Part shown: piece after piece, positions 1 through 64,000 of the stretch
How the letters are laid out: the number at the start of each line of letters is the position of its first letter
Position numbering within the stretch: the first letter of the stretch is position 1
Assembly: GCA_034370385.1 (NCBI GenBank)
Contig: JAXMKZ010000059.1
Coordinates: 124,001-188,000, forward strand
Reading direction: 5' to 3'
Length of the DNA: 64,000 nt
DNA from: Coriobacteriia bacterium
GTDB taxonomy: Bacteria; Actinomycetota; Coriobacteriia; Anaerosomatales; PHET01
The notes under the pieces: model-generated
Told to the model about the DNA's origin: nothing
What the model saw: the letters and a program-made list of their open reading frames with translations, nothing else
Database searches by the model: none
Position numbers and translations under genes: made by a program

Positions 1-22
1 ATGAACCTGCGGCGCTCCACGT

Positions 23-2968
23 CTAGCCGGTCTTCTTCGGGCGACCACCGGGGCTCTTTGAAACCCCGGCCAGCTTCTCGCCGCTGATTCCGTGGCCCTC
101 GCCCAACTCCGGAGCCGCCGTCGCTCCCCTGCCCGCCAGTACCGGCGCCAAGAACCTGCCGGTGTGACTGGCCGGGTGGGCGGCGACCTGCTCGGGCGTT
201 CCCACCACGACGATCTCTCCGCCGCGATGCCCCCCCTCGGGGCCAAGGTCGATGATGCGGTCAGCGCACTTGATGATGTCGAGGTTGTGCTCGATCACGA
301 GCACGGTGTTGCCCCCGTCGACAAGACGCTGCAACACGATGAGCAGCTGCCTCACGTCATCGAAGTGAAGACCGGTCGTGGGCTCGTCGAGGATGTAGAA
401 CGTGCGCCCCGTCGATCGCTTCTGGAGCTCGCTTGCAAGCTTGACGCGCTGCGCCTCCCCGCCGGACAGGGTCGTGGCAGCCTGGCCCATACGGATGTAG
501 CCCAGTCCGACGTCGTAGAGCGTCTGCAGCTTGCGCCTGATGGGCGGGATGTTCTCGAAGAAGTGCAGCGCCTCCTCGACGGTCATATCGAGAATGTCGG
601 TGACCGTCTTGCCGCGATACGTGACCTGAAGGGTCTCCCGGTTGTAGCGCGCGCCCTTGCAGACCTCGCAGGGCACGTAGACGTCGGGGAGGAAGTGCAT
701 CTCGATCTTGATCTGACCGTCGCCTTTGCACGCGTCACAGCGACCACCGGCCACGTTGAAGCTGAAGCGCCCCTGCGAGTAACCGCGCAGCTTGGCCTCG
801 GGTGTCGAGGCGAAGAGCGCTCGGACGTCATCCCAGACGCCGGTGTACGTGGCGGGGTTCGAGCGCGGCGTACGACCGATGGGGCTCTGATCGATGTCGA
901 TCACCTTGTCGACAGCTTCGAGGCCCGTGATAGCGCGATGCGCACCGGTACGCTTGCGGGTGCGGTAGACACGGTTGGCCAGCGCCGGGGCAAGCGTGTC
1001 GGCTATCAGTGACGACTTCCCCGAACCGCTCACACCGGTGACAACCGTGAGCGCGCCGATCTCGATCTCGACGTCGATGTCCTTCAGGTTGTGCTCGGTC
1101 GCACCGGTGAGGCGTACCGCTCCGCGACCCGGCCGCCGCCGCTCGGCCGGAACGGAGATCTCTCGCCGCCCGGAGAGGTACGCCGCGGTCAATGACTCAC
1201 CGCACGCCAGAATCGCAGCCGGAGGACCGACGCACACGATCTCGCCGCCGTGCTCTCCGGCCCCCGGCCCCATGTCAATGACGAAATCCGCTGCCCTGAT
1301 GGTCTCCTCGTCGTGCTCGACGACGATGACCGTGTTGCCCAACTCGCGCAGGCGCTCCATCGTCGCGATGAGACGTGCGTTGTCGCGCTGGTGTAGACCG
1401 ATAGACGGCTCGTCGAGGATGTAGAGCACGCCCATGAGGCCCGCGCCGATCTGCGTGGCAAGCCGGATGCGCTGCGCCTCGCCCCCGGACAGCGATGCGG
1501 TGCCACGTTCGAGTGTCAGATAGTCGAGGCCCACGTCCACGAGAAACCGCAGCCGCTCGACGACCTCCTTGACCACCCGCCGGGCGATCTGTTCGTCGCG
1601 TGCCGACAGTTCGAGTGCTTCGAAGAAGGCAAGCGAGTCCTGAGCAGCCATGATCGTGACGTCGTGGATGTTGAGCCCGCCCACGGTGACGGCCAGGATC
1701 GATGGCTTGAGTCGTGCGCCCCCGCACGTCTTGCAGGGAATCACCGCCATGTACTCCTCGAGCTTGTCCCGGCTTGCGTCGGACTCGGTCTCCTCGTAGC
1801 GGCGCATCACCGCGTTCAAGGCGCCTTCGTACCGGGAGTACCAGTGCGTCTCCCGCCCGTCGCGCGTGACGTACTCGACCTTGATGCGCGCGTCGCCCAA
1901 TCCGTTCAGCAGCCCGTCTTGCACATCGCGAGGCAGGTCCTTCCATGGCGTGTCCATGTCCGAACCGAGGTGCTTGACCGCGGCGCGAACCAGCGCAGGA
2001 TAGTAGTTCTGCATCCCGCTGAAGAAGAACTTGATGGCGCCCTCTTCGAGCGTGCGAGACCCGTCGGGGACAACCAGCTGCGGATCGGCCTCGAGCCGAC
2101 TGCCCAGACCGTTGCAGTCCGGACAGGCGCCATAGGGGCCGTTGAAGGAGAAGTCACGCGGCGCGAGCTCATCCATCGAGATGCCGTGTACCGGACAGGC
2201 CAACGCCTGGGAGTACGCGGTCTCGTCCCCATCGACGAGCGCCACGACGACCGTTCCCTCGGCGAGCCTGAGCGCCGTCTCGACGCTATCGGCCAGCCGC
2301 GTGCGCATGTCGTCCTTGATGACCAGCCGGTCGATGACCACATCGATGTCGTGCTTGAACTTCTTGTCGAGGTGGATCTCCTCGTCAAGTCCGCGAATCT
2401 CACGGTCCACGCGCACCCGCGTGAAGCCCTCGCGCTTCAGGTCATCCAGCAGTTTGCCGTACTCGCCCTTGCGGCCCTTGACGACGGGCGCAAGCACCAT
2501 GAACTTGGTGGCCGCGGGCAGCTCGAGGATGCGGTCGACGATCTGGTCGGCCGTCTGCCGCTCGATGGGCCTGCCGCATACCGGACAGTGCGGAATCCCG
2601 ATCCGCGCGAACAGCAGGCGAAGGTAGTCGTATATCTCGGTCACCGTGCCCACGGTTGAGCGCGGGTTCTTGCTCGTGGTCTTCTGGTCGATCGAGACCG
2701 CAGGCGAGAGCCCTTCGATGTGGTCGACATCCGGCTTGTTCATCTGCCCGAGGAACTGGCGGGCGTACGCGGAGAGCGACTCCACGTAGCGTCGTTGCCC
2801 TTCCGCGTAGATGGTGTCAAAAGCCAGCGATGACTTGCCGGAGCCGGAGAGTCCGGTGATGACGACAAGCTTGTCGCGCGGAATGTCGAGATCGAAGCCC
2901 TTGAGGTTGTGTTCACGAGCTCCACGAATCGAGATGCGGTCGAGTGACACGAATCGCTCCTGGTTCAT
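23..2968 (-). CDS. uvrA: UvrABC excinuclease subunit A
   Basis: The product (981 aa) is the DNA-damage recognition ATPase of nucleotide excision repair and works with UvrB (encoded at 16.4-18.5 kb). It has two ABC ATPase modules. The first Walker A, GLSGSGKS, is at residues 39-46 and the second, GVSGSGKSS, is in the C-terminal half. Both modules have an LSGGEAQR signature. Zinc-finger cysteine pairs are visible (CPVCGRP, CPDC, CKTCGG, and CDACKG paired with CEVCKG), as usual for the family. The length is slightly above the typical ~940-960 aa because of a low-complexity C-terminal tail. The ATG at 2968 directly precedes the conserved N-terminus. A TATACT -10-like hexamer lies at 2993-2998. 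I saw no LexA-type box upstream. Confidence 0.98.
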
Positions 2969-2998
2969 CGCTTGGGGTGCGGCCGATTCTCCAGTATA

Positions 2999-3030
2999 GA
3001 CCCCCGGGCCCGCAGGGGGCTCCGGGGGTC
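2999..3030 (-). terminator. hairpin between lipoprotein gene and uvrA
   Basis: A perfect 9-bp inverted repeat (GACCCCCGG at 2999-3007 and CCGGGGGTC at 3022-3030) lies just downstream of the minus-strand lipoprotein gene. It abuts the TATACT -10-like sequence of uvrA. There is no clear U-tract, so termination is inferred from structure and position. Confidence 0.5.
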
Positions 3031-3090
3031 AGGTGCCACAACGCGTCATCGATTCATGCGCGAGGTCGGCCAGACGGGACGGACGGCGAG

Positions 3091-3636
3091 CTACTCCATG
3101 CGTGGCACGGCCACGATGGAGATGAGTGTCTTGTACCCGTCCTCAGCATCCTCTCCCGCAGGCGCGATCGTCGCGCTCATCTGCTGGTCATTCGTTTCGG
3201 CCGACAGGTACGCGGTACCCTCGGTCTCGTTCTCCATCATGATCTTCCACTTCTCTTTGACAAGCCCCGCCTTGAACTTGGCAATCGCCTTGGCCGTGTC
3301 GATCTTGGTGAGGTAAGACAGCGTGTACCCCGTGCCCCGATTGCCGTCAGGCGCCGAGGCGCTTGCCACGACCTTGATGTCATCATCGACAGGGACGTTG
3401 TCCGGGAAATCATCCGGAACCCTGTTGGTGCCTGCCTCAAGCTTCGTGCCGTCCTCAGTCTCAATGGAGACACTGCCGTCCTCGATCTCCGCCTTGCCGC
3501 CCGTGGCCTTCTCTACGGCGGCCTCGGTCGCCTCTTCGGCGACCCTCTCCTGCAACCGCTGACAGCCGGTGGTCGACAAAGCCAGCGCCGTCGCTGCCAC
3601 GACCAGCACCGCGGTCCTCATCCTGCGCATGCTCAT
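3091..3636 (-). CDS. small secreted lipoprotein, unknown function
   Basis: This is a 181-aa protein with a basic N-terminus (MSMRRMR), a hydrophobic stretch and a Cys at about residue 25 in the context STTGC. That fits a lipoprotein signal with a slightly degenerate lipobox. The mature part starts with an Ala/Glu-rich helix. A small alpha/beta-looking domain follows, beginning with the pattern FPDNVPVDDD, which is common in uncharacterised lipoproteins. I chose the ATG at 3636 because GGAG lies 5 nt upstream and it places the signal peptide at the N-terminus; a longer reading to 3789 has no such support. It is transcribed divergently from amt. No enzymatic motif was recognised. Confidence 0.8.
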   Translation of the reverse strand: MSMRRMRTAVLVVAATALALSTTGCQRLQERVAEEATEAAVEKATGGKAEIEDGSVSIETEDGTKLEAGTNRVPDDFPDNVPVDDDIKVVASASAPDGNRGTGYTLSYLTKIDTAKAIAKFKAGLVKEKWKIMMENETEGTAYLSAETNDQQMSATIAPAGEDAEDGYKTLISIVAVPRME

Positions 3637-3721
3637 GTTGACTCCCTCTCCACGATGGTCACCTTGTGTGTGCGTGGCGCAATGATACGCCGCCGAGCTT
3701 TCACCAGAACGACCCCTCCCC

Positions 3722-3737
3722 GAAACGCCCACGAAAC
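3722..3737 (+). promoter_or_regulatory. GlnR-like box upstream of amt (GAAAC-N6-GAAAC)
   Basis: Two GAAAC half-sites (3722-3726 and 3733-3737) are separated by exactly six bases, 70 bp before the amt start codon. Known actinobacterial GlnR sites have GTnAC/GAAAC half-sites with the same N6 spacing. The same arrangement occurs upstream of glnA and of the hdr-glt operon in this window. That GlnR binds here is inferred. Confidence 0.55.
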
Positions 3738-3807
3738 AACTTGCTCCCACGCTGTTCGTGGAGGTGCATCTCGGGGCCTCATCTTTCATCGGAACAAGGA
3801 GGTACTC

Positions 3808-5482
<1,675 letters not shown>

Positions 5483-5497
5483 GACGGGACCTCAAAG

Positions 5498-7753
5498 ATG
5501 AAGCGGTTCGTCTCGGAGCGCGACGAGCTCATCGCCTCAGCTGAGCCGGGGAACGTCGCAGCGAGACAGCTGAGTGATTTGACCGATGAAGCCGTACGGG
5601 ATCTCGCCCGTACGGCTTCATCGCGCCTCGACACCAGATGGGCCGTCGTAGCAGTCGGCGGATGGGGCTCGGGTGCCCTGATGCCCCACAGCGACCTCGA
5701 CATCCTCGTCATGTCGGACGCTCCCGAGAAGAAGATCAAGCCCTTCGTCGAGGCGGTCCTCTACCCGCTGTGGGATGCCGGCCTGAAGGTGGGTCACCAG
5801 GTGCGCTCTCCCCGAGAGCAGCTCAAGGGCATGCGTGCGGATATCAAGTCCTGCACCGCCGGTCTGACTGCACGCGTCATCGCGGGGAACCAACCGTGGG
5901 CGCACGCCGGGCTCACCCAGTGCACGTCAGATGCACGCAGACACCGGGACCGGATTCTTGACGCACTCCGCACGAGAACCCGTCCCGGCTCGCCCTATCT
6001 GCTCGAGCCGGACCTGAAGGATGGCGCGGGCGGAAGGCGGGACTTCGATGAGATGACGTGGACGGCTGCGTTGCTCGAAGGCACCGTGCAGCATGATCCG
6101 AGCGCCCTCGTCGGAAACGGCATGATGACGCCCGACGAGTACCGCGCGCTGTCGGCAGCCGCCGACACGGTCGCTGTCGCGCGCTGGCTCGGCCACCGCT
6201 TTGGCTCGGGGGACTGGTTCGCTTTCGAGATCGCCGAGTCGATGCGAGACGATGCGGACGCCGTGAACGCTGCCCTGGGCACGACGGCTCTGATGCTTGC
6301 TCGGGTGCGCGCCCGCGTCGCAGGCAACCCAACCGACCCGGCGCTCGATCTGGCGCCGATGCACCCCCCTGCGCTCTTCGACCTGCTCCATCAGGGCGAA
6401 GACGCCCTGCCCGCGCTCGAGCTTGCCGCCCAAGCCGGTCGTCTCGACCCCCTCGTACCCGGCTTCTCCACACTGATGGCGCTGCGCCGCCCCGGTCTGG
6501 GGCATCGTCTGACCGTCGGGGCACATTCGCTTGCCACCGCTGCGAGCGTCACCTCGACAGCAGGCGATCACGCGCTGAGCGCCTCTCTCGGTGCGATCAA
6601 GGACCCGCGCGCGCTGCAAGCCGCAGCCCTCGTTCACGACGCGGGCAAGGTGGATGGCGGCGCGGGGCATGCGGTGCGAGGAGCTCCGGTGGCGCGCGAC
6701 GCTGCCCTCGCGCTGGGACTGGGCGAACAGGCTGCCAACGAAGCCGCCGAGCTCGTGGCCCTGCATCTTGCCCTTGCTGAGACCGCGTTCACCGAGGATC
6801 TCGATGACGAGGACACCGTACTGCGCTGCGCTGCTCGCGTGGGACGCCGCGAGCTCGTGGCGCCGCTCCACCTGCTCACGGCAGCCGATTCGAAAGCCAC
6901 GGGCACAGCGACCTGGTCGCCGTGGACCGCTGCTCTTGTCGCACGTCTGGTCTCGCGCATAGACGCGGCGCTCTCCCCCGACGCCGACGGTGCGGGCCTG
7001 ATGACGCATGCGGTTGAGCACAGGGACGCCGCCCTGACGGCGATGTCCGGCGCTCTGGACGCTGAGCGCGCGTTCGTCGAAGCGGCCCCGCTGCGCTACC
7101 TCGCGTCCCGCGAGCCGCGGGAGATCGCACGGGACGCCCACCTTGTTGCCGGGCTCACTGCGCAAGCTGGCGCCGAGCAGTCGCGTATCGCTGTCTCTAC
7201 CGGACCGGCGGACGGAACCCATCAGGTCACCGTCATCGCACGGGACCGACCTCGCCTTCTGGCGCGCATCGCGGGGGCCATGGCGCTTGCGGGGCTCGAC
7301 ATCCTCTCCGTCGACGCCTATGGCGGCACGGGGGGCGTCGCACTCGACTCATTCGTTGTGACGTCGGTGACCGATCGCCCCGTATCGACTGAGACGTTCT
7401 CATCGCTTGAGCGCCTCCTGGATGCCGCCTTGAAGGATCGACTTGAGCTCGTCACCCGCCTGTCCGAGAGGCGACGCCACTACCCGCCCAAGGCGGTAGG
7501 CGGGCAACGCGTGACCGTAGAGCAGAGCGGATGGGACACCACCGTGACCGTCCAGGCGCCTGACCGACCGGGTCTTCTGCACGACTTGGCCGATGCGGTG
7601 TACGCGACCGGCCTCGACATCCGGTGGGCACGAGCACAGACGATCGGTGGGATGGTGCGTGACACCTTCCACGTCGTCGGCGAGGACGGCGGACCGGTCG
7701 ACGACCCAGGGGTACTGGGACACCTGTCGATGAGACTGCGCTCAGCGCTGTGA
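5498..7753 (+). CDS. glnD: PII nucleotidyltransferase/removing enzyme GlnD
   Basis: A 751-aa bifunctional enzyme that modifies and demodifies PII according to glutamine level. The N-terminal nucleotidyltransferase motif is GGWGSGALMPHSDLDIL (residues 54-70). A central HD domain includes VHDAGK near residue 378. Two C-terminal ACT domains start near residues 576 (VIARDRPRLLARIAG) and 682 (VQAPDRPGLLHDLAD) and would bind glutamine. It is shorter than the ~890-aa E. coli enzyme but within the actinobacterial range. The start is an ATG with weak ribosome-binding sequence, 15 nt after glnK, so translation may depend on coupling. A 16-bp perfect hairpin lies inside the early coding region (see findings). 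Confidence 0.95.
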   Translation: MKRFVSERDELIASAEPGNVAARQLSDLTDEAVRDLARTASSRLDTRWAVVAVGGWGSGALMPHSDLDILVMSDAPEKKIKPFVEAVLYPLWDAGLKVGHQVRSPREQLKGMRADIKSCTAGLTARVIAGNQPWAHAGLTQCTSDARRHRDRILDALRTRTRPGSPYLLEPDLKDGAGGRRDFDEMTWTAALLEGTVQHDPSALVGNGMMTPDEYRALSAAADTVAVARWLGHRFGSGDWFAFEIAESMRDDADAVNAALGTTALMLARVRARVAGNPTDPALDLAPMHPPALFDLLHQGEDALPALELAAQAGRLDPLVPGFSTLMALRRPGLGHRLTVGAHSLATAASVTSTAGDHALSASLGAIKDPRALQAAALVHDAGKVDGGAGHAVRGAPVARDAALALGLGEQAANEAAELVALHLALAETAFTEDLDDEDTVLRCAARVGRRELVAPLHLLTAADSKATGTATWSPWTAALVARLVSRIDAALSPDADGAGLMTHAVEHRDAALTAMSGALDAERAFVEAAPLRYLASREPREIARDAHLVAGLTAQAGAEQSRIAVSTGPADGTHQVTVIARDRPRLLARIAGAMALAGLDILSVDAYGGTGGVALDSFVVTSVTDRPVSTETFSSLERLLDAALKDRLELVTRLSERRRHYPPKAVGGQRVTVEQSGWDTTVTVQAPDRPGLLHDLADAVYATGLDIRWARAQTIGGMVRDTFHVVGEDGGPVDDPGVLGHLSMRLRSAL
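5585..5622 (+). repeat. 16-bp perfect inverted repeat inside glnD
   Basis: The arms at 5585-5600 and 5607-5622 are exact reverse complements with a 6-base loop (ATCTCG). They cover codons 30-42 of glnD. This is a terminator-grade stem but no T-run follows. Confidence 0.85.
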
Positions 7754-7822
7754 TCCGTGCGTCGATCGCGCGCGCCTCGGGCATACTGTGCTTATCCGAC
7801 ACGCGCGAGCACGGGAGCCGGC

Positions 7823-8386
7823 ATGACCATCTACACACGACGAGGTGACGCAGGCACGACTTCGCTCGTCGATGGGAGCCGGGTCCCGAAGTCCAGCGCA
7901 CGCGTCGAAGCATACGGAACGGTGGACGAGGCGAACAGCGCTGTGGGACTCGCTCGCGCCTGCGTCACCGACGCCAGGCTCGACGACGTATTGCACTTCA
8001 TCCAGCAGAAGCTCTTCAACTGCTCGAGCTCACTGGCCACACCCGCCAGCGCGCGCAGTTCTCACACACCGGTGATCACCGCAGACGACATCACGGCTCT
8101 CGAACGCGCGGTAGATCGCTTCGAGGAGAAGACCGGACCCCTTGAGCACTTCGTGATCGAAGCCGGGTGTGAGGCGTCAGCCCGACTGCACCTTGCCCGA
8201 GCCATCATCCGACGGGCCGAGCGGCGTACCGTGGTGCTGGCGGCCACTGAAGACGTGGACGAGCAGGTGCTGGCGTTCATGAACCGCTGCTCCGACGCAC
8301 TGTTCGCCGGAGCCCGATACGCCAACGCACTGGCAGGCGCCGGTGACGAGCTATGGGACCCGACTGCGTCACCGCCGGAAGGCTAG
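7823..8386 (+). CDS. corrinoid adenosyltransferase, PduO type
   Basis: A 187-aa ATP:cob(I)alamin adenosyltransferase that makes adenosylcobalamin. The N-terminal ATP-binding motif TRRGDAGTTSL (residues 5-15), the RVEAYGTVDEANSAVG helix and the C-terminal ARAIIRRAERR and NRCSDALFAGARYAN motifs are those of the PduO family. The start is the ATG at 7823, preceded by GGGAG at 7813-7817; upstream sequence is not conserved-looking. It follows glnD by 69 bp, and a CATACT -10-like hexamer at 7789-7794 could give it its own promoter. No B12-dependent enzyme or cobalamin riboswitch was seen nearby. Its stop codon overlaps the convergent neighbour's stop. Confidence 0.93.
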   Translation: MTIYTRRGDAGTTSLVDGSRVPKSSARVEAYGTVDEANSAVGLARACVTDARLDDVLHFIQQKLFNCSSSLATPASARSSHTPVITADDITALERAVDRFEEKTGPLEHFVIEAGCEASARLHLARAIIRRAERRTVVLAATEDVDEQVLAFMNRCSDALFAGARYANALAGAGDELWDPTASPPEG

Positions 8387-10992
8387 CGGCCGTACACTTC
8401 GACTTCCCTCAGGTACGTGGTCGAAGGCGTTGTGAGCGACGTTGTGCCCAGTCCACTGAAGCGCAGGTACCGGGTCTTCACGGGCTGCGCCCACTCGAAG
8501 ATCTCGATCGAATCGGTTGTGCCACCACCGATAAGCGTGGACACGGGAATCCATGACGTGCCGTCGCTCGACACCTCGACCTCGGCGAAACTGAAGCGCG
8601 TGGTCCCGCCACCGAAGGCCGCTCCCACCCCCGAAACGGTGCGCGGTGCACCCAGGTCGATGACAAGACCCCGCCCGGGCGAGGCCGCAAACGATGTAGA
8701 CAAGCGCCCGTCGACTGCGGCCACCGCGGCCGGCGAACCCGACTCAACGACCGCCGCCCCGGTCAGGACCGGTCCCGGTGCCGTCTCGATCTCAAGCCGA
8801 GGCCGCGTGGCAGGAGCCGATGACTCCGTGCGCACCGCGATCTCGGAACCTGCACCCAGCTCCTCAGTCAGATCGATGACGACCGAGCTCGCGCCAGCCA
8901 CACGGCGTTCGCGCAGGTAGGGAGTCACGTCGATGACCCACACGGGGGCCATGGCGCGCGTACGGACTGCGGAGGCGAGTGTCACCGTTTTGCCCGACGA
9001 TGGATCGACACCCCTGACCACGAGCCGAGCCGCACGCTTGCCGACCCGCCCCGTCAGGACGAGGCGGGCGCGGCTCACTCGGTCGGTGCTGACAAGACTG
9101 AAGGTCATACGCAGCCCCCGCCCCGCGCCCAGACGCACCTCGCCCGGCACGCCGGCGGTGCCGACGGAGCCCCCCTTGATAAGGGCAGACCCGTGGCGCG
9201 GCGCTACGACGCGCCCGCGGACCAGGTACGTGTCGCCGCCGGACGCACCCGTTCGCCGACGCAACTGATCTCGGTAGAGGGACTGCGGAACCAGCGTGCC
9301 GCCCCGCCCTTGGCCCTCTACCAAGTCAAGCGTCCAGTCCGCGTTCAGCGCATCGAGTGACGGGTCATTCGATATCGACGAATACGCCCCACTCGTGCCG
9401 ACGGCTGCGCCCCAGTCGTACTGAACGGTATCCACGAGTGGTCCTGCCGACCACGACGTGGGCTTGCGCACGCCTATGAGATTCCACAGCACCGACTGTG
9501 AGGTTGTGTGCCCGTGAATCGCGTTGGTTCCGTCGTTTCTGAACGTGGCATCCACGCCGTGGCCGTCCATTAGCAGCTTCTCGAGCAGGTTGACCGCAGA
9601 GAACCACATGTGGAAATCGGTCTTGAGCAGCGGCCGGGCGCTCACCGAGTCGCGGATCACGTTACCCGTCGCCTGCCACATTCCGAAGGTGTAGGCATGC
9701 CTCGCCTCAACCGCTCCACACTCCTCGAGCAGATTGTCGCTGCCCCGGATCACGAAACCATTCCCGTTGCCGGCGCCGCGATACTGCGGGTAGGCGACGA
9801 TACACTCACGCACCGTCACCTGCCGGCTGTTATCGATCCATACCCCCTCCGACAAGAGGTGGGACCGGCGGTTGCCCGCAGGCTTGAACGTGCTGACCCT
9901 CTGCACCCACGAGTCCTCGACATTCTGGTACTTCACCACAGCGCTCTCGTGAACGTCGTAGGCGATGTTGCCCCACTGCGGGTACTCGAGCATCCCGATG
10001 GACAGGTCTTCGACGCCGACTCCACTCAGATGCGGCCGGGCGCGATAGACGTTGGCCATGGTGCCCCGATCCCGCACAAGCACATCGGTCCGTAGCGGCG
10101 CATCAAGCACGAGGACTCCCCCCACCTTGAGCCCGGTGACACGTCGAAGGTAGGTGGTCGCATCCATCGTTGCTGCGTTCCAGTTCCGCAGGTTTCCGCG
10201 TTCGGCGACCCACTGCGCAGTAGCCTCGGTTCGAATCACGATCAGATTCCCGGGAGCGAAGTCGTGAGGGGTGTCGACCATGACCTCGTTCGAACCGGCA
10301 CGTGAGTCTCCTATGAGGTTGGCCGGAGCCCCGGGGGGCGGAACGTGCCATCCGCCCGACAGCGCCGGACTGGCAAGAATCACCGACTTCCCCCGCATCG
10401 CGCTCGTCGTGTTCACGAGGAACGTGCGGGAGCGGCCGGCGCCTCGCAGCACCACATTGCTGTAGCGAATCGTCAGTGCGGCTTTCGCGGCGTCAGCAGC
10501 AGACACGCGATACGTGGCGGGCGGCAGGTAGACCACGCCGCCTCCTCGCGCCCCGACGTCGTCGAGGGCGGCCTGAATCACCGACGTGACGTCGGTCGTC
10601 ACCGAGCTCTCAAGCGAGTAGGGGGGCTGCGACACATCCACGAAGGCAGGGCCCGTCACCACGGGAATGGGCTGCTCACCACGCTTGTAGCCGGCGTAGG
10701 AAAAGTCCGCCATGGCTCGTCCTGCCGAATCCGCGTAGCCCGGGGCCCAGTCCACGGGGTACAGCACGCTGCGCCATCCACTCGGCGTGTACGCGCGATA
10801 GACTGAGTCCGCGAGGCCATCACCGACGACCGCGAACGGCTCGGCGAGAGCTGCGGGGGGGACCGCAACGCTCGCCACGAACGCCGCGGTCAGCAGCACG
10901 ACGCGCAGGGCCAGAAGGCGAACCATCAACGTGCGACTCCAAGTCACGGCTGTCGGTGAGGCGCTCGCAGCACGATTCAAGCCAGATAGCAC
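8383..10992 (-). CDS. secreted beta-helix protein with C-terminal discoidin domain
   Basis: An 869-aa exported protein. A signal peptide is visible around residues 23-50 (MVRLLALRVVLLTAAF...AALA). Then comes a pectate-lyase-like right-handed beta-helix domain (roughly residues 120-560), which starts with the family-typical GARGGGVVYLPPATYRVS. A beta-rich middle region follows. The C-terminus is an F5/8 type C (discoidin) domain beginning VESGSPAAVAAVDGRLST and ending RYLRFSGLG...EVEVYGR. It probably binds or cleaves a surface or environmental polysaccharide; catalytic residues could not be assigned, so lyase activity is not claimed. The GTG at 10992 is the longest start; the ATG at 10926 (M23) gives a cleaner signal peptide and is equally likely. 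Confidence 0.85.
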   Translation of the reverse strand: MLSGLNRAASASPTAVTWSRTLMVRLLALRVVLLTAAFVASVAVPPAALAEPFAVVGDGLADSVYRAYTPSGWRSVLYPVDWAPGYADSAGRAMADFSYAGYKRGEQPIPVVTGPAFVDVSQPPYSLESSVTTDVTSVIQAALDDVGARGGGVVYLPPATYRVSAADAAKAALTIRYSNVVLRGAGRSRTFLVNTTSAMRGKSVILASPALSGGWHVPPPGAPANLIGDSRAGSNEVMVDTPHDFAPGNLIVIRTEATAQWVAERGNLRNWNAATMDATTYLRRVTGLKVGGVLVLDAPLRTDVLVRDRGTMANVYRARPHLSGVGVEDLSIGMLEYPQWGNIAYDVHESAVVKYQNVEDSWVQRVSTFKPAGNRRSHLLSEGVWIDNSRQVTVRECIVAYPQYRGAGNGNGFVIRGSDNLLEECGAVEARHAYTFGMWQATGNVIRDSVSARPLLKTDFHMWFSAVNLLEKLLMDGHGVDATFRNDGTNAIHGHTTSQSVLWNLIGVRKPTSWSAGPLVDTVQYDWGAAVGTSGAYSSISNDPSLDALNADWTLDLVEGQGRGGTLVPQSLYRDQLRRRTGASGGDTYLVRGRVVAPRHGSALIKGGSVGTAGVPGEVRLGAGRGLRMTFSLVSTDRVSRARLVLTGRVGKRAARLVVRGVDPSSGKTVTLASAVRTRAMAPVWVIDVTPYLRERRVAGASSVVIDLTEELGAGSEIAVRTESSAPATRPRLEIETAPGPVLTGAAVVESGSPAAVAAVDGRLSTSFAASPGRGLVIDLGAPRTVSGVGAAFGGGTTRFSFAEVEVSSDGTSWIPVSTLIGGGTTDSIEIFEWAQPVKTRYLRFSGLGTTSLTTPSTTYLREVEVYGR

Positions 10993-11185
10993 CGCAACTG
11001 AGGAACGCCTCGACTGGGGCCAAATGATAGCACGCTTAACCCCTTAGCCCCTGATCTCCGGGGTCCCGACGCCTCGAGATTCGAGCACGAAATCGGCTCA
11101 TCAAGCGCCCCGTGCTTCCCGCGAACCCTGCCGGTGCGCCTTCCATCCCTCTATACTTCACGCTACTTCGACCTACGGGAGCCTG

Positions 11186-11992
11186 ATGACGGATTTCACG
11201 CGATACGAGGCCCTGCTCCAGCGCCTCTCCCACCTGCCGAGTCTGCTCGTCGCCTACTCCGGCGGGGTCGACTCGACGCTGCTCGCTGTGGCCGCGCATG
11301 CGGCACTCGGCGACCGCTGCCGTTGCGTGCTCGCCGTGGGAGACGTCTCTCCCGAAGGCGAAGCGGCGGCGGCACGCGAACTGGCCGGGGTACTGGGCCT
11401 CTCACTCATCGAGGTCGAGACACAGGAGTTGGCAGACGCGCGATTCACAGCCAACCCCCCCGACCGCTGCTACTGGTGCAAGATCGAGCTCTTCGGACTG
11501 CTCCGAGGCGTCGCTGACGCTCACGGTCTGGCGTTCATCGCTGACGGCAGCAACGCCGACGACCTGGCGGACCACCGCCCGGGGAGCCGTGCTGCTGCAG
11601 AGTCAGGGGTGATCAGCCCCTTGCAGGATGTGGGCATGACCAAAGCTGACATCCGCTCGATAGCGTGCGAACTCGGACTCCCTAACGGGAACAAGCCGTC
11701 GATGGCATGCCTGGCCTCGCGCTTCCCCTACGGTGAGGCGATCACCGAGTCAGGAATCGCCCAGGTCGCCGCCGCCGAGAACGCGCTGCGAGGACTGGGG
11801 CTGCGCCAGTTTCGCGTCCGCTCGCACGGGACCGTCGCGCGCGTCGAAGTCGCGCCGGACGAGATGGAGGCCGCCTGGCTCGCCCGCGAGGCGATCAGTG
11901 CGGCGGGTCGCCTCGCGGGGTTCTCTTACGCGGCCCTGGATCTGGAGGGGTACCGCACCGGATCACTTAACGAGGTACTCCCGGAGCCGTAG
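11186..11992 (+). CDS. larE: ATP-dependent sacrificial sulfur transferase LarE
   Basis: A 268-aa PP-loop enzyme that adenylylates and sulfurates the pyridinium dicarboxylate precursor of the nickel-pincer nucleotide cofactor of lactate racemase. The P-loop is AYSGGVDST near the N-terminus. Conserved LarE motifs follow: NPPDRCYWCK, DGSNADDLADHRPG and PSMACLASRFPYG, the last carrying the cysteine position linked to sulfur donation. Three conserved cysteines are present, so an iron-sulfur type LarE that recycles sulfur is possible but not proven. The start is an ATG with GGGAG upstream. No larA, larB or larC is present in the window, so the client enzyme lies elsewhere. Confidence 0.93.
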   Translation: MTDFTRYEALLQRLSHLPSLLVAYSGGVDSTLLAVAAHAALGDRCRCVLAVGDVSPEGEAAAARELAGVLGLSLIEVETQELADARFTANPPDRCYWCKIELFGLLRGVADAHGLAFIADGSNADDLADHRPGSRAAAESGVISPLQDVGMTKADIRSIACELGLPNGNKPSMACLASRFPYGEAITESGIAQVAAAENALRGLGLRQFRVRSHGTVARVEVAPDEMEAAWLAREAISAAGRLAGFSYAALDLEGYRTGSLNEVLPEP

Positions 11993-12027
11993 GCACTCGT
12001 TCGTGCGGCGCGGGGCCGGACCAGGCG

Positions 12028-13365
12028 TCACTCCGCGAGGACGCGTAGTGCCGCCCGCATCGCATCCGGAACCCGCTGCGCCAGTCGGGCCGGACGCAGC
12101 ATCTCGCGCGCGATGAGTCGCGTCGCATAGGGCTTCGCGGCCTCGGTGATGTCGATATCCGGGTGCAGCGCCCGAGCTACACCCTCGACCGTCACGAGCG
12201 CTTTGATCAGCAATCCGTAGCCCGCTGGCACTGCGACGCGTTCCTCGGCCATGATGCCGAGGAACCCGATGGCGAAGGCGCGAATGTCGCGCGGCGGAGC
12301 GGAGAGTGTCGAAGCCATCAGCTCACTCACGCGCCGCTTCACGCGCGTCTGCGCCTCGGATGGCACAACCAGTCCGAGTTCGGCGGAGTACCGAAGCGCC
12401 CGGTCGGCGTCGCCGTAGACCGTGGCGGCCAGGACCTGCGCTATTGCGACACGCTGGCTCGGATCGGTGCGCCCGATGATGCCGAAATCCAGATAGCAGA
12501 TGCGGCCCTGTGGGGTCACGAACAGGTTCGCCGGGTGCAGGTCTGCATGGAACCGACCGATCTCGAGCACCTGTCGCAAGAACACATTGGCCCCGTGCAC
12601 CGCCAGTGCCCGACTGTCAATCCCGCGACGCGCCGCCTCATCGAGTTCGGACAATCGCCATCCGTCGACGAACTCGGCCGTCATCACCCGGCGGGCAGTC
12701 AGTGGCCACACGACGCGCGGCACGAGCATGAGCGGATCGTCACGAAAGTCGAACGCGAACCGGTCCGCCACGCGAGCCTCCTGGCGCAGGTCGCACTCCG
12801 AGCACAGTGAAGCAGCGAACTCGTCGAGCAACGCCGGCAGGTTGTAGCGGCGTAGCGCACGAAGGCGAGAAAGCCGCGCGACGAGCGGACGGGCCGCAGC
12901 GATGTCTGCCAGGATCGCACCCTCGGCGCCCGGCCGAACGACCTTGATGGCGAGGACCGTGCCTGCCGGAAGTTCTTCGCCCACGACGGGCCGGTACGGC
13001 TGGGCCAACACCGCTCGATGAACCTGGGCGATCGAAGCACTCGCGACGGGCAGATCATCGAACTCAGCGAACAGACGGTCTACCGGGGCTCCAAGGTCGG
13101 CCTCGATGATGTCCCGAATCTGGCGCGCCGGCCACGCGGGAACGGAATCCTGGAGCCGCTCCATCTCAAAGACCAGTTCGGGACCGAACACATCCGGTCT
13201 GACCGAGATGACCTGACCGAGTTTGATGAACGCAGGCCCGAGGCGCTGGAGCCCCTCGCGCAGTCGCCTAGCACGCTCCGCGCGACGCCGCGCGGGATCG
13301 AAGTGGAGTGACCCTACGAGCACCGCAGCGCCGAGAGTACGCGCGATCACGAAGGTGCGGCTCAT
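12028..13365 (-). CDS. UbiB/ABC1 family atypical kinase
   Basis: A 445-aa protein of the AarF/UbiB/ABC1 kinase-like family. Diagnostic motifs are the N-terminal GPAFIKLGQVISVRPD (the KxGQ motif), the Ala-rich nucleotide loop ASASIAQVHRA, the lysine motif VLAIKVVRPG, FHADLHPANLF (catalytic loop) and ICYLDFGIIG (metal-binding DFG). Family members support isoprenoid quinone synthesis or lipid homeostasis by an ATPase activity. I placed the start at the ATG 13365, 22 nt after the stop of the upstream phasin-like gene, because a longer reading would overlap that gene. The family assignment is firm; the substrate is unknown. Confidence 0.9.
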   Translation of the reverse strand: MSRTFVIARTLGAAVLVGSLHFDPARRRAERARRLREGLQRLGPAFIKLGQVISVRPDVFGPELVFEMERLQDSVPAWPARQIRDIIEADLGAPVDRLFAEFDDLPVASASIAQVHRAVLAQPYRPVVGEELPAGTVLAIKVVRPGAEGAILADIAAARPLVARLSRLRALRRYNLPALLDEFAASLCSECDLRQEARVADRFAFDFRDDPLMLVPRVVWPLTARRVMTAEFVDGWRLSELDEAARRGIDSRALAVHGANVFLRQVLEIGRFHADLHPANLFVTPQGRICYLDFGIIGRTDPSQRVAIAQVLAATVYGDADRALRYSAELGLVVPSEAQTRVKRRVSELMASTLSAPPRDIRAFAIGFLGIMAEERVAVPAGYGLLIKALVTVEGVARALHPDIDITEAAKPYATRLIAREMLRPARLAQRVPDAMRAALRVLAE

Positions 13366-13387
13366 CGGCGGTGTCCGGAACCGCGCA

Positions 13388-13732
13388 CTAGGAGTCTCGT
13401 CTCGCCAGCGCCGCATCGAGCGACGTCTGGAGCGATTCGATCCGCCCACGGAGCTCGGCGACCTCGAAACGCAGCTCGTCTAGTTGCGCCCCTACCTCCA
13501 CGCGCGACCCAGCGGCACCCGCGTCGACAGAGGACAGCTCGGCCTTCATCCGATCCTTCTCAGCTGCGATCATGGCCGACAGGCCGTCAACGAACGCCTC
13601 AGGGCCTGACGACAATGACCCGGCCTCGTCCGACTCGCCGCGAGCCACCGCTGCCTTCCAGCCCTCGTCTGCCGTCTCATGCACCAGGGCCCATGCCGCC
13701 ATGAAGCGCAAGAAATCCTCGTTGCTCGGCAT
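13388..13732 (-). CDS. phasin-like coiled-coil protein
   Basis: A 114-aa acidic protein starting MPSNEDFLRFMAAWALVHET. It has a C-terminal heptad-like stretch (LDELRFEVAELRGRIESLQ) predicted to form a coiled coil, as in polyhydroxyalkanoate granule-associated phasin-like proteins. No PHA synthase is in the window. It sits directly upstream of the UbiB-like gene on the same strand with a 22-nt gap, so the two are likely co-expressed. The phasin call rests on composition and coiled-coil pattern only; it could be an unrelated accessory protein. Confidence 0.6.
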   Translation of the reverse strand: MPSNEDFLRFMAAWALVHETADEGWKAAVARGESDEAGSLSSGPEAFVDGLSAMIAAEKDRMKAELSSVDAGAAGSRVEVGAQLDELRFEVAELRGRIESLQTSLDAALARRDS

Positions 13733-13766
13733 CCTCGTCCTTTCCCTCGCGCCACGCGGAAGCGCT

Positions 13767-15956
13767 CTAGCGCAGCGGCCTCAGCAATCTCATCCCGTTG
13801 AGTATGACCAGAAGCGCGACGCCTGTATCCGCGAACACCGCCATCCACAGTGTGGCTTGCCCGGTGAGCGCCAACGCGAGGAACACCACCTTGATCAGGA
13901 TGGATGCCGTGATGTTCTGTGCGATGACGCGCATGGTGCGGCGCCCGAGTGCGAAGAAACCGGGTAGCGCCGAAAGATCGTCGCGCATCAAGGCGACATC
14001 GGCGGTCTCGAGGGCCGTATCACTACCGGCGGCACCCATGGCGATACCGATCGTGGCCGCAGCCAGTGCGGGCGCGTCGTTGACGCCGTCCCCGACCATG
14101 GCGACCGTGCCGTATCGGTTCGCCAGCTCCGAGACCGCGGCGGTCTTGTCTTCGGGCATGAGTCGTGCTCGAAACTCGCTGAGCCCCGCGTGCTCAGCCA
14201 CCGCGCGCGCTACTCGGTCGTTGTCTCCCGTCAGCATCACGAGGTGCTCGATGCCGCCCCTGCGCAGCGCTTCGACGGCAGCACGACCCTCGGGACGCAC
14301 CGTGTCGGCAACCGCGATCAGACCTACGATCCGCTGGCTTCCGACTACGACGAGGACGGTCATTCCGTCGTCCTCTATAGCGGCTACCGTCTGGACGGTC
14401 GAGGCCTCCGGCTCCGCGATCTCAAGCGCGCGCACCGGACTACAGATCGCGTAGTGAACCCCGTCCACCACACCGGATACCCCCAGGCCAGGAGTCTCAG
14501 TGAAGGCACCGGCCTCGCTCCAGGTGATGTTCCTCGACTGCGCGGCACGGACGACCGCACGCGCAACCGGGTGGGAGGAGTTGAACTCCAGTGCTGCGGC
14601 CACCGCCAGTACTCCACCCTCACCCAAAGGCCCTGATGCGACGACTCGACGCACCTCGGGAACGCCGGCGGTGAGGGTGCCGGTCTTGTCGAAGGCCACC
14701 GCGCGAACCTTCGCCGCAGCCTCAAGGAACACGCCTCCCTTGACGAGCACGCCATCGCGCGTGGCGCGCGTGATGCCCGAGACGATCGACACCGGGGTCG
14801 AGATGACGAGCGCACACGGGCACGCCACCACCAGGACGACCAGGGCGCGGTTGACCCACTCGGCCGTCGAGATGCCCTCGATCCCTGCGATGGCACCCAG
14901 CAGCGGCGGAACCACGGCGACAAGCGCGGCAAGGACGATCACCGTCGGCGTGTAGATGCGGCTGAACCGATCGATGAATCGCTGTGAGGGAGCACGCGAT
15001 GCCTGCGCCTCCTCGACCAGGTGGACGATCCGCGCGAGGGTCGAGTCGGCCGCGAGTGCGGTCACGCGCACCTCGATGAGGCCGCTCGTGTTGAGGGTCC
15101 CCCCGAACACGCGATCACCCAGCGTCTTCTCGGCGGGGATCGATTCCCCGGTGATCGCCGATTCGTCGACCGCCGAGAATCCCGCCACGACGTCACCGTC
15201 GAGCGGCACGCGCTCGCCGGGACGCACCGTCACCGTCTCACCGATCATGACTTCGGAGGCGCCGATCTGGACGAGTGCTTCGCCGCGACGAACGCGCGCG
15301 GTCGCGGGCGAGAGGTCCATGAGGTCGCGAATCGAACGCCGCGTGCGCTCGAGGGAACGCGACTCGAGCAGGCCGCCGACGCAGAACAGGAAGAACACGG
15401 TGGCCGCCTCGCCCCACTCGCCCAGCGCAACAGCGCCGACGACCGCGACGCTCATGAGAACGTTCATGTCGAGCACGCGTGCCCTGAGTGACACCACCGC
15501 ACGACGCCAGATGAGCAGGCCACCGAAAAGAATCGCGATCGCGAACGCGATGCTCGACGCCAGATCGGAGGCGCCCATCACGCCAAGAAGCGCGCCCACG
15601 GCCGAGAAGACGCCACTACCGAGTGCCGCTACTCCGGCGAGGTGGCGATCCAACCACGGTCGCGCGGGCACAGGACTGGTCTCGCCCTGGTCATCAAGCG
15701 GTGCGATGCCGTGGCCCGTGGATTCGACCACGGACACGACGCGGGCAAGGGGCGCCGCCGCGGGATCGTACTCGACGAGCAACGTCGCACTTGCGAAGTT
15801 GAGGTCGGCCGACAGTACGCCTTCGATCCGCGCAACTGACGCACTCACGGTGCGCGCGCAGTCGGGTCAATCCAAACCCGCGATGCGCCACGCGGCGCGA
15901 CACGGTGCCTGCACGCATGGCTCAAGTACCGCCTGATTCGTGGGCCGCTTACTCAC
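13767..15956 (-). CDS. heavy-metal P1B-type ATPase, in-frame TGA in the metal-binding motif
   Basis: This is a Zn/Cd/Pb-type exporter of the P1B ATPase family. It has membrane segments, CPCALVIS in the transport site, the DKTGTLTAG phosphorylation motif, SSHPVA and GDGVNDAPAL. The conventional reading starts at GTG 15848 (693 aa) and lacks the first part of the N-terminal HMA domain. The same frame continues upstream through one TGA (15867-15869) to a GTG at 15956 with a GAGG site 7 nt before it. The extended sequence reads WRIAGLD-TGA-PDCARTV, so the TGA is exactly where the first Cys of the GLDCxxCA motif belongs. It may encode selenocysteine, be a Cys-to-stop mutation, or be a sequencing error with translation from 15848. 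No metal-responsive regulator is adjacent. Confidence 0.92.
15835..15862 (-). promoter_or_regulatory. candidate bacterial SECIS hairpin after the TGA codon
   Basis: Just downstream of the TGA a stem forms by hand folding. The outer part is ACTG/CAGT, a 3-nt bulge follows, then the six-base-pair upper stem GCGCAC/GTGCGT with one wobble pair. The apical loop is CGTGA. The loop begins 17 nt after the TGA and has G at its second position, which fits the usual spacing and loop rules for bacterial SECIS elements. Fold stability was not computed. Confidence 0.4.
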
Positions 15957-16014
15957 GGGCGTGCCTCGAGCGCATGTTCGCTACCGATCGCGATGAGGTC
16001 TTGCACGTGCGGAC

Positions 16015-16371
16015 CTAGCCTCCGAGGCCGTACTGGTCCATAAGCGGATCGAAGGCCTGTATGTTCCAGTCGATACCCAAGGAACGGAGCGTCTCGTAGT
16101 ACGTCTCTTCGCTGTACTCCTTGTTCAGGATGTGAAAACGCGCGCCGTTGAGTCCGACGCAGAAGGCACAGTCGCGACAGTCGATGCACTGCACGCAGTC
16201 GATGATGCTGTCCGAGTTGTGGCAGTTGATGCAGTTGCGCGAGTTGTAGACGTAGTTGCAGTTCCGGCACGCCTCGACGTTGAAACAGCCGTAGTTGTTG
16301 GCACCATCACGGTCCAGTGTGTGCTCGTTCTTGATCCGCGCCCAATCGCGCTGGAACTCTGCCATATCCAC
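16015..16371 (-). CDS. small cysteine-rich repeat protein
   Basis: A 118-aa protein with about 11 cysteines. They lie in short CxxC-type repeats (ACRNCNYVYNSRNCINC, DCVQCIDCRDCAFC) and are followed by the segment GLNGARFHILNKEYSEETYY. This combination of Cys/Asn-rich pseudo-repeats and a terminal LNKxYSxExY motif recurs in uncharacterised bacterial proteins and suggests a compact metal-stabilised or beta-helical fold. The start GTG at 16371 has GGAGG 8 nt upstream; an ATG two codons later is the alternative. It lies 58 bp upstream of the P1B ATPase on the same strand, so a metal-related role is possible but only by association. Confidence 0.8.
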   Translation of the reverse strand: MDMAEFQRDWARIKNEHTLDRDGANNYGCFNVEACRNCNYVYNSRNCINCHNSDSIIDCVQCIDCRDCAFCVGLNGARFHILNKEYSEETYYETLRSLGIDWNIQAFDPLMDQYGLGG

Positions 16372-16432
16372 TGCGTCAGCCTCCGTCGCCGAGCTCGCTC
16401 ACCTGAATACAGGGTAGCACGCAGCGCAGGTG

Positions 16433-18544
16433 CTATCGCTGGCGCTTCCGAACGCCGTGCGCACTTCCCTTGCGGGCTCCCTGCTTCAACCGGTCGAGCA
16501 CGTCGTCCGTGTCGGTGCCCTCGATCTCGGCACGCAACTTGACGACCTGGTCGCGCAGCCGCGCAGCCTGTTCGAAATCGAGGGCCTGAGCGGCCGCTGC
16601 CATCTCGTCCTCCATGGAGGTCAGCAGGCGCAGCGCCTCTGCCTTGGGCAACTTGCCCAGCTCGCGAGCTGCCTCTGCCGCACTCGTCGACATCGACTCG
16701 CCCTGTCGGACGTACTGCACGATGTCGGCTATCGCCTTGCGAATGGTCTGCGGCTCGATCCCGTGCTCGGTGTTGTAGGCGACCTGGATCTCACGCCGCC
16801 GGTTGGTCTCGTCGATGGCGAACCGCATCGAATCGGTGACCCGATCGGCGTACATGATGACCTGGCCGGACACGTTGCGCGCAGCGCGCCCGATGGTTTG
16901 GATGAGCGAGCGGAAGTTGCGCAGGAAGCCCTCCTTGTCGGCATCAAGAATCGCCACGAGCGAGACTTCCGGCAGGTCAAGGCCCTCACGCAACAGGTTG
17001 ATACCGACGACGACATCGATGACCCCCTGCCTGAGCTCGCGCAAGATGTCGACGCGCTCCAGCGTGCCGATATCCGAATGGAGGTAACGGACCTTCACGC
17101 CCTGCTCGAAGAGGTAGTCCGTGAGATCCTCAGACATCTTCTTGGTGAGCGTCGTGACAAGGACCCTCTCATCCCGCGCGACCCGGTCCTTTATCTCGCC
17201 CACAAGATCGTCCACCTGACCCTTGACGGGGCGCACGATGACCTCTGGATCGATCAGCCCGGTCGGCCGAATGATCTGCTCGACGATCTGCTCGCTCACC
17301 TTGAGCTCGTAGTCACCGGGCGTGGCCGACACGTAGACACACTGCGGCACCCGCTGCTCGAACTCGTCGAAACGCAACGGGCGGTTGTCGAGGGCGCTCG
17401 GCAGCCGGAAACCATGCTCCACCAGGGTGAGCTTGCGGCTGCGGTCGCCCTCGTGCATGCCCCGGATCTGCGGAACGGTGACATGACTCTCGTCGATGAT
17501 GCACAAGAAGTCGTCGGGAAAGTAGTCGATCAGCGTGTTCGGAGGCTCGCCCGGTTGGCGCCCATCGAGGTGCCGGGAGTAGTTCTCTATGCCGCTCGTG
17601 AACCCCATCGTCTCGAGCATCTCCAGATCGTAGTTCACGCGCATCTCCAGGCGCTGTGCCTCAAGCAGCTTGCCGCCGGCCTTGAGCTCCACGAGGCGGA
17701 GCTGCAGCTCCTCAGCTATCGTCGAGAGTGCGTTTCTGAGCTTGCGCTTCTCGGTGACGTAGTGCGTGGCTGGCCAGATGGGCACCGAGCTGAACTTGTT
17801 CAGCACCTCGCCCGTTGTCTGGTCGACCTCGCTGATTCCCTCGATCTCGTCACCGAAGAACTCCACCCTCACCGGATGGTCGGCGTAGGGCGGGAACACG
17901 TCGAGGACGTCACCCCGAACGCGAAACGTGCCACGCGCAAGATCGAAGTCGTTCCGGTCGTACTGAACCTCGATCAGGTCGCGCATCAGCTGATCGCGGT
18001 CGTAACCGACCTCGAGGTCGAGAAAGACCGCCATGCCGGCGTAGTCCTCCGGCGATCCGATGCCGTAGATGCAGCTGACACTTGCCACGACGACCACATC
18101 GCGGCGTGAAAGCAGCGCCGCCGTCGCGGCGTGACGCAACTTTTCGACCTCGGCGTTGATCGACGAATCCTTCTCGATGAACGTGTCGGTCGTGGGCACG
18201 TACGCTTCCGGCTGGTAGTAGTCGTAGTAGCTCACGAAGTACACGACCGCGTTGTCCGGCAAGAACTCCTTGAGCTCGCTCGCCAACTGGGCGGCCAGCG
18301 TCTTGTTGGGCGCCATCACGAGTGTGGGCCGTTGCACCCCTTCGATGACCTTGGCCATGGTGAAGGTCTTGCCCGAGCCGGTCACCCCAAGAAGCGTCTG
18401 ATGCCGCAGCCCCTGGCCGAGACCCTCCTCGAGCTCAGCGATGGCGTTGGGCTGGTCACCGGCTGGCTCGAACGGCGAGACGACGCGAAAGGGTTTCGTC
18501 AGCCCTTGGGTCGACGGCAGGTCGGCCCTCTTCTCATCACTCAC
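16433..18544 (-). CDS. uvrB: UvrABC excinuclease subunit B
   Basis: A 703-aa damage-verification helicase of nucleotide excision repair. The Walker [15 protein letters not shown] is in the N-terminal part. The beta-hairpin [12 protein letters not shown] that clamps DNA is present, as is the domain carrying TRKM-like helicase motif [14 protein letters not shown]. The C-terminal UVR motif ([16 protein letters not shown]) that binds UvrC/UvrA is intact. The GTG start at 18544 overlaps the last 8 nt of the upstream transglycosylase gene, so translation is probably coupled. uvrA is at the left end of the window; uvrC is not present. Confidence 0.98.
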
Positions 18545-19157
18545 CTGGCTTCCACCCTTCGAACGCCTCGGGGTACAGGGCCTCGTAGCGATCCTTGGCG
18601 CGCGAAACCTTCAGAACGAAGTGCCGCGTTGCGGGGAACTCGATTCGCTCTCGGATGTCGCCGCCGCCCTTCGCCCACACGTCGGCGTTGGCGAGCCCCG
18701 CGTTGTAGGCCGCCAGCGCTGGCTCTATCTCATGGTAGCGCTCGATGAGGTAACGAAGGTAGGCGCTGCCATACTCGAGGTTGGTTGCCGGGTCTTCCAG
18801 ATCATCGGGCGAGAACCGAGCCTCGTCGACCACGCCCCTTTGGGCGAGCTCGGCCGCCGTCGAAGGCATCACCTGCATCAGGCCCACCGCGCCCACGGCA
18901 GACTGTGCGCTCGGGTCCCAGTCGCTTTCGGCCTCGACGACCGCCGCGATCAGGAACGGGCTCACCTTGTGGCGAGCTGATGCCGCGGCGATCGCCTCAC
19001 GATGATCCAACTGATAGTACCGACGCTGCCACGGTTCAGGTCCTCGCAAGAAGAGGAGCGTCACCAGGGCGAGCAGGCCGATCACGCCCAGTATCACCCA
19101 GCGTGTCGTGGCAAGCGCGTCCGCGCGGCCCTTTTCTCTGTGGTTGAATGCAGGCAT
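18537..19157 (-). CDS. membrane-anchored lytic transglycosylase (SLT domain)
   Basis: A 206-aa protein with an N-terminal membrane anchor ([18 protein letters not shown], about residues 19-36) followed by a soluble-lytic-transglycosylase domain. The catalytic glutamate is in [12 protein letters not shown], followed by [13 protein letters not shown] and [13 protein letters not shown], the diagnostic SLT motifs. It cleaves peptidoglycan outside the membrane. I chose the ATG at 19157 because the preceding sequence is not conserved-looking. There is no ribosome-binding site. Instead TGTGGTACCCC-N6-ATG suggests a leaderless transcript. The stop overlaps the uvrB start. Confidence 0.92.
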
Positions 19158-19174
19158 AGTCAAGGGGTACCACA
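19158..19174 (-). promoter_or_regulatory. putative leaderless promoter of the transglycosylase gene
   Basis: On the minus strand TGTGG-TACCCC is followed by six bases and then the ATG. This places a TAnnnT-like -10 region at -12 to -7 of the start codon, with no Shine-Dalgarno sequence. The same pattern occurs at coaE. Confidence 0.4.
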
Positions 19175-19254
19175 GGTTGCGTGATGATGCACGTGAACCG
19201 GGCAAGGGAATCGCCTCTACGTGTGGGGACGGCTTCTCGCAGAAGGGACGGGGA

Positions 19255-19497
19255 ATGGATCGGCAACCGGTCGACCCGATGAGCCAGATGGGCCTGCTCA
19301 TGGTTCTCGCCGGGTTGGCGCTGGCCGGGCTCGGTGCGCTCTTCTACTTCGGCGCGCGGCTCGGACTTGGGCGGCTTCCGGGGAACCTGCAGCTCAACGG
19401 CGAGAACTGGAGCTGCTTCGTGCCGATCACCGCGTCGATCATCCTGTCGCTTCTGCTCACACTGGTGCTCAACCTGATCATTCGATACTGGCGATAG
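19255..19497 (+). CDS. DUF2905-like small membrane protein
   Basis: An 80-aa protein with two hydrophobic segments (about residues 12-33 and 55-76) separated by GLGRLPGNLQLNGENWSCFVP. The pattern of a first helix, a LPGDI/NLQ-type loop and a second helix ending in the extreme C-terminus is that of the DUF2905 family of small bacterial membrane proteins with no assigned function. The start ATG at 19255 follows GGGACGGGGA. It runs convergently with coaE, and their 3' ends overlap by 20 nt. Confidence 0.85.
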   Translation: MDRQPVDPMSQMGLLMVLAGLALAGLGALFYFGARLGLGRLPGNLQLNGENWSCFVPITASIILSLLLTLVLNLIIRYWR

Positions 19498-20095
19498 GCA
19501 CCGCTCGCGTGTTCCAGTAGCGCTCGAGCTCGCTCAGGAAGTCACGAATCGTCGTCGCATTGACTATCACGTCGTCTGCAAGCTCAGCGCGCTGGGCATC
19601 GGTCGCCTGACACGCCAAACGGGCCCGCGCATCCGGTTCTTTCATCCCGCGAGACACGACCCGAGCGATGCGCATCTCCTCGGGCGCTTCGATGGCCACA
19701 ACCAGGTCCGCGAGTTCGGCGAACACCGGCGCCTCGACGATGAGCGGGACCTCGATGACGACGACCTCGGGCCTCATCGGCAGCATATCGAGCTCTCTGA
19801 GGGCCGGGCCGACCTCGCGAGCCACAGCGGGATGCACGATGGCGTTCAGGCGTTCGGCGGCCTGCCGACTCGAGAATGACCGGCGAGCCAGAGCGTCACG
19901 ATCGAGGGTACCGTCAGCGCTGAGGACGCCTTCGCCGAACGCGGCGACGACTGCAGCCAACGCAGCGGACCCCGGCGTGAGGGTGTTGCGGGCCACCTCG
20001 TCGAGGCTCACGACGACCGCGCCACGCGAACTGAAGTACTCCGCAGCCGTCGACTTGCCCGACCCGATACCGCCTGTCAGAGCGATTACGTTCAT
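19478..20095 (-). CDS. coaE: dephospho-CoA kinase
   Basis: A 205-aa P-loop kinase that phosphorylates dephospho-CoA in the last step of coenzyme A synthesis. The N-terminus MNVIALTGGIGSGKST contains the P-loop. DEVARNTL, the IVHPAV motif and VVVIEVPLIVEA are family-typical. I used the ATG at 20095, which begins directly before the P-loop strand. There is no ribosome-binding site; TGTGG-TACCCA-N6-ATG suggests leaderless expression. It lies downstream of rpsA on the same strand, behind a hairpin. Confidence 0.95.
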   Translation of the reverse strand: MNVIALTGGIGSGKSTAAEYFSSRGAVVVSLDEVARNTLTPGSAALAAVVAAFGEGVLSADGTLDRDALARRSFSSRQAAERLNAIVHPAVAREVGPALRELDMLPMRPEVVVIEVPLIVEAPVFAELADLVVAIEAPEEMRIARVVSRGMKEPDARARLACQATDAQRAELADDVIVNATTIRDFLSELERYWNTRAVPIASIE

Positions 20096-20112
20096 AGGTA
20101 GTGGGTACCACA
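20096..20112 (-). promoter_or_regulatory. putative leaderless promoter of coaE
   Basis: The minus strand reads TGTGG-TACCCA, six bases, then ATG. The arrangement is identical in spacing and nearly identical in sequence to that before the transglycosylase gene at 19158-19174. Confidence 0.4.
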
Positions 20113-20177
20113 CACAGGCCCGAGTTGCACGCTTCGCCCGGTCGCACCCAGAAGCGGTCGAATCCCCAATGACAACA

Positions 20178-20218
20178 GAAGGGCCCGGATCGGCGCTGTG
20201 CCTGGATCCGGGCCCTTC
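20178..20218 (-). terminator. rpsA terminator hairpin
   Basis: A 14-bp perfect stem (GAAGGGCCCGGATC at 20178-20191 and its complement at 20205-20218) with a 13-nt loop lies 26 bp after the rpsA stop. A moderately T-rich stretch follows on the minus strand. Confidence 0.75.
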
Positions 20219-20243
20219 GTCATGGCGCTATAGGGAGTGTCGC

Positions 20244-21893
20244 CTACTTCGAGGCGGGCTCGTCTTCGACCTCGGCAGCAGGCTCCTCTTCAGCCTCGGG
20301 CTCGTCGGCGGGCTCCTCGTCGGCGGTCGCGATGATCTCGACGACCGAATCGACCTCGCCGTCGCCGTCGGTGTCCACAGCGGCTACGACCTCGATCAGA
20401 TCGACTTCGCCGTCAGCGTCAAGGTCGACCGAGGTGACGATCATGTCAGGCTCGCCGTCGCCATCGGTGTCGCTGATGGTCACGATCTCGACGATGTCGG
20501 GCTCGCCGTCACCATCAAGATCCGTTGAAGTCACCATCGTGTCAGGCTCGCCGTCGCCGTCGGTGTCGAGGACCGCGATCATCGTGTCAATCTGGCCGTC
20601 ACCGGTCGTATCGGCAAGGGTCACCATAGTATCGGGGTCGCCGTCACCGTCGGTGTCGAGAACCGCAACGACCGTGTCGGCCTCGCCGTCGCCATCAGTG
20701 TCGAGGACTGCCACCGCACCTTCAGAAGCGTCCTGGCCGTCCTCGCCCTCCTCGGGCTCGGTGGCTCCGGTGATCTCGATCTCGATACCAAGAGTCTCGG
20801 CGGCCGAGCGCATTGAAAGCGAGATACGGCGGCGCTCGGTGTCGACGTCCATGACCTTGACGTGGACCTTCTGCCCCACGTTCGCCACCTGGTCGGGCGT
20901 CTCGACGTGGCCCTTGGCCATCTCCGAGATGTGTACCAGACCCTCGATGCCGTCACCCAACTCGACGAAGGCGCCGAACGGCACGAGCTTGGTCACGGTG
21001 CCCTCGATGATCGAACCGATCGGGTAGTTCTGTACAAGCTGCTTCCAGGGATCCTCGGTCGTCTGCTTCAGGCCGAGCGAGATGCGCTCACGCGAGAGGT
21101 CGACGTCGAGCACCTGCACGTTGACCGGGTCGCCGACTTTGACGACCTCGGAGGGGTGATTGACGTGGCTCCAGGACAGCTCGGAGATGTGCACGAGGCC
21201 GTCGATGCCGCCGAGATCGACGAACGCACCGAAGTCCACGATGCTCGAAACGGTACCGGGCAGGATCATGCCCTTCTGGAGCTTGCCGAGAATCTCGGCG
21301 CGCTCGTGCTTGCGGCCCTCTTCCAGCACCACGCGGCGCGAAAGGACGACGTTGTTGCGGTTGCGGTCCATCTCTATGACTCTGGCCTCAAGGCGGCTAC
21401 CGAGATAGGTAGAGAGATCCTTGACGCGGCGAAGGTCGACGAGCGAGGCAGGCAGGAAGCCGCGCAGACCGATATCGATGATGAGACCGCCCTTGACGAC
21501 CTCGATGACTTCGCCCTCGACGTCTTCGCCGGACTCGAACATCTCCTCGACCTTATGCCAGGAGCGCTCGTATTCGGCGCGCTTCTTGGAGAGGATGAGC
21601 CGCCCGTCCTTGTCCTCCTTCTGGAGAACCAAGGCCTCGATCTCGTCGCCGACCGACACGATCTCTGACGGACTGGCATCCTTGCGGATGGACAACTCGC
21701 GGGCGGGGATGACGCCTTCGGACTTGTAGCCGATGTCGAGCAGGACTTCGTCGCGCTCGACGCGAACGACCTTGCCGTTCACCAGATCGCCATCATCAAA
21801 CTCGGTCAACGTACCGTCGATGAGTGCGTTCATCTCTTCGTCGGTGTAATCCGTCAGCTCGATGATGGTGCCTTGCTGCTCTTGGTCGCTCAC
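20244..21893 (-). CDS. rpsA: ribosomal protein S1 with DxDxDG repeat tail
   Basis: A 549-aa protein. Four S1 RNA-binding domains, the usual actinobacterial number, occupy residues ~30-375 (e.g. GLVHISELSWSHV and GLVHISEMAKGHV in domains 3 and 4). The tail is not typical. Residues ~393-519 contain eight tandem units of about 15-17 residues built around LDTDGDGEPD, resembling the calcium-binding loops of thrombospondin type 3 or dockerin repeats. A Glu/Pro/Ala-rich acidic end follows. I prefer the GTG at 21893 (AAGGGG 8 nt upstream) over an ATG 39 nt earlier. The S1 part brings mRNA to the 30S subunit; the tail's role is unknown. Confidence 0.95.
   Translation of the reverse strand: MSDQEQQGTIIELTDYTDEEMNALIDGTLTEFDDGDLVNGKVVRVERDEVLLDIGYKSEGVIPARELSIRKDASPSEIVSVGDEIEALVLQKEDKDGRLILSKKRAEYERSWHKVEEMFESGEDVEGEVIEVVKGGLIIDIGLRGFLPASLVDLRRVKDLSTYLGSRLEARVIEMDRNRNNVVLSRRVVLEEGRKHERAEILGKLQKGMILPGTVSSIVDFGAFVDLGGIDGLVHISELSWSHVNHPSEVVKVGDPVNVQVLDVDLSRERISLGLKQTTEDPWKQLVQNYPIGSIIEGTVTKLVPFGAFVELGDGIEGLVHISEMAKGHVETPDQVANVGQKVHVKVMDVDTERRRISLSMRSAAETLGIEIEITGATEPEEGEDGQDASEGAVAVLDTDGDGEADTVVAVLDTDGDGDPDTMVTLADTTGDGQIDTMIAVLDTDGDGEPDTMVTSTDLDGDGEPDIVEIVTISDTDGDGEPDMIVTSVDLDADGEVDLIEVVAAVDTDGDGEVDSVVEIIATADEEPADEPEAEEEPAAEVEDEPASK
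20335..20715 (-). repeat. tandem repeats encoding the DTDGDG tail of S1
   Basis: Eight imperfect 45-51-bp units encode the calcium-loop-like motif DTDGDGxxD and variants (DTTGDG, DLDGDG, DLDADG). The repetition could expand or contract by recombination or slippage. Confidence 0.8.
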
Positions 21894-21934
21894 TTCGTGG
21901 ACCCCTTCCAAACACGGGGCCCCAGCGTTCATGT

Positions 21935-22010
21935 CCGTCGCCTACAGAGTCGTCGCCTACGTAGTAGTCCGTCGCCTACAGGTGCCTACATGTCCTCGGG
22001 GGCCTACAGT
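21935..22010 (-). repeat. GTAGGC repeats in the rpsA leader
   Basis: Five copies of GTAGGC (minus strand; plus-strand GCCTAC starting at 21940, 21955, 21974, 21984 and 22002) lie just upstream of rpsA. Three extend to TAGGCGACG. The remaining stretch to 22173 holds a TATAGT hexamer (about 22045) and a 14-bp palindrome at 22126-22139, but no gene that I can see. Confidence 0.6.
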
Positions 22011-22173
22011 GTCACGGCGCCAGCGGATTCTGGCGCACCGACTGATAACTATAGCTTCTTGGAAGCTCGAGCGCCAGAGCCACGCGTCCGGGTGTAGCCA
22101 TAGCCGAGAGCAGACCTTCGTGTGCCGGTCACGTGACCGCGCGCAACGAGGGTGCGCTGCGGCACCTACGGCC

Positions 22174-22416
22174 CTAGAAGACCACCCACACGAACACCGC
22201 CAACGCGGACGCGACCATCAGGACGCGGGTGCCTCGCACAAGGGCGGCGTAACCCCGCTGATAGTCCCAGACCTGACGCGGGCGGAGCGTGCGCAGGGTC
22301 TGACGCGTGCCACACGAAGCGACGAAGACGGGGCCAGCCCAGAACAAGCACGCGAGTCCTGCGACGAACAGAGAAAGATGCCCGATCTGGACCATCGAAA
22401 CTGCTTCTGCAAGCAT
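22174..22416 (-). CDS. small two-helix membrane protein, unknown function
   Basis: An 80-aa protein, MLAEAVSMVQIGHLSLFVAG at the start, with one hydrophobic helix near residues 10-34 and another at the extreme C-terminus (VLMVASALAVFVWVVF). No family was recognised. The ATG at 22416 has a strong GGAGG 8 nt upstream; an upstream start (22452) would run through the operator-like palindrome and is unlikely. The palindrome 17 bp before the start suggests control by a CRP/FNR-family regulator. It is downstream of polA on the same strand but apparently has its own control region. Confidence 0.7.
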   Translation of the reverse strand: MLAEAVSMVQIGHLSLFVAGLACLFWAGPVFVASCGTRQTLRTLRPRQVWDYQRGYAALVRGTRVLMVASALAVFVWVVF

Positions 22417-22432
22417 GAACTGAACCTCCGTA

Positions 22433-22450
22433 GTGTGATGTACATCACAC
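22433..22450. promoter_or_regulatory. CRP/GlxR-type operator palindrome
   Basis: GTGTGATGTACATCACAC is an 18-bp perfect palindrome containing TGTGA-N6-TCACA, and it matches the actinobacterial Crp/GlxR consensus TGTGAnnTAnnTCACA. It lies 17-34 bp before the start codon of the small membrane protein, so it would overlap the leader or promoter and most likely acts in repression. The cognate regulator is not in the window. Confidence 0.6.
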
Positions 22451-22512
22451 ATCCTACTCGCTCACACGGGGGAATCAAGACCCGACTACGAAGCAGCGCA
22501 ATCGGTCGATCG

Positions 22513-25206
22513 TCACTTGGCGGATGCCCAGTCAGCGCCGCTCGCGACACTCACGTCAAGCGGAACCGCCAGATCGGCGACCCCGCTCATCGCCTCTCGC
22601 ACGAGTAGCGTCAGCCGCTCGACCTCGCAGAGCGGAGCCTCGAAGACGAGCTCGTCGTGCACCTGCAACACCATGCGGCTGGCCAGCCCTTCCGTTCGCA
22701 GTCGGCGGTCCACCTCGAGCATGGCGAGCTTCATCACGTCGGCCGCGCTGCCTTGCATCGGGTGGTTCATGGCGGTCCGCTCGCCGAAGGAGCGCACGTT
22801 GTAGTTCGACGAGAGCAACTCGGGAATTCGCCGCTTGCGACCGAACATGGTCACCGCGAACCCGTCACGGTGCGCGGAAGCGACGGTCTCATCGAGGTAG
22901 AGCCGAACGCGGGGGTAGGCCGCGTAGTACCTGTCGATCATCGCTTGGGCCTCTGCGTTGCCGATCTTGAGCGAGTCAGCGAGCCCGTGAGCCGTCTGAC
23001 CGTAGACGATACCGAAGTTGACGGCCTTGGCCCGCGCGCGCATCCCCGGCTCGACCGCTCCGACATCCACCCCGAAGACGCGCGCGGCGGTGGCGGCATG
23101 GAAGTCCGCACCACTGGTGAACGCCTCGATCAGGCCTTCGTCTTCTGACAGATGCGCGAGGATCCTCAGCTCGATCTGGCTGTAGTCAGCGCTCACCATG
23201 ACATCGTCTTCGGCCGCCGGGACGAATGCGGCACGGATCTTTCGGCCGAGTTCGGTTCGCACCGGGATGTTCTGCAGGTTCGGATTGCTCGATGACAGGC
23301 GCCCGGTCGCAGCGACGGTCTGGTTGAAGCTCGTGTGCAGACGTCCGTCACCTCCGAGCATCCGCGGAAGCGCCTCGAGGTAGGTGCTCGTCAGCTTCGT
23401 GAGTTCGCGGTAGGCCACGACCTTCTGCGCAATGGGGTGCAGTGGTGCGAGGGTGGCCAGAACGCTCGCATCCGTCGAGTACCCGGTCTTGGTCTTCTTC
23501 TGCGTGGGCAGCCCCAGCCGGTCGAAGAGGACTTCGGCCAGCTGCTTGGGTGAGTCGATGAGGAACTCTCCTCCCGCCAGCGTGTGGATCTCGTCGCGCA
23601 AGGCGGCTGTACTCTCGCGCGCCTCGACGGCGAGCCGCTCCAACACCGCGGTATCCAGCCCGACTCCGGTGCGCTCCATACGCGCCAGAACCGGTACCAG
23701 CGGCAACTCGATCCGCCGCAGCACTTCGAGCGAACCATCCGCCTCAAGCCTGAGCTCCAGCTCATCGGCCAGGTCAACCGAGGCGCGAGCAGCCGCGGCA
23801 GCATCGGGATACTCCTGCGTCGTCGCAGGAATCGGCCTGTTCAGGTAGTCGGCTGACAGACTGGCGAGGCCGTAGTCCGAACGGTTCGACTCGAGTAGGT
23901 ACGCCGCGATGCCGACGTCGAACAGGCGCGCGGGGTCGACGTCGAGCCCCGCGTGATCGCACGGCTGTGACTCGTCGGCGGGGCAGATCTCGTGAATCAG
24001 CGCCTTAGCGTCGGACGTAGCCACCCGTGCCCGGGAGAACAGCTCTGCCAACGTGCCCTGCGCAGCGTCACCACTTACGATCGCGACATCAGCCGGTCCC
24101 GCGATAGCGAGGTCCCGCTGATCGTCGAAGAGCGTCTCGCACGCCTGTCCGAAGGCGACGCCGAGTCTCGTTGCGTCCGGCGCCGCGAGCCACTCGTCCA
24201 GCCGCGACGTGGCCTCCGAGCCGGTCAGGCAGGGGGAGGACCTGCTCGGTTCGGCGGCGGCGGTTTCGATGGCGGCGCCTGCTCCCGGTACGTCACCCAC
24301 CAAGATCCCGTCGCTCGGCGCGCCGGCGCCACGCAGAGCCATCGCGCGTTCCAGCAGCGAGGTGAACCGCAGGGCGCCGAACGCCTCGGCGACACGCACA
24401 GAATCGAACTGGCCGAACGTCACGGCTTCGAGGTCGAGCTCGATGGGCACATCGCACGCGATGGTGGCGACCGTCCGACTTGCCCGTGCCGCGCTCTCGA
24501 ACTCGACGAGATTGGCGCCCACCTTGCCGGGCACCAGCCCCTGCCGGGCAGCGTCGAGCACCGCGTCGAGGGTCCCGTGCTCTTGGAGCAGCTTGGAGGC
24601 GGTCTTCTCGCCGACCCCGGGCACCCCGGGGATGTTGTCGCTGGTATCGCCCTTCAGGCCCAAGTAGTCGGGCACCTGCGCCGCGGTAACCCCATAGCGC
24701 TCGAACACATCATCGGGACCGAGGATGGCGATGTCGGTGATCCCCTTGCGCGTGGTCACGACGCGCACGTTCTCTCCGACCAGCTGAAAAGCGTCGCGAT
24801 CACCGGTCACGAGCAGCATGCGCAGCCCGCTAGCGTCTCCCCTGCTGGCGAGCGTACCGAGGATATCGTCGCCCTCCCAGCCCTCGATCTCGACGATGGG
24901 AACGTCGAGTGCTTCGATGAGCGTCTTGACCATGGGGAACTGCGCGCGAAGCGCCTCGGCGGTCGGCGGGCGATGCACCTTGTACTGTGCAAGCGCCTCC
25001 GTTCGAAAGGCCGGCTTGCCCCGGTCGAAGGCCACGACGACGCCATCCGGTCGAACGTCTGCGATCAGCTTCAGAAGCATCGAGAGGAATCCGAATGCGG
25101 CATTGGTGGGCCGCCCGTCGGGCGCCGTCATCGTCTCGGGCAATGCGTGGAAGGCGCGATGGAGCAGGCTGTTGCCATCGATCACGGCAATGGTGCGCTG
25201 GGGCAT
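22513..25206 (-). CDS. polA: DNA polymerase I
   Basis: An 897-aa repair and Okazaki-fragment-processing polymerase. The N-terminal 5'-3' exonuclease domain (residues 1-~290) contains VIDGNSLLHRAFHALPE, DVPIVEIEGWEGDDILGTLA and GDTSDNIPGVPGVGEKTA. The middle 3'-5' exonuclease-like domain looks degenerate. The polymerase domain has VSADYSQIELRILAHLS (motif A), RAKAVNFGIVYGQTAHG (motif B) and LQVHDELVFEAP (motif C). The ATG at 25206 with AAAGG upstream gives the conserved N-terminus; an in-frame extension of 106 residues is not conserved-looking. The gene is transcribed divergently from the methyltransferase gene. Confidence 0.97.
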   Translation of the reverse strand: MPQRTIAVIDGNSLLHRAFHALPETMTAPDGRPTNAAFGFLSMLLKLIADVRPDGVVVAFDRGKPAFRTEALAQYKVHRPPTAEALRAQFPMVKTLIEALDVPIVEIEGWEGDDILGTLASRGDASGLRMLLVTGDRDAFQLVGENVRVVTTRKGITDIAILGPDDVFERYGVTAAQVPDYLGLKGDTSDNIPGVPGVGEKTASKLLQEHGTLDAVLDAARQGLVPGKVGANLVEFESAARASRTVATIACDVPIELDLEAVTFGQFDSVRVAEAFGALRFTSLLERAMALRGAGAPSDGILVGDVPGAGAAIETAAAEPSRSSPCLTGSEATSRLDEWLAAPDATRLGVAFGQACETLFDDQRDLAIAGPADVAIVSGDAAQGTLAELFSRARVATSDAKALIHEICPADESQPCDHAGLDVDPARLFDVGIAAYLLESNRSDYGLASLSADYLNRPIPATTQEYPDAAAAARASVDLADELELRLEADGSLEVLRRIELPLVPVLARMERTGVGLDTAVLERLAVEARESTAALRDEIHTLAGGEFLIDSPKQLAEVLFDRLGLPTQKKTKTGYSTDASVLATLAPLHPIAQKVVAYRELTKLTSTYLEALPRMLGGDGRLHTSFNQTVAATGRLSSSNPNLQNIPVRTELGRKIRAAFVPAAEDDVMVSADYSQIELRILAHLSEDEGLIEAFTSGADFHAATAARVFGVDVGAVEPGMRARAKAVNFGIVYGQTAHGLADSLKIGNAEAQAMIDRYYAAYPRVRLYLDETVASAHRDGFAVTMFGRKRRIPELLSSNYNVRSFGERTAMNHPMQGSAADVMKLAMLEVDRRLRTEGLASRMVLQVHDELVFEAPLCEVERLTLLVREAMSGVADLAVPLDVSVASGADWASAK

Positions 25207-25290
25207 GTGACGCCTTTCGGGAAGATACCGATTCAGTGCGAGGTGACCCGCACTTCCGAGTGTACCCGAGCCACCCGACACGGAGGCGCG

Positions 25291-25863
25291 ATGGGGTTCT
25301 TCAACTGGGCCGCCCCGGTGTTCCACCGCTTCGCCAATCGCTGGAGCGAAGATCACATCTCCGAGATCGCAGATCTCCTGCGCCCGTACGCCGGCCAGGA
25401 AGCGCGGCTGCTTGACCTTGGTGGGGGCACCGGGGCGCTGGCCGTCCGGCTGGCCGATGCGCTGCCTGCGACGGTCACCGTGCTCGACCCTGCGCCCGAG
25501 ATGCTGCGCTACCTTCCCCAGCACGAACGCGTCACAGGCCTCGTGGGGGTCGCCGAGTCGCTGCCGTTTCCCGACGGCTCGTTCGACCTGGCAGTGGTCT
25601 CAGACGCGTTCCATCACTTCCGCGATCAGGACGGCGCCGTTGCCCAGATCGCTCGCGTGCTGAGGCCGGGCGGGGCGCTCTTCATCCTCGACTACGACCC
25701 TGACGCGATCCGGTTCATCGTGTGGGCAGAGCGCGTGCTGGGCGAACCAGCGGCCTTCTTCCGGCCCGCAGACCTGTGCACCTATCTGGCACAGCGGGGG
25801 GTATCGGGCACCTGTGTGCCCACGTCAGCGCGCTCGTACTACTTCTTGGGCGAGAAGGGCTAG
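25291..25863 (+). CDS. class I SAM-dependent methyltransferase
   Basis: A 190-aa methyltransferase of the UbiE/type-11 kind. It shows motif I LLDLGGGTGALAVRLA (about residues 39-54), a motif II-like acidic residue in VTVLDPAPEML, LPFPDGSFDLAVVSDAFHHF and the post-motif VLRPGGALFILDYDPD. The ATG at 25291 is preceded by CGGAGG. Upstream in-frame sequence lies antisense to polA and is ignored. The substrate cannot be told; there is no biosynthetic cluster around it. Confidence 0.88.
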   Translation: MGFFNWAAPVFHRFANRWSEDHISEIADLLRPYAGQEARLLDLGGGTGALAVRLADALPATVTVLDPAPEMLRYLPQHERVTGLVGVAESLPFPDGSFDLAVVSDAFHHFRDQDGAVAQIARVLRPGGALFILDYDPDAIRFIVWAERVLGEPAAFFRPADLCTYLAQRGVSGTCVPTSARSYYFLGEKG

Positions 25864-25876
25864 CGCGTCTGGCGCA

Positions 25877-26542
25877 CTACGCGTTCCAGAGGTAGCCCAC
25901 GTTGCGCACGGTGTCGAGACGGCGCGACAACTCAGCGCCCAGCTTCGCGCGGATGCGTCGAATGTGGACGTCGACCGTACGAGAGCCCCCGTAGTAGTCA
26001 CTTCCCCACACCCGACGTAGCAGGACCTCACGCGAATACGTACGTCCGGGATGGGTGAGCAGAAAGGCGAACAGCGCGTACTCGAGGTAGGTGAAATCGA
26101 TGGGTTGACCATCGATGTGCGCCTGATACGTGGCCAGATTAAGCGTCAGGTTCTCGACGCGGATGAGCTCCTGACGCGCAACCTCTTCACCGGGCCACAG
26201 CAGGTTGCGAACCCGCACGGCCAGTTCCTCAGATGAGCTTCCGCGAACGAGAAAGTCACTGGGCATCTGCACGGGAAGCCTCATGCTGGAGAGCGCCTCA
26301 CTCTCAACCACCACGAGGAGCTTGACCTCAGCGCCGCCGGACGCCGCATTCTCGACGGCGTGAGTCAGGGCCTCCGGGCTCCTGCCGCCGTCCAGTATCA
26401 CCAGCTCGACGTTTCCGTCGAGGGCGCGCCGGGGAAGTTCGGCCAAGCCGCACTCGACGATCACCACATCCAGGCCGTCGAGCGGCGAGCGGATCCAAGC
26501 CCGCGAGAGGTCGTCATCTGAGACTATGAGCACGTGTCGCAT
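25877..26542 (-). CDS. GlnR-like orphan OmpR-family regulator
   Basis: A 221-aa response-regulator-like protein. The N-terminal receiver is divergent (SDDDLSRAW, LVILDGGRSPE) and lacks a clear phosphorylation pocket; no histidine kinase is adjacent. The C-terminal winged helix (THPGRTYSREVLLRRVWG, YYGGSRTVDVHIRRIR, VRNVGYLW) closely resembles actinobacterial GlnR, which acts unphosphorylated. It lies directly downstream of glnA on the same strand, behind a terminator hairpin. The ATG at 26542 has no ribosome-binding site, but TAGAAT sits 7 nt upstream, so a leaderless transcript is possible. GlnR function is inferred from the DNA-binding domain, the receiver and the nitrogen context. A PhoB-like regulator is the alternative. 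Confidence 0.8.
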   Translation of the reverse strand: MRHVLIVSDDDLSRAWIRSPLDGLDVVIVECGLAELPRRALDGNVELVILDGGRSPEALTHAVENAASGGAEVKLLVVVESEALSSMRLPVQMPSDFLVRGSSSEELAVRVRNLLWPGEEVARQELIRVENLTLNLATYQAHIDGQPIDFTYLEYALFAFLLTHPGRTYSREVLLRRVWGSDYYGGSRTVDVHIRRIRAKLGAELSRRLDTVRNVGYLWNA

Positions 26543-26583
26543 GTGCACGATTCTAGCGCTCCCGTCGCAATCTTGTGGAACAA

Positions 26584-26616
26584 GACGCCGGGCGGAGAGC
26601 TTCCCCGCCCGGCGTC
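26584..26616 (-). terminator. glnA terminator
   Basis: A 12-bp perfect stem (GACGCCGGGCGG at 26584-26595 and CCGCCCGGCGTC at 26605-26616) with a 9-nt loop lies 29 bp after the glnA stop. TTGTTCC follows on the minus strand. Confidence 0.8.
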
Positions 26617-26645
26617 GTTGCCGTCTATCGCTTGCGTTTCGCGGG

Positions 26646-27977
26646 CTAGATCACGCTCAGGTAGCGATCCAGCTCCCACTGAGAGACGTCCTTGATGTAG
26701 TCGGTCCACTCGGCCTTCTTGTTCTTGGCGTAGAACGTGTGGATATGCTCGCCGAGGATCTCCTTCATCGCCTCTGACTTCTCGAACCACTCAATGGCCT
26801 CGCCGAGGTTACGCGGCAGGGTCTTGATGCCAGCGGCCTCGAGCTCGGCCGGCGTCATCTCGAAGATGTCGTTGGTGGCTTCAGGCATGAGCTCGAGCTT
26901 CTCCTCGATGCCCTTCAGACCGGCGCCCAGCATGACGGCGAAGGCGAGGTACGGGTTGCACGAGGGGTCCGGCGAACGGAGCTCGATGCGGGTTGCGGCC
27001 TCCTTGCCGGGCTTGTAGAGCGGCACGCGAACCATCGCGGAGCGGTTGGCCTGCGCCCATGAAACGTACACGGGAGCCTCGTAGCCAGGAACCAGTCGCT
27101 TGTACGAGTTCACGAGCGGGTTGGTGATGGCACAGAACTCAGGAGCGTACTTCAGCAGACCGGCGATGTAGTGGCGGCAGGTGTCGCTCAGGAATCCCGG
27201 CTTGGATGCGTCGTAGAACGCGTTGCCATCCTTGGTGAAGAGCGACTGATGGGTGTGCATGCCTGAACCGTTGATGCCGGCGATGGGCTTGGGCATGAAC
27301 GTGGCATACACGCCGTTGGCCATGGCGACTTCCTTGACCACGAGGCGGTACGTCATGACCGCGTCGGCCATGGTGAGCGCCTCCTGGTAGCGCAGGTCGA
27401 TCTCGTGCTGCGACGGGGCGACCTCGTGGTGCGAGTACTCGACCGGGATGCCCATCTTCTCGAGGGTCAGCACGGTCTCGCGACGCAGGTCGCTCGCGAT
27501 GTCGAGCGGAGTGAGGTCGAAGTAGCCACCCTTGTCGATGATCTGGGTGCCTTCGTCATCTGCGAAGTAGAAGAACTCGAGCTCAGGACCGACGTACATG
27601 GTGTAGCCCATGTCCCCGGCCTTCTTGAGCATGCGCTTGAGAGCATAGCGAGGGTCACCATCGAACGGCTGGCCGTCGGGCGTAGTGATGTCGGCGAAGA
27701 TGCGGCCGACGCCCTGCTCGGACGGACGCCACGGAAGGATCTGGAACGTGGAAGCATCAGGGAACGCGACCATGTCGGACTCCTGGATGCGGGTGAAGCC
27801 GTCGATCGAGGATCCGTCGAAGCCCATGCCCTCCTCGAACGCACCTTCGAGCTCGCTGTCGGTGACGGCGAACGACTTCAGAACGCCGAGCACGTCCGTG
27901 AACCAGAAGCGGATGAACTTGACGTCGCGCTCCTCGACGGTCTTGAGGACATAGTCCTTGTCGAATGACATCGGCAT
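26646..27977 (-). CDS. glnA: glutamine synthetase type I (alpha subtype)
   Basis: A 443-aa enzyme making glutamine from glutamate, ammonia and ATP. GMGFDGSSIDGF, GPELEFFYF, PKPIAGINGSGMHTHQSLF, NRSAMVRVP and ELRSPDPSCNPYLAFA are the beta-Asp-loop, metal, ammonium and ATP-site motifs. The length and the absence of an NLYDLPP-like adenylylation tyrosine place it with GSI-alpha, which is controlled by feedback inhibition rather than by adenylylation. The ATG at 27977 has GGGAGG 8 nt upstream. Upstream lies the repeat element with GAAAC half-sites; downstream is the GlnR-like regulator. Confidence 0.97.
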   Translation of the reverse strand: MPMSFDKDYVLKTVEERDVKFIRFWFTDVLGVLKSFAVTDSELEGAFEEGMGFDGSSIDGFTRIQESDMVAFPDASTFQILPWRPSEQGVGRIFADITTPDGQPFDGDPRYALKRMLKKAGDMGYTMYVGPELEFFYFADDEGTQIIDKGGYFDLTPLDIASDLRRETVLTLEKMGIPVEYSHHEVAPSQHEIDLRYQEALTMADAVMTYRLVVKEVAMANGVYATFMPKPIAGINGSGMHTHQSLFTKDGNAFYDASKPGFLSDTCRHYIAGLLKYAPEFCAITNPLVNSYKRLVPGYEAPVYVSWAQANRSAMVRVPLYKPGKEAATRIELRSPDPSCNPYLAFAVMLGAGLKGIEEKLELMPEATNDIFEMTPAELEAAGIKTLPRNLGEAIEWFEKSEAMKEILGEHIHTFYAKNKKAEWTDYIKDVSQWELDRYLSVI

Positions 27978-28067
27978 ACGTGTGACCTCCCTTTCCCGGC
28001 ACGCCTGTCAGGCGTGCCCGCCGGTGACGTTATTCATACGTCGTGGGCAGCAAGATACACGGTCAAT

Positions 28068-28089
28068 GTTTCGGAGTTGTTTCGGTTTC
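28068..28089 (-). promoter_or_regulatory. GlnR-like box upstream of glnA
   Basis: On the minus strand three GAAAC half-sites occur (28085-28089, 28079-28083 and 28068-28072), the last two separated by exactly six bases. A TATGAA -10-like hexamer lies at 28033-28038, placing the box about 40-60 bp upstream of the presumed transcription start, a usual activator position. Confidence 0.55.
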
Positions 28090-28101
28090 GCCCCGAACGC
28101 A

Positions 28102-28127
28102 GAAGGCCGCCCCAAGAGGCGGCCTTC
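28102..28127 (-). terminator. hairpin terminator of the giant cytochrome gene
   Basis: GAAGGCCGCC (28102-28111) and GGCGGCCTTC (28118-28127) form a perfect 10-bp stem with a 6-nt loop, 27 bp after the giant gene's stop. It is symmetric and could act in both directions; there is no long U-tract. Confidence 0.7.
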
Positions 28128-28153
28128 GCGTGATCTGAACACCAGGGTGTTGC

Positions 28154-31100
28154 CTACGGCCACACCGGACCAAGATCGGGGTGGGGCCAACTGCCGCAAC
28201 CAGCACAGTCACTTGCCGGCCAGTCGTTCGGTGTCCGGTTTCGCAGCTTGATGTTCTTGAGCGGTCCCCTCGCGTAAGGGCTTCGATAAGCTGCCGGGTC
28301 ACTCGAGTTGATGAGAAGCCTCGGGCGCTTCCAGCCATGCGGAATCGCGATGTGACAGGACGTGCACTTCATCGTGTCATCGTACTCGCGCGTGTGGATC
28401 TTGTTGCCGGCTCCCTGCGCGAGCGCACGCGCGCCGTGTGCATCGTTCTGGGTGGGGCTGAACACGTGGCACTTGGTGCAGATAACCTGGCCCGTTGGCC
28501 ACACGTTGTCCGGCTCGCGCCAGTCGAGTGAGGCTTGGCGATAGTCCGCAGGATACGCCGGATCGATGAGGAAGCGCACGCTCGAGCCGTGCGGCCCCTT
28601 CGCCGACGACATCGCACCTGAGGTATGGCAGTCCGAGCACGTCACAGCCGAGTTGCGGGTCCATCCTGGCTTGAGGAAGCTCGCATCCGGGGGCAACGTC
28701 CAGGTGTAGGTTGTCCCGTCCACCAGGAACGAGTCCTTCATCCCCTTCGAAAGACCAAGGACATTGTGGAAGCTCTGGTTGTTCGGGTTGAACTCTGCCG
28801 CCAGGTCGGTGGAGGTGTAGGGAACCCCTCCTGATGTCGCCGCAGCGGGGCGTCCAGAAGCCGACGTGTGGCACTTGAAGCACACGTAGGCCTCAACGTC
28901 GCCCGGGCGACCCAGGAGCCGCGTCGCCGTGTAGCTGGTGAGCGTCGACCCCGGCGTGCTGCCCCAGATCGGCTTGAGTCCCGTGGCACCAAGCAGTGCA
29001 GGAGATGCGATGGGTACTCCGCCGGCAAGACGGTCGCCCGCGGGCTGCGCGGCGTGCGGGTCGTGGCAGTCGGTGCACTCCGCGTGTCGCTTCGTCCCGT
29101 TGTCGACTGCCGACTCTGCGTCGGAGTGCAGGCCGGACGCTGATGGATCGTGTCGATAAGGCAGCAAGACGACCGACGCTACATCCTGCGCCCCCGGTGC
29201 CTGCGTGCCGACGACCCCGTTGCCGTGACACTGGAAGCACAGTTTCTCTTCGAAGCCGGCGCTCGACGTGTTGTCGCGCGTGCCGGCCCGCCCGCCGACG
29301 AAGCCCGTGGGCTTCGTCCACGCGGTGAGTCGTGGGTTCTGAGACGCGTGCGGGTCATGGCAGTTCTCACACAGTGCTTTGGTGCCCGAAGTCGTGAAAT
29401 GCCCCGACTTCTTGAATGCGGCCGGACCGACATCCTTCTCCCAGCCGGGGAAGAAGGAGTCGCTGCCAAACACGCTGAATCCGATGTCATAGGGCACCAC
29501 GTTGCCGGCTGATATCGCGCGGCTCAGGTTGCCGCTCGAGTGGCACTCAAGACAGAACGTCGTCATGTCGGTAGGCCTAAGGGTCGTGTTGCCCGGCTGT
29601 GAGACACGCACTACGTCCCACGCCCCCGCACCCTTCTCAACCGTGTGAGAGTTGTGGCAGCTGGCGCAGCTCAACGATGCGACTCCTGAGTTATCGTCCA
29701 CAGGAATGCGAGCAGTGACACTCCAGCCGCGAAGCGAGGGTGTAATGGTCTCTGAGTTCGTGACGAGCTGCGCCGTGAGGCGAATCCGGCGATACGCGGA
29801 TGAATCGATTCCCGAAAGATCAAGGGGGCCATACCGCTTGTTCGCCATACCGGGAAGCGCCGTCCAGCTCGCTCCATTCCAGCCCTCGACCGACATGTAG
29901 AGCTCTGTCCCCAGTGGCTCGAAACTGGCCCAGGCGAACTCTCCCCAGCCTATTGCGTCCGCAGGCAGGTCGATCTCAGCACGCATTGTGCCCGAAGCCA
30001 GGTATCCGGTGACCGGTATGTTGGCGGTCGAAACGCGCAGGAACGCCATCGAACCGTTGCGGACTTCGCCGAGTGCCGTGGGCGGCGTGGGAAGCAACTC
30101 CCATGTGCCCCAATCGCCGGTGAGCGGGTCGGCCGGTACTCGGATGCGTCCGGGGTTCGGGCCGCTGTTCTCGTGCAGCGCGTAGATGTAGTCGCCCCCG
30201 TCCCACAGAAGCTTTGTGCCTTTCCCGCCGTGGTACCAGAAGAATTCGGGTAGCGGAGTCATGGAGTGGACCCCCGAAGCGAGCCCGCTGATCAGGTACG
30301 CCCTCTGACCTCCAAAGGCGTCCGAGGTCGGCCCCTCGTAGACCAAGTAGTCGGTCCCCCCCAAGGTGAAGCGCGTCAAACCCATGTACAGGTCGCCGCT
30401 GCCCCACGTGCTCCCGGGCTGTGCAAGCACCTGCTGGCTGTAGGTGGCCTGGCCCGAAGCGGTCGACGGTGAATCGACCCAGCGAATCACGGGCGCCTGG
30501 TTGAAGTTCTTCGTCACCGCGTAGAGCCGGTCATTGATGGGCGAGTAGGCGAAGTCGGAGCTCGTGAAGTCGATGGGCGTGCCGCCAGCGCTCTTCATGA
30601 CGAACGGAGCCATCCACGTATCAGTAGGTGCGAACCATCGGTAGACGGTGCCTGCCGTGTTGTTTCCTGCGTAGTATACAAGCCCTGCATCAGGGTCAGC
30701 AGAAGACAGCACATGCCTGTCCGCGACGAACGGGAGCGGACTCAGCGAGTTCCACGAGTCGGGGCTTGAAACGTTGATCGGGGTGTAGGACATCCTCGTG
30801 TCGAATCCCTGCCCCACGCTCCACACGAACTTACCCTGCACCGCGAGCCCGCTGCTGCCGTAGTACGCAGTTCCCGCCGCCGGATTCGTGGGATCGTAAC
30901 TGTGACCGTTCCACACGTTCAGGTCCGGGTCGTACTGCGAGAAGGACCGAGGATCCGGATGGACGCTCTCCGGTGCCAAGAACAGAAGCGGGCGGGTCAC
31001 AGACGGAATCGTCCAGCTATCCCACAGCAGCTGCGCGCCCATAGTGGACGAAGCCGAGACCTGGAAGCTGTTGTTCGCAGCAAGTTCGATCGGCGTCGAT

Positions 31101-34100
31101 TGGGTGAACACGCCGACCGTCTCTTCTCGAGTGGTACCTACGGACGACGCTCCCTCGACCGGATGCGCACTCGGTCGGGCGAACTCAACCGCGAGATCGC
31201 GACCGTTCCACGTGTTGGGCACCGGGGTCCGCGTCTCGTCGCCGCTGGCAGAGTGGCACTCGAAGCACAGTGCCGACTGCCCCTGTCTGCCGCCTGCAGT
31301 CCGGAACTCGGTGGCCGCGCCTGCGCCGATCGCGTTGTGGTTGTGGCACGCCTCGCACGCGGTGTTCGACGGCACGGCGCCGTCAGAACCAGCCATCACG
31401 GATGATCCGTGGGCCGACCCTGCGTAACCTGCGCCATGATCACCGCCGGTGTTGTTCCAGGTGCCCGCTCCGACGAGCGCATCGATCGCAGCACTGGAAG
31501 CGCCGTGACAGTCAAGGCACAGCCCGTTGCCCGCAGCGTTCGGGGCATGGGTGCTCGGGTGACAGGCGTTGCAGTCCTTAGACCACGTGGCCGCCGGTAC
31601 GGATCGCACTCCGGCCACGTACTCCGGCGAGTTGTGACACTCGACACACCCAACAGCGCTGCGCCGACCAGCGTCCTTGGCGTGCTCCTTGGAGACCGCG
31701 GTCTCATGGCAGTTCTTCGTGCAACTGAGGCTCATGCTCACGTCGTGCACGGTGGGCAGCCCCGCGTGACGCTGCTCCGTCGTCCCCGGAGTGTGGCAAC
31801 CGCCCTGCTGGCAGGACTGGTTCCAGGACCCGAACGTACGGCGCGGGTTGTCGTGACAGGTGGCGCAGCCCTTGGCAGAAGTCACCGAGCCCTTGCGCGT
31901 GTGCTCCGCCATGAGGTCCATCGAGTGGCACGCATCGCAGCGCGCGCCACTGACGGGCTCGATGGATGCCCCTGAGTCCGCGACGTGATCGACATCTTCA
32001 TAGCCGTGCGCGGTCACGCGGTCCGGGTGGCAGGACTGCGTGCACGCCGGCGCAACAGCGGAGGGCTGCTTGTCCCAGACAAGGAACTCGTCCACCGCCA
32101 CGGCGATGCCTGAAGAACCAGCCGGACGCACGCCCGTGACGCGCACTGAGACCGTATGGGGTCCACGAACGAGCGTGCTTGACGTGAACAGCGTCGTCTT
32201 GTCGACGACTGTCGGAGAGTAGCCATTGATTGTCGCGACGACGACGCCGTCGATCGAGACCTCGAGTTCGCCGAAGTTGGGTCCTTTACCGCCACTGATG
32301 GCAACCTTGGTGCCCATGAACGAAATGCCCAGCGTCGAACCTTTCACAACCGAAGCGCTGCGGCGTTGCATCGAGTAAGCGGTCTTCGTCTGCGTCATCC
32401 ACGTTCCGGTCTTCACCACCGTGTTCGCGGGCTTCGTGCCGATCGCCGCATGGGTGAAGTCCTCGAAAGACACCGGCTCGGCCTCGGCCAGACCTGCGGT
32501 GTTGTGACACTCGCCGATTCCGCACTGCTGGAACGACTCGGTGACCGAGACAAACGACTGGTCCTCGCCCACCACGCCGTAGCAGATGCGTGTGGCGACG
32601 GGGGCTCTCGCGGTGTAGCGGGGATTGCCGATACTGCTGTGCTCGGCATGCAGGGGGGACAACGCGCCCGAGTGACAGGCCTCGCACGCAGCAGGAGCGT
32701 GACAGCTGCTGCACTTGGAGTCTCCCTTGGTGATCGAACCGGGCCAACGAACGGCAGCGTGTATCACATGAAGATCGCCCGAGGTCGTATCCTTCGAGCC
32801 CAACGAGGCAAAGGATCCGTAGGGCGTGATCTTCGTTGGGGTCGCAGCCAGCGTGCTCGCGCCCATCAGCCCCCTGTGGCACACCGCGCCGCAGTTGCCG
32901 CCTGCATAGTGATTGGGGTGCGTGCCCGCAAGCCCGTACGTGTGGCAGCGAGGACATGCCGTCTCTCGGTCCACCTTCTGGACGCCGAAGTTGACCGCCA
33001 TCTGGGGTGGAGCCCCCGCCGCGCCATGGCACGTGATGCACGGTGCATTGCTGGTTGTGGTCCCGCTCCCTCCGCCGGAAGCCACGTAGTCAACAACGAC
33101 GTCGAGCGAGTGACGGCTCTCCACATGGCCCAACAGATCGACCGACCAGTACTCGACCGTGGTTGTTCCCTCGTCCGCAACGATGATCGCTGTCTGATCC
33201 GCGGTGAACGGCCGGACCTGGCCGCCGTTAATCCGATAGTACGTCTGCGCGACCCCTACGCCAGCGTCCGTCGCCATCGGCACAAGCTCCACGACAGCCG
33301 CGCTGACGCCTGCAGGCGCGCCCAAGAGCACGGTGTGCGGCGGACTGTAGTCGATCCGGATAGTGCCGGTCTTCTTCGGGGATTCGATGTTGCCCATCAG
33401 GTCCCACGCCCAGTACTCGACGGTGTGCGTGCCCTCGTCGGACACGGTCACCGGTACCGAGTACGGCATGTCGGGACCGCCGTCGATACGGTAGCTGGTG
33501 CCGCTCCATCCGCTGAGCGCATCCGTGGACACGATCGAGAACGTCTGAGGCGTCTTGCGCCACGTGTCATCGATCGTCGACACCGAGCCCGGGAATGAGG
33601 TGTCTATCGTCAGCGTCTCAACGTGAGCTGGCTCCGCGTTGCCGGCGACATCGACCGCCCACCAGCGCAGGGTATGGATCCCATCGCCGATGACGATGGG
33701 CGCCGAGTAGGTACTCGCCGCAGACCCATCGACCTGGTAGCGAACGCCAGCCATTCCTGACAGCGCATCAGTCGCGGCGATGGAGATGACCGCGTCCGTC
33801 GGCGACCATCCGGTCGGAATCCCGGTAGCCGTGCTACTGGGCGGCGTGAAGTCCACCGACACCGTCTGGCTGCGTTCGCTGTAGGCGCCGGCACGGTTGC
33901 TGGCCTCCACCCGCACGAGGTGGCTGCCCTCAGTCAAGCGGTAGGTGGCGGTGTGTACGTCGTATGCATACGTATGGTTCTCATATGCCCTCGGCGACCC
34001 ATTCAGCCAGACGTGATGGGAGTTCACGCCAGACAACGCATCCGTCGCAGAGACGCTCAGGGTGTCCGTCGCAAGCCAGCCCGCTGACGGGATGTTCCAG

Positions 34101-37100
34101 CCGATGACGGGCGCAGTACTGTCAACGAGCACGTAGCCGTACTTGGGTGCTTCAGCATTCCCGTACAAGTCGACCGACCAGTAGCCCACCAGCGTGGTGC
34201 CCTCGGTGCTGATTGCTACTTCCGAGGTATACGTCGTCGGTGACCCACCGTCGAAGTTATAGAACGTATGTGCGACGCCGGCCCCGGGATCGGTCGCGGC
34301 GAGGGTGAACGTCCCATCCCATCCCCACCAGCGCGGGATGCCTGTTGCGGTCGTGACCGGTGGCGTGTAGTCGAAGCCGATGCGGTCGCCGACCACAGAG
34401 ACGTTACCTGCGATGTCGCGGAAGCCGAATGCGATGTTGGTGTCGAGCCCACCGCGCTCCACGAACACCGCCGCGGTCGGAATGACCGACTGCCATGCGG
34501 ACGGCATGATCGCAGTCGGCACCCACGTCGAGACGCCTACCGTCCCCGCGCCGGTACCCAGCTCGCCGTAGACGTTGCCCCCCCACGTGTAGACGGCGCC
34601 GTCTCGCTTCAGCGCAACGACCGATGCCGTGCCTGCGTCGAGCGCGACCCAGTCGGTGGCTGCATCGATGCGCCGCGGAACGGTGGGGGCGTTGCCCGTT
34701 GCGGTCTGGTAGCGATCGGAACGACCCCATGCCCACAAAGAGCCGTCAGTGCGAATGCCCGTCGAGAAGTCATCACCGGCCGACAGCGACTGCCAGCCCA
34801 CCGACCCCAGCGCCTGTGGCGTGTTGTAGCTACTGGCGGCCCCGGAGTTGCCTATCTGCCCGTAGGTGTTGTTGCCCCACACGTAGGCCGAACCGTCCGT
34901 GCGCAAGCCCATCGCGTGCGAAGAGCCCGCGGAGACTGACGCCCAGTTGGTCGCCGTGCCGACCTGTATGGGTGCGGACGCAAATGTGCCTGCCCCGATC
35001 CCAAGCTGATACTGAGACCCCGTACCCCACACCCAGAGAGTTCCGTCGTTTCGGACCGCCATCGAGTAGGTGGATCCGGCTGAGATGGCCGTGAACACCA
35101 ATCCCGCGCCCGAGACCTTCGTGGGGAGGGGCTTGTCCTGAACGTCTGCCCCGAGTCCGAGAGCACCGTTGCCACCGTACCCCCACGCCCATACGGATCC
35201 GTCTTTCTTGAGGCCCAGACTGTGGTTGGCCCCCGCCGCTATCTTGGCCCATTCGCCGGCCGCGCCAACCTGAGCGGCCGTCCTACCGAACGGACCCCCG
35301 ATGTGCCCGGTGCCGACCGCCCCATACCTCTCCGAGCCCCAGCCATACAGCGTGCCGTCTGCGGCGAGCCCCAGCGCATGCTCGATGCCGTAGCTGACCG
35401 CAACGAAGTCACGCAAAGGCGTCGATGACACCGGCGTCGAGCGATTCGTCGAGGTAGTGTCGCCGAGTTTCTTGACTGGGTTGTAACCCATGGAGTGAAG
35501 TCGTCCATCACCACGGATGAGGCCGATGCTGTTGCCGCCTGCCGCCACGGCGGTGAACGGCGTATCCTTCGTCATCTCAACTGCGAAGGGCACGGTTATG
35601 CTGGCGACCACCGTCTGCGTCCCTGCCCAGGCAGCGCCCCCCTCGACGACAACCGTCCCCGGTGTTGCTGCGGTGTTGAGCGTGATCGAGTCAGTCAACG
35701 ACCCGATATTGCCGGCGGCATCCACGACCTTCACGTTGACGTTCTTGACGCCGTTGCCCGCCGGCAAGGTGAACCGGTGCTGTGGCGTGTAGCTGAACCA
35801 GTCGGCACGAACCGGAGCGGGCCGTACGACACCGGTCTCGTTGCCGTACAGTGCCACCGGGAAGCCCCAGACCCACAACTCTCCAGAGTTGTCGGTAGCC
35901 ATGCTGACACTGTCACCATTGGCGACCGACGCCCAGTTGTTCGCTAGACCTACCCGTACCGGAGTCAGTCTGGTCTGGGAAGTGCCGTCGCCCACCTGAC
36001 CATCGGAGTTGTAGCCCCAGCCCCAAAGTGACCCGTCCGCCTTCACCGCGGTGGCGTGATACTCGCCGCCGGCCACGGACTTGTAACCCGTGCCTATGAG
36101 GGTCGGGACGAGTCTATCCGTCGTCGTGCCGTCTCCGATCTGCCCGTAGCTGTTGGATCCCCACGCGTAGAGATCGCCGTTGGCACGCACGGCATACGTC
36201 GTGGTTCCACGCGCCGAGACCGAGATCCAGTCGGTGAATCCGCTCGTGCCGTTCGGCTGCACGGGCGTCGACATGACGCTCTGGGTGTTGTCGCCTACCT
36301 GTCCGGAAGTATTGAAGCCCCACGTCCAGAGCGAACCATTCGTGCGAATACCCACGAACGTGTCGCCGCTACCGCCGGACACGGCCTTCCACGTTGTGCC
36401 AGCTTGGACGTTGACGGGCGTGAGTTGCGGGGTGACCGAGTTGCCAAGGCCGCACTGCCCCTGGCCGTTGTGACCCCAGGTATACAGGGCGCCGCCTGTG
36501 GTGATGGCAGCTCCGCTCTGGCCCCCGACGGTGACCGTCGACCAGTTGCTCGCGGTACCAAGCCGGATAGGTAGGCGCACCGGGGCGAAGCCGGATACCC
36601 CAAGCTGCCCGCCCTGACTGTCGCCCCACACCCACAGCGACCCGTCCGTCTTGACCCCGGCAGCGAAGTAGTCGTGAACTGCAACCGACCTGTACGTGGC
36701 TCCGTCGCCCGCCTGAGCGAAGACCCCCGGCACGTGGTTCGTCGTGGAGAGGCCGTTGCCGGTGTACACGAAGTATTCGTCCGTACCGCGTCCCCACAGC
36801 GTTCCATCGCCCCGGACGCCGAGCATCGTCTTGGAGCCGATTGTAATCTGACCCCACCCCGCCGGAGGCTCGGTCCGGATGCCCACCGCGTCCGAGCTCA
36901 CGGAGGTCACCGCAACCGCCGTGCGGAATCTCGTCGAGGCATCTCCTGCGTTGATTGAGAACGTCCCCGTGGGAGCCTGTGTATCGAGAATAATCTGACT
37001 GGCGAACTCGGTGATTCTCCCGTACTCGTCACGGAAGAGGACCGAAAGCTGCTTCGGGCCGTCGCCCGGATCGACAGCCATGGTGGCGACCGCTGAGTAC

Positions 37101-40100
37101 GGCTGCCATTCGCCAGACCCGAGCTTCATGTCCACCACACTGGTGATCTTCGAGACCACCGGCACCGTGATCGTGTTGATGGCGGTGGCGTCGTTGGCGA
37201 AAGAAACCGTGCCGGTGGGAGCCGGGGCGAGTATGTAACGGAAGGTCATCAAGTGCGGCGTTTCACGGTTGCCCGCCACGTCGATGCTCCAGTACTCGAG
37301 CAAGTGCTCCCCTTGGGTCAGGGGCGGCTCGATGGGTGCCTCACGGGGAGCGCCGCCATCGAGCGAGTACCACGTCGACCCGAGGCCCGAGAGGCCGTCC
37401 GTCGCGTGCAAGACAGGCATGGTGTCCCACGGCCAGGTGTCGTCGCACGTGGTCACCGGCGCAGTGCCATCGACCTGGACGCGCACGGTCTCGGTCGGAT
37501 CCACGTGGCCGAGCGCATCGACGGACCAGTAGTAGAGGGTGTGGTCACCTTCGCCGACCATGAACGGTGCCGAGTACTCAGTCACGGCGCCGTTGTCGAG
37601 GCGGTAGTAGGCGATCACTGAAGAGACCGTGTCGAACGCCGTTATGCTGATCTCAACTGACTCGGTCGACCAGCCCACTGGGATCGAGCTGATCGTGGTG
37701 GTCGGAGGGAGCACGTCGAAGACCTCGCTCCGAATCTCCTCGACGTTGCCTGCGGCGTCAACGCTCCAGAACTCCAGGTGCATATCGGAGGTGCCAAGCG
37801 GGATCGGCGCCGTGTAGGTGGCGGCTGCGGAACCGTTGACGCGATACCTGGTGCCGACTGAACCCGAGACCGCGTCGACCGGCGTGAGCTCGACCGCGGT
37901 GCCGCCGAGCAGGCTCGCGGCGGTCACCGGTGGGGCGGTGTCGACCTTCACGGTCACCGTATGCGTGGGATCGACATGCCCCGCCCCGTCAACCGACCAA
38001 TAGCGAAGCGTATGTGTGCCGTCACCGATTGTGAACGGCGCCGTGTAGGTGGTGACCACGCCACCGTCCAGCGTGTAGTACGCGGTCGGCGGCGCCGCGA
38101 TATCCTCGGCGATTATCGTCACTTCGACGGTCTTAGTAGACCAGCCGCTCGGAAGCGGCGTCGTTGTTGTGGTCGGCGGGTTGTGGTCGTAGACGAAGTT
38201 GACGGTCTTGGTCGTCTCGATGTTGCCGGCCTTGTCGATGCTCCCGTACTCGAGGGTATGGGGGCCTTCCGTGACAGCGGGAAGCGGAAAGGCGATCGGC
38301 TTCGCCGGTTCCGAATCGAACGAGTACCAGGTCGACGCGATGCCGGAGAGCGAGTCGGTAGCGCTGAGGTAGATGGCGCCATCGTGGAACACACCTTCAG
38401 TGACCGTGGACGTCGTGACCGGCGCGACGTAGTCGATCTTCACGTCGTAGGTCTGCGCACCCTCGATCTTGCCGGTCGCGTCGACGGCCCAGAAGGTGAT
38501 CCTGGTGACCCCCGGGTCAGACACCTCGAACGGCGCCGTGTAGGTCGTGGTGACGCCCTCGCCAAGTCGGTAGTACGTCGTAGTCGGGGAGCAGTCGTCG
38601 TAAGTGAACAACTGGATCCGCACGGGGGTCTGCGACCAGCCGTAGGGAGTCGCCAGTATCGAGGTTTCAGGCGGCGCGACGTCCACAAAAGCGGTTGAAC
38701 TGAGCCAGTCGATGTTGCCCGGCTCGTCGCGGTATCCGACACGAAAAGTCGTCGTCCCCAGTGCCCAGTCGATTTCGATGGTCTTGTCCGCCTGGTAAGG
38801 CTCCCAAATCGCGGGTGGCGGATTCCAGTCCTGCAACCAGGCCGGCTGCACGGGCCAGGGTGAGCTGTTCCAGCGGGGCGTACGGACCGGACCCAGAACG
38901 CCATGCCCGTTGGTGCCCCAGCCGTACACCGCACCGTCGGTCGTGGACGCGAGCATGCCGGTCGGCCCTGCCGCCACGAGCGACCATTCCGTCCCGGTGC
39001 CCACACGAAGCGGAGTGCGACGCGTCTCATACGTGCCATCGCACAGCTGACCGAGAGAGTTGTCACCCCAGACCCAAAGCGACCCGTCCGCGCGGATAGC
39101 TGCACTGGAGGAAGTGCCACCGTACGAACCGCTCGCGGAGACGCGCTGCCAACTGCCGGAGTCGATCAGTGTTGGAGCGGTGCGGTCGCTGCCGCCGCCG
39201 TTGCCGATCTCACCGTTGGCGTTGCTGCCCCACGCCCAGAGCGTGTTGTCGGTGCGGATGCCCAGGGAGTGATTGTGTCCCGCGGAAACGGACTTCCAGC
39301 CTGTGCTGATGAGCACGGGGGCTTCTCGGCCGGTACGGGTTCCGTCACCGACTTGTCCGTAGTAGTTCTCGCCCGATGCGTACAGTGTGCCGTCATCGGT
39401 CAGCAGCAGCATGTGCTGACTGCCGAGGGATGCCTGACGGTAACGGATGCCGGTGAGCGGGCCGCCGCCGCGGTACACGAGTCCCGAGTCGCCGCTCGGG
39501 GAACCCCACGTGTACAGCGAGCCGTCGGTTCGAACGGCGGCGCTGGCATTACCGTATGCGGCGACTGCGACCCATCCGTCCGCATCGATCATCTTGGGCG
39601 AGGTAACGGGCGTCGCGCTGGCTCCAGCGCCATCGCCGAGCTGACCCGAGGTGTCCGATCCCCAGACCCATAGCGACCCATCGTTCTTGATCGCAAGGGT
39701 GTGGGCGGCCCCCATCGCGACGGCCTTCCAGGCCTGATGCCCCGGCGTGCGCGTGTAGGCCGAGCGCTGCGAGGTGGTCCCGTCACCGAGCTGGCCTGCC
39801 CAGTTCGCGCCGGTTGCGTGAAGCGGCCCGTCTTGGGAGACGATGAACGAAGAATCGCTCTGGTAGCCTCCGTCGTAGGGATACCAGTACCCGGAGCTGA
39901 AACCGAGGGCGAGCGGCGGCTGCGCTATACGCATCTCCGTAGCGGTCGGCACGCTCGAGGCGATCGCGATCGAATGACCACCCAGACTGGTCGCCGTCAT
40001 CGTCCCGACCGACTGGCCCGGATTGAGCACAATGTTGTCCTGCGCGGTGGTGGCGTTCCCCGCCGCGTCCTTGTAGGCGCAAGCGAACCCGGTCGTACCC

Positions 40101-42955
40101 GAGGCGGCTGGCAGCGGGCGGACGAGCGACGCCTCATACGGCATCCAGTCGGTGTTGATCGGGTAACGCACGTTGTTGGTGGTGCCATCGCCGAGTTGAC
40201 CGTAGCCGTTCGCGCCCCAGGCCCACAGCTTGCCATCGCTTCGAACGGCGACTGTGCTGGCACCACCCGAATCAAGCGCTGAGAAGTTCAGGGACGCGTC
40301 AAGCGCGAGAGGGAGGACGCGTGCGACGGTACTCTCGCCAGCCGTCTGGCCGAGGTCGTTGGCCCCGACGCCCCACGGTGTTCCGTCATGCTTGACGGCG
40401 ATGATGAACCGGTCTCCGGCGCTGGCCCTGAGCCAGGTGCCGTCGAGTTGCGTGAGCGTCGACGCGGTCATCTCACCCAGGCGACCAGACCAGTGAAGCG
40501 TCCCGTCGCTGCGCAGCGCGGCCAGCGTCTCGGCGCCAGCACTGATCGACGTCCAGGCCGGCTCGGCCCCTGACACCAACACGGGAGCGTGCTGGTCGCC
40601 GACCGCACCGTTGCCCATCTGCCCCGAGTCATTCGCTCCCCAGGCCCACAGCGCACCGGCCGAGTCGATAGCGTACGAAGAGTCGCCGCCCGCAGCGATC
40701 GCAGTGAACGTCATCCATGGCGTTACCTGGCTCGGGAGGTCGCTTGAGCTCAAGCCGCCGTCACCGAGCTGTCCACGCTCGCCCTTCCCCCAAGCGAACA
40801 AGCGCCCGTCCGTGGTCAGTGCGAGCGTGTGATTCTCGCCGGCAGCGACCAAGCTCCACTGGCCTCCGCCTGGCACCGCCACCTGGCTCGCCAGCTGGCG
40901 ATCGGCGCGAATGCCCTCGTTGCCAACATCGCCAAGCTGCCCGGACTCGTTGGCGCCGAACATCCAGAGCGTTCCGTCGGCCTTGATCGCACCGGTGTGG
41001 GAACCCCCGGCAGCCACCGCGGTCCACGTGCCGCCCGGCACACGCACCGGCGTCGAGCGCTGCAAGACCCCGTCTCCGAGTTGCCCCCTGGCACCGTCGC
41101 CCCATGTCCACAAGGAACCGTCGGTCCGCAACGCGGCCGCATGCGACCCACCGACCGACACGGACTTCCACGTCGACGGATAGCCGATACGCATCGAGAC
41201 AGCGTCGGAGAAGTCCGAATCGATGGTGACCTTCCGGCCTCGCGTGGAGGTCGCGGCGTGGTTCAACGCCATCGTCCCGAGCGGAGCCTGCCGGTCGAGC
41301 GTTATCGAGTCGCTCGCGCTGAATTCGGTGAGTGTCGCGTCGCGAAACCTCACCGCAACCGTGTACTCGCCGTCGGCGTCGGGCAGCGTGTAGGGCGCGG
41401 AACCGGCGGCGGGCACCCATTCCCCACCTTCGATCGACATCTCCACCGCGGTCGGTGCGTCGATCTCCAGCGTGACCGCCGTCGACTGTGCATACGGCGC
41501 GCCCCAGTTGATGGCGACGCTCGTAGTGCCCCCTCTGAAGTCATAGGCGACCTCATCGGTCAGCGTTCGCGTTGCCCCACCCGCGTCGCGAAACATCACC
41601 GATACCACCTGCGTGCCCGACGCGCCGTCATCGGCCGGCAAGAGATACGGACGCATCGGCGAGTACGATTCCCAGTGCCCGATCTGCATTGGCGTGCTCA
41701 CCATGGCATCCGAGTCGTTACCCAGGAATCGACCGTCGCCCCAACCCCACAGGTCACCGCCACTCACGGCGAAGCATGCGGTCCACGGGACCGCTGCGAC
41801 CATGTTGCAGTACGGCAGGCCAACGACCTGCGCCGGGCTGGATGCGTATTCGGCACCCAGATTGCCCCACCAATACATGGTTCCGTTCGCACAAGCCACC
41901 GATGCGTAGGCTGCAGTCGCTATGTCGTTGAAGCTGGTACCGACGGCGACGGGCATCGGCCCGAACATCGCTCCACCCGAGAACCCGAGCCCCAGCGACC
42001 CGATGTAGTTGTCGCCCCATGCGTAGAGCGACCCGTCCGCCTTGAGCCCGAGAACGTGTGTGCTGACTTCGCCCATCGAGACCTTGAGCCAGTCGTTATC
42101 CGTGCCCACCTGCGTCGGCGTCGATGTGTTAGCGCCATCTCCGGTCCCAAGCTGGCCCGTCATATTGGATCCCCAGGCCCACAACGACCCGTCCGTCTTG
42201 ATCGCGAAGCTGGACCGGTTGCCCGCAAATGCGGTCACCCAGTCGGTATCGGTACCCACTTGGACCGGTCCAGACGTCCCGGGGGTATCGTTGCCGAGCT
42301 GGCCTAGATCGTTCTCACCCCACGCCCAGAGCTCGCCGCTCCTGATGGCGAGAACGTGCGTATTGCCTGCTGACACGTCGGTCCAGCCCGCTTCGGACCC
42401 GATCTGCCGAGGAGTACCCTGCTGCGGTGCCATATCGCCATATTGTCCGTACCAGTTGTCGCCCCAGGCCCAGAGCGTCCCATCAGCCTTGCGCGCGATA
42501 CTGCACGCGAAACCGGCCGAGATCTGGACCCAATCGTTGTCGCTCCCGATCATCACCGGGGTGGCCCGGAATGGCCCTCTGGGCGCTCCGCATGGCTCCC
42601 AGCGGTTCACGCCCCACGCCCACACCGTACCGTCGGTGGCAAGCACCAACGTGTGCTCCATGCCGCTGTCGATCGAGGCAATCGGGGGAACGAAACGCAT
42701 CGCGTCCGCATCGGTGACATCCGAGTAGAGCGTCACCGTGCGCCTCGTCACGACGGGTGCATCGTTCTCGATGGTCATGCTCGCGCTCGGATCGCCGAGC
42801 GCCGCGTAAGCAACTCCCGCCCCGAACAGACACAAGATGGCAGCGAGGGCGACAAAGAACGGCTGGCGCGCGCCGAACCCACGCGAACCTGCGATTAGCG
42901 TAGTGAACACAGTCGTCCCCCGCTCGGTACGGGACCGCGCTCGCGCGCAATCCAC
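28154..42955 (-). CDS. giant secreted RCC1-repeat/Ig-like/multiheme cytochrome c protein
   Basis: A 4,933-aa exported protein in a single open frame. The signal peptide is at about residues 30-52 (FFVALAAILCLFGAGVAYAA). Five blocks of RCC1-type propeller repeats (WAWGxNxxGQLGDG) lie near residues 85-430, 600-935, 1015-1390, 2035-2385 and 2470-2825. Ig-like/OmpL47-type repeats (e.g. YWSVDGAGHVDP) lie near 1400-1920 and 2840-3285. Heme motifs start near 3305 (CITCH). There are 16 up to about residue 3910, then a kelch-like beta domain (about 3985-4390), then 9 more between 4430 and 4865. I count 20 CxxCH, three CX3CH and two CX4CH. No membrane anchor or sorting signal was seen. The likely role is extracellular electron transfer or surface contact. 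GTG 42910 is an alternative start. Confidence 0.9.
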   Translation of the reverse strand: MDCARARSRTERGTTVFTTLIAGSRGFGARQPFFVALAAILCLFGAGVAYAALGDPSASMTIENDAPVVTRRTVTLYSDVTDADAMRFVPPIASIDSGMEHTLVLATDGTVWAWGVNRWEPCGAPRGPFRATPVMIGSDNDWVQISAGFACSIARKADGTLWAWGDNWYGQYGDMAPQQGTPRQIGSEAGWTDVSAGNTHVLAIRSGELWAWGENDLGQLGNDTPGTSGPVQVGTDTDWVTAFAGNRSSFAIKTDGSLWAWGSNMTGQLGTGDGANTSTPTQVGTDNDWLKVSMGEVSTHVLGLKADGSLYAWGDNYIGSLGLGFSGGAMFGPMPVAVGTSFNDIATAAYASVACANGTMYWWGNLGAEYASSPAQVVGLPYCNMVAAVPWTACFAVSGGDLWGWGDGRFLGNDSDAMVSTPMQIGHWESYSPMRPYLLPADDGASGTQVVSVMFRDAGGATRTLTDEVAYDFRGGTTSVAINWGAPYAQSTAVTLEIDAPTAVEMSIEGGEWVPAAGSAPYTLPDADGEYTVAVRFRDATLTEFSASDSITLDRQAPLGTMALNHAATSTRGRKVTIDSDFSDAVSMRIGYPSTWKSVSVGGSHAAALRTDGSLWTWGDGARGQLGDGVLQRSTPVRVPGGTWTAVAAGGSHTGAIKADGTLWMFGANESGQLGDVGNEGIRADRQLASQVAVPGGGQWSLVAAGENHTLALTTDGRLFAWGKGERGQLGDGGLSSSDLPSQVTPWMTFTAIAAGGDSSYAIDSAGALWAWGANDSGQMGNGAVGDQHAPVLVSGAEPAWTSISAGAETLAALRSDGTLHWSGRLGEMTASTLTQLDGTWLRASAGDRFIIAVKHDGTPWGVGANDLGQTAGESTVARVLPLALDASLNFSALDSGGASTVAVRSDGKLWAWGANGYGQLGDGTTNNVRYPINTDWMPYEASLVRPLPAASGTTGFACAYKDAAGNATTAQDNIVLNPGQSVGTMTATSLGGHSIAIASSVPTATEMRIAQPPLALGFSSGYWYPYDGGYQSDSSFIVSQDGPLHATGANWAGQLGDGTTSQRSAYTRTPGHQAWKAVAMGAAHTLAIKNDGSLWVWGSDTSGQLGDGAGASATPVTSPKMIDADGWVAVAAYGNASAAVRTDGSLYTWGSPSGDSGLVYRGGGPLTGIRYRQASLGSQHMLLLTDDGTLYASGENYYGQVGDGTRTGREAPVLISTGWKSVSAGHNHSLGIRTDNTLWAWGSNANGEIGNGGGSDRTAPTLIDSGSWQRVSASGSYGGTSSSAAIRADGSLWVWGDNSLGQLCDGTYETRRTPLRVGTGTEWSLVAAGPTGMLASTTDGAVYGWGTNGHGVLGPVRTPRWNSSPWPVQPAWLQDWNPPPAIWEPYQADKTIEIDWALGTTTFRVGYRDEPGNIDWLSSTAFVDVAPPETSILATPYGWSQTPVRIQLFTYDDCSPTTTYYRLGEGVTTTYTAPFEVSDPGVTRITFWAVDATGKIEGAQTYDVKIDYVAPVTTSTVTEGVFHDGAIYLSATDSLSGIASTWYSFDSEPAKPIAFPLPAVTEGPHTLEYGSIDKAGNIETTKTVNFVYDHNPPTTTTTPLPSGWSTKTVEVTIIAEDIAAPPTAYYTLDGGVVTTYTAPFTIGDGTHTLRYWSVDGAGHVDPTHTVTVKVDTAPPVTAASLLGGTAVELTPVDAVSGSVGTRYRVNGSAAATYTAPIPLGTSDMHLEFWSVDAAGNVEEIRSEVFDVLPPTTTISSIPVGWSTESVEISITAFDTVSSVIAYYRLDNGAVTEYSAPFMVGEGDHTLYYWSVDALGHVDPTETVRVQVDGTAPVTTCDDTWPWDTMPVLHATDGLSGLGSTWYSLDGGAPREAPIEPPLTQGEHLLEYWSIDVAGNRETPHLMTFRYILAPAPTGTVSFANDATAINTITVPVVSKITSVVDMKLGSGEWQPYSAVATMAVDPGDGPKQLSVLFRDEYGRITEFASQIILDTQAPTGTFSINAGDASTRFRTAVAVTSVSSDAVGIRTEPPAGWGQITIGSKTMLGVRGDGTLWGRGTDEYFVYTGNGLSTTNHVPGVFAQAGDGATYRSVAVHDYFAAGVKTDGSLWVWGDSQGGQLGVSGFAPVRLPIRLGTASNWSTVTVGGQSGAAITTGGALYTWGHNGQGQCGLGNSVTPQLTPVNVQAGTTWKAVSGGSGDTFVGIRTNGSLWTWGFNTSGQVGDNTQSVMSTPVQPNGTSGFTDWISVSARGTTTYAVRANGDLYAWGSNSYGQIGDGTTTDRLVPTLIGTGYKSVAGGEYHATAVKADGSLWGWGYNSDGQVGDGTSQTRLTPVRVGLANNWASVANGDSVSMATDNSGELWVWGFPVALYGNETGVVRPAPVRADWFSYTPQHRFTLPAGNGVKNVNVKVVDAAGNIGSLTDSITLNTAATPGTVVVEGGAAWAGTQTVVASITVPFAVEMTKDTPFTAVAAGGNSIGLIRGDGRLHSMGYNPVKKLGDTTSTNRSTPVSSTPLRDFVAVSYGIEHALGLAADGTLYGWGSERYGAVGTGHIGGPFGRTAAQVGAAGEWAKIAAGANHSLGLKKDGSVWAWGYGGNGALGLGADVQDKPLPTKVSGAGLVFTAISAGSTYSMAVRNDGTLWVWGTGSQYQLGIGAGTFASAPIQVGTATNWASVSAGSSHAMGLRTDGSAYVWGNNTYGQIGNSGAASSYNTPQALGSVGWQSLSAGDDFSTGIRTDGSLWAWGRSDRYQTATGNAPTVPRRIDAATDWVALDAGTASVVALKRDGAVYTWGGNVYGELGTGAGTVGVSTWVPTAIMPSAWQSVIPTAAVFVERGGLDTNIAFGFRDIAGNVSVVGDRIGFDYTPPVTTATGIPRWWGWDGTFTLAATDPGAGVAHTFYNFDGGSPTTYTSEVAISTEGTTLVGYWSVDLYGNAEAPKYGYVLVDSTAPVIGWNIPSAGWLATDTLSVSATDALSGVNSHHVWLNGSPRAYENHTYAYDVHTATYRLTEGSHLVRVEASNRAGAYSERSQTVSVDFTPPSSTATGIPTGWSPTDAVISIAATDALSGMAGVRYQVDGSAASTYSAPIVIGDGIHTLRWWAVDVAGNAEPAHVETLTIDTSFPGSVSTIDDTWRKTPQTFSIVSTDALSGWSGTSYRIDGGPDMPYSVPVTVSDEGTHTVEYWAWDLMGNIESPKKTGTIRIDYSPPHTVLLGAPAGVSAAVVELVPMATDAGVGVAQTYYRINGGQVRPFTADQTAIIVADEGTTTVEYWSVDLLGHVESRHSLDVVVDYVASGGGSGTTTSNAPCITCHGAAGAPPQMAVNFGVQKVDRETACPRCHTYGLAGTHPNHYAGGNCGAVCHRGLMGASTLAATPTKITPYGSFASLGSKDTTSGDLHVIHAAVRWPGSITKGDSKCSSCHAPAACEACHSGALSPLHAEHSSIGNPRYTARAPVATRICYGVVGEDQSFVSVTESFQQCGIGECHNTAGLAEAEPVSFEDFTHAAIGTKPANTVVKTGTWMTQTKTAYSMQRRSASVVKGSTLGISFMGTKVAISGGKGPNFGELEVSIDGVVVATINGYSPTVVDKTTLFTSSTLVRGPHTVSVRVTGVRPAGSSGIAVAVDEFLVWDKQPSAVAPACTQSCHPDRVTAHGYEDVDHVADSGASIEPVSGARCDACHSMDLMAEHTRKGSVTSAKGCATCHDNPRRTFGSWNQSCQQGGCHTPGTTEQRHAGLPTVHDVSMSLSCTKNCHETAVSKEHAKDAGRRSAVGCVECHNSPEYVAGVRSVPAATWSKDCNACHPSTHAPNAAGNGLCLDCHGASSAAIDALVGAGTWNNTGGDHGAGYAGSAHGSSVMAGSDGAVPSNTACEACHNHNAIGAGAATEFRTAGGRQGQSALCFECHSASGDETRTPVPNTWNGRDLAVEFARPSAHPVEGASSVGTTREETVGVFTQSTPIELAANNSFQVSASSTMGAQLLWDSWTIPSVTRPLLFLAPESVHPDPRSFSQYDPDLNVWNGHSYDPTNPAAGTAYYGSSGLAVQGKFVWSVGQGFDTRMSYTPINVSSPDSWNSLSPLPFVADRHVLSSADPDAGLVYYAGNNTAGTVYRWFAPTDTWMAPFVMKSAGGTPIDFTSSDFAYSPINDRLYAVTKNFNQAPVIRWVDSPSTASGQATYSQQVLAQPGSTWGSGDLYMGLTRFTLGGTDYLVYEGPTSDAFGGQRAYLISGLASGVHSMTPLPEFFWYHGGKGTKLLWDGGDYIYALHENSGPNPGRIRVPADPLTGDWGTWELLPTPPTALGEVRNGSMAFLRVSTANIPVTGYLASGTMRAEIDLPADAIGWGEFAWASFEPLGTELYMSVEGWNGASWTALPGMANKRYGPLDLSGIDSSAYRRIRLTAQLVTNSETITPSLRGWSVTARIPVDDNSGVASLSCASCHNSHTVEKGAGAWDVVRVSQPGNTTLRPTDMTTFCLECHSSGNLSRAISAGNVVPYDIGFSVFGSDSFFPGWEKDVGPAAFKKSGHFTTSGTKALCENCHDPHASQNPRLTAWTKPTGFVGGRAGTRDNTSSAGFEEKLCFQCHGNGVVGTQAPGAQDVASVVLLPYRHDPSASGLHSDAESAVDNGTKRHAECTDCHDPHAAQPAGDRLAGGVPIASPALLGATGLKPIWGSTPGSTLTSYTATRLLGRPGDVEAYVCFKCHTSASGRPAAATSGGVPYTSTDLAAEFNPNNQSFHNVLGLSKGMKDSFLVDGTTYTWTLPPDASFLKPGWTRNSAVTCSDCHTSGAMSSAKGPHGSSVRFLIDPAYPADYRQASLDWREPDNVWPTGQVICTKCHVFSPTQNDAHGARALAQGAGNKIHTREYDDTMKCTSCHIAIPHGWKRPRLLINSSDPAAYRSPYARGPLKNIKLRNRTPNDWPASDCAGCGSWPHPDLGPVWP

Positions 42956-43086
42956 CGTGCCGCCCCCAGCACGTTCGGACAGTATGTGCGCGAGAGGATG
43001 GACGCACTGCGGTTTCTGCTCGCCAAAGGTGAGCGGTCAACCGCACACGCTGCCGAACGAGTGTTAAGTACGCTCGCGCAACCGTA

Positions 43087-43116
43087 ATTATGTACGCGCG
43101 CTATAGAGAACGTCAA
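43087..43116 (-). promoter_or_regulatory. promoter of the giant cytochrome gene
   Basis: The minus strand has TTGACG (43111-43116), an 18-bp spacer and CATAAT (43087-43092), a good housekeeping-type promoter about 130 bp before the start codon. It is the clearest -35/-10 pair I noticed in the window. Confidence 0.6.
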
Positions 43117-43168
43117 GGATTCTTCATAGAGGAGCCCTACGTCGTTCGCAGCAAGATGCGGGGTTTGT

Positions 43169-43184
43169 GGTTCGGAGTTGTTTC
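43169..43184 (-). promoter_or_regulatory. GlnR-like box variant upstream of the giant gene
   Basis: On the minus strand GAAAC (43180-43184) is followed after six bases by GAACC (43169-43173), one mismatch from the glnA version. It lies about 90 bp before the presumed start of transcription, so activity is uncertain. Confidence 0.35.
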
Positions 43185-43202
43185 GGTTTCGCCCCGAACG
43201 CA

Positions 43203-43228
43203 GAAGGCCGCCCCAAGAGGCGGCCTTC
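43203..43228 (-). terminator. hairpin terminator of the hdr-glt operon
   Basis: The stem (43203-43212 with 43219-43228) and loop are identical to those at 28102-28127. It lies about 110 bp downstream of the gltB3 stop. Confidence 0.65.
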
Positions 43229-43338
43229 GCGCACTACGAGACGATGGAATCGCCGCGCCCTCTGTCCGTTTCGTCCCAACCAGATGCAACCGTTGACGAT
43301 ACGAAACGGCCAATCAGGCGTGGCGATGGATGAATCGT

Positions 43339-44157
43339 CTACACGTACGTGTACATCTTCCCGTACGGCCGGTGCGAGATGGGCACGAGCCGCGTGAACG
43401 GTACCGACAGCACCTCGTCGACATCGAATCCGACGGCCGAGCAGTACTCCTCCAGCAGCGGCTTGAGCTCAGCCAGCTCCTCGTCGGTCATCGTGAAGAT
43501 GCCGCACTCCTTGCCAACCTGCCAGCTCTCCACCTCGCCGCGCAGGATTATCTCGCCGCCGTGCATGCCGGTGCCGACGTACCCTCCCACCAGCGGACCT
43601 TCGAGCCGTGAGTGCATGCCGAGAAGGATGAGCAGGCCGCCGGCCATGTACTCGCCGAAGAAGTCGCGCGCTTTGCCACCGCAGATCATCGTGGGTCGCA
43701 GATCCTCGAACGCCTTCATGTGAATGCCCACGCGGTAACCGACGTCGCCCTTGATGAAGACGCGTCCGCCGCGCATGCCGTAGCCCAGAACGTCACCGGC
43801 CGAGCCATGCACGATGACGGTGCCCGCATTCATGGTGTTGCCGACGCCATCCTGCGCGTTGCCGAACACCTCCACGGTCGGGCCGTCCATCAGCATCGCC
43901 ATGTCCTGCCCCGGGGTGCCGTGCACCTCGATGCGCAGATCCTTGCCCTTGATTCCCGTGCCTATGTAGCGCTGTCCGTTGACGTTCATCAGCTTCACGA
44001 TCTTGACGCCGTCGGCGAAGCACCGCCGGATAGCCTCGTTGACGAACTTGTAGTAGACGCTCTGACACTCGATCGTGGCGGTGTCACCATCGACGGCGAC
44101 AGTCGGCTCGATCTGTAGGTAGCCCTCGATCGGGCCCTTCACGGTAGCTGTAGTCAT
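43339..44157 (-). CDS. glutamate synthase GXGXG-domain subunit (GltB3)
   Basis: A 272-aa stand-alone version of the C-terminal GXGXG beta-helix domain of glutamate synthase large subunit. Repeated motifs are visible: GTGIKGKDLRIEVHG, GDVLGYGMRGGRVFIKGDVGYRVG, GGLLILLG and GYVGTGMHGGEIILRG. In full-length GltB this domain is structural and links the amidotransferase and synthase domains. The ATG at 44157 has GGAGG 7 nt upstream. It is last in the hdrBC-gltB1-gltB2-gltB3 operon, 13 nt after gltB2. Split, archaeal-type glutamate synthase genes of this kind occur in many anaerobes. Confidence 0.92.
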   Translation of the reverse strand: MTTATVKGPIEGYLQIEPTVAVDGDTATIECQSVYYKFVNEAIRRCFADGVKIVKLMNVNGQRYIGTGIKGKDLRIEVHGTPGQDMAMLMDGPTVEVFGNAQDGVGNTMNAGTVIVHGSAGDVLGYGMRGGRVFIKGDVGYRVGIHMKAFEDLRPTMICGGKARDFFGEYMAGGLLILLGMHSRLEGPLVGGYVGTGMHGGEIILRGEVESWQVGKECGIFTMTDEELAELKPLLEEYCSAVGFDVDEVLSVPFTRLVPISHRPYGKMYTYV

Positions 44158-44170
44158 GGTGTCTCCTCCC

Positions 44171-45682
44171 CTACATTCCAGCCGGCTTGACGCCGATGAT
44201 CTCGCAGGTCTGCGCGTCGAGCCCGATGGCGCGCAGGCGCTCACGGCTTCCGCGCAGCGACTCCACGGCATTGACACCCAGCGCACCGAGGATCTCTTGG
44301 AGCTCGTGGCTCCAGGCGTTGACGAGGTTGGTGAGCCGCTCGGCACCCCACTCGGGATCCACGCGACGGGTCAGTTCGGGCTTCTGCGTCGTGAGGCCCC
44401 AGCTACAGCTCCCGGTGTGGCAGCCCTGGCACATGTGGCAGCCGAGCGCCATGAGCGCTGCCGAGCCGATGGCCACGACATCGGCACCGAGCGCAATCGC
44501 CTTGGCCATGTCCGCAGACGATCGGATCGAACCGGCGGCGATGATCGACGCCTGGTTGCGGATACCCTCGTCGCGCAGGCGCTGGTCCACCACGGCGATG
44601 GCGATCTCGATGGGGATGCCGATGTGGTCGCGGATGATCTGCGGCGCAGCACCGGTGCCGCCCTTGAAGCCGTCGAGGTAGACGTAGTCGGCACCCGCCC
44701 GCACGATGCCGCTGGCGATGGCGGCCACGTTGTGCACCGCGGCGATCTTCACGCCGACCGGCTTGTAGCCGGAGGCCTCTTTGAGCGAGTAGATGAGCTG
44801 ACGCAGGTCCTCGATGGAGTAGATGTCATGGTGAGGCGCCGGGCTGATCGCGTCTGACCCCTGCGGAATCATGCGGGTGGTAGAGACTTCCTTGTTGATC
44901 TTCTCGCCGGGTAGGTGACCGCCGATGCCGGGTTTGGCGCCCTGGCCGACCTTGATCTCGATAGCCGCGCCCCGCTGCAGGTACTCCGGGCTTACGCCGA
45001 AACGTCCCGAGGCGACCTGCACGATGACGTTGTCTTGATAGGGGTACAGGTCAGCGTGAAGTCCACCCTCGCCGGTGTTCATGAGAATGCCGAGTCGCTC
45101 CGCAGCCATCGCCAGCGACTTGTGTACGTTGAGCGAGACCGAGCCGTAGCTCATCGGCGAGAAGATCATCGGCGTATCGAGCTTGATGTTCTTGCCCATG
45201 CCCGCGCCTTCGGCAAGACGAAAGCCGCCGTTGCCGTCGGAGACGACCTCCACCGAGTCGGGCTTGCGGCCCAGGTACGTGCGCAACTCCATCGGCTCGC
45301 GAAGCGGGTCGATGGAAGGGTTCGTGACCTGGCATGCGTCAAGGACGAGATGGTCGAAGATGCTCTGATACGGCTTGTCGTTGCCCATGCCGGTGAGCAT
45401 GACGCCGCCGCTCTCCGCCTGGCGCCAAACGGCCTTGCGCAGGCTGGGCGACCAGTTCGCATTCTCGCGCAGCGCAAGGTCGTTCTTCTTGATGGTGATG
45501 CAGTGCGCCGGGCAGTACGTGACACACCGGTGGCATGCGCGGCACTTGCTGTCATCGGGTATGGGGCGCTCGTTGAAGTTGTACACGCCCCAGCCGCACT
45601 GCTGCACGCAGCGGCCGCACTTGTGGCACTTGTTGTAGTCGATATCGACCCGGAACTCGGGCTGGATGAGGCTCGTGGGCAT
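44171..45682 (-). CDS. glutamate synthase FMN-domain subunit with ferredoxin domain (GltB2)
   Basis: A 503-aa subunit. The N-terminal part is a two-cluster [4Fe-4S] ferredoxin domain (CHKCGRCVQQCGW and CRACHRCVTYCPAHC, residues ~19-60). The rest is the FMN-binding synthase barrel with KPGIGGHLPGEKI, GVKIAAVHNVAAIASGI, YLDGFKGGTGAAP and AAGSIRSSADMAKA. The [3Fe-4S] cysteines are CHMCQGCHTGSC. It converts 2-oxoglutarate plus ammonia to glutamate using electrons delivered through the ferredoxin clusters. It overlaps neither neighbour, lying 2 nt after gltB1 and 13 nt before gltB3. No NADPH-binding GltD is present, so another donor is needed. Confidence 0.94.
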   Translation of the reverse strand: MPTSLIQPEFRVDIDYNKCHKCGRCVQQCGWGVYNFNERPIPDDSKCRACHRCVTYCPAHCITIKKNDLALRENANWSPSLRKAVWRQAESGGVMLTGMGNDKPYQSIFDHLVLDACQVTNPSIDPLREPMELRTYLGRKPDSVEVVSDGNGGFRLAEGAGMGKNIKLDTPMIFSPMSYGSVSLNVHKSLAMAAERLGILMNTGEGGLHADLYPYQDNVIVQVASGRFGVSPEYLQRGAAIEIKVGQGAKPGIGGHLPGEKINKEVSTTRMIPQGSDAISPAPHHDIYSIEDLRQLIYSLKEASGYKPVGVKIAAVHNVAAIASGIVRAGADYVYLDGFKGGTGAAPQIIRDHIGIPIEIAIAVVDQRLRDEGIRNQASIIAAGSIRSSADMAKAIALGADVVAIGSAALMALGCHMCQGCHTGSCSWGLTTQKPELTRRVDPEWGAERLTNLVNAWSHELQEILGALGVNAVESLRGSRERLRAIGLDAQTCEIIGVKPAGM

Positions 45683-45684
45683 GG

Positions 45685-46962
45685 CTAGTTCACCTCGACG
45701 GTCTCAAGTTCGCAGACGTCGACGCCGGTGACGGCGCACGACACCTCCTGTGCGGACAGATGCAGGTCCCCATGGATCGGCCACTCGGCGGTCGCCACGC
45801 GGGCGATGACCGGCTCACCGGCCTTGGGTGCCCAGACGTCGTCGGGCGCGTCGAGGACCTCGCGCATCGCGCTCTCCTCCGAGGCGACCATGACGATGGA
45901 ACCCTGGCGGGCCGCCACCAGCGGCCGCAGCTTGATGCGATCGTTGAGCGCCACCATGCCGCCGTTGAAGCCGAGTACGATCGCGAAGGGGCCGTTGAGC
46001 ATGCCTGGCCCGTAGACGGCGCGCAGCGAGCGCATGACCGCCTGCTCGTCGGCCGGCATGCGGTCGATCTCGCTCCACAGCGGACTCGCGAGCGCCTTGC
46101 ATGCAAGCTCCAGCGGCAGCTTATGGCGGCGTAGCATGAGGTCGAACAGGTACGCGGCGACTTCGGTGTCGGTGCCCAGCGTGCACTTGTAGCCGAACGC
46201 CTCGAGGTAGCGCGAGTTGATGCCGTAGCTCGAGATCTCGCCGTTGTGGACGATGGACCAGTCGAGCAGCGTGAACGGGTGCGCCCCGCCCCACCAGCCG
46301 GGGGTGTTCGTCGGGAAACGGTTGTGGCCGACCCACGTGTGGCCCTCGTACTCCTCGAGCAGATAGTAGTGACCGATCTCTTCCGGGTAGCCGACGCCTT
46401 TGAAGGCACCCATGTTCTTGCCGCTCGATGCCACGAAGGCACCATCCACGCTCGAGTTGACGAGCATCACCAGGTGAACGACGAAGTCCTCCGGGCTCAT
46501 CTCGGCATCAGCGAGCTTGTGCGGGTCGGGCTGCAGGAAGTAGCGCCACAGCAACGGGGCATCCGCGATGCCCTTGACGGCACGCGTCGGCATCGGTTCG
46601 GCAAGGTCGACGGTGAAGTAGCGGTCGAAGAGGGCCTCCGCCTCCTCCTTGGCCTTCACGTCGTGATACATCATGTGGAAGCAGAAATGATCGGGAAACT
46701 CGGGGTAGATGCCGTACCCGGCGAACCCGCCCCCAAGGCCGTTGCCCCGGTCGCGCTGCACGGCCATCGCCTTGATGGCGTTCTCGCCGCTCATCAGCGT
46801 GCCGGACTCGTCACAGATTCCCATGAGGCCGCAGCCACCGTGAATCTTGAACGACGCCTCTTCGCGATACGCGGGACGCTCAAGGTCGAAGATGCCCTCA
46901 CGATCCGAGAAGCCCGCAGGCCTCGTCGTGGGCATCCGCTCCAGAAGCGGTTCGTACGCCAT
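45685..46962 (-). CDS. glutamate synthase amidotransferase subunit (GltB1)
   Basis: A 425-aa class II glutamine amidotransferase subunit releasing ammonia from glutamine for the FMN subunit. Near residue 40 is HGGCGLMGI, the candidate nucleophile cysteine, which would need removal of an N-terminal propeptide. WVGHNRFPTNTPGWWGGAHPF and IVHNGEISSYGINSRYLE are the glutaminase-site motifs, and TDTEVAAYLFDLMLRR is also family-typical. The ATG at 46962 is preceded by AAGGAGAGG, and the start lies against the stop of the HdrBC-like gene, indicating translational coupling. Confidence 0.93.
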   Translation of the reverse strand: MAYEPLLERMPTTRPAGFSDREGIFDLERPAYREEASFKIHGGCGLMGICDESGTLMSGENAIKAMAVQRDRGNGLGGGFAGYGIYPEFPDHFCFHMMYHDVKAKEEAEALFDRYFTVDLAEPMPTRAVKGIADAPLLWRYFLQPDPHKLADAEMSPEDFVVHLVMLVNSSVDGAFVASSGKNMGAFKGVGYPEEIGHYYLLEEYEGHTWVGHNRFPTNTPGWWGGAHPFTLLDWSIVHNGEISSYGINSRYLEAFGYKCTLGTDTEVAAYLFDLMLRRHKLPLELACKALASPLWSEIDRMPADEQAVMRSLRAVYGPGMLNGPFAIVLGFNGGMVALNDRIKLRPLVAARQGSIVMVASEESAMREVLDAPDDVWAPKAGEPVIARVATAEWPIHGDLHLSAQEVSCAVTGVDVCELETVEVN

Positions 46963-46963
46963 G

Positions 46964-48319
46964 CTATTCCTCTCCTTCGGAGTCACACGCCGCGATGACC
47001 GCGTCGCAACCCATCAGCTTCTTGACCGCATCGCCCCCGGTAGGAGGCAGTGGGCCGAGCCCCAGCTTCTTGCGTGCGCCCTCTTTGGGCTTGCCGAGGG
47101 TGCCGGTGGTCATGAACATCTCGTAGCTTTGCGGAATCGAGTCCGGGCGCGAACCGCGCACGATGGCGAGCTCCTTGAGCTTGCGGAACGTCTCGGCCAT
47201 GCCGATGTCGGAGTGACACATCTCAAGGCACGTGTAGCACTCCAGGCACTTCCAGACGTTGGGGTCATCGAGCACCTCGTCGATCTCGCCGCTGACGAGC
47301 TGTCCGATCATGTCGCACGGGTCGAACTTCGGGTCGACCTTGCACACCGGGCAGTCGTCCTTGCAGGCACGGCATGTGTCGCACTTGTTGAGCAGCGAGA
47401 CGTCGAAGTCCTGGGCCAGTCGCGACTTCTCGACACTGCGCGCCTCCCACTTGTCCAAGAACGGCTGCACGCTGACGCGGTGCATGTCCATCCCCAGCTC
47501 GTCGGGAGAATGCCCGTAGGCCAGACCGATGAGTTCGGACAGGTAGAGCACGGGGATGTGGATCGGCTCGTTCGCGCGCTGGAGCGCGGCCTGATTGAGG
47601 TCGAACTGCTGAAAGCAGCTCGGGCACACCGTGATGAGCGCATCCACCTGGTGGTTCTGGAGGTCGTAGAGCTTGCGCCGGTTGAACGCCAGTGAGCCTT
47701 CACGCTCGCCCACGCGGTCGAGGTAGCCGCCGCAGCACTGCATCTTGGTCGGGTAGTCGACGACCGTCGCACCGAGCGCCGTGACGATGGCTTCGACCTT
47801 CGTGGGATGCAGCGGGTCGTCCCACTTGACCGCCGGCTGCGGGCGCAGCAGGTGACAGCCGTAGTGGACCGCGATGTTCATGCCCCAGAACGGCTTCTTC
47901 GCCTTGCTGGCGATGAGCCCGGGTCCCATGTGCTCCGACAGCCACTCGGCGAAGTGCACCACCTGAAGCGTCCCGTCGTAGTGCAGATCTTCAGTGGCGA
48001 GTCGGTCGTTGATGGTGTCGCGCTCGCGCCAGTGGGTCTTGAGGTGGCTCTGGCACTCCTTGAACGTCGAGTAGCAGCCGTTGCAGGGCGTGACCAGGTC
48101 CCATCCCGCCTTCTCGACGATGGCGAGGTTACGCGCTGCGGCGGTGAAGAACGAGTCAGGGTCGTTCGCCTTGACGAGCGTACCCTCGGGGCAGCAGGTG
48201 TGGCCCGGCAGCTCGTGGATCTGAGCACCCAGGTCATCGAACATGACACGCACTGACTTCTCGATGAACGGAAAGCGCGCGGGAATGGTGCACCCCCAGA
48301 AGACTGCGAACTCCTTCAT
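46964..48319 (-). CDS. HdrB-HdrC-like fusion, electron carrier for glutamate synthase
   Basis: A 451-aa iron-sulfur protein. Residues 1-~300 hold two CCG domains like HdrB (HTCCPEG with TPCNGC, and MQCCGGY with CPSC). The C-terminal third has two [4Fe-4S] motifs like HdrC (CDTCRACKDDCPVC and CLECYTCLEMC). It is the first gene of the operon with the three glutamate synthase subunits, whose reading frames follow with 1-13 nt spacing. In other systems HdrBC-type proteins pass electrons between thiol/disulfide or quinone pools and ferredoxin. Here it probably feeds electrons to GltB2 in place of GltD; this is inferred from gene order. The ATG at 48319 has AAAGGA about 12 nt upstream. Confidence 0.88.
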   Translation of the reverse strand: MKEFAVFWGCTIPARFPFIEKSVRVMFDDLGAQIHELPGHTCCPEGTLVKANDPDSFFTAAARNLAIVEKAGWDLVTPCNGCYSTFKECQSHLKTHWRERDTINDRLATEDLHYDGTLQVVHFAEWLSEHMGPGLIASKAKKPFWGMNIAVHYGCHLLRPQPAVKWDDPLHPTKVEAIVTALGATVVDYPTKMQCCGGYLDRVGEREGSLAFNRRKLYDLQNHQVDALITVCPSCFQQFDLNQAALQRANEPIHIPVLYLSELIGLAYGHSPDELGMDMHRVSVQPFLDKWEARSVEKSRLAQDFDVSLLNKCDTCRACKDDCPVCKVDPKFDPCDMIGQLVSGEIDEVLDDPNVWKCLECYTCLEMCHSDIGMAETFRKLKELAIVRGSRPDSIPQSYEMFMTTGTLGKPKEGARKKLGLGPLPPTGGDAVKKLMGCDAVIAACDSEGEE

Positions 48320-48451
48320 GCGGCCATCAGTCCTTTCGTGTGTACGGCACCCGAAGAAACCCGAAACGCCCGCCGCGAAACCCGTGGGTTTCAAGGCGAG
48401 CGTCGTTGCTCGATCTCTTCGATTCCGGCACGACGTTGTACCGGGAGCCAG

Positions 48452-48492
48452 AGTGTAGCACGGTTCAACGCCAAGCGAAACGCAGTGGAAAC
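48452..48492 (-). promoter_or_regulatory. promoter and GlnR-like box of the hdr-glt operon
   Basis: A TACACT -10 hexamer (minus strand, 48452-48457) is preceded by GAAAC-N6-GAAAC half-sites read on the plus strand (48477-48481 and 48488-48492), about 32-47 bp upstream of the presumed start. Three further GAAAC copies (48356, 48363 and 48377, the last within the palindrome GAAACCCGTGGGTTTC at 48377-48392) lie nearer the gene. Confidence 0.5.
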
Positions 48493-48582
48493 GCGGTGGC
48501 ACCGGCCCGCCAAAGACGGCATCGGCGATACGCCCCTAGCAGATCCTACTCGGCGACCGAGATCTTGATGGCGAAGAGTCCG

Positions 48583-49218
48583 TCAGCCGGAGATCCCGGT
48601 GACCCCAGCCCCGATCGCCACGAGGCCGAATGCGGCCACGAGCACTCCCGACCCACGGTTGATCCACAGGATCGCTCGGTCGCTGATGGCGTGCCGCAAC
48701 AACGCTACCGTCGTGGTGAGACCGAGCCACCACGCGAGCGACCCGAGGATGACGCCGAGTGTGGCGACGCCGGCGCCGGCGAGAGTCGGCTCGGCCACCA
48801 GGCCGGCACTGGCGAACACAGCGCCGAAGGCCATCACCGTCATCGGGTTCGTAAGCGTGAGCGCAATCGCGCTGCCGTAGAGCCGCACGACGCTCGCCGA
48901 GTCCGGCGCCTGCGCCGCCTCGTGAGCAGGCGGCGTGGAGATTGCGCGCCAGCCGAGCCAAACCAGCATGAGCCCCCCGGCGATCCGCAGCGGCACCTGC
49001 GCGTCAACCAGAACACCCGAAAGGGTCGTCAGCCCAAACGCCGCCACTGCCGCATAGATGCCATCGGCGGTCGCAATGCCGGCCCCGGTTGCCGTGCCGG
49101 CGCGCCACCCGTGCGCAAGCGTGCGCTGGATGCACAGCACCCCCATCGCACCGACAGGCGCTGCTACAAGGATTCCGATGACGAAGGTGCGCGCAAGGAG
49201 GCTGGCGGCTTCGCTCAC
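48583..49218 (-). CDS. LysE/RhtB family exporter
   Basis: A 211-aa membrane protein with about six hydrophobic segments. The N-terminal FVIGILVAAPVGAMGVLCIQRTLAHG and central ALTLTNPMTVMAFGAVFA are the LysE-type signature, including the NP motif. It probably exports an amino acid or a related small molecule. The GTG start overlaps the stop of the ANTAR regulator gene by 4 nt (GTGA), so the two are translationally coupled and the exporter may be part of the two-component operon. Confidence 0.88.
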   Translation of the reverse strand: MSEAASLLARTFVIGILVAAPVGAMGVLCIQRTLAHGWRAGTATGAGIATADGIYAAVAAFGLTTLSGVLVDAQVPLRIAGGLMLVWLGWRAISTPPAHEAAQAPDSASVVRLYGSAIALTLTNPMTVMAFGAVFASAGLVAEPTLAGAGVATLGVILGSLAWWLGLTTTVALLRHAISDRAILWINRGSGVLVAAFGLVAIGAGVTGISG

Positions 49219-49790
49219 AGCTCGGCCGAGGCCTCCTCGGCGAGCACGACGGCCTCCGCGATCTCACGCAGCGACTTGCGCTTGTCCATAGCGAGCTTCT
49301 GCAGCCGCTTGAACGCCTCCGGCTCAGTCATGCCGCGCTCCATGAGCAGGCCTTTGGCGCGATCGACCACCTTGCGAGTCTCAAGCCGCTCGGTCAGATC
49401 CGAGACCTCGTCCAACAGGACCGTGGCTTCAGCGAACCTCGACACGGCAACGTGCATCGCAGGCAGTACATCCGCGCGCGAGAAGGGCTTCACCACGTAG
49501 GCCATCGCACCGGCGCTCGCGGCCTGCTCGACGTAGCCGGATTGGGAGAACGCGGTGACCATAACCACTGGCGCAACGCGGTCATCTCCCAGAATCCGCG
49601 CCGCTTCTATGCCGCTCATCCCGGGCATGTTGATGTCCATGAAGACGACGTCGGGTTCGAGCCGCCGCGCGAGCTCCACGGCCTCGTCACCGTTTCGAGC
49701 TTCGCCGAGAACCTCGTGACCCTCTTCCTCGAGCATCTCGCGCAGGTCCATGCGGATGATGGCTTCGTCTTCTGCGATGAGCACACGCAT
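49215..49790 (-). CDS. ANTAR-domain response regulator (PdtaR-like)
   Basis: A 191-aa regulator. The receiver has the acidic pair AEDEAIIR, the phosphorylation site VVFMDINMPGMSG and the conserved lysine in VVKPFSRAD. The C-terminal ANTAR domain (RKVVDRAKGLLMERGMTEPE, ending FKRLQKLAMDKRKSLREIAE) binds RNA hairpins and causes transcription antitermination when phosphorylated. It lies 18 nt downstream of a histidine kinase of the matching class. In mycobacteria the corresponding PdtaS-PdtaR pair controls small-molecule and copper/nitric-oxide responses; that function should not be transferred without evidence. Confidence 0.93.
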   Translation of the reverse strand: MRVLIAEDEAIIRMDLREMLEEEGHEVLGEARNGDEAVELARRLEPDVVFMDINMPGMSGIEAARILGDDRVAPVVMVTAFSQSGYVEQAASAGAMAYVVKPFSRADVLPAMHVAVSRFAEATVLLDEVSDLTERLETRKVVDRAKGLLMERGMTEPEAFKRLQKLAMDKRKSLREIAEAVVLAEEASAEL

Positions 49791-49808
49791 GTTTCTAGAC
49801 CGTCCCCC

Positions 49809-51224
49809 CTACTCGTCGCGTACGGGCACGCGCACGGTCACCGTGGCACCGCGCACGCCCGAGTACGTGATCGTGCCGCGCAGATCGTCTTCGATGACCG
49901 TGCGAACGATCGCAAGCCCCAGATTGGCGGAGGACTCCGGGTCGAAGCCGTCGGGCAGTCCCACGCCGTCGTCGCGCACCGTCAGCACCAGTTCGTCCCC
50001 ACCGCGCCGCAGCGTCACCTCGACGCCGCCTTGCCGATCATTCGGAAACCCGTGCTCGATGGCGTTGTGCACGAGTTCGGCGACCACGAGAGAGAGTGAC
50101 GTGGCGAGCGGGGCGTCGATCTGCCCCGTGGAGCCGCTCACCTGCAGGCGCACGCGCGTGTCGTCACCGGAGAGGCCCCGACCCACAAGCGCAGCAATCG
50201 TGCGAGCTGCCTCGGCGAAATCGACGCGCTCCTCGTCGCTGCTGGCGAGCATGTCATGCACGACCACCATGGACGACACCCGCTCGATCGCCTCACCCAG
50301 TGCGTGACGCGCATCCTCGCTCGGAGTACGTCTCGCCTGGATACGCAGCAGAGAGGCGATCGTCTGCAGATTGTTCTTCACGCGATGGTGGACCTCACGG
50401 ATGGTGGCTTCCTTGACCTTGATCTCATCATCGCGACGCCTCGCCTCGGTCAGGTCCTCGACCAGCACGAGGGCGCCGTCCGGCAGAGCGATGCTGCGAT
50501 AGCCCAGCACGCGGTCGACGACCTCCGCCTCGACCGCGATGGCGCCGGTCGTGCCCAGCACCGGGGAGATCGCGAATCCGCCGCCGGGCAACGCGGATGC
50601 CTGCATGTCGGTTACCCGGCCGTCCGCGCCGGCAATCCGCATGATGTTGACGGCGTTGGGAGACGCATAGCTCACGCGCCCCGTGGCACTCACCCGCAAC
50701 ACGCCATCCCCTGCACGCCGCACCGTAGAGAACGCCGAGGAGTCACGCACGTCGAGCAGCGGAGCCGCCCTCAGCACGTCGACCAGCTCCTCGGCTGCGT
50801 CCATGAACGCCGTCTCCATGCGCCCCGGGGCGAGCGTGACCTGTTCGGCGATGTTGCGGAGTAGTACCCCTGTGGGTGATGCGCCCTCGCCGACCGGAAA
50901 GCCGGTCGTGGTAAACGTGATGCCGCGCACCACGCGGCGCCGACCGCTCTCAGCCGGCTGACCCGTCGCAAGCGCGTGGTACGCCTCCGGCTCCTCACGC
51001 TCATCGAGCCTCGCACCCACGCGGGAGGACGCAACGGGCGCAAGGGCTGTGGCGGGACGCGCGTCGGCAACCACGACCAGTCGACCCGAAGCATCGGGCG
51101 CCGCCAGCGCGAAATCCGCATACGCGAGGTCCGCCACCAACTGGAGGTTGGCCGCCACGTTCTCAAGATGTGCGCTCAGGCGCGGGGTGCCATCATCGCT
51201 CACGCCGTGAGAACGCGAATCCAC
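49809..51224 (-). CDS. PdtaS-like sensor histidine kinase (HisKA_2)
   Basis: A 471-aa kinase without transmembrane segments. The N-terminal half is a GAF-like sensor (residues ~1-150) followed by a PAS-like region (~150-270). The phosphoacceptor region is IREVHHRVKNNLQTIASLL (HisKA_2). The GHKL ATPase has the N-box ELVHNAIEHG, DDGVGLPDG and LGLAIVRTVI. These match the cytosolic kinases that pair with ANTAR regulators, as the next gene does. I chose the GTG at 51224, with GAGGGGGAG 5 nt upstream; the GTG at 51203 is an alternative. An in-frame extension further upstream overlaps the tRNA gene and is rejected. Confidence 0.9.
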   Translation of the reverse strand: MDSRSHGVSDDGTPRLSAHLENVAANLQLVADLAYADFALAAPDASGRLVVVADARPATALAPVASSRVGARLDEREEPEAYHALATGQPAESGRRRVVRGITFTTTGFPVGEGASPTGVLLRNIAEQVTLAPGRMETAFMDAAEELVDVLRAAPLLDVRDSSAFSTVRRAGDGVLRVSATGRVSYASPNAVNIMRIAGADGRVTDMQASALPGGGFAISPVLGTTGAIAVEAEVVDRVLGYRSIALPDGALVLVEDLTEARRRDDEIKVKEATIREVHHRVKNNLQTIASLLRIQARRTPSEDARHALGEAIERVSSMVVVHDMLASSDEERVDFAEAARTIAALVGRGLSGDDTRVRLQVSGSTGQIDAPLATSLSLVVAELVHNAIEHGFPNDRQGGVEVTLRRGGDELVLTVRDDGVGLPDGFDPESSANLGLAIVRTVIEDDLRGTITYSGVRGATVTVRVPVRDE

Positions 51225-51413
51225 CTGAGCTCCCCCTCGAAGGCCGACAGAACGCTCTGTGCCGCGTGCAGCGTCAGAGCGCGGCGCAGCGCGGTCATAC
51301 CGTCCCTCGAAGATACGGCATCGAGGCGGCGGCAACAAACCGCTCCTCTCTGAAAGCGCGTGCCTCTCGTCTGCTGCGGCACGGTGATTCGGTATACTCG
51401 TCGTCGCACTCAT

Positions 51414-51499
51414 GCCCGGGTGGTGGAATGGCAGACACGGAGGTCTCAAAAACCTCTGGGGGAAACCCCGTGTGGGTTCGACTCCCACCCCGGGCACCA
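51414..51499 (+). tRNA. tRNA-Leu (anticodon CAA)
   Basis: An 86-nt class II tRNA with encoded CCA. The acceptor arms GCCCGGG/CCCGGGC pair perfectly. The anticodon stem GAGGT/ACCTC encloses the loop CTCAAAA with anticodon CAA, decoding UUG. A variable arm (TGGGGGAAACCCC) and a T-arm GTGGG-TTCGACT-CCCAC follow. A TATACT -10-like hexamer lies at 51393-51398. Confidence 0.97.
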
Positions 51500-51516
51500 T
51501 CAGCACACGCGGCCCC

Positions 51517-52809
51517 CTAATCCGGGGTCGCTTCTGCTTGTGCCGCGGCCCTTCCCGATGCTAGGTACAGAGGCGCTGAGGCTGCCAGACCCAGTGAACC
51601 GATCAGCCAAGCCACCGAGATCGACGCCCGATGCGAAACGTAACCCAGGGCAGGCTGTCCCACCGCGCCACCGACGTCGGCGAAGAGCGCGTCGACGGAC
51701 AGTACGGTCGCGCGCTCCGACGATGGTATGTGGGCGTTGAGGTAGGCCGCGCGCACAGGCCCGTAAACGCCGAAGACGCCGCCCCACGCCACCCACAGCC
51801 CAAGCGCGATGGCTGCCGGTACGACTCCCGACTCTGCTGCCAGCAGGCCGACTCCGGCGATGGCCACGGCGATAACGAACTCCGCGAGCGCGGCAACCGC
51901 ACAGAAGCGCGCGGGGTCGCGACGGTTCACGCCGTCTCGCATCAGGCGCCCGACGAGGGAGTTGCCCGCGATGCCCGCGACCGAGAAGGCGGCCTGAGCC
52001 AGACCGAGAACCCATACGTAGTCGTATCCGAGCAGCTCAAGCACATAGGGCTGCCAGGCGTAGAACGCGAACATGAAGAACAGTCCCGATAGCCCGGAGA
52101 CGAGGAACAGTGGCCTGACCACGCGGTTCTTCATGCCGTAGCGCACGCCCGTGGCAAGGATCCGTCGGGTCTCAACGCCAAAGTTGGCAGCGGTCAGCGG
52201 CCGCTTGTCGAACCCGATGTCGAACACCAATGCCCAGACCACGCCAAACTCGACCACGAGCAGGACCGCCCTGAGAAGGAACGGCCACGCCAGATCCACC
52301 TGGCCGAGCAGTCCACCGATGATCGATCCGGAGAGCATGCCCACTCCGAAGGCTATCTGACCGCGCGCGAACACCTGCTCCTTGGGAACCGTCGAACCGG
52401 TCCCGTCCAGTGCGTCGACCAACCATGCCTCGACGGAGCCCGTCTGGAACGTGTAGCCCACGCCCAGGAGGATGCTCGCACCGACGAACCCGGTCATGCC
52501 CCAGCCCATCACGGGGGTCGCCACATAGAGCAGCGTCGATACGAACAGCATTCCCATGGCGATCAGGATCGAGGCACGGCGACCAATCGTGTCTGCCACG
52601 ACGCCGGTGGGCACCTCGCACAGCAGCTGAGAGACGGTGAAGGCGGTGTTGACAAGCATCACCTGAAAGATGTCGAGCCCACCCACGCGCATCAGGTAGA
52701 TGGTATTCGTAGCCCATATGAGCGACATCGCCAGCGCGAAGATCCCGCTTGCAGACAGATAGGCGACCGTCACGGTGCGCGGCGTATGCGCAGAACGTCC
52801 CGAGCGCAT
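51517..52809 (-). CDS. major facilitator superfamily transporter
   Basis: A 430-aa membrane protein with about twelve hydrophobic segments. After TM2 comes [14 protein letters not shown], a form of the MFS motif A, and the two halves show the usual internal similarity. The substrate is unknown. The ATG at 52809 has GGGGAGG 9 nt upstream, which lies at the stop of the SDR gene, so the two may be co-translated. An in-frame extension of 80 residues lies across the SDR gene and is rejected. Confidence 0.9.
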
Positions 52810-52813
52810 GCCG

Positions 52814-53683
52814 CTATTCCTCCCCACCTGTCCACGTCGCGTGTTCAGAGAGCTCCCACAGACGAGTCCACGCGCGCTTGTCACGGCTGACGGGAGACGA
52901 ACCCTTGGGCCGGCGGCGGTAGAAGTAGGCACCGGTCGTGGTGCCGACATCCGTTGCCGCGCACAGGTACACGAGCGTGTCCGCCGCCTCTTGTGCGGTG
53001 AGTTTGGGCACGAACCTACCCCACAACTGGCCGCTGGCACCCCACCCATCTTGGCCGAATCCGGTACTGGCCATACCCGGGTGCATCACGTTGGATGTCA
53101 CTCCGGTACCGCCAAGCCGCACGGCGAGCTCGTAGGCGAACATGATGTTGGCCAGTTTGGAGTGTGCGTAGGCGCCAAACGGCGACCACCGCCGCTCAAG
53201 CGTCAGGTCGTCGAAGCGCAGGCCGCGCCATGCGGCGTAGTGCGCATCGCTTGAGACGGTGACGACGCGACCCTGCGCAGCCTGAAGCGCCGGGCGCAGC
53301 AGCCGCGTGAGCAGATGGTGCGACAGGTGGTTCACCTGAAAGGTGAGTTCGTGCCCATCTGCGGTGAGCTGGCGAGCCGAAGCGATGAGGCCGGCGTTGT
53401 TGACCAGGACATCAAGCTCAGGACAGGCGGCGAGCACCTCGGTCGCCGCCGTACCTACACTGGCAAACGACGATAGGTCGCACTGCACCACCCGGACCCG
53501 TGCGTCTTCGCCGGACAGCTGCTTGATCTGCTCGCGCACCGTCTCGCCCCGAGCCGTGTCGCGAACCAGTAGCACGACGCGCGCGCCTTGCTGCGCCAAC
53601 TCCACTGCGGCCGCGCGACCGATGCCTGACGATGCGCCGGTGATTGCGATCGTTCTCCCCGCAAGATCACCGGGTTCAGTCAC
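52814..53683 (-). CDS. short-chain dehydrogenase/reductase (retinol-dehydrogenase-like)
   Basis: A 289-aa NAD(P)-dependent oxidoreductase. TGASSGIGRAAAVELA is the cofactor-binding glycine motif, LVNNAGLI the NNAG motif, and VSSDAHY and YAHSKLAN provide the catalytic Ser, Tyr and Lys. The sequence is closest in style to the retinol dehydrogenase/WW-domain oxidoreductase branch of SDRs. The substrate is unknown. Its GTG start overlaps the 3' end of the L,D-transpeptidase gene by 8 nt, so LDT, SDR and MFS genes appear to form one transcription unit. Confidence 0.9.
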   Translation of the reverse strand: MTEPGDLAGRTIAITGASSGIGRAAAVELAQQGARVVLLVRDTARGETVREQIKQLSGEDARVRVVQCDLSSFASVGTAATEVLAACPELDVLVNNAGLIASARQLTADGHELTFQVNHLSHHLLTRLLRPALQAAQGRVVTVSSDAHYAAWRGLRFDDLTLERRWSPFGAYAHSKLANIMFAYELAVRLGGTGVTSNVMHPGMASTGFGQDGWGASGQLWGRFVPKLTAQEAADTLVYLCAATDVGTTTGAYFYRRRPKGSSPVSRDKRAWTRLWELSEHATWTGGEE

Positions 53684-54989
53684 GCGTCACAACCATCGTG
53701 CCGATGGGCACCTGCGGCCAAAGCTCGAGCACGTCACGGTTGTACATGCGGATGCAGCCGTGCGAAGCGCGCGTGCCGATCACCCACTCCTGGTTCGTGC
53801 CGTGGATGTTGTAAGCGGTGTGCACGTATCGGTAGCCGCTACCCGTGCGGACCTGCTTGAACATGCGCATCTTGCGAGGTCCGTAGACCCCAGAAGAGTA
53901 GTACTTCGCATCGATTCTCCATGTGCCGTTCGGTGTCGTCCAGCCGATCTTGCCCACGGCGATGGGATAGACCTTGACGAGTTCGCCGTTGCGGACCCAA
54001 TACAACTTGAAATCGGACTTGTCGATGACGATGTAGGTGCGCCACGGGTAGCTGAACGGAGGCGGCGTGACCGCCCGCAGAGGGGTGCCGGACACATAGA
54101 ACGCATCGACATCGACGGCGGTACCGGTTCCCGCACCCGAACTGCGCTGCCCAAGCGCGCGAATCGTGACGGTGTGCGTCTTGTTCGCAAGCCCTGAAGC
54201 TGCCCACAGCACCCGCCGCTCGGTGCTGCCGCTTTCCGAGCCACCGACGATGGCAACGCGCTTGCCATCGAGCAGCACCTCGGCCTTTCCGGTACCCCGA
54301 TACTTACGACCGGTCCACGTGATCGCGGTGCCCTTGAACTTGATCAGATAGGTCGCACCGCGTGAGGTGGCGGAACGCGCCGCGCCTCCGCTGGCCGCCG
54401 CAGCACTGCGCGCGGTCCACCGGCCGGTGCGCTTCAGGCGCCGGTCAGATTCTTGGAGCGAGGCTCCGGCGCTGCCTTCGCGCGCCAAAGCGTCACCCGC
54501 CACGTCGAATGCGTCGATTGAGAACCATGTGCCTTTGGAGCCGCGCTCGCGCGTGCCGGTGAGCGTGACCTTGATGGTGTGTGGGCCCGGCGCCAGCTCG
54601 CCGCTCGTCCACACTACCTCCTTGCTGGCAGCACGGAGCGCGAAGGTGGAGACCGTCGCCACCTCGGAACCATCGATCTCGATACGAGCGATACCGCGAT
54701 CAGGCGCGACCGGCGAGATGAGTGAGATCGACGTTCCCTCGAAGCGCATGGTGACCGACGCGCCCGCCTTGGTCGCCGAGCGATGGCTCCAGCCGGATGA
54801 GCGTTGCTCCCACCGATAGGTCCACGGTCCCGAGAACACGATGCGGGTATCGTCGTCTTCGACGCGCACCTGCGGTGACCCGACCGTCTCGCTCGCGCTC
54901 TCGCTTGCCATCGCAGGCACCGCCCACACGCCTGCGGCGACCGCCACTGCCAACACCGCGACTGTGAGAATCCCCATTCGGCGACGCAT
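53676..54989 (-). CDS. secreted L,D-transpeptidase (YkuD) with two N-terminal beta modules
   Basis: A 437-aa exported protein. The signal peptide ends near AMASES (residues ~1-30). Two beta-sandwich modules of about 110-130 residues follow (around 40-165 and 185-310). Each has the pattern of a carbohydrate- or ligand-binding fold (e.g. VTMRFEGTSISLIS and YLIKFKGTAITWTG). The C-terminal catalytic domain begins TYIVIDKSDFKLYWV and has HGTN followed by SHGCIRMYN, the LDT active site with catalytic cysteine. It would form 3-3 cross-links in peptidoglycan or attach proteins to it. The module pattern also occurs in the giant cytochrome between heme groups. The start is an ATG. Confidence 0.93.
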   Translation of the reverse strand: MRRRMGILTVAVLAVAVAAGVWAVPAMASESASETVGSPQVRVEDDDTRIVFSGPWTYRWEQRSSGWSHRSATKAGASVTMRFEGTSISLISPVAPDRGIARIEIDGSEVATVSTFALRAASKEVVWTSGELAPGPHTIKVTLTGTRERGSKGTWFSIDAFDVAGDALAREGSAGASLQESDRRLKRTGRWTARSAAAASGGAARSATSRGATYLIKFKGTAITWTGRKYRGTGKAEVLLDGKRVAIVGGSESGSTERRVLWAASGLANKTHTVTIRALGQRSSGAGTGTAVDVDAFYVSGTPLRAVTPPPFSYPWRTYIVIDKSDFKLYWVRNGELVKVYPIAVGKIGWTTPNGTWRIDAKYYSSGVYGPRKMRMFKQVRTGSGYRYVHTAYNIHGTNQEWVIGTRASHGCIRMYNRDVLELWPQVPIGTMVVTRD

Positions 54990-55071
54990 CGCACCCTCCC
55001 GTTTCGCAGACCGCCTGATTCGTAGGCACCTTTCGTGATTATGGCACGAACACCCGATTCTCTTCGCGATG

Positions 55072-55085
55072 CGAACATATGTTCG
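55072..55085. promoter_or_regulatory. LexA/SOS box upstream of the UvrD-like helicase
   Basis: CGAACATATGTTCG is a perfect 14-bp palindrome identical to the Gram-positive LexA (DinR) consensus CGAACRNRYGTTYG. It lies 57 bp before the helicase start codon. Confidence 0.8.
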
Positions 55086-55141
55086 ACATGACTGCGGCGA
55101 GATGCTATCGTCGGGCCGACAGCATCGAACAGGAGTTCGCC

Positions 55142-57205
55142 ATGGAGCCCGTCCCCGGAACCCCCGCCGACCCTCGGCACACGCTGTATGCAGACCTCAC
55201 GGACGAGCAGGCCGAGGCGGCGGGCGCGGGCGATGAACCGCTGCTCATAGTCGCCGGCGCCGGCACCGGCAAGACCGCGACGCTGGCGCACCGCGTGGCC
55301 CACCTCGTGGCGGGCGGTGCCGAACCGGGACGCATACTGCTGCTCACGTTCACCCGCAGGGCGGCCGGCGAGATGCTCCGCCGTGCCGAAGGCCTTCTTG
55401 AGCGCTCCGGTCACGAACGCATCAAGGCCACTGGGTCGCGCGTGTGGGGCGGCACGTTTCACTCCGTGGGTTCGCGGCTGCTCAGGTTGCATGCCCGAGA
55501 CATCGGACTCGAACCCGACTTCACGATTCTTGACCGCTCAGACGCCGAGGACCTCATCCACCGATGCCGCACGGCGCTCTCGCTGGGAAGCGGCGCATCG
55601 CGGTTCCCCCAGAAGGCGACATGCCTCGACATCTACTCTCGCTGTGTCAACGCCAACGAGCCGCTCGCCGATGTTGTGCGCAGCCGCTTCCCGTGGTGCC
55701 GCAACGCGCAGGGCGGACTGGCGACGCTCTTCGAGGCGTACACGTGCGAGAAGGAACGGCAACGCGTACTCGACTACGACGACCTGCTGTTGTTCTGGCA
55801 CGCGTTGCTCGCCGAGCCGGCATCGGGCGATCGCGTGCGCGAGCGCTTCGATCACGTGCTCGTGGACGAGTACCAGGACACCAACACGGTGCAGGCGCAG
55901 ATCGTGGAACTGCTGAGACCGGACGGCCGGGGCGTGACGTGCGTGGGGGATGACGCCCAGGCCATCTACTCGTTTCGCGCAGCCACGGTGAGAAACATCC
56001 TCGAGTTCCCCGCGCGATACCCCCGTGCCAACATCGTCACGCTGACGCGCAACCACCGTTCGACCCGCCCCATCCTCGACGCCACCAACGCGATCATGGC
56101 GGAAGCCGCCCAGCGCTATGAAAAGAACCTGTGGACCGAGCGCGAAGGCGGAGGTCGCCCGGTGCTGCTCACCTGCCGCGATGAGGCCGAACAGACCAGG
56201 TGGATCGCCGACCGAGTGCTCGAGCATCGCGAACAGGGGACACCCCTCTCGGGTCAAGCCATCCTCTTCCGTGCCCAGCATCATGCGGCCGACCTGGAGC
56301 TGGAGCTGTCCCGGCGATCGATTCCCTACCGAAAGTACGGAGGGCTGCGTTTCGTGGAGATGGCGCACGTGAAGGACCTCGTGTCCTTCTTGCGTATCGC
56401 CCAGAACCCACGCGACTCGACCGCTGCGCTCCGCGTGCTTTCGTTGGTTCCCGGCATCGGGCCGAAGACGGCCTCGTCCCTCGTGTCCCGCCTCGACAGT
56501 GCTGAGGGCGATTTCGAGGCGTGGGTGACCGCGGATGTGCCCGAGGCCGCGTCCGGTATCTGGCCCGCACTCGTCGGCGTGCTCCGGGGGCTGGCTGGCT
56601 CGGATGGCGAAGTCCCGGCCCAGGTGCATGCGGTGCGCACGGTGCTCGCGCCGCTCGTGGAGCTGCGCTACGACAACGCCTTGGCCCGGCTCGCCGATCT
56701 CGAGCAGATCGAGAACATCGCCGGCCGCTCCCCCGATCGGGCGTCACTGCTCGCAGAGTTGGCTGTTGATCCCCCGGCGTGGACAAGTGACCTTGCGGGG
56801 CCACCGCTGCTCGACGAGGACTGGCTCGTGCTCTCGACGATGCACTCAGCCAAGGGGCTCGAGTTCGATGTGGTCTACGTGATGCACGCCGCAGACGGCA
56901 ACATCCCCTCGGATATGGCCACGGGATCCGCCGACGAGATCGAAGAGGAGCGGCGCCTCTTCTACGTGGCGTGCACGCGAGCGCGGCGCCACCTGTACGT
57001 GACGCACCCCTTGCGCTACTACAAAGCAGGAAACCCGGCCACCGACGTGCACGGATACGCGCAACGCACGCGATTCGTAACCGAGCGCGTGGCGCCGCTC
57101 TTCGTCGAGGAGCAAGCGTCGTCCGACACGCCAGCGCCCGACAAGCCGATGTCCCCGGCCGCGGCCATCGACCCACGGAGCGCAGTGCGACGCCTGTGGG
57201 AGTAA
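55142..57205 (+). CDS. UvrD/PcrA-like superfamily I DNA helicase
   Basis: A 687-aa ATP-dependent 3'-5' helicase. Motif I is VAGAGTGKTATLAHR, motif Ia LLTFTRRAAGEML, motif II VLVDEYQDTNTVQ, motif III GDDAQAIYSFRAA, motif IV LTRNHRSTRPIL, and the C-terminal motifs STMHSAKGLEFDVVYV and RLFYVACTRARR. The domain order is that of UvrD/PcrA/Rep. The ATG at 55142 has AGGAG upstream; an extension of 21 residues to 55079 would run through the SOS box. DNA damage likely induces it through LexA. It could serve nucleotide excision repair with UvrA/UvrB or replication restart. Confidence 0.93.
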   Translation: MEPVPGTPADPRHTLYADLTDEQAEAAGAGDEPLLIVAGAGTGKTATLAHRVAHLVAGGAEPGRILLLTFTRRAAGEMLRRAEGLLERSGHERIKATGSRVWGGTFHSVGSRLLRLHARDIGLEPDFTILDRSDAEDLIHRCRTALSLGSGASRFPQKATCLDIYSRCVNANEPLADVVRSRFPWCRNAQGGLATLFEAYTCEKERQRVLDYDDLLLFWHALLAEPASGDRVRERFDHVLVDEYQDTNTVQAQIVELLRPDGRGVTCVGDDAQAIYSFRAATVRNILEFPARYPRANIVTLTRNHRSTRPILDATNAIMAEAAQRYEKNLWTEREGGGRPVLLTCRDEAEQTRWIADRVLEHREQGTPLSGQAILFRAQHHAADLELELSRRSIPYRKYGGLRFVEMAHVKDLVSFLRIAQNPRDSTAALRVLSLVPGIGPKTASSLVSRLDSAEGDFEAWVTADVPEAASGIWPALVGVLRGLAGSDGEVPAQVHAVRTVLAPLVELRYDNALARLADLEQIENIAGRSPDRASLLAELAVDPPAWTSDLAGPPLLDEDWLVLSTMHSAKGLEFDVVYVMHAADGNIPSDMATGSADEIEEERRLFYVACTRARRHLYVTHPLRYYKAGNPATDVHGYAQRTRFVTERVAPLFVEEQASSDTPAPDKPMSPAAAIDPRSAVRRLWE

Positions 57206-57214
57206 CGCACCAGC

Positions 57215-58024
57215 TCAGAAGTCGCCGCGCTCGCAACCGCGCGGATGTGACCGGATATAGGCGCACGCATCTTCGACGCTGTCGGCGAAGCCCAGCAGTG
57301 CGAGGTCCTCGCGGTTGATCGTCCCCGCGCTGACAAGCACGCGGTCGAAGAACCCCCGCATCTGACGCCAAAACTCGCCGCCGACGAGCACCACCGGGAA
57401 GCTGTCGATCTTCTCAGTCTGCATCAGGGTGATCGTCTCGAACACCTCATCGAGGGTGCCGAAGCCGCCGGGCATGACGGCGAAGGCGCACGAGTACTTG
57501 ACCAGCATCACCTTGCGAACGAAGAAGTGCTCGAACTCCATGTAGCGGTCAAGATACGGGTTGGGGTCCTGCTCGTGCGGCAGCATGATGTTGCAGCCGA
57601 TCGACAGACCGCCGGCCTCCTTGCAGCCCCGGTTGGCCGCCTCCATGATGCCCGGCCCACCACCGGTCATGACCGCATACCCGTGACCCGCCAGATGCGC
57701 ACCGAGCTCGCGGGCCTGCTCGTAGTACCGGTGGCCCTCCTTGAAGCGTGCCGACCCGAAGACCGTCACGCAGGGACGGTCCATCTGCATGAACTCGAAT
57801 CCGCGCAGGAACTCGAGGAAGTAGCGAACCGCGCTCTCAAGATCGTCGTGGTGTGCCTGCTCGCCTTGGAGAAACGCGGCCTCGACACCGGAAACTTGAT
57901 CGAGAAGCGAAGGCCGACGCCGGGCCGGGTCGTGGTGCCTGGAGACGGGGGGCTCTTCCGGCGGCCGATCCGGGTCGTGGCGCTCGTCCACCTGCTCGGC
58001 GCCGGGATTCGGGTCCTCAGTCAC
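57215..58024 (-). CDS. LOG family (TIGR00730) Rossmann-fold protein
   Basis: A 269-aa protein with the LOG signature. MTGGGPGIMEAANRGC and MPGGFGTLDEVFETIT form the active site of cytokinin riboside monophosphate phosphoribohydrolases, which release a free base from a nucleotide monophosphate. In bacteria outside plant associations the usual role is nucleotide cleanup; the physiological substrate is unknown. The N-terminal 65 residues are polar, Pro/Arg/His-rich and not part of the fold. The start is a GTG with AAGGGAGG upstream. It runs convergently with the helicase gene, ending 9 bp from it. Confidence 0.9.
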   Translation of the reverse strand: MTEDPNPGAEQVDERHDPDRPPEEPPVSRHHDPARRRPSLLDQVSGVEAAFLQGEQAHHDDLESAVRYFLEFLRGFEFMQMDRPCVTVFGSARFKEGHRYYEQARELGAHLAGHGYAVMTGGGPGIMEAANRGCKEAGGLSIGCNIMLPHEQDPNPYLDRYMEFEHFFVRKVMLVKYSCAFAVMPGGFGTLDEVFETITLMQTEKIDSFPVVLVGGEFWRQMRGFFDRVLVSAGTINREDLALLGFADSVEDACAYIRSHPRGCERGDF

Positions 58025-58077
58025 GGCATGCCTCCCTTCGGTCTGACAGTAGGTGATCGTCTCGAGCCGTGGTCCCT

Positions 58078-59118
58078 CTACAGCTCGATGACGACCTTCA
58101 CAGACTCATCAGCATCGGCCACGAGACCAAAACCCTCCTGGATGCGACTCAGCGGCAGGCGGTGGGTGATGAGGTCGTCCACGCGAACGCGCCCGGTAGC
58201 GATGAGATCGAGCGCGGTCTGCAGGTCATTGGGCGCCGCGCCGTACGCGGTGCGGATGGTGACCTCTCGGCGCCACAGCTCATTGAGCGGCATGGGATGC
58301 TGCTCGCCGGGTGCGGGCACGGCGAAGACAACGAAGGTCGCTCCGTTCTCTAGGCACGCCAGGCCTTGGTCGATGGCCGAGGGCGCGCCGGTGCACAGGA
58401 TGACGAGGTCAGCGAGGCGGCCCCCGTTCACCTGCCGCAGCAGTTCGGGCAGCTTCTCGCCGGCTTCGATTGCGTCGAAGGCTTCACTGGCGCCGCTGCG
58501 CTTGGCCCACTCGAGCCGGTAAGGGCTCACGTCGGTGGCAAAGACGCGGCCAGCGCCCAACGCCCGAGCGAGCCTGATGTGCAGCAGCCCCGATATACCG
58601 CTCCCGATGACAAGCACCGTCGAGCCCGGCCGCACCCCGGCGCGCGTCTGGGCGCGCGAGACGCAGCCCAGAGGCTCGATGAACGTCCCGTCCTCGTAGC
58701 TCACCGTTTCGGGCAAAACGAGCACGCCCCGGTCGGTCTGCAACCCCGGCACCCGGACGAACTCGGCGAATCCGCCGGGATCAAAGTTGGTGGTGTGGAG
58801 CGTGTGGCAGGCGGTATGGAAGCCGGCGAGGCACATCGGGCACGCGTTGCACGGGACGTGGTGCGAGACGGCGACCCGGTCGCCGACACGCACCTTGTCT
58901 ACGCCCTCGCCTACTTCGACGATGTCGCCGGCGACCTCGTGTCCGAGAACGAGCGGCGCTTTCGGAACGCGGTACCACTCGAGCACATCCGAGCCACAGA
59001 TGCCGGAAGCGCGCACCCGCATGAGCACTTCGCCAGGCCCGATACCCGGTATGGGCATCTCCTCAACGCGAACGTCCGTGTTGTTGTGGTAAACCCCGGC
59101 CCGCATGGTCTCGGCCAC
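58078..59118 (-). CDS. zinc-dependent alcohol/polyol dehydrogenase (MDR family)
   Basis: A 346-aa medium-chain dehydrogenase. The catalytic zinc ligands are in ASGICGSD and GHEVAGDIVEVGEG. The structural zinc site CNACPMCLAGFHTAC has four cysteines. The Rossmann motif is VLVIGSGISGLLH. The family includes sorbitol, threonine and other polyol dehydrogenases; the substrate is not assignable. It starts 9 nt after the lsrF-like gene on the same strand, so the two likely form an operon for metabolism of a phosphorylated or reduced sugar-like compound. GTG 59118 or ATG 59106 may be the start. Confidence 0.88.
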   Translation of the reverse strand: MAETMRAGVYHNNTDVRVEEMPIPGIGPGEVLMRVRASGICGSDVLEWYRVPKAPLVLGHEVAGDIVEVGEGVDKVRVGDRVAVSHHVPCNACPMCLAGFHTACHTLHTTNFDPGGFAEFVRVPGLQTDRGVLVLPETVSYEDGTFIEPLGCVSRAQTRAGVRPGSTVLVIGSGISGLLHIRLARALGAGRVFATDVSPYRLEWAKRSGASEAFDAIEAGEKLPELLRQVNGGRLADLVILCTGAPSAIDQGLACLENGATFVVFAVPAPGEQHPMPLNELWRREVTIRTAYGAAPNDLQTALDLIATGRVRVDDLITHRLPLSRIQEGFGLVADADESVKVVIEL

Positions 59119-59127
59119 GACCGGCCC

Positions 59128-59976
59128 CTAGACCTTGCGAGAATCGTCAGCGGCAACGGTCGCGCATCCGACCCCCGGGCCTGTGATGCCCGACTTCGCT
59201 TTCTCGTCTTCATAGACAGCGTAGGCGTCGTCCACCGAGGCGCCACCGTGCACGACCGCGTTGACCGCCTTGATCATCCCGATGGGACTATCGGACTGGA
59301 AGATGTTGCGCCCCATGTCGACACCCGCAGCGCCCGCAGCCATCGCCTTGAAGGTCATCTCGATCGCCTCGCGCTCGGGCAGCTTCTTGCCGCCCGCCAT
59401 CACGATCGGCACCGGGCAGGTGCCCGTGACCCGCTCAAAGTCCTCACAGTAGTAGGTCTTGACGATGTGTCCGCCTGTCTCGGCGATGATGCGGCTCGCA
59501 AGTGCGAGGTAGCGGGCGTCGCGCACCATGTCTTTGCCCACCGCCGTCACGCCGATGACCGGGATGCCGTAGCGCTCCCCCTCATCGACGAGCCTGCCCA
59601 GATTCGCAATCGTCTGATGCTGGTGCGGCGCACCGATGAAGACCTGCAGCGCCATGCCCGCGGCGTTAAGGCGGATGCACTCCTCGACGCCCACGACGAT
59701 CGTCTCGTTAGAGAGGTCGTCTTCAAGCACGCTGTTGCCACCCGAGACACGCAGCACAATCGGCGTGTTCACCGAGCTGGGGATGTCGTTGCGCAGCACA
59801 CCGCGCGTGAGCATCAGCGTGTCGGCGTAGGGAGCGAGCGGAACGATGGTGTCGCAGCAGCGCTCCAGACCCGTGGTGGGACCGAGGAAGTAGCCGTGAT
59901 CGACGGCGAGCATAACGGTACGACCATCCTCCGGCTGAAGGATGCGTGACAGGCGGTTCTCAAGGCCCCAAGACAT
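59128..59976 (-). CDS. LsrF-like DeoC/FbaB-family aldolase/thiolase
   Basis: A 282-aa (beta/alpha)8 protein resembling LsrF, which splits 3-hydroxy-5-phosphonooxypentane-2,4-dione in autoinducer-2 breakdown. Shared features include MSWGLENRLSRI, TVMLAVDHGYFLGPTTGLER, MLTRGVLRND, VTAVGKDMVRDARY, HIVKTYYCEDFE with the Schiff-base lysine, GGKKLPEREA and GVDMGRNIFQSD. No lsrACDB, lsrK or lsrG is present. It may therefore serve AI-2 catabolism with genes elsewhere, or act as a related sugar-phosphate aldolase alongside the dehydrogenase gene behind it. The ATG at 59976 has AGGAG upstream. Confidence 0.85.
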   Translation of the reverse strand: MSWGLENRLSRILQPEDGRTVMLAVDHGYFLGPTTGLERCCDTIVPLAPYADTLMLTRGVLRNDIPSSVNTPIVLRVSGGNSVLEDDLSNETIVVGVEECIRLNAAGMALQVFIGAPHQHQTIANLGRLVDEGERYGIPVIGVTAVGKDMVRDARYLALASRIIAETGGHIVKTYYCEDFERVTGTCPVPIVMAGGKKLPEREAIEMTFKAMAAGAAGVDMGRNIFQSDSPIGMIKAVNAVVHGGASVDDAYAVYEDEKAKSGITGPGVGCATVAADDSRKV

Positions 59977-60072
59977 GGCGGATGGCTCCTTCTGATGTGG
60001 TGGATCACAGGATGCGGGCTAATGCTATCAGACGGAATGCAGTGCCGGTTCGTCGACGCAAGCGCTGGCGCC

Positions 60073-61098
60073 TCACGCCTCCAGCGCTCGCGCCAGACTC
60101 GCCCGCACCGGCTCGACAACGTAGCTCGCCGCTCTCACCTCGCCGTCGTCGAGGCCCATCAACCGCACTTGTTCCGGACCCCGCTGCGCGCACAGCACGA
60201 TGCCCAGCGGTGCTGCGTCGCCCTCCCTGTTCTCGTACGCCGCCAGCCACCGCAGGTAGAACGTCATCTGGCCGAAATCGGCGGGCTCGAGCGGTCGGTT
60301 CTTGAGCTCGATGGCCACATAGCAGCGCAGGTGGATGTGGTACATGAGCAGATCAAGCCGGTAGTCGCGCCCGTCGACCGGCATACGCTTCTGACGCTCG
60401 ACAAAGGCGAACCCCGCGCCCAGCTCCAAGAGGAAACGCTGCATCTGGTCGAGGATCGCGTCTTCGAGCTCAGCCTCGGAGTGCTCCGACGGCAGGCCCA
60501 GGAAGTCGAGGACGTAGGGATCGCGCAAGAGAATGGCGCTAGACGTGACCGCCTCCGATGCACCATCGCCGGCTTGGTCGAGCGCCGCCATCTGCGCCTG
60601 AAGAGCATCCTCCGAGCCCACCGCCGCCAGCGTTCGCTCGTAGAGCCTGCTTGCGATGCGCTCGCGCAAAGTGCGTACGCTCCAGTGCTCGCAGGCTGCT
60701 GAAGTCGCGTAGAACTCGCGTTGGCACTTGTCAGCCAAGGTGAGGAGCTCGGAGAATTGGCTCCACGTCAATATTCTCGACACTGTCGAGAATATCTCCG
60801 TAGTCGGGTAGACCTCAGCGAACTTCATCATCCTGAACAAGCTCTGCCAACTCCACCCGCGCCCGTAGCGCTTTGTGAGCCGAAGAGCCAGTCGCTTCAC
60901 AACGTCCTGCCCGTACGCCGCCCGTCGGCCGCCGAGCACATCTTCGCGAATCCGCTTGCCAACGCTCCAATACAGCATCACCAATTCGCCGTTCACCGCT
61001 GCCGCTGCGCGTGTGCGTGCCCCGTCGATCAGGCCGGCCACATCGCCGAACAGCGCCCCTTCGTCGGGCGCGACCACTGCATCGTTCGTTGAATCCAT
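60073..61098 (-). CDS. YhcG/DUF1016 family PDDEXK nuclease
   Basis: A 341-aa protein. The N-terminal helical DUF1016 region contains LYWSVGKRI, the run YGRGWSWQSLFRMMKF and LTWSQFSELL. The C-terminal nuclease core contains DYRLDLLMYHIHLRCYVAIELK, spanning the Asp and the ELK of the PD-(D/E)xK fold. Homologues are often found with restriction systems or mobile elements, and some promote horizontal transfer. It lies about 100 bp downstream of a truncated type ISP restriction gene, in keeping with a defence-associated island. Its substrate and partner are unknown. Confidence 0.9.
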   Translation of the reverse strand: MDSTNDAVVAPDEGALFGDVAGLIDGARTRAAAAVNGELVMLYWSVGKRIREDVLGGRRAAYGQDVVKRLALRLTKRYGRGWSWQSLFRMMKFAEVYPTTEIFSTVSRILTWSQFSELLTLADKCQREFYATSAACEHWSVRTLRERIASRLYERTLAAVGSEDALQAQMAALDQAGDGASEAVTSSAILLRDPYVLDFLGLPSEHSEAELEDAILDQMQRFLLELGAGFAFVERQKRMPVDGRDYRLDLLMYHIHLRCYVAIELKNRPLEPADFGQMTFYLRWLAAYENREGDAAPLGIVLCAQRGPEQVRLMGLDDGEVRAASYVVEPVRASLARALEA

Positions 61099-61200
61099 CT
61101 CGCACCTCCAGGGCTAGGAGGAGCGGGAGAACTCCGAGGGGTGGCTATACCGTAACAGTGAGGTCTGACAGAGACGCGAGACGCGTTCCGCCTAGCCGGG

Positions 61201-62421
61201 TCACTTCCCCCACTCCCACGTATCCGCCTTCACGCGCTCGTAGTTCGTGTCGAGCTCCGGTCCCATCAGCACGAGCGCAGCGATGCGGCGCACCATCTCC
61301 GTGACGTACCTGGCCTCGTCGACCTTGAGGTCACGCCCCAGCAGCGCATGCTCGCGATAGCTGAGCCACTTCTTGATGACCTGGTAGCCACCGATGGTGT
61401 AGCGCCACACGGCCGAAGGAACGCAGCGCCAATACGCCAAATCGTTTAGGTGGACGTCGAAACACGTCTCGCCGAGTAGGGCGACCGACTCGCCGCGCGT
61501 CATCCCGAGGGCGGTCGCGTGTCCCGCAATTGCCGAGAGTTCGTCGGCGGTGTACTCGCGCTCGTTAAGCTTGCCGGTCGAGGGCATGCAGATGCCGCCC
61601 CTGCCGGCGACGCCCCATCGCGCGGTGACAGCGAGGTCGGTGGCGGGGTCGAGAGAGCCCCCAGCGGCGGCGGACAGAGCGCCAAGCCGAATGCCGCCAG
61701 AGAAGGGCTGGCTCGGGTCGAGCAGCTCGGCGACTCGAGCGCCGAGGGCGGCCGAAGCGTCGAATGCACTCGAGGTCGAAGGCAGCGGGATTCGCGGCCA
61801 GTCCGTCCTGATGCCATCACGATTTTCGGACAGGTAGGCAGTTGAGTACCCAATCGCCAGAGCGTGCTCGCAGAGATACGAGTGATCCGCCGCGCCGACG
61901 CTTCCCAAGTAGCCTTGCGCCAGCCGTGAAGTGTTCGGAACGCGTATGGGATTCTCGCCGAGGAGCCCGCCAGAAGGCCGCTTCAGCGAAACCGGAAAGT
62001 GACGGGCCTCCCCATCAAGCGCGTGGTAGTCACAGACTGCGCTCGCCCAGACGAATGGAATCCCTTCATCCAGCTTGTCTGCGGCGTCACGCGTGACGAA
62101 GAAGCGAGCTCCGCATCCTTGCTCGGCAATCAGTTGCGGGCTGGGCTCGCTGAAGAGGGGTCTGATGTTGTCCAGGTAGCACCAGCGCACATCGAATGGC
62201 TTGAAGGTGAACCGCACAAGTCGGCTGTCTTCGAAGCGCGATGCGCCAAGAAGCTTCGCTCGTGCATCGGGGCCGACTATACGGTTGCCCGTCATCATCA
62301 TTGACGGGCACATTTCCGCGACCGCGCTGTCGCTGACAGCCGGGTCAAAGTAGGCCTCGACGCGCTTCGCGAGCGGCTCGCGATCGATTGAGATGAGTGC
62401 GTGCCCGCGACACTGTGACCG
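61201..62421 (-). pseudogene. C-terminal remnant of a type ISP restriction-modification enzyme
   Basis: About 406 codons are open in frame after a stop (62422-62424). They match the carboxy-terminal specificity part of type ISP/LlaBIII-like single-chain restriction enzymes: ISIDREPLAKRVEAYFDPAV, RFTFKPFDVRWCYLDNIRP, RIPLPSTSSAFD, YQVIKKWLSYRE and RRIAALVLMGPELDTNYERV. Full enzymes exceed 1,500 residues and carry helicase and methyltransferase domains, all missing here. The first ATG in frame (62313) gives 370 aa. The gene is thus 5'-truncated and probably non-functional unless it acts as a free specificity domain. The region to 62462 has no gene I can identify. Confidence 0.8.
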
Positions 62422-62462
62422 CTACAAGGAAGCGCACGGCAGAGATGACGAGCAGCCCGCCC

Positions 62463-63035
62463 TCAGCGCAGCGGGAGGCCGCACCCATCACGCAGGTCGA
62501 GGATGTGACACGACTCCTCGAGCACTCCGATGAGGCCCCACGCATCCCACAGAGTCTCGCCGATGGCGAACGGCCCGTGCGTGCGCAGCACGGCGATCGG
62601 CACGTGCTGAAGCGCCTGTGCAAGCAGCTGTCCCGCTTCCGCCGAGCCGATCGCCTGCTCGGGCGCCAGCACCGGCACTTCGGCACCGATGACGCATCCG
62701 GCCTCCGAATCGAGGGGTCGGATGACGTCATCCACCAGTGAGCGGAACATCGTGTGCGGAGGGTGCGCGTGGCAGATGGCCTGGGCGCCCGTCGCCTGGT
62801 AGACCGCTCGATGGACGACGAGCTCGCGGCTGCAGCCCGCATCACTGACGCTCGGCTGCATGCTTGTCTCCATGACATCGTCCGGCTCAAGTCTGGACAG
62901 CATCGAGCCACTGCGGGTGATGATGATGCGGTCTCCGAACCGCATCGAGAGGTTCCCGTGTCGCGCCGTCACGGCGCCCGCCACGAACAGGTCGCGGCCG
63001 ACGTCACGGAAGAGCTCGAACATCTCTACTCGCAC
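62463..63035 (-). CDS. class II aldolase (L-fuculose-phosphate aldolase-like)
   Basis: A 190-aa zinc-dependent aldolase. ARHGNLSMRFGD, IITRSGSML, HRAVYQATGAQAICHAHPPHT and LRTHGPFAIG carry the phosphate-binding residues and the three zinc histidines of the AraD/FucA family. It would split or form a sugar phosphate such as fuculose-1-phosphate or ribulose-1-phosphate. The start (GTG 63035 or ATG 63023) overlaps or abuts the end of the phosphofructokinase gene, so the two genes are likely co-translated. The exact substrate is unknown. Confidence 0.88.
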   Translation of the reverse strand: MRVEMFELFRDVGRDLFVAGAVTARHGNLSMRFGDRIIITRSGSMLSRLEPDDVMETSMQPSVSDAGCSRELVVHRAVYQATGAQAICHAHPPHTMFRSLVDDVIRPLDSEAGCVIGAEVPVLAPEQAIGSAEAGQLLAQALQHVPIAVLRTHGPFAIGETLWDAWGLIGVLEESCHILDLRDGCGLPLR

Positions 63036-64000
63036 TTTGGCTCTTCGTGCTCAACCTGCTGGTACTCCAGGGCGCGCGCGAGGCGGTAGAAGTCGCTGTC
63101 GCGCCGAATGAACCGAATGCGCGTCTTGAAGGTGGCGGGATCGATAAGGTCGCCGAACGGCACGTACGTGAGATCGAGCTGGTCGCGCACGCTCACCATG
63201 ACACCCGTGAGCTGCTCCTCGACCAACGCCCGGTACGCACCCACGCCTAGCTGAGACCCGAGCAGCACATCGAAGGCGCCGGGCTCGGCACAGCGCGTCT
63301 CGTAGCCTATCTGCTTGGCCCGTACCTTGCGGTGCTTGCCGCTACGCCGGGTCCACTCCGCCTCGATGTTGGCGGCGAGCAGCTCCCCGATGCGTGCCGC
63401 ACCCAGCATCGAGTTGCCGTGCTCGTCTACCACCTGGGGGCGCTGCCCATCGGGAAGGAGATCAGCCAGCCCCTCTGCTACGCAGATGACACCGTACTCG
63501 CGGCCATCAGCGGCACGGGCCTCGATCAGATCGACGAGTTCGCGTGCCTCCGACTGCGCATCGAACTCGCCTTCCACGTCCTCGACGGAGAGTAGGCGTG
63601 TGGCCTCGCCGGCTATGCCCGCGGCGTAGGTGAGCCAGCCCGCTTTGCGTCCCATGATCTCCAGGACGTACCACGCCTTGGTGGACCGAGCATCCGCACC
63701 GATGTTTCGGATGGATTGGGCGGCGAAGTGGGCCGCCGAGGTGAAACCGAACGTCCAGTCGATTCCGTAGTAGTCGTTGTCGATGGTCTTGGGGAGGTGG
63801 ACTATCCGTGTGCGCGGAAGCTCAGGCATGAGCTCCTGCATCTTGAGCAGGTAGTTCGCCGTCTTGAGCGTGTCGTCGCCACCTATCGACACGAGCGCGT
63901 CGACGCCATGCTTCTCGAAACTGGCGTAGACCGCCATCAACTGACCGTTCTTCGCGGGATCGGCGAGGTCGCGAATCTCGGTGATCGCCTTACCGGGGTT
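63026..64000 (-). CDS. PPi-type 6-phosphofructokinase (partial, N-terminus beyond window)
   Basis: The 324 visible residues run to the window edge and begin NPGKAITEIRDLADPAKNG. GGDDTLKTANYL carries an aspartate where ATP-dependent enzymes have glycine. PKTIDNDYYGID has a lysine (PKTIDND) where ATP enzymes have glycine (PGTIDND). This Asp/Lys pair marks PPi-dependent or mixed-specificity phosphofructokinases. MGRKAGWLTYAAG and IGYETRCAEPGAFD are further substrate-site motifs. The enzyme interconverts fructose 6-phosphate and fructose 1,6-bisphosphate, reversibly when PPi is used. It overlaps the downstream aldolase gene by 10 nt. Confidence 0.9.
   Translation of the reverse strand, partial: NPGKAITEIRDLADPAKNGQLMAVYASFEKHGVDALVSIGGDDTLKTANYLLKMQELMPELPRTRIVHLPKTIDNDYYGIDWTFGFTSAAHFAAQSIRNIGADARSTKAWYVLEIMGRKAGWLTYAAGIAGEATRLLSVEDVEGEFDAQSEARELVDLIEARAADGREYGVICVAEGLADLLPDGQRPQVVDEHGNSMLGAARIGELLAANIEAEWTRRSGKHRKVRAKQIGYETRCAEPGAFDVLLGSQLGVGAYRALVEEQLTGVMVSVRDQLDLTYVPFGDLIDPATFKTRIRFIRRDSDFYRLARALEYQQVEHEEPKCE

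Follow-up and report, generated by a model that had tools for sequence, protein, structure and literature searches.

Why a 94-bp direct repeat borders a giant cytochrome gene, and whether the 15-kb segment between its copies arrived by insertion, are the questions raised by the window analysed here, i.e. the whole 64-kb stretch of DNA, which belongs to a genome of 2,691,491 bases in 65 contigs (G000). Along the minus strand an HdrB-like gene and the glutamate synthase parts are followed by the repeat copy R2, the giant gene, the copy R1, glnA and the gene of a winged-helix regulator:

45685 to 46986, minus strand: glutamate synthase amidotransferase part
44171 to 45682, minus strand: glutamate synthase FMN domain protein
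43339 to 44346, minus strand: gltC (the name used here), a GXGXG protein and part of glutamate synthase
43138 to 43231, minus strand: R2, second repeat copy, in the interval between gltC and the giant gene, with intact hairpin and altered promoter
28154 to 42955, minus strand: giant gene, up to 4933 aa, with RCC1 repeats, Ig-like/CHB_HEX domains and 20 CXXCH motifs
28037 to 28130, minus strand: R1, terminator-type hairpin and putative GlnR-type glnA promoter, aligning with the single copy of a genome from the same family (G001)
26646 to 27977, minus strand: glnA, type I glutamine synthetase
25877 to 26548, minus strand: OmpR/PhoB-type regulator, GlnR-like

Direct comparison of R1 and R2 gives 85 of 94 identical positions without a gap and an identical terminal stretch of 61 bp, for which the chance expectation of an exact pair in 64 kb is 1.8e-25 (a composition-based estimate). 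Both copies are intergenic: R1 lies between the giant-gene stop at 28154 and the glnA ATG at 27977, R2 between the gltC stop at 43339 and the start of the giant open reading frame at 42955 (or a GTG at 42910). In each of them hairpin, GAAAC motifs and gene follow one another on the minus strand; in all these points, the coordinates included, the original prediction was correct. The similarity ends abruptly on both sides, where adjoining blocks of 20 bp agree at 2 to 6 positions. The nine differences (28045, 28046, 28057, 28059, 28060, 28064, 28065, 28066 and 28069 in R1) all fall within the promoter-side 33 bp (p 3.6e-5 under random placement). A search of the whole genome of the window, which had been proposed as a check, returned R1 and R2 as the sole copies; no third copy was found there, the next-best match being 29 bp long (E 0.08), and with two copies only a genome-wide repeat family is ruled out.

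The promoter-side part of the repeat contains the following elements, each identified together with its counterpart in the other copy:

28068 to 28083, minus strand: glnA operator GAAAC-N6-GAAAC (exact motif match, orthologue alignment)
28052 to 28057, minus strand: inferred glnA -10 element TATCTT, 10 bp past the operator
43169 to 43184, minus strand: degenerate operator GAAAC-N6-GAACC upstream of the giant gene (motif scan, R1/R2 comparison)
43153 to 43158, minus strand: CATCTT, the R2 counterpart of the glnA -10 element (orthologue alignment, R1/R2 comparison)

Judged by its sequence, the repeat contains a putative GlnR-type nitrogen operator upstream of glnA, with two GAAAC sites at an 11-bp period and at a fixed distance to the -10 element. 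A glnA search matched in 54 of 61 genomes of the order, and the best 30 loci were read upstream; without the window and G001 these comprise 28 orthologues, all of which possess the motif [GT][AT]AAC-N6-GAAACA upstream of glnA. The second site (b-site) is invariant in 28/28 and TA...T is conserved at +15 to +20 from it, while the first site is GTAAC or TTAAC in seven orthologues and GAAAC in the remainder. Two 5-bp sites of the form [GT]NNAC ... GAAAC with a 6-nt spacer are present in R1 and in all 28 orthologues, and R2 deviates at one essential position. A sigma70 -35/-10 pair was not found by the scanner at R1. The GAAAC half-sites of the original prediction are real; more sharply described, they make up a putative GlnR-type operator of 11-bp period, kept before glnA across the order. 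Published GlnR boxes, as given in a review, read gTnAc-n6-GaAAc in S. coelicolor and t/gTAAC-n6-Gc/aAAC in M. smegmatis, and the adenine at the fourth position is reported there as irreplaceable (PMC10704036). The same review describes the two 5-bp sites 11 bp apart of actinomycete GlnR regulon promoters, to which the operator found here is similar (PMC10704036). In contrast to the boxes of Streptomyces and Mycobacterium, it occurs in a Coriobacteriia-related order and its a-site is mostly GAAAC; unlike the a-b-a-b arrangement it consists of a single a-b box.

The gene for the regulator is located 3' of glnA in 27 of the best 30 loci (one miss is a contig end). Its three best PDB sequence matches are 8hih, 8hig and 8hml, which are titled GlnR (M. 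tuberculosis, Saccharopolyspora erythraea) in the structure search, and its DNA-binding domain is 45-47% identical to 8hig/8hml, the GlnR of Saccharopolyspora erythraea. The protein is thus an OmpR/PhoB-type winged-helix regulator with GlnR as the nearest relative by sequence. In a Foldseek search with the whole model (mean pLDDT 85.7) KdpE ranks first by E-value and 8hih third; the whole-chain TM-scores, which do not exceed about 0.5 and come with large rmsd, are read as differing domain orientation in the predicted model. The alignment shows D53 and D11/D12 to be conserved; a receiver domain was not matched by Pfam. The pho box, whose 11-bp direct repeats stop some 10 bp short of the -10 element, has the same geometry as the operator, and structures of the PhoB effector domain are close to the regulator model. 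However, the half-site sequence and the nitrogen-related targets are unlike those of the PhoB system, and by sequence the regulator is closer to GlnR than to PhoB.

The distribution of the box in the genome points in the same direction. GAAACN6GAAAC has four exact matches in G000 against none for the reversed-pattern control, and all four precede nitrogen-assimilation genes, i.e. glnA1 (R1), a second glnA (glnA2) located at C51, amtB-glnK-glnD and the glt cluster. Two of them lie elsewhere in the window:

3722 to 3738, plus strand: perfect GlnR-type box before amtB (ATG 3809), glnK (5144-5482) and glnD (5498-7753)
48477 to 48492, plus strand: reversed box GAAAC-N6-GAAAC, some 158 bp ahead of the first gene of the glt cluster, which is HdrB-like (ATG 48319)

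These targets, together with the OmpR-type regulator gene adjoining glnA, resemble the GlnR regulon (glnA, amtB). At the corresponding position before its glt cluster, a further genome of the family (G002) likewise carries a box. The pattern KWAACN6GAAACA matches three times each in G000, G001 and G002, each time ahead of glnA, amt or the glt cluster; in G003 it matches once, inside a helicase-like frame, against five control matches. Over the 61 genomes of the order GAAACN6GAAACA is found 109 times and its reversed control 11 times. A same-strand box lies no more than 260 bp away in 43 of 50 glnA1 loci and in 5 of 37 loci of the second glnA, which places 48 of the 109 matches, the remaining 61 having been inspected in the family genomes only. 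With one mismatch allowed, 21 matches, R2 among them, stand against 13 for the control in G000, so sites with a single mismatch are mostly noise. These data are computational evidence that GlnR-type nitrogen control reaches this actinobacterial order, and a search of the available literature gave no paper in which GlnR and Coriobacteriia are both named. The amt gene of the window (after uvrA, 3722-5482) has no tblastn match in G001 and G002. All three genomes encode a protein of the ammonium transporter family in this context, with nitrogen box and adjoining glnK kept, and amt has possibly been replaced in place beneath a conserved promoter.

The claim that the 15-kb segment was inserted, and the proposed check for relatives that lack the run from 28.1 to 43.1 kb, were followed up in G001. 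Here gltC, one control region and glnA are contiguous and the giant gene is missing from the junction. Positions 22515-28089 of the window align to G001 at 75.7% and 43334-46833 at 85.6%, collinear on both sides; the two aligned stretches end 63 bp apart in G001, and the window holds about 15.2 kb more, essentially the giant gene. The order in G001 is gltC stop, about 22 nt, a hairpin, GAAACCGAAACATCTCCGAAACATTGAGCCTGTATCTT and glnA, with the promoter part GAAACCGAAACATCTCCGAAACATTGA...TATCTT between hairpin and glnA. Both the insertion, relative to this empty site, and the duplication of a terminator-promoter module, which is single in G001, are thereby borne out. Among the best 30 loci gltC lies 97-195 bp before glnA in ten, from six families and with G001 included, and 671 bp before it in one more; the rest show other or unseen neighbours, some at contig ends. 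The polarity of the insertion within the family is based on one genome (G001) and the outgroups. In G002, also of the same family, gltC and glnA are on separate contigs, and the junction thus seems to be labile and not fixed even within the family. A marking of the insert as foreign by composition was considered and rejected, the GC content being 0.62-0.68 inside and outside, on both sides of the boundary.

Each copy of the repeat begins with a predicted hairpin:

28102 to 28127, minus strand: terminator-type hairpin in R1, 26 nt past the giant-gene stop (folding, z -3.3; position)
43203 to 43228, minus strand: hairpin in R2, identical to that of R1, about 110 nt past the gltC stop (folding; position)

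Both are strong and GC-rich but without a good U-run, and neither was called a terminator by the scanner. The hairpins of R1 and R2 are the same but differ from that of G001; the duplication therefore seems to be younger than the split from G001, or the copies were homogenised. A second stem, GTTCGG...CCGAAC, forms in R2 and in a shorter fold of R1 and is missing from the G001 fold. The repeat had been predicted to be a regulatory or RNA element, and of the two the regulatory DNA stands. An RNA element as the conserved function is not supported, since the conserved part, the hairpin excepted, precedes the inferred start of transcription and Rfam gave no match at the gathering threshold, sub-threshold matches appearing only when it was relaxed. 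A riboswitch or other RNA family was rejected on these Rfam results and on the second stem, which is not in the G001 fold.

The best reading of these sequence comparisons is that the giant gene entered the gltC/glnA junction together with the duplication of the 94-bp module, insertion and duplication having, as we infer, one history. Stated in full, it seems likely that the module of gltC terminator and glnA promoter was duplicated in this lineage with the giant gene between the copies, and that the R2 promoter was weakened. Every gene would keep its signals in this way, gltC the R2 hairpin, the giant gene the R1 hairpin and glnA the R1 promoter. An insertion without duplication would sever either the glnA promoter or the gltC terminator, and selection may therefore explain the repeat. 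The GlnR-type regulator would bind R1 and activate glnA, both hairpins would stop transcription, and R2 would mainly end the glt transcript while driving the giant gene weakly at most, possibly in response to nitrogen. A single event that copied the junction during DNA insertion would fit, and so would a tandem duplication first and the capture of the giant gene afterwards; on paired nicks as an origin of the 94-bp duplication no report on bacteria was found in the material available.

R2 is probably an attenuated promoter with an intact hairpin. Scored with the orthologue matrix, R1 reaches 30.4, G001 31.7 and R2 20.2, and the leave-one-out scores of the 28 orthologues range from 16.4 to 38.5. 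Among the bases changed in R2 are the A at the fourth position of the second site and the T that opens the -10 element, and at the differing positions G001 resembles R1 and not R2. With both bases lost, the giant gene is probably weakly expressed from R2 or from another promoter nearby downstream, for which there is one candidate:

43087 to 43116, minus strand: sigma70-like TTGACG-18-CATAAT past R2, a candidate promoter belonging to the giant gene itself (scanner, 2 found against 2.9 expected by chance)

The clustering of the differences could, as far as the sequences go, also reflect gene conversion of the 61-bp part instead of decay of the promoter.

A rather unlikely but best surviving alternative is that R2 is a working GlnR-type promoter which has brought the giant heme protein into the nitrogen-starvation regulon. 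R2 faces the giant gene, with one of its half-sites and the distance to the -10 element intact, and it is the third-best promoter match of the 64-kb window (amtB box 26.8, best unrelated site 7.1). The scores of the weakest orthologues (16.4-21.3) bracket its own, so R2 may still be active. However, its b-site reads GAACC where 28/28 orthologues have the A that the review (PMC10704036) reports as irreplaceable, the implied 5' leader would be about 190-235 nt long, and the sigma70-like site, no better than chance, lies between R2 and the gene. If R2 still works, nitrogen status would be linked to a putative exported heme-rich protein.

A 15.1-kb cassette that can be excised or move, with R1 and R2 as its recombination sites, is an improbable reading. 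Recombination at the 61-bp identity would yield a G001-like gltC-R-glnA junction and a 15.1-kb circle, and a related multiheme gene of G001 lies about 8 kb away beside tRNA-Leu. Direct repeats flanking an insert recall transposon target-site duplications and the att repeats of islands. But a single gene takes up the interval from R1 to R2, a transposase, integrase, IS or extra repeat copy was not seen, so that the hallmarks of a mobile element are missing, and the G001 multiheme gene is without notable flanking direct repeats. Unlike such repeats, the 94 bp carry nine changes and are fully accounted for as the host's own promoter, single in G001. Slightly less credible still is the combined proposal that the duplicated glnA promoter puts the giant heme-rich protein under nitrogen control and that the repeats define a unit of precise removal, whose dropping restores the glt-glnA junction. 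It is very improbable that the giant gene is ancestral here and was lost from G001 by deletion between the repeats; direct repeats do promote such deletions, but nine more loci of the order, from five other families, have gltC directly before glnA and no giant gene, and the G001 hairpin is unlike that of R1 and R2. An assembly artefact, with giant gene and R2 on a separate circle or misjoined at the 61-bp identity, is equally improbable, as repeats of 61 bp can collapse in short-k assembly but the two copies are distinct, both outer flanks follow the G001 order, the giant frame is intact and the contig measures 225 kb.

The name giant cytochrome describes the protein in part. A heme region with 20 CXXCH motifs is present from about residue 3300 (CXXCH from 3306 on), but the name is incomplete, RCC1 repeats making up much of the protein, and a single frame joins both parts. 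A full-length relative was not found in the three other family genomes; relatives of the C-terminal part with 36-49% identity occur elsewhere in the order. The order, whose genomes go by the names Coriobacteriia, Anaerosomatales or Actinomycetota, matches a lineage with many multiheme cytochromes, and the part of that source available does not mention GlnR, glutamine or nitrogen (PMC9686372). In the literature searched no paper on RCC1 multiheme proteins was found. G003 has 46 RCC1-like matches, many within long frames. The multiheme gene of G001 (L186:15130-18927) encodes 13 CXXCH motifs between tRNA-Leu(caa) and a histidine-kinase-like gene and is missing from the equivalent site of the window (51174-51388); the end of its product and a part of the giant protein share 55.6% identity over 349 aligned columns, and direct repeats of note were not found at its flanks. 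At L094:1535-4535 a frame with 16 CXXCH motifs directly follows gltC, and its product matches the giant protein's heme part at 31% identity. The idea that multiheme genes have repeatedly used the junction was left aside here, the genome of L094 showing only the second glnA.

GlnR boxes, terminators and insertions flanked by direct repeats are each already known in kind. Their arrangement at this locus suggests that a very large gene could settle between two nitrogen-assimilation operons, with the signals spared by duplication of the module. Elsewhere in the order the box was duplicated independently, with two tandem nitrogen boxes about 65 bp apart before glnA at the locus L043.

Follow-up and report, generated by a model that had tools for sequence, protein, structure and literature searches.

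A 4,933-residue Anaerosomatales protein joining RCC1 propellers, apparently nested in Ig-like domains, to 25 heme motifs

How electrons pass across the thick Gram-positive wall to solids or partners is, to our knowledge, poorly known. The nearest published idea for the protein described herein comes from archaea, where the ANME cytochromes MHC-A, MHC-B and MHC-C are single giant polypeptides with 20-86 heme motifs and with heme-free domains that are thought to cross the outer layer or to bind surfaces (PMC9012536). A gene from a Coriobacteriia bacterium of the order Anaerosomatales, located in a window of 64,000 nucleotides (the whole stretch of DNA analysed), encodes a likewise giant polypeptide in which many heme motifs are fused to heme-free domains; but the archaeal fusions are with S-layer, peptidase-M6-like or pectin-lyase domains, whereas those of the giant are Ig-like and RCC1 domains, and the C-terminal transmembrane helices of MHC-A and MHC-B have no counterpart in it (PMC9012536). 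Within the same order, each genome of the cultivated Anaerosoma and Parvivirga has 17-18 multiheme cytochromes, which are linked to Fe(III) reduction, and one of the strains can grow with Fe(III), while no RCC1 or Ig-propeller fusion is described in the available part of that report (PMC9686372).

As for the heme-free domains, seven-bladed propellers of the same kind are known from RCC1, UVR8 and HERC2 (PF00415/PF25390), but the giant is secreted, has five of them, each apparently within an Ig-like domain, and is fused to hemes. Its two further blocks of Ig-like repeats are like those of OmpL47-type domain proteins (NF047446) and are probably a spacer or rod. In the class Coriobacteriia, wall-bound RCC1 proteins (L093, L107 and L149) also combine RCC1 blocks with beta domains, Ig-like or other, and with 3-6 CxxCH motifs in one frame, yet they differ in that they have CWB2 or sortase-type tails, RCC1 blocks that are not nested and few motifs, and they come from assemblies without a ResB match. 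The first-pass annotation knew of no described system with this architecture, and a literature search covering mostly freely readable journals agrees with it, as no paper was found in which RCC1 and a multiheme cytochrome occur together. Giant cytochromes as such are already known; what seems new here is their join to an apparently Ig-nested RCC1 arm, a combination for which only one relative was found, in the genome G052.

The giant gene is a single uninterrupted frame of 14.8 kb with 4,933 codons and no internal stop, at exactly the coordinates first annotated, to which the minus strand is added here. Its GC3 stays at 0.77-0.83 across all 500-codon blocks, and it is therefore read as a single coding sequence throughout, though translation may in fact begin a few codons later. 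The signal peptide claimed beforehand is recognised by reading the sequence (...FFVALAAILCLFGAGVAYA/ALG), with its end at about residue 51. A search for tandem DNA repeats found none, and the RCC1 DNA repeats have a mutual identity of only 60-80%, so that repeat collapse or mis-joining is unlikely. The features of the gene, all on the minus strand and from N- to C-terminus, are as follows.

28154..42955 (-): giant gene, 4,933 aa, GTG start, stop at 28154-28156
42803..42955 (-): N-terminal signal peptide region, residues 1-51, probable cleavage AYA/ALG as read from sequence
41540..42802 (-): nested unit 1, Ig-like domain with an apparently inserted RCC1 propeller, residues 52-472
41297..41539 (-): uninterrupted Ig-like domain of the same type as the nested units, residues 473-553
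40022..41299 (-): nested unit 2, the unit folded by AlphaFold, residues 553-978
38675..40021 (-): nested unit 3, residues 979-1427
37226..38674 (-): OmpL47-like Ig block A, six repeats, residues 1428-1910
36974..37219 (-): uninterrupted Ig-like domain, residues 1913-1994
35681..36973 (-): nested unit 4, residues 1995-2425
34358..35680 (-): nested unit 5, residues 2426-2866
33071..34357 (-): OmpL47-like Ig block B, five repeats, residues 2867-3295
31253..33040 (-): heme block 1, 16 heme motifs, residues 3306-3901
32117..32368 (-): heme-free beta-domain within heme block 1, CE2 N-terminal domain-like, residues 3530-3613
29681..31243 (-): kelch-like propeller and beta-sandwich, residues 3905-4425
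28352..29668 (-): heme block 2, nine heme motifs, residues 4430-4868
28157..29038 (-): order-specific C-terminal module ending ...WP, residues 4640-4933

The protein thus runs through a signal peptide, an RCC1 block, a plain Ig-like domain, two RCC1 blocks and six OmpL47-like repeats, then through another plain Ig-like domain, two RCC1 blocks and five OmpL47-like repeats, and at last through 16 heme motifs, a kelch-like domain, nine heme motifs and a conserved tail. Most of this plan had been proposed beforehand and is recovered by profile searches: the five RCC1 blocks by Pfam (RCC1 with E=1e-175 over 20 stretches, RCC1_2 over 25 stretches), and the two OmpL47-like blocks, of six and five repeats, by NCBIfam (OmpL47-type domain with E=6e-123 over 10 stretches), where the repeat-domain model alone is passed and the OmpL47 equivalog cut-off is missed (219.8 bits vs 250). 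Cytochrome_C7 and Paired_CXXCH of Pfam are also above cut-off, and the estimate of about 25 heme motifs on both sides of the kelch-like domain became a count of 25, with 16 before and nine after. The kelch-like domain resembles kelch in its AlphaFold model (pLDDT 74), whose best match is to Kelch domains (KLHL12, TM 0.73 on target), but not in sequence, for it has no Pfam hit, kelch repeats included. Among LPxTG, CWB2, SLH and transmembrane segments, no anchor was recognised in the giant by sequence and Pfam; its C-terminus is polar with the last residues GPVWP, and its genome has three sortase genes.

The arrangement of the RCC1 blocks merits closer attention. Before each of them stands a stretch like 'VTIDSDFSDAVSMRI' and after each a stretch like 'W.PY....LPA.DG...V.V.FRDAAGN...DSI.LD', and these are the two halves of the Ig-like domain that is also present uninterrupted at residues 473-553 and 1913-1994. 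When the flanking halves were joined and scored against a profile of the uninterrupted domain, which was built from three uninterrupted copies only and with unit boundaries chosen by eye, they reached 24.8-58.7 bits, while 1,000 control joins, drawn only inside RCC1 blocks, reached at most 8.3. Moreover, the AlphaFold model of unit 2, obtained with eight sequences (pLDDT 88.5, pTM 0.85), has three strands, then 28 strands in seven four-stranded blades, and then three strands; from the model we infer that the two strand triplets pair around the propeller. As the joined halves rebuild the uninterrupted domain and the strands follow this 3+28+3 order, every RCC1 block appears to sit inserted in a loop of one Ig-like domain. 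The fold itself belongs to the RCC1 superfamily, with repeats over the curated cut-off and a seven-bladed propeller in the model, and in Foldseek the top PDB matches of unit 2 are UVR8, RCC1 and HERC2, of which UVR8 is the best (TM 0.75 on query). Such a layout would be a way to mount large rigid binding domains sideways on a rod. A search of the literature on nested propellers, covering mostly freely readable journals, gave nothing relevant. When about 40 automatically cut RCC1 blocks from loci of the class were put to the same test, all scored at most 9.1 bits with the exception of G052, where the first of two blocks cut in this way reached 50.6 bits and the second 10.0, barely separated from the rest; the nesting therefore looks confined to the two RCC1-multiheme proteins, the giant and that of G052.

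Multiheme c-type cytochromes are told by at least four CxxCH-type motifs, far beyond chance, by a signal for export and by a genome that encodes a heme-attachment system. The giant has 20 CxxCH, three CxxxCH and two CxxxxCH motifs, 25 in all and confined to residues 3306-4867, and shuffling of its C-terminal part gives a mean of 0.05 CxxCH with a maximum of 2 in 1,000, vs 18 observed. It has the signal peptide described above, and the absence of a heme-lyase system, which had been named beforehand as a finding against such a protein, is not the case, as two ResB heme-lyase genes are present in the genome, both on contig C19 among three larger cytochromes. Heme block 1 is common to the giant and these three heme-rich paralogues, while its best match is a 1,265-residue protein of the genome G001 (55% identity); in the heme block 1 tree the giant and the G001 protein form a pair (87/93) and G052 stands on a long branch. 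A PDB sequence search with the heme blocks did not find a solved relative of the C-terminal cytochrome, and gave a match only for the CE2-like beta-domain. An L,D-transpeptidase (YkuD) at 53676-54989 of the window also has a CE2-N-like domain, which matches the beta-domain in heme block 1.

The C-terminal part of the giant is not peculiar to it. Residues 3790-4933 can be aligned, through the greater part of this stretch, with the 1,400-residue cytochromes of 15-16 hemes that many genomes of the order encode. The last 294 residues belong to a family with an invariant C..CH..PHGW.RPR...W....P at the end, and the giant has the signature PHGWKRPRL...W..DC..GC..H....WP at its C-terminus (alignment A4). 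Of the 69 genomes of the order, 55 have this module, and a single further one has it in the class sample of 398. Most complete members of the family end in 'WP' and nearly all in P, which indicates that the C-terminus of the giant is native. The near-invariant WP end could be a docking or sorting signal.

The only other protein of the combined type that was found is the 2,015-residue frame of G052, a genome of another family of the order that has ResB as well. In this frame three RCC1 blocks are nested in Ig-like domains of the type seen in the giant, and 15 heme motifs are present; its RCC1 part is 31% identical to the giant over 1,574 residues, and its heme part has the G001 protein as best match. 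In the wider class, PF00415 is found in 45 of the 398 genomes, where RCC1 proteins are common and mostly heme-free. Three further genomes (G003, G072 and G091) have RCC1 proteins with 3-6 CxxCH, whose RCC1 blocks are not nested and which, where examined, have CWB2 or sortase-type tails; no match to ResB was found in these three assemblies, one of which is 75% complete. They look like a different kind of wall protein in which heme is doubtful, and the CxxCH motifs of the following three may bind something other than heme.

L149:8299-13380: RCC1 wall protein, 3-6 CxxCH motifs, assembly without ResB match
L152:4803-9797: RCC1 wall protein, 3-6 CxxCH motifs, assembly without ResB match
L093:1354-13260: RCC1 wall protein, 3-6 CxxCH motifs, assembly without ResB match

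The giant has the glutamate synthase genes on one side and glnA on the other, and beyond glnA come an OmpR-type regulator gene (25877-26548) and polA. This glt-glnA-glnR-polA order is kept across the order Anaerosomatales, usually without an insert, and the gltB-glnA junction of G001 for instance is an empty site. G052 has its RCC1-heme gene in this neighbourhood too, with the regulator gene on one side and polA on the other. The elements around the giant are the following.

26646..27977 (-): glnA (glutamine synthetase), flanking context
28037..28130 (-): direct repeat copy 3' of the giant, hairpin and glnA upstream region, GAAAC-N6-GAAAC
43087..43116 (-): sigma-70-like promoter TTGACG-18-CATAAT 5' of the giant, 10/12 matches, by consensus only
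43138..43231 (-): direct repeat copy 5' of the giant, hairpin and partly decayed glnA upstream region
43339..44346 (-): glutamate synthase GXGXG-domain gene, flanking context

The direct repeat on both sides of the giant is 94 bp long, with copies 90% identical. It is made up of a GC-rich hairpin together with the upstream region of glnA, where two GAAAC boxes stand at a spacing of 11 bp; we take these boxes to recall GlnR operators. The second box is decayed to GAACC in the copy 5' of the giant, and the separate sigma-70-like promoter is nearer to the start. The usual target duplication of a transposon is far shorter than 94 bp, and the gene may have come into the gltB/glnA junction through an event in which about 94 bp from upstream of glnA were duplicated. 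An Rfam scan of the window gave one tRNA alone, with no known riboswitch upstream of the giant. A related multiheme gene of G001 (L085:11133-14927) adjoins tRNA-Leu and pdtaS of this neighbourhood. From these placements we read one gene family that would have moved and swapped modules within a conserved locus, and common ancestry of the two nested proteins is likely. The tRNA-Leu/pdtaS site is empty at 49809-51506 of the window, and so the two genera have reciprocal empty sites, the window being filled at gltB/glnA and G001 at tRNA-Leu/pdtaS. The idea of the glnA locus as a hot spot for multiheme genes was dropped; about 10 of 56 genomes have one within the stretch compared around the locus, which is near a rough expectation.

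We give about an even chance to the reading that the giant is a secreted multiheme c-type cytochrome of anaerobic Coriobacteriia (Anaerosomatales/OPB41) with a long heme-free binding arm, made for extracellular electron transfer. In its layout about 18 Ig-like domains are strung as a rod, five of them with an apparently inserted seven-bladed RCC1 propeller, and about 1,640 residues follow with the 25 heme motifs and the kelch-like propeller between. The C-terminal half, being common with armless cytochromes, would dock into the electron-transfer chain of the envelope and take up electrons, while the N-terminal rod would reach past the wall, with an extended length of roughly 70 nm when each Ig domain is taken as about 4 nm; the propellers, standing sideways on the rod, might then bind a ligand such as a mineral, a polysaccharide or a partner cell and hold it near the conductive half. 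The earlier description of the protein as surface-exposed and as conductive or adhesive agrees with its signal peptide and hemes and with the occurrence, throughout the class, of RCC1 in wall-bound proteins with CWB2 and sortase-type anchors, while the lack of a recognised anchor speaks against the preferred reading. Since we know of no single ligand of bacterial RCC1 propellers, the word adhesive rests on the domain company. With a cytochrome core that is present in most genomes of the order and a binding-type arm, the question of how the wall is crossed would become testable, as arm and core can be produced and assayed separately.

The same domains could also make a wall-associated adhesin or scaffold, whose hemes would serve to store or buffer electrons, or would have a mainly structural role, with no through-wire to an external acceptor. 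Two thirds of the giant are in fact heme-free, the class has many heme-free RCC1 adhesin-like proteins, and the kelch-like domain sets the two heme groups about 520 residues apart, so that a continuous heme chain is not assured; but both heme blocks are common to dedicated multiheme cytochromes, and the 38 non-motif histidines are enough for bis-histidine ligation of 25 hemes, and we hold this reading to be less likely than the preferred one. That the CxxCH motifs hold no heme at all, and serve for example in zinc binding or disulfides, is suggested by the RCC1 proteins of G003, G072 and G091 in assemblies without a ResB match, but becomes very unlikely for the giant, whose genome has its two ResB genes near the largest cytochromes, and both RCC1 proteins with 15-25 motifs come from ResB-positive genomes. 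A chimera of an RCC1 surface protein and a cytochrome might be suspected, and had been raised with the first-pass annotation, in a draft assembly of 65 contigs with repeat blocks, the more so as the full architecture was found in no other genome of the order; it is scarcely credible, however, given the lack of tandem DNA repeats, the divergence of the RCC1 copies, the even codon composition and the conserved native C-terminus, and the independently assembled G052 genome, with the same nested units and hemes in one frame at the same locus, argues directly against it.

Two further readings keep the electron transfer of the preferred one and differ in what the arm is for. The giant might be an intercellular contact protein for direct electron exchange, in which the propellers recognise the surface of a partner and not a mineral, just as the heme-free N-terminal domains of the ANME giant cytochromes have been proposed to recognise partner walls (PMC9012536); but the mineral and partner readings predict the same genomics, and we consider it rather unlikely. 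More speculatively, the giant might stand for an undescribed class of conductive adhesins, in which an exchangeable Ig-nested RCC1 arm selects the acceptor or partner, with the gene set in a locus of nitrogen assimilation and perhaps controlled by a borrowed glnA operator. We hold this to be unlikely; if true, contact or electron discharge would be tied to nitrogen status.

Besides the giant, the order has cytochromes that are even richer in heme motifs, as listed below.

C19, 1813-10272 (L044): 2,820 residues, 53 heme motifs
C19, 10638-20708 (L045): 3,357 residues, 60 heme motifs
C19, 34201-43551 (L046): 3,117 residues, 71 heme motifs
L170:2678-15592: giant cytochrome in a relative, 4,305 aa, 88 heme motifs
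L168:3045-18407: giant cytochrome in a relative, 5,121 aa, 75 heme motifs
L169:2627-16714: giant cytochrome in a relative, 4,696 aa, 61 heme motifs

The first two on C19 share about 70% identity along 2,449 residues, suggesting that they arose by tandem duplication. An in-frame TAG considered in one paralogue was rejected, as it is that paralogue's own stop. The cytochromes of the order thus reach 88 heme motifs per frame, in a frame that runs to the contig end and may be longer, which is close to the 86 of the largest in the ANME set (PMC9012536). Finally, in the genome G029 a protein of 11 heme motifs with CWB2-like repeats (L095:1982-5311) is encoded directly upstream of an RCC1 protein (5463-10406) that bears similar wall-binding repeats, as a two-gene version of a comparable pairing.
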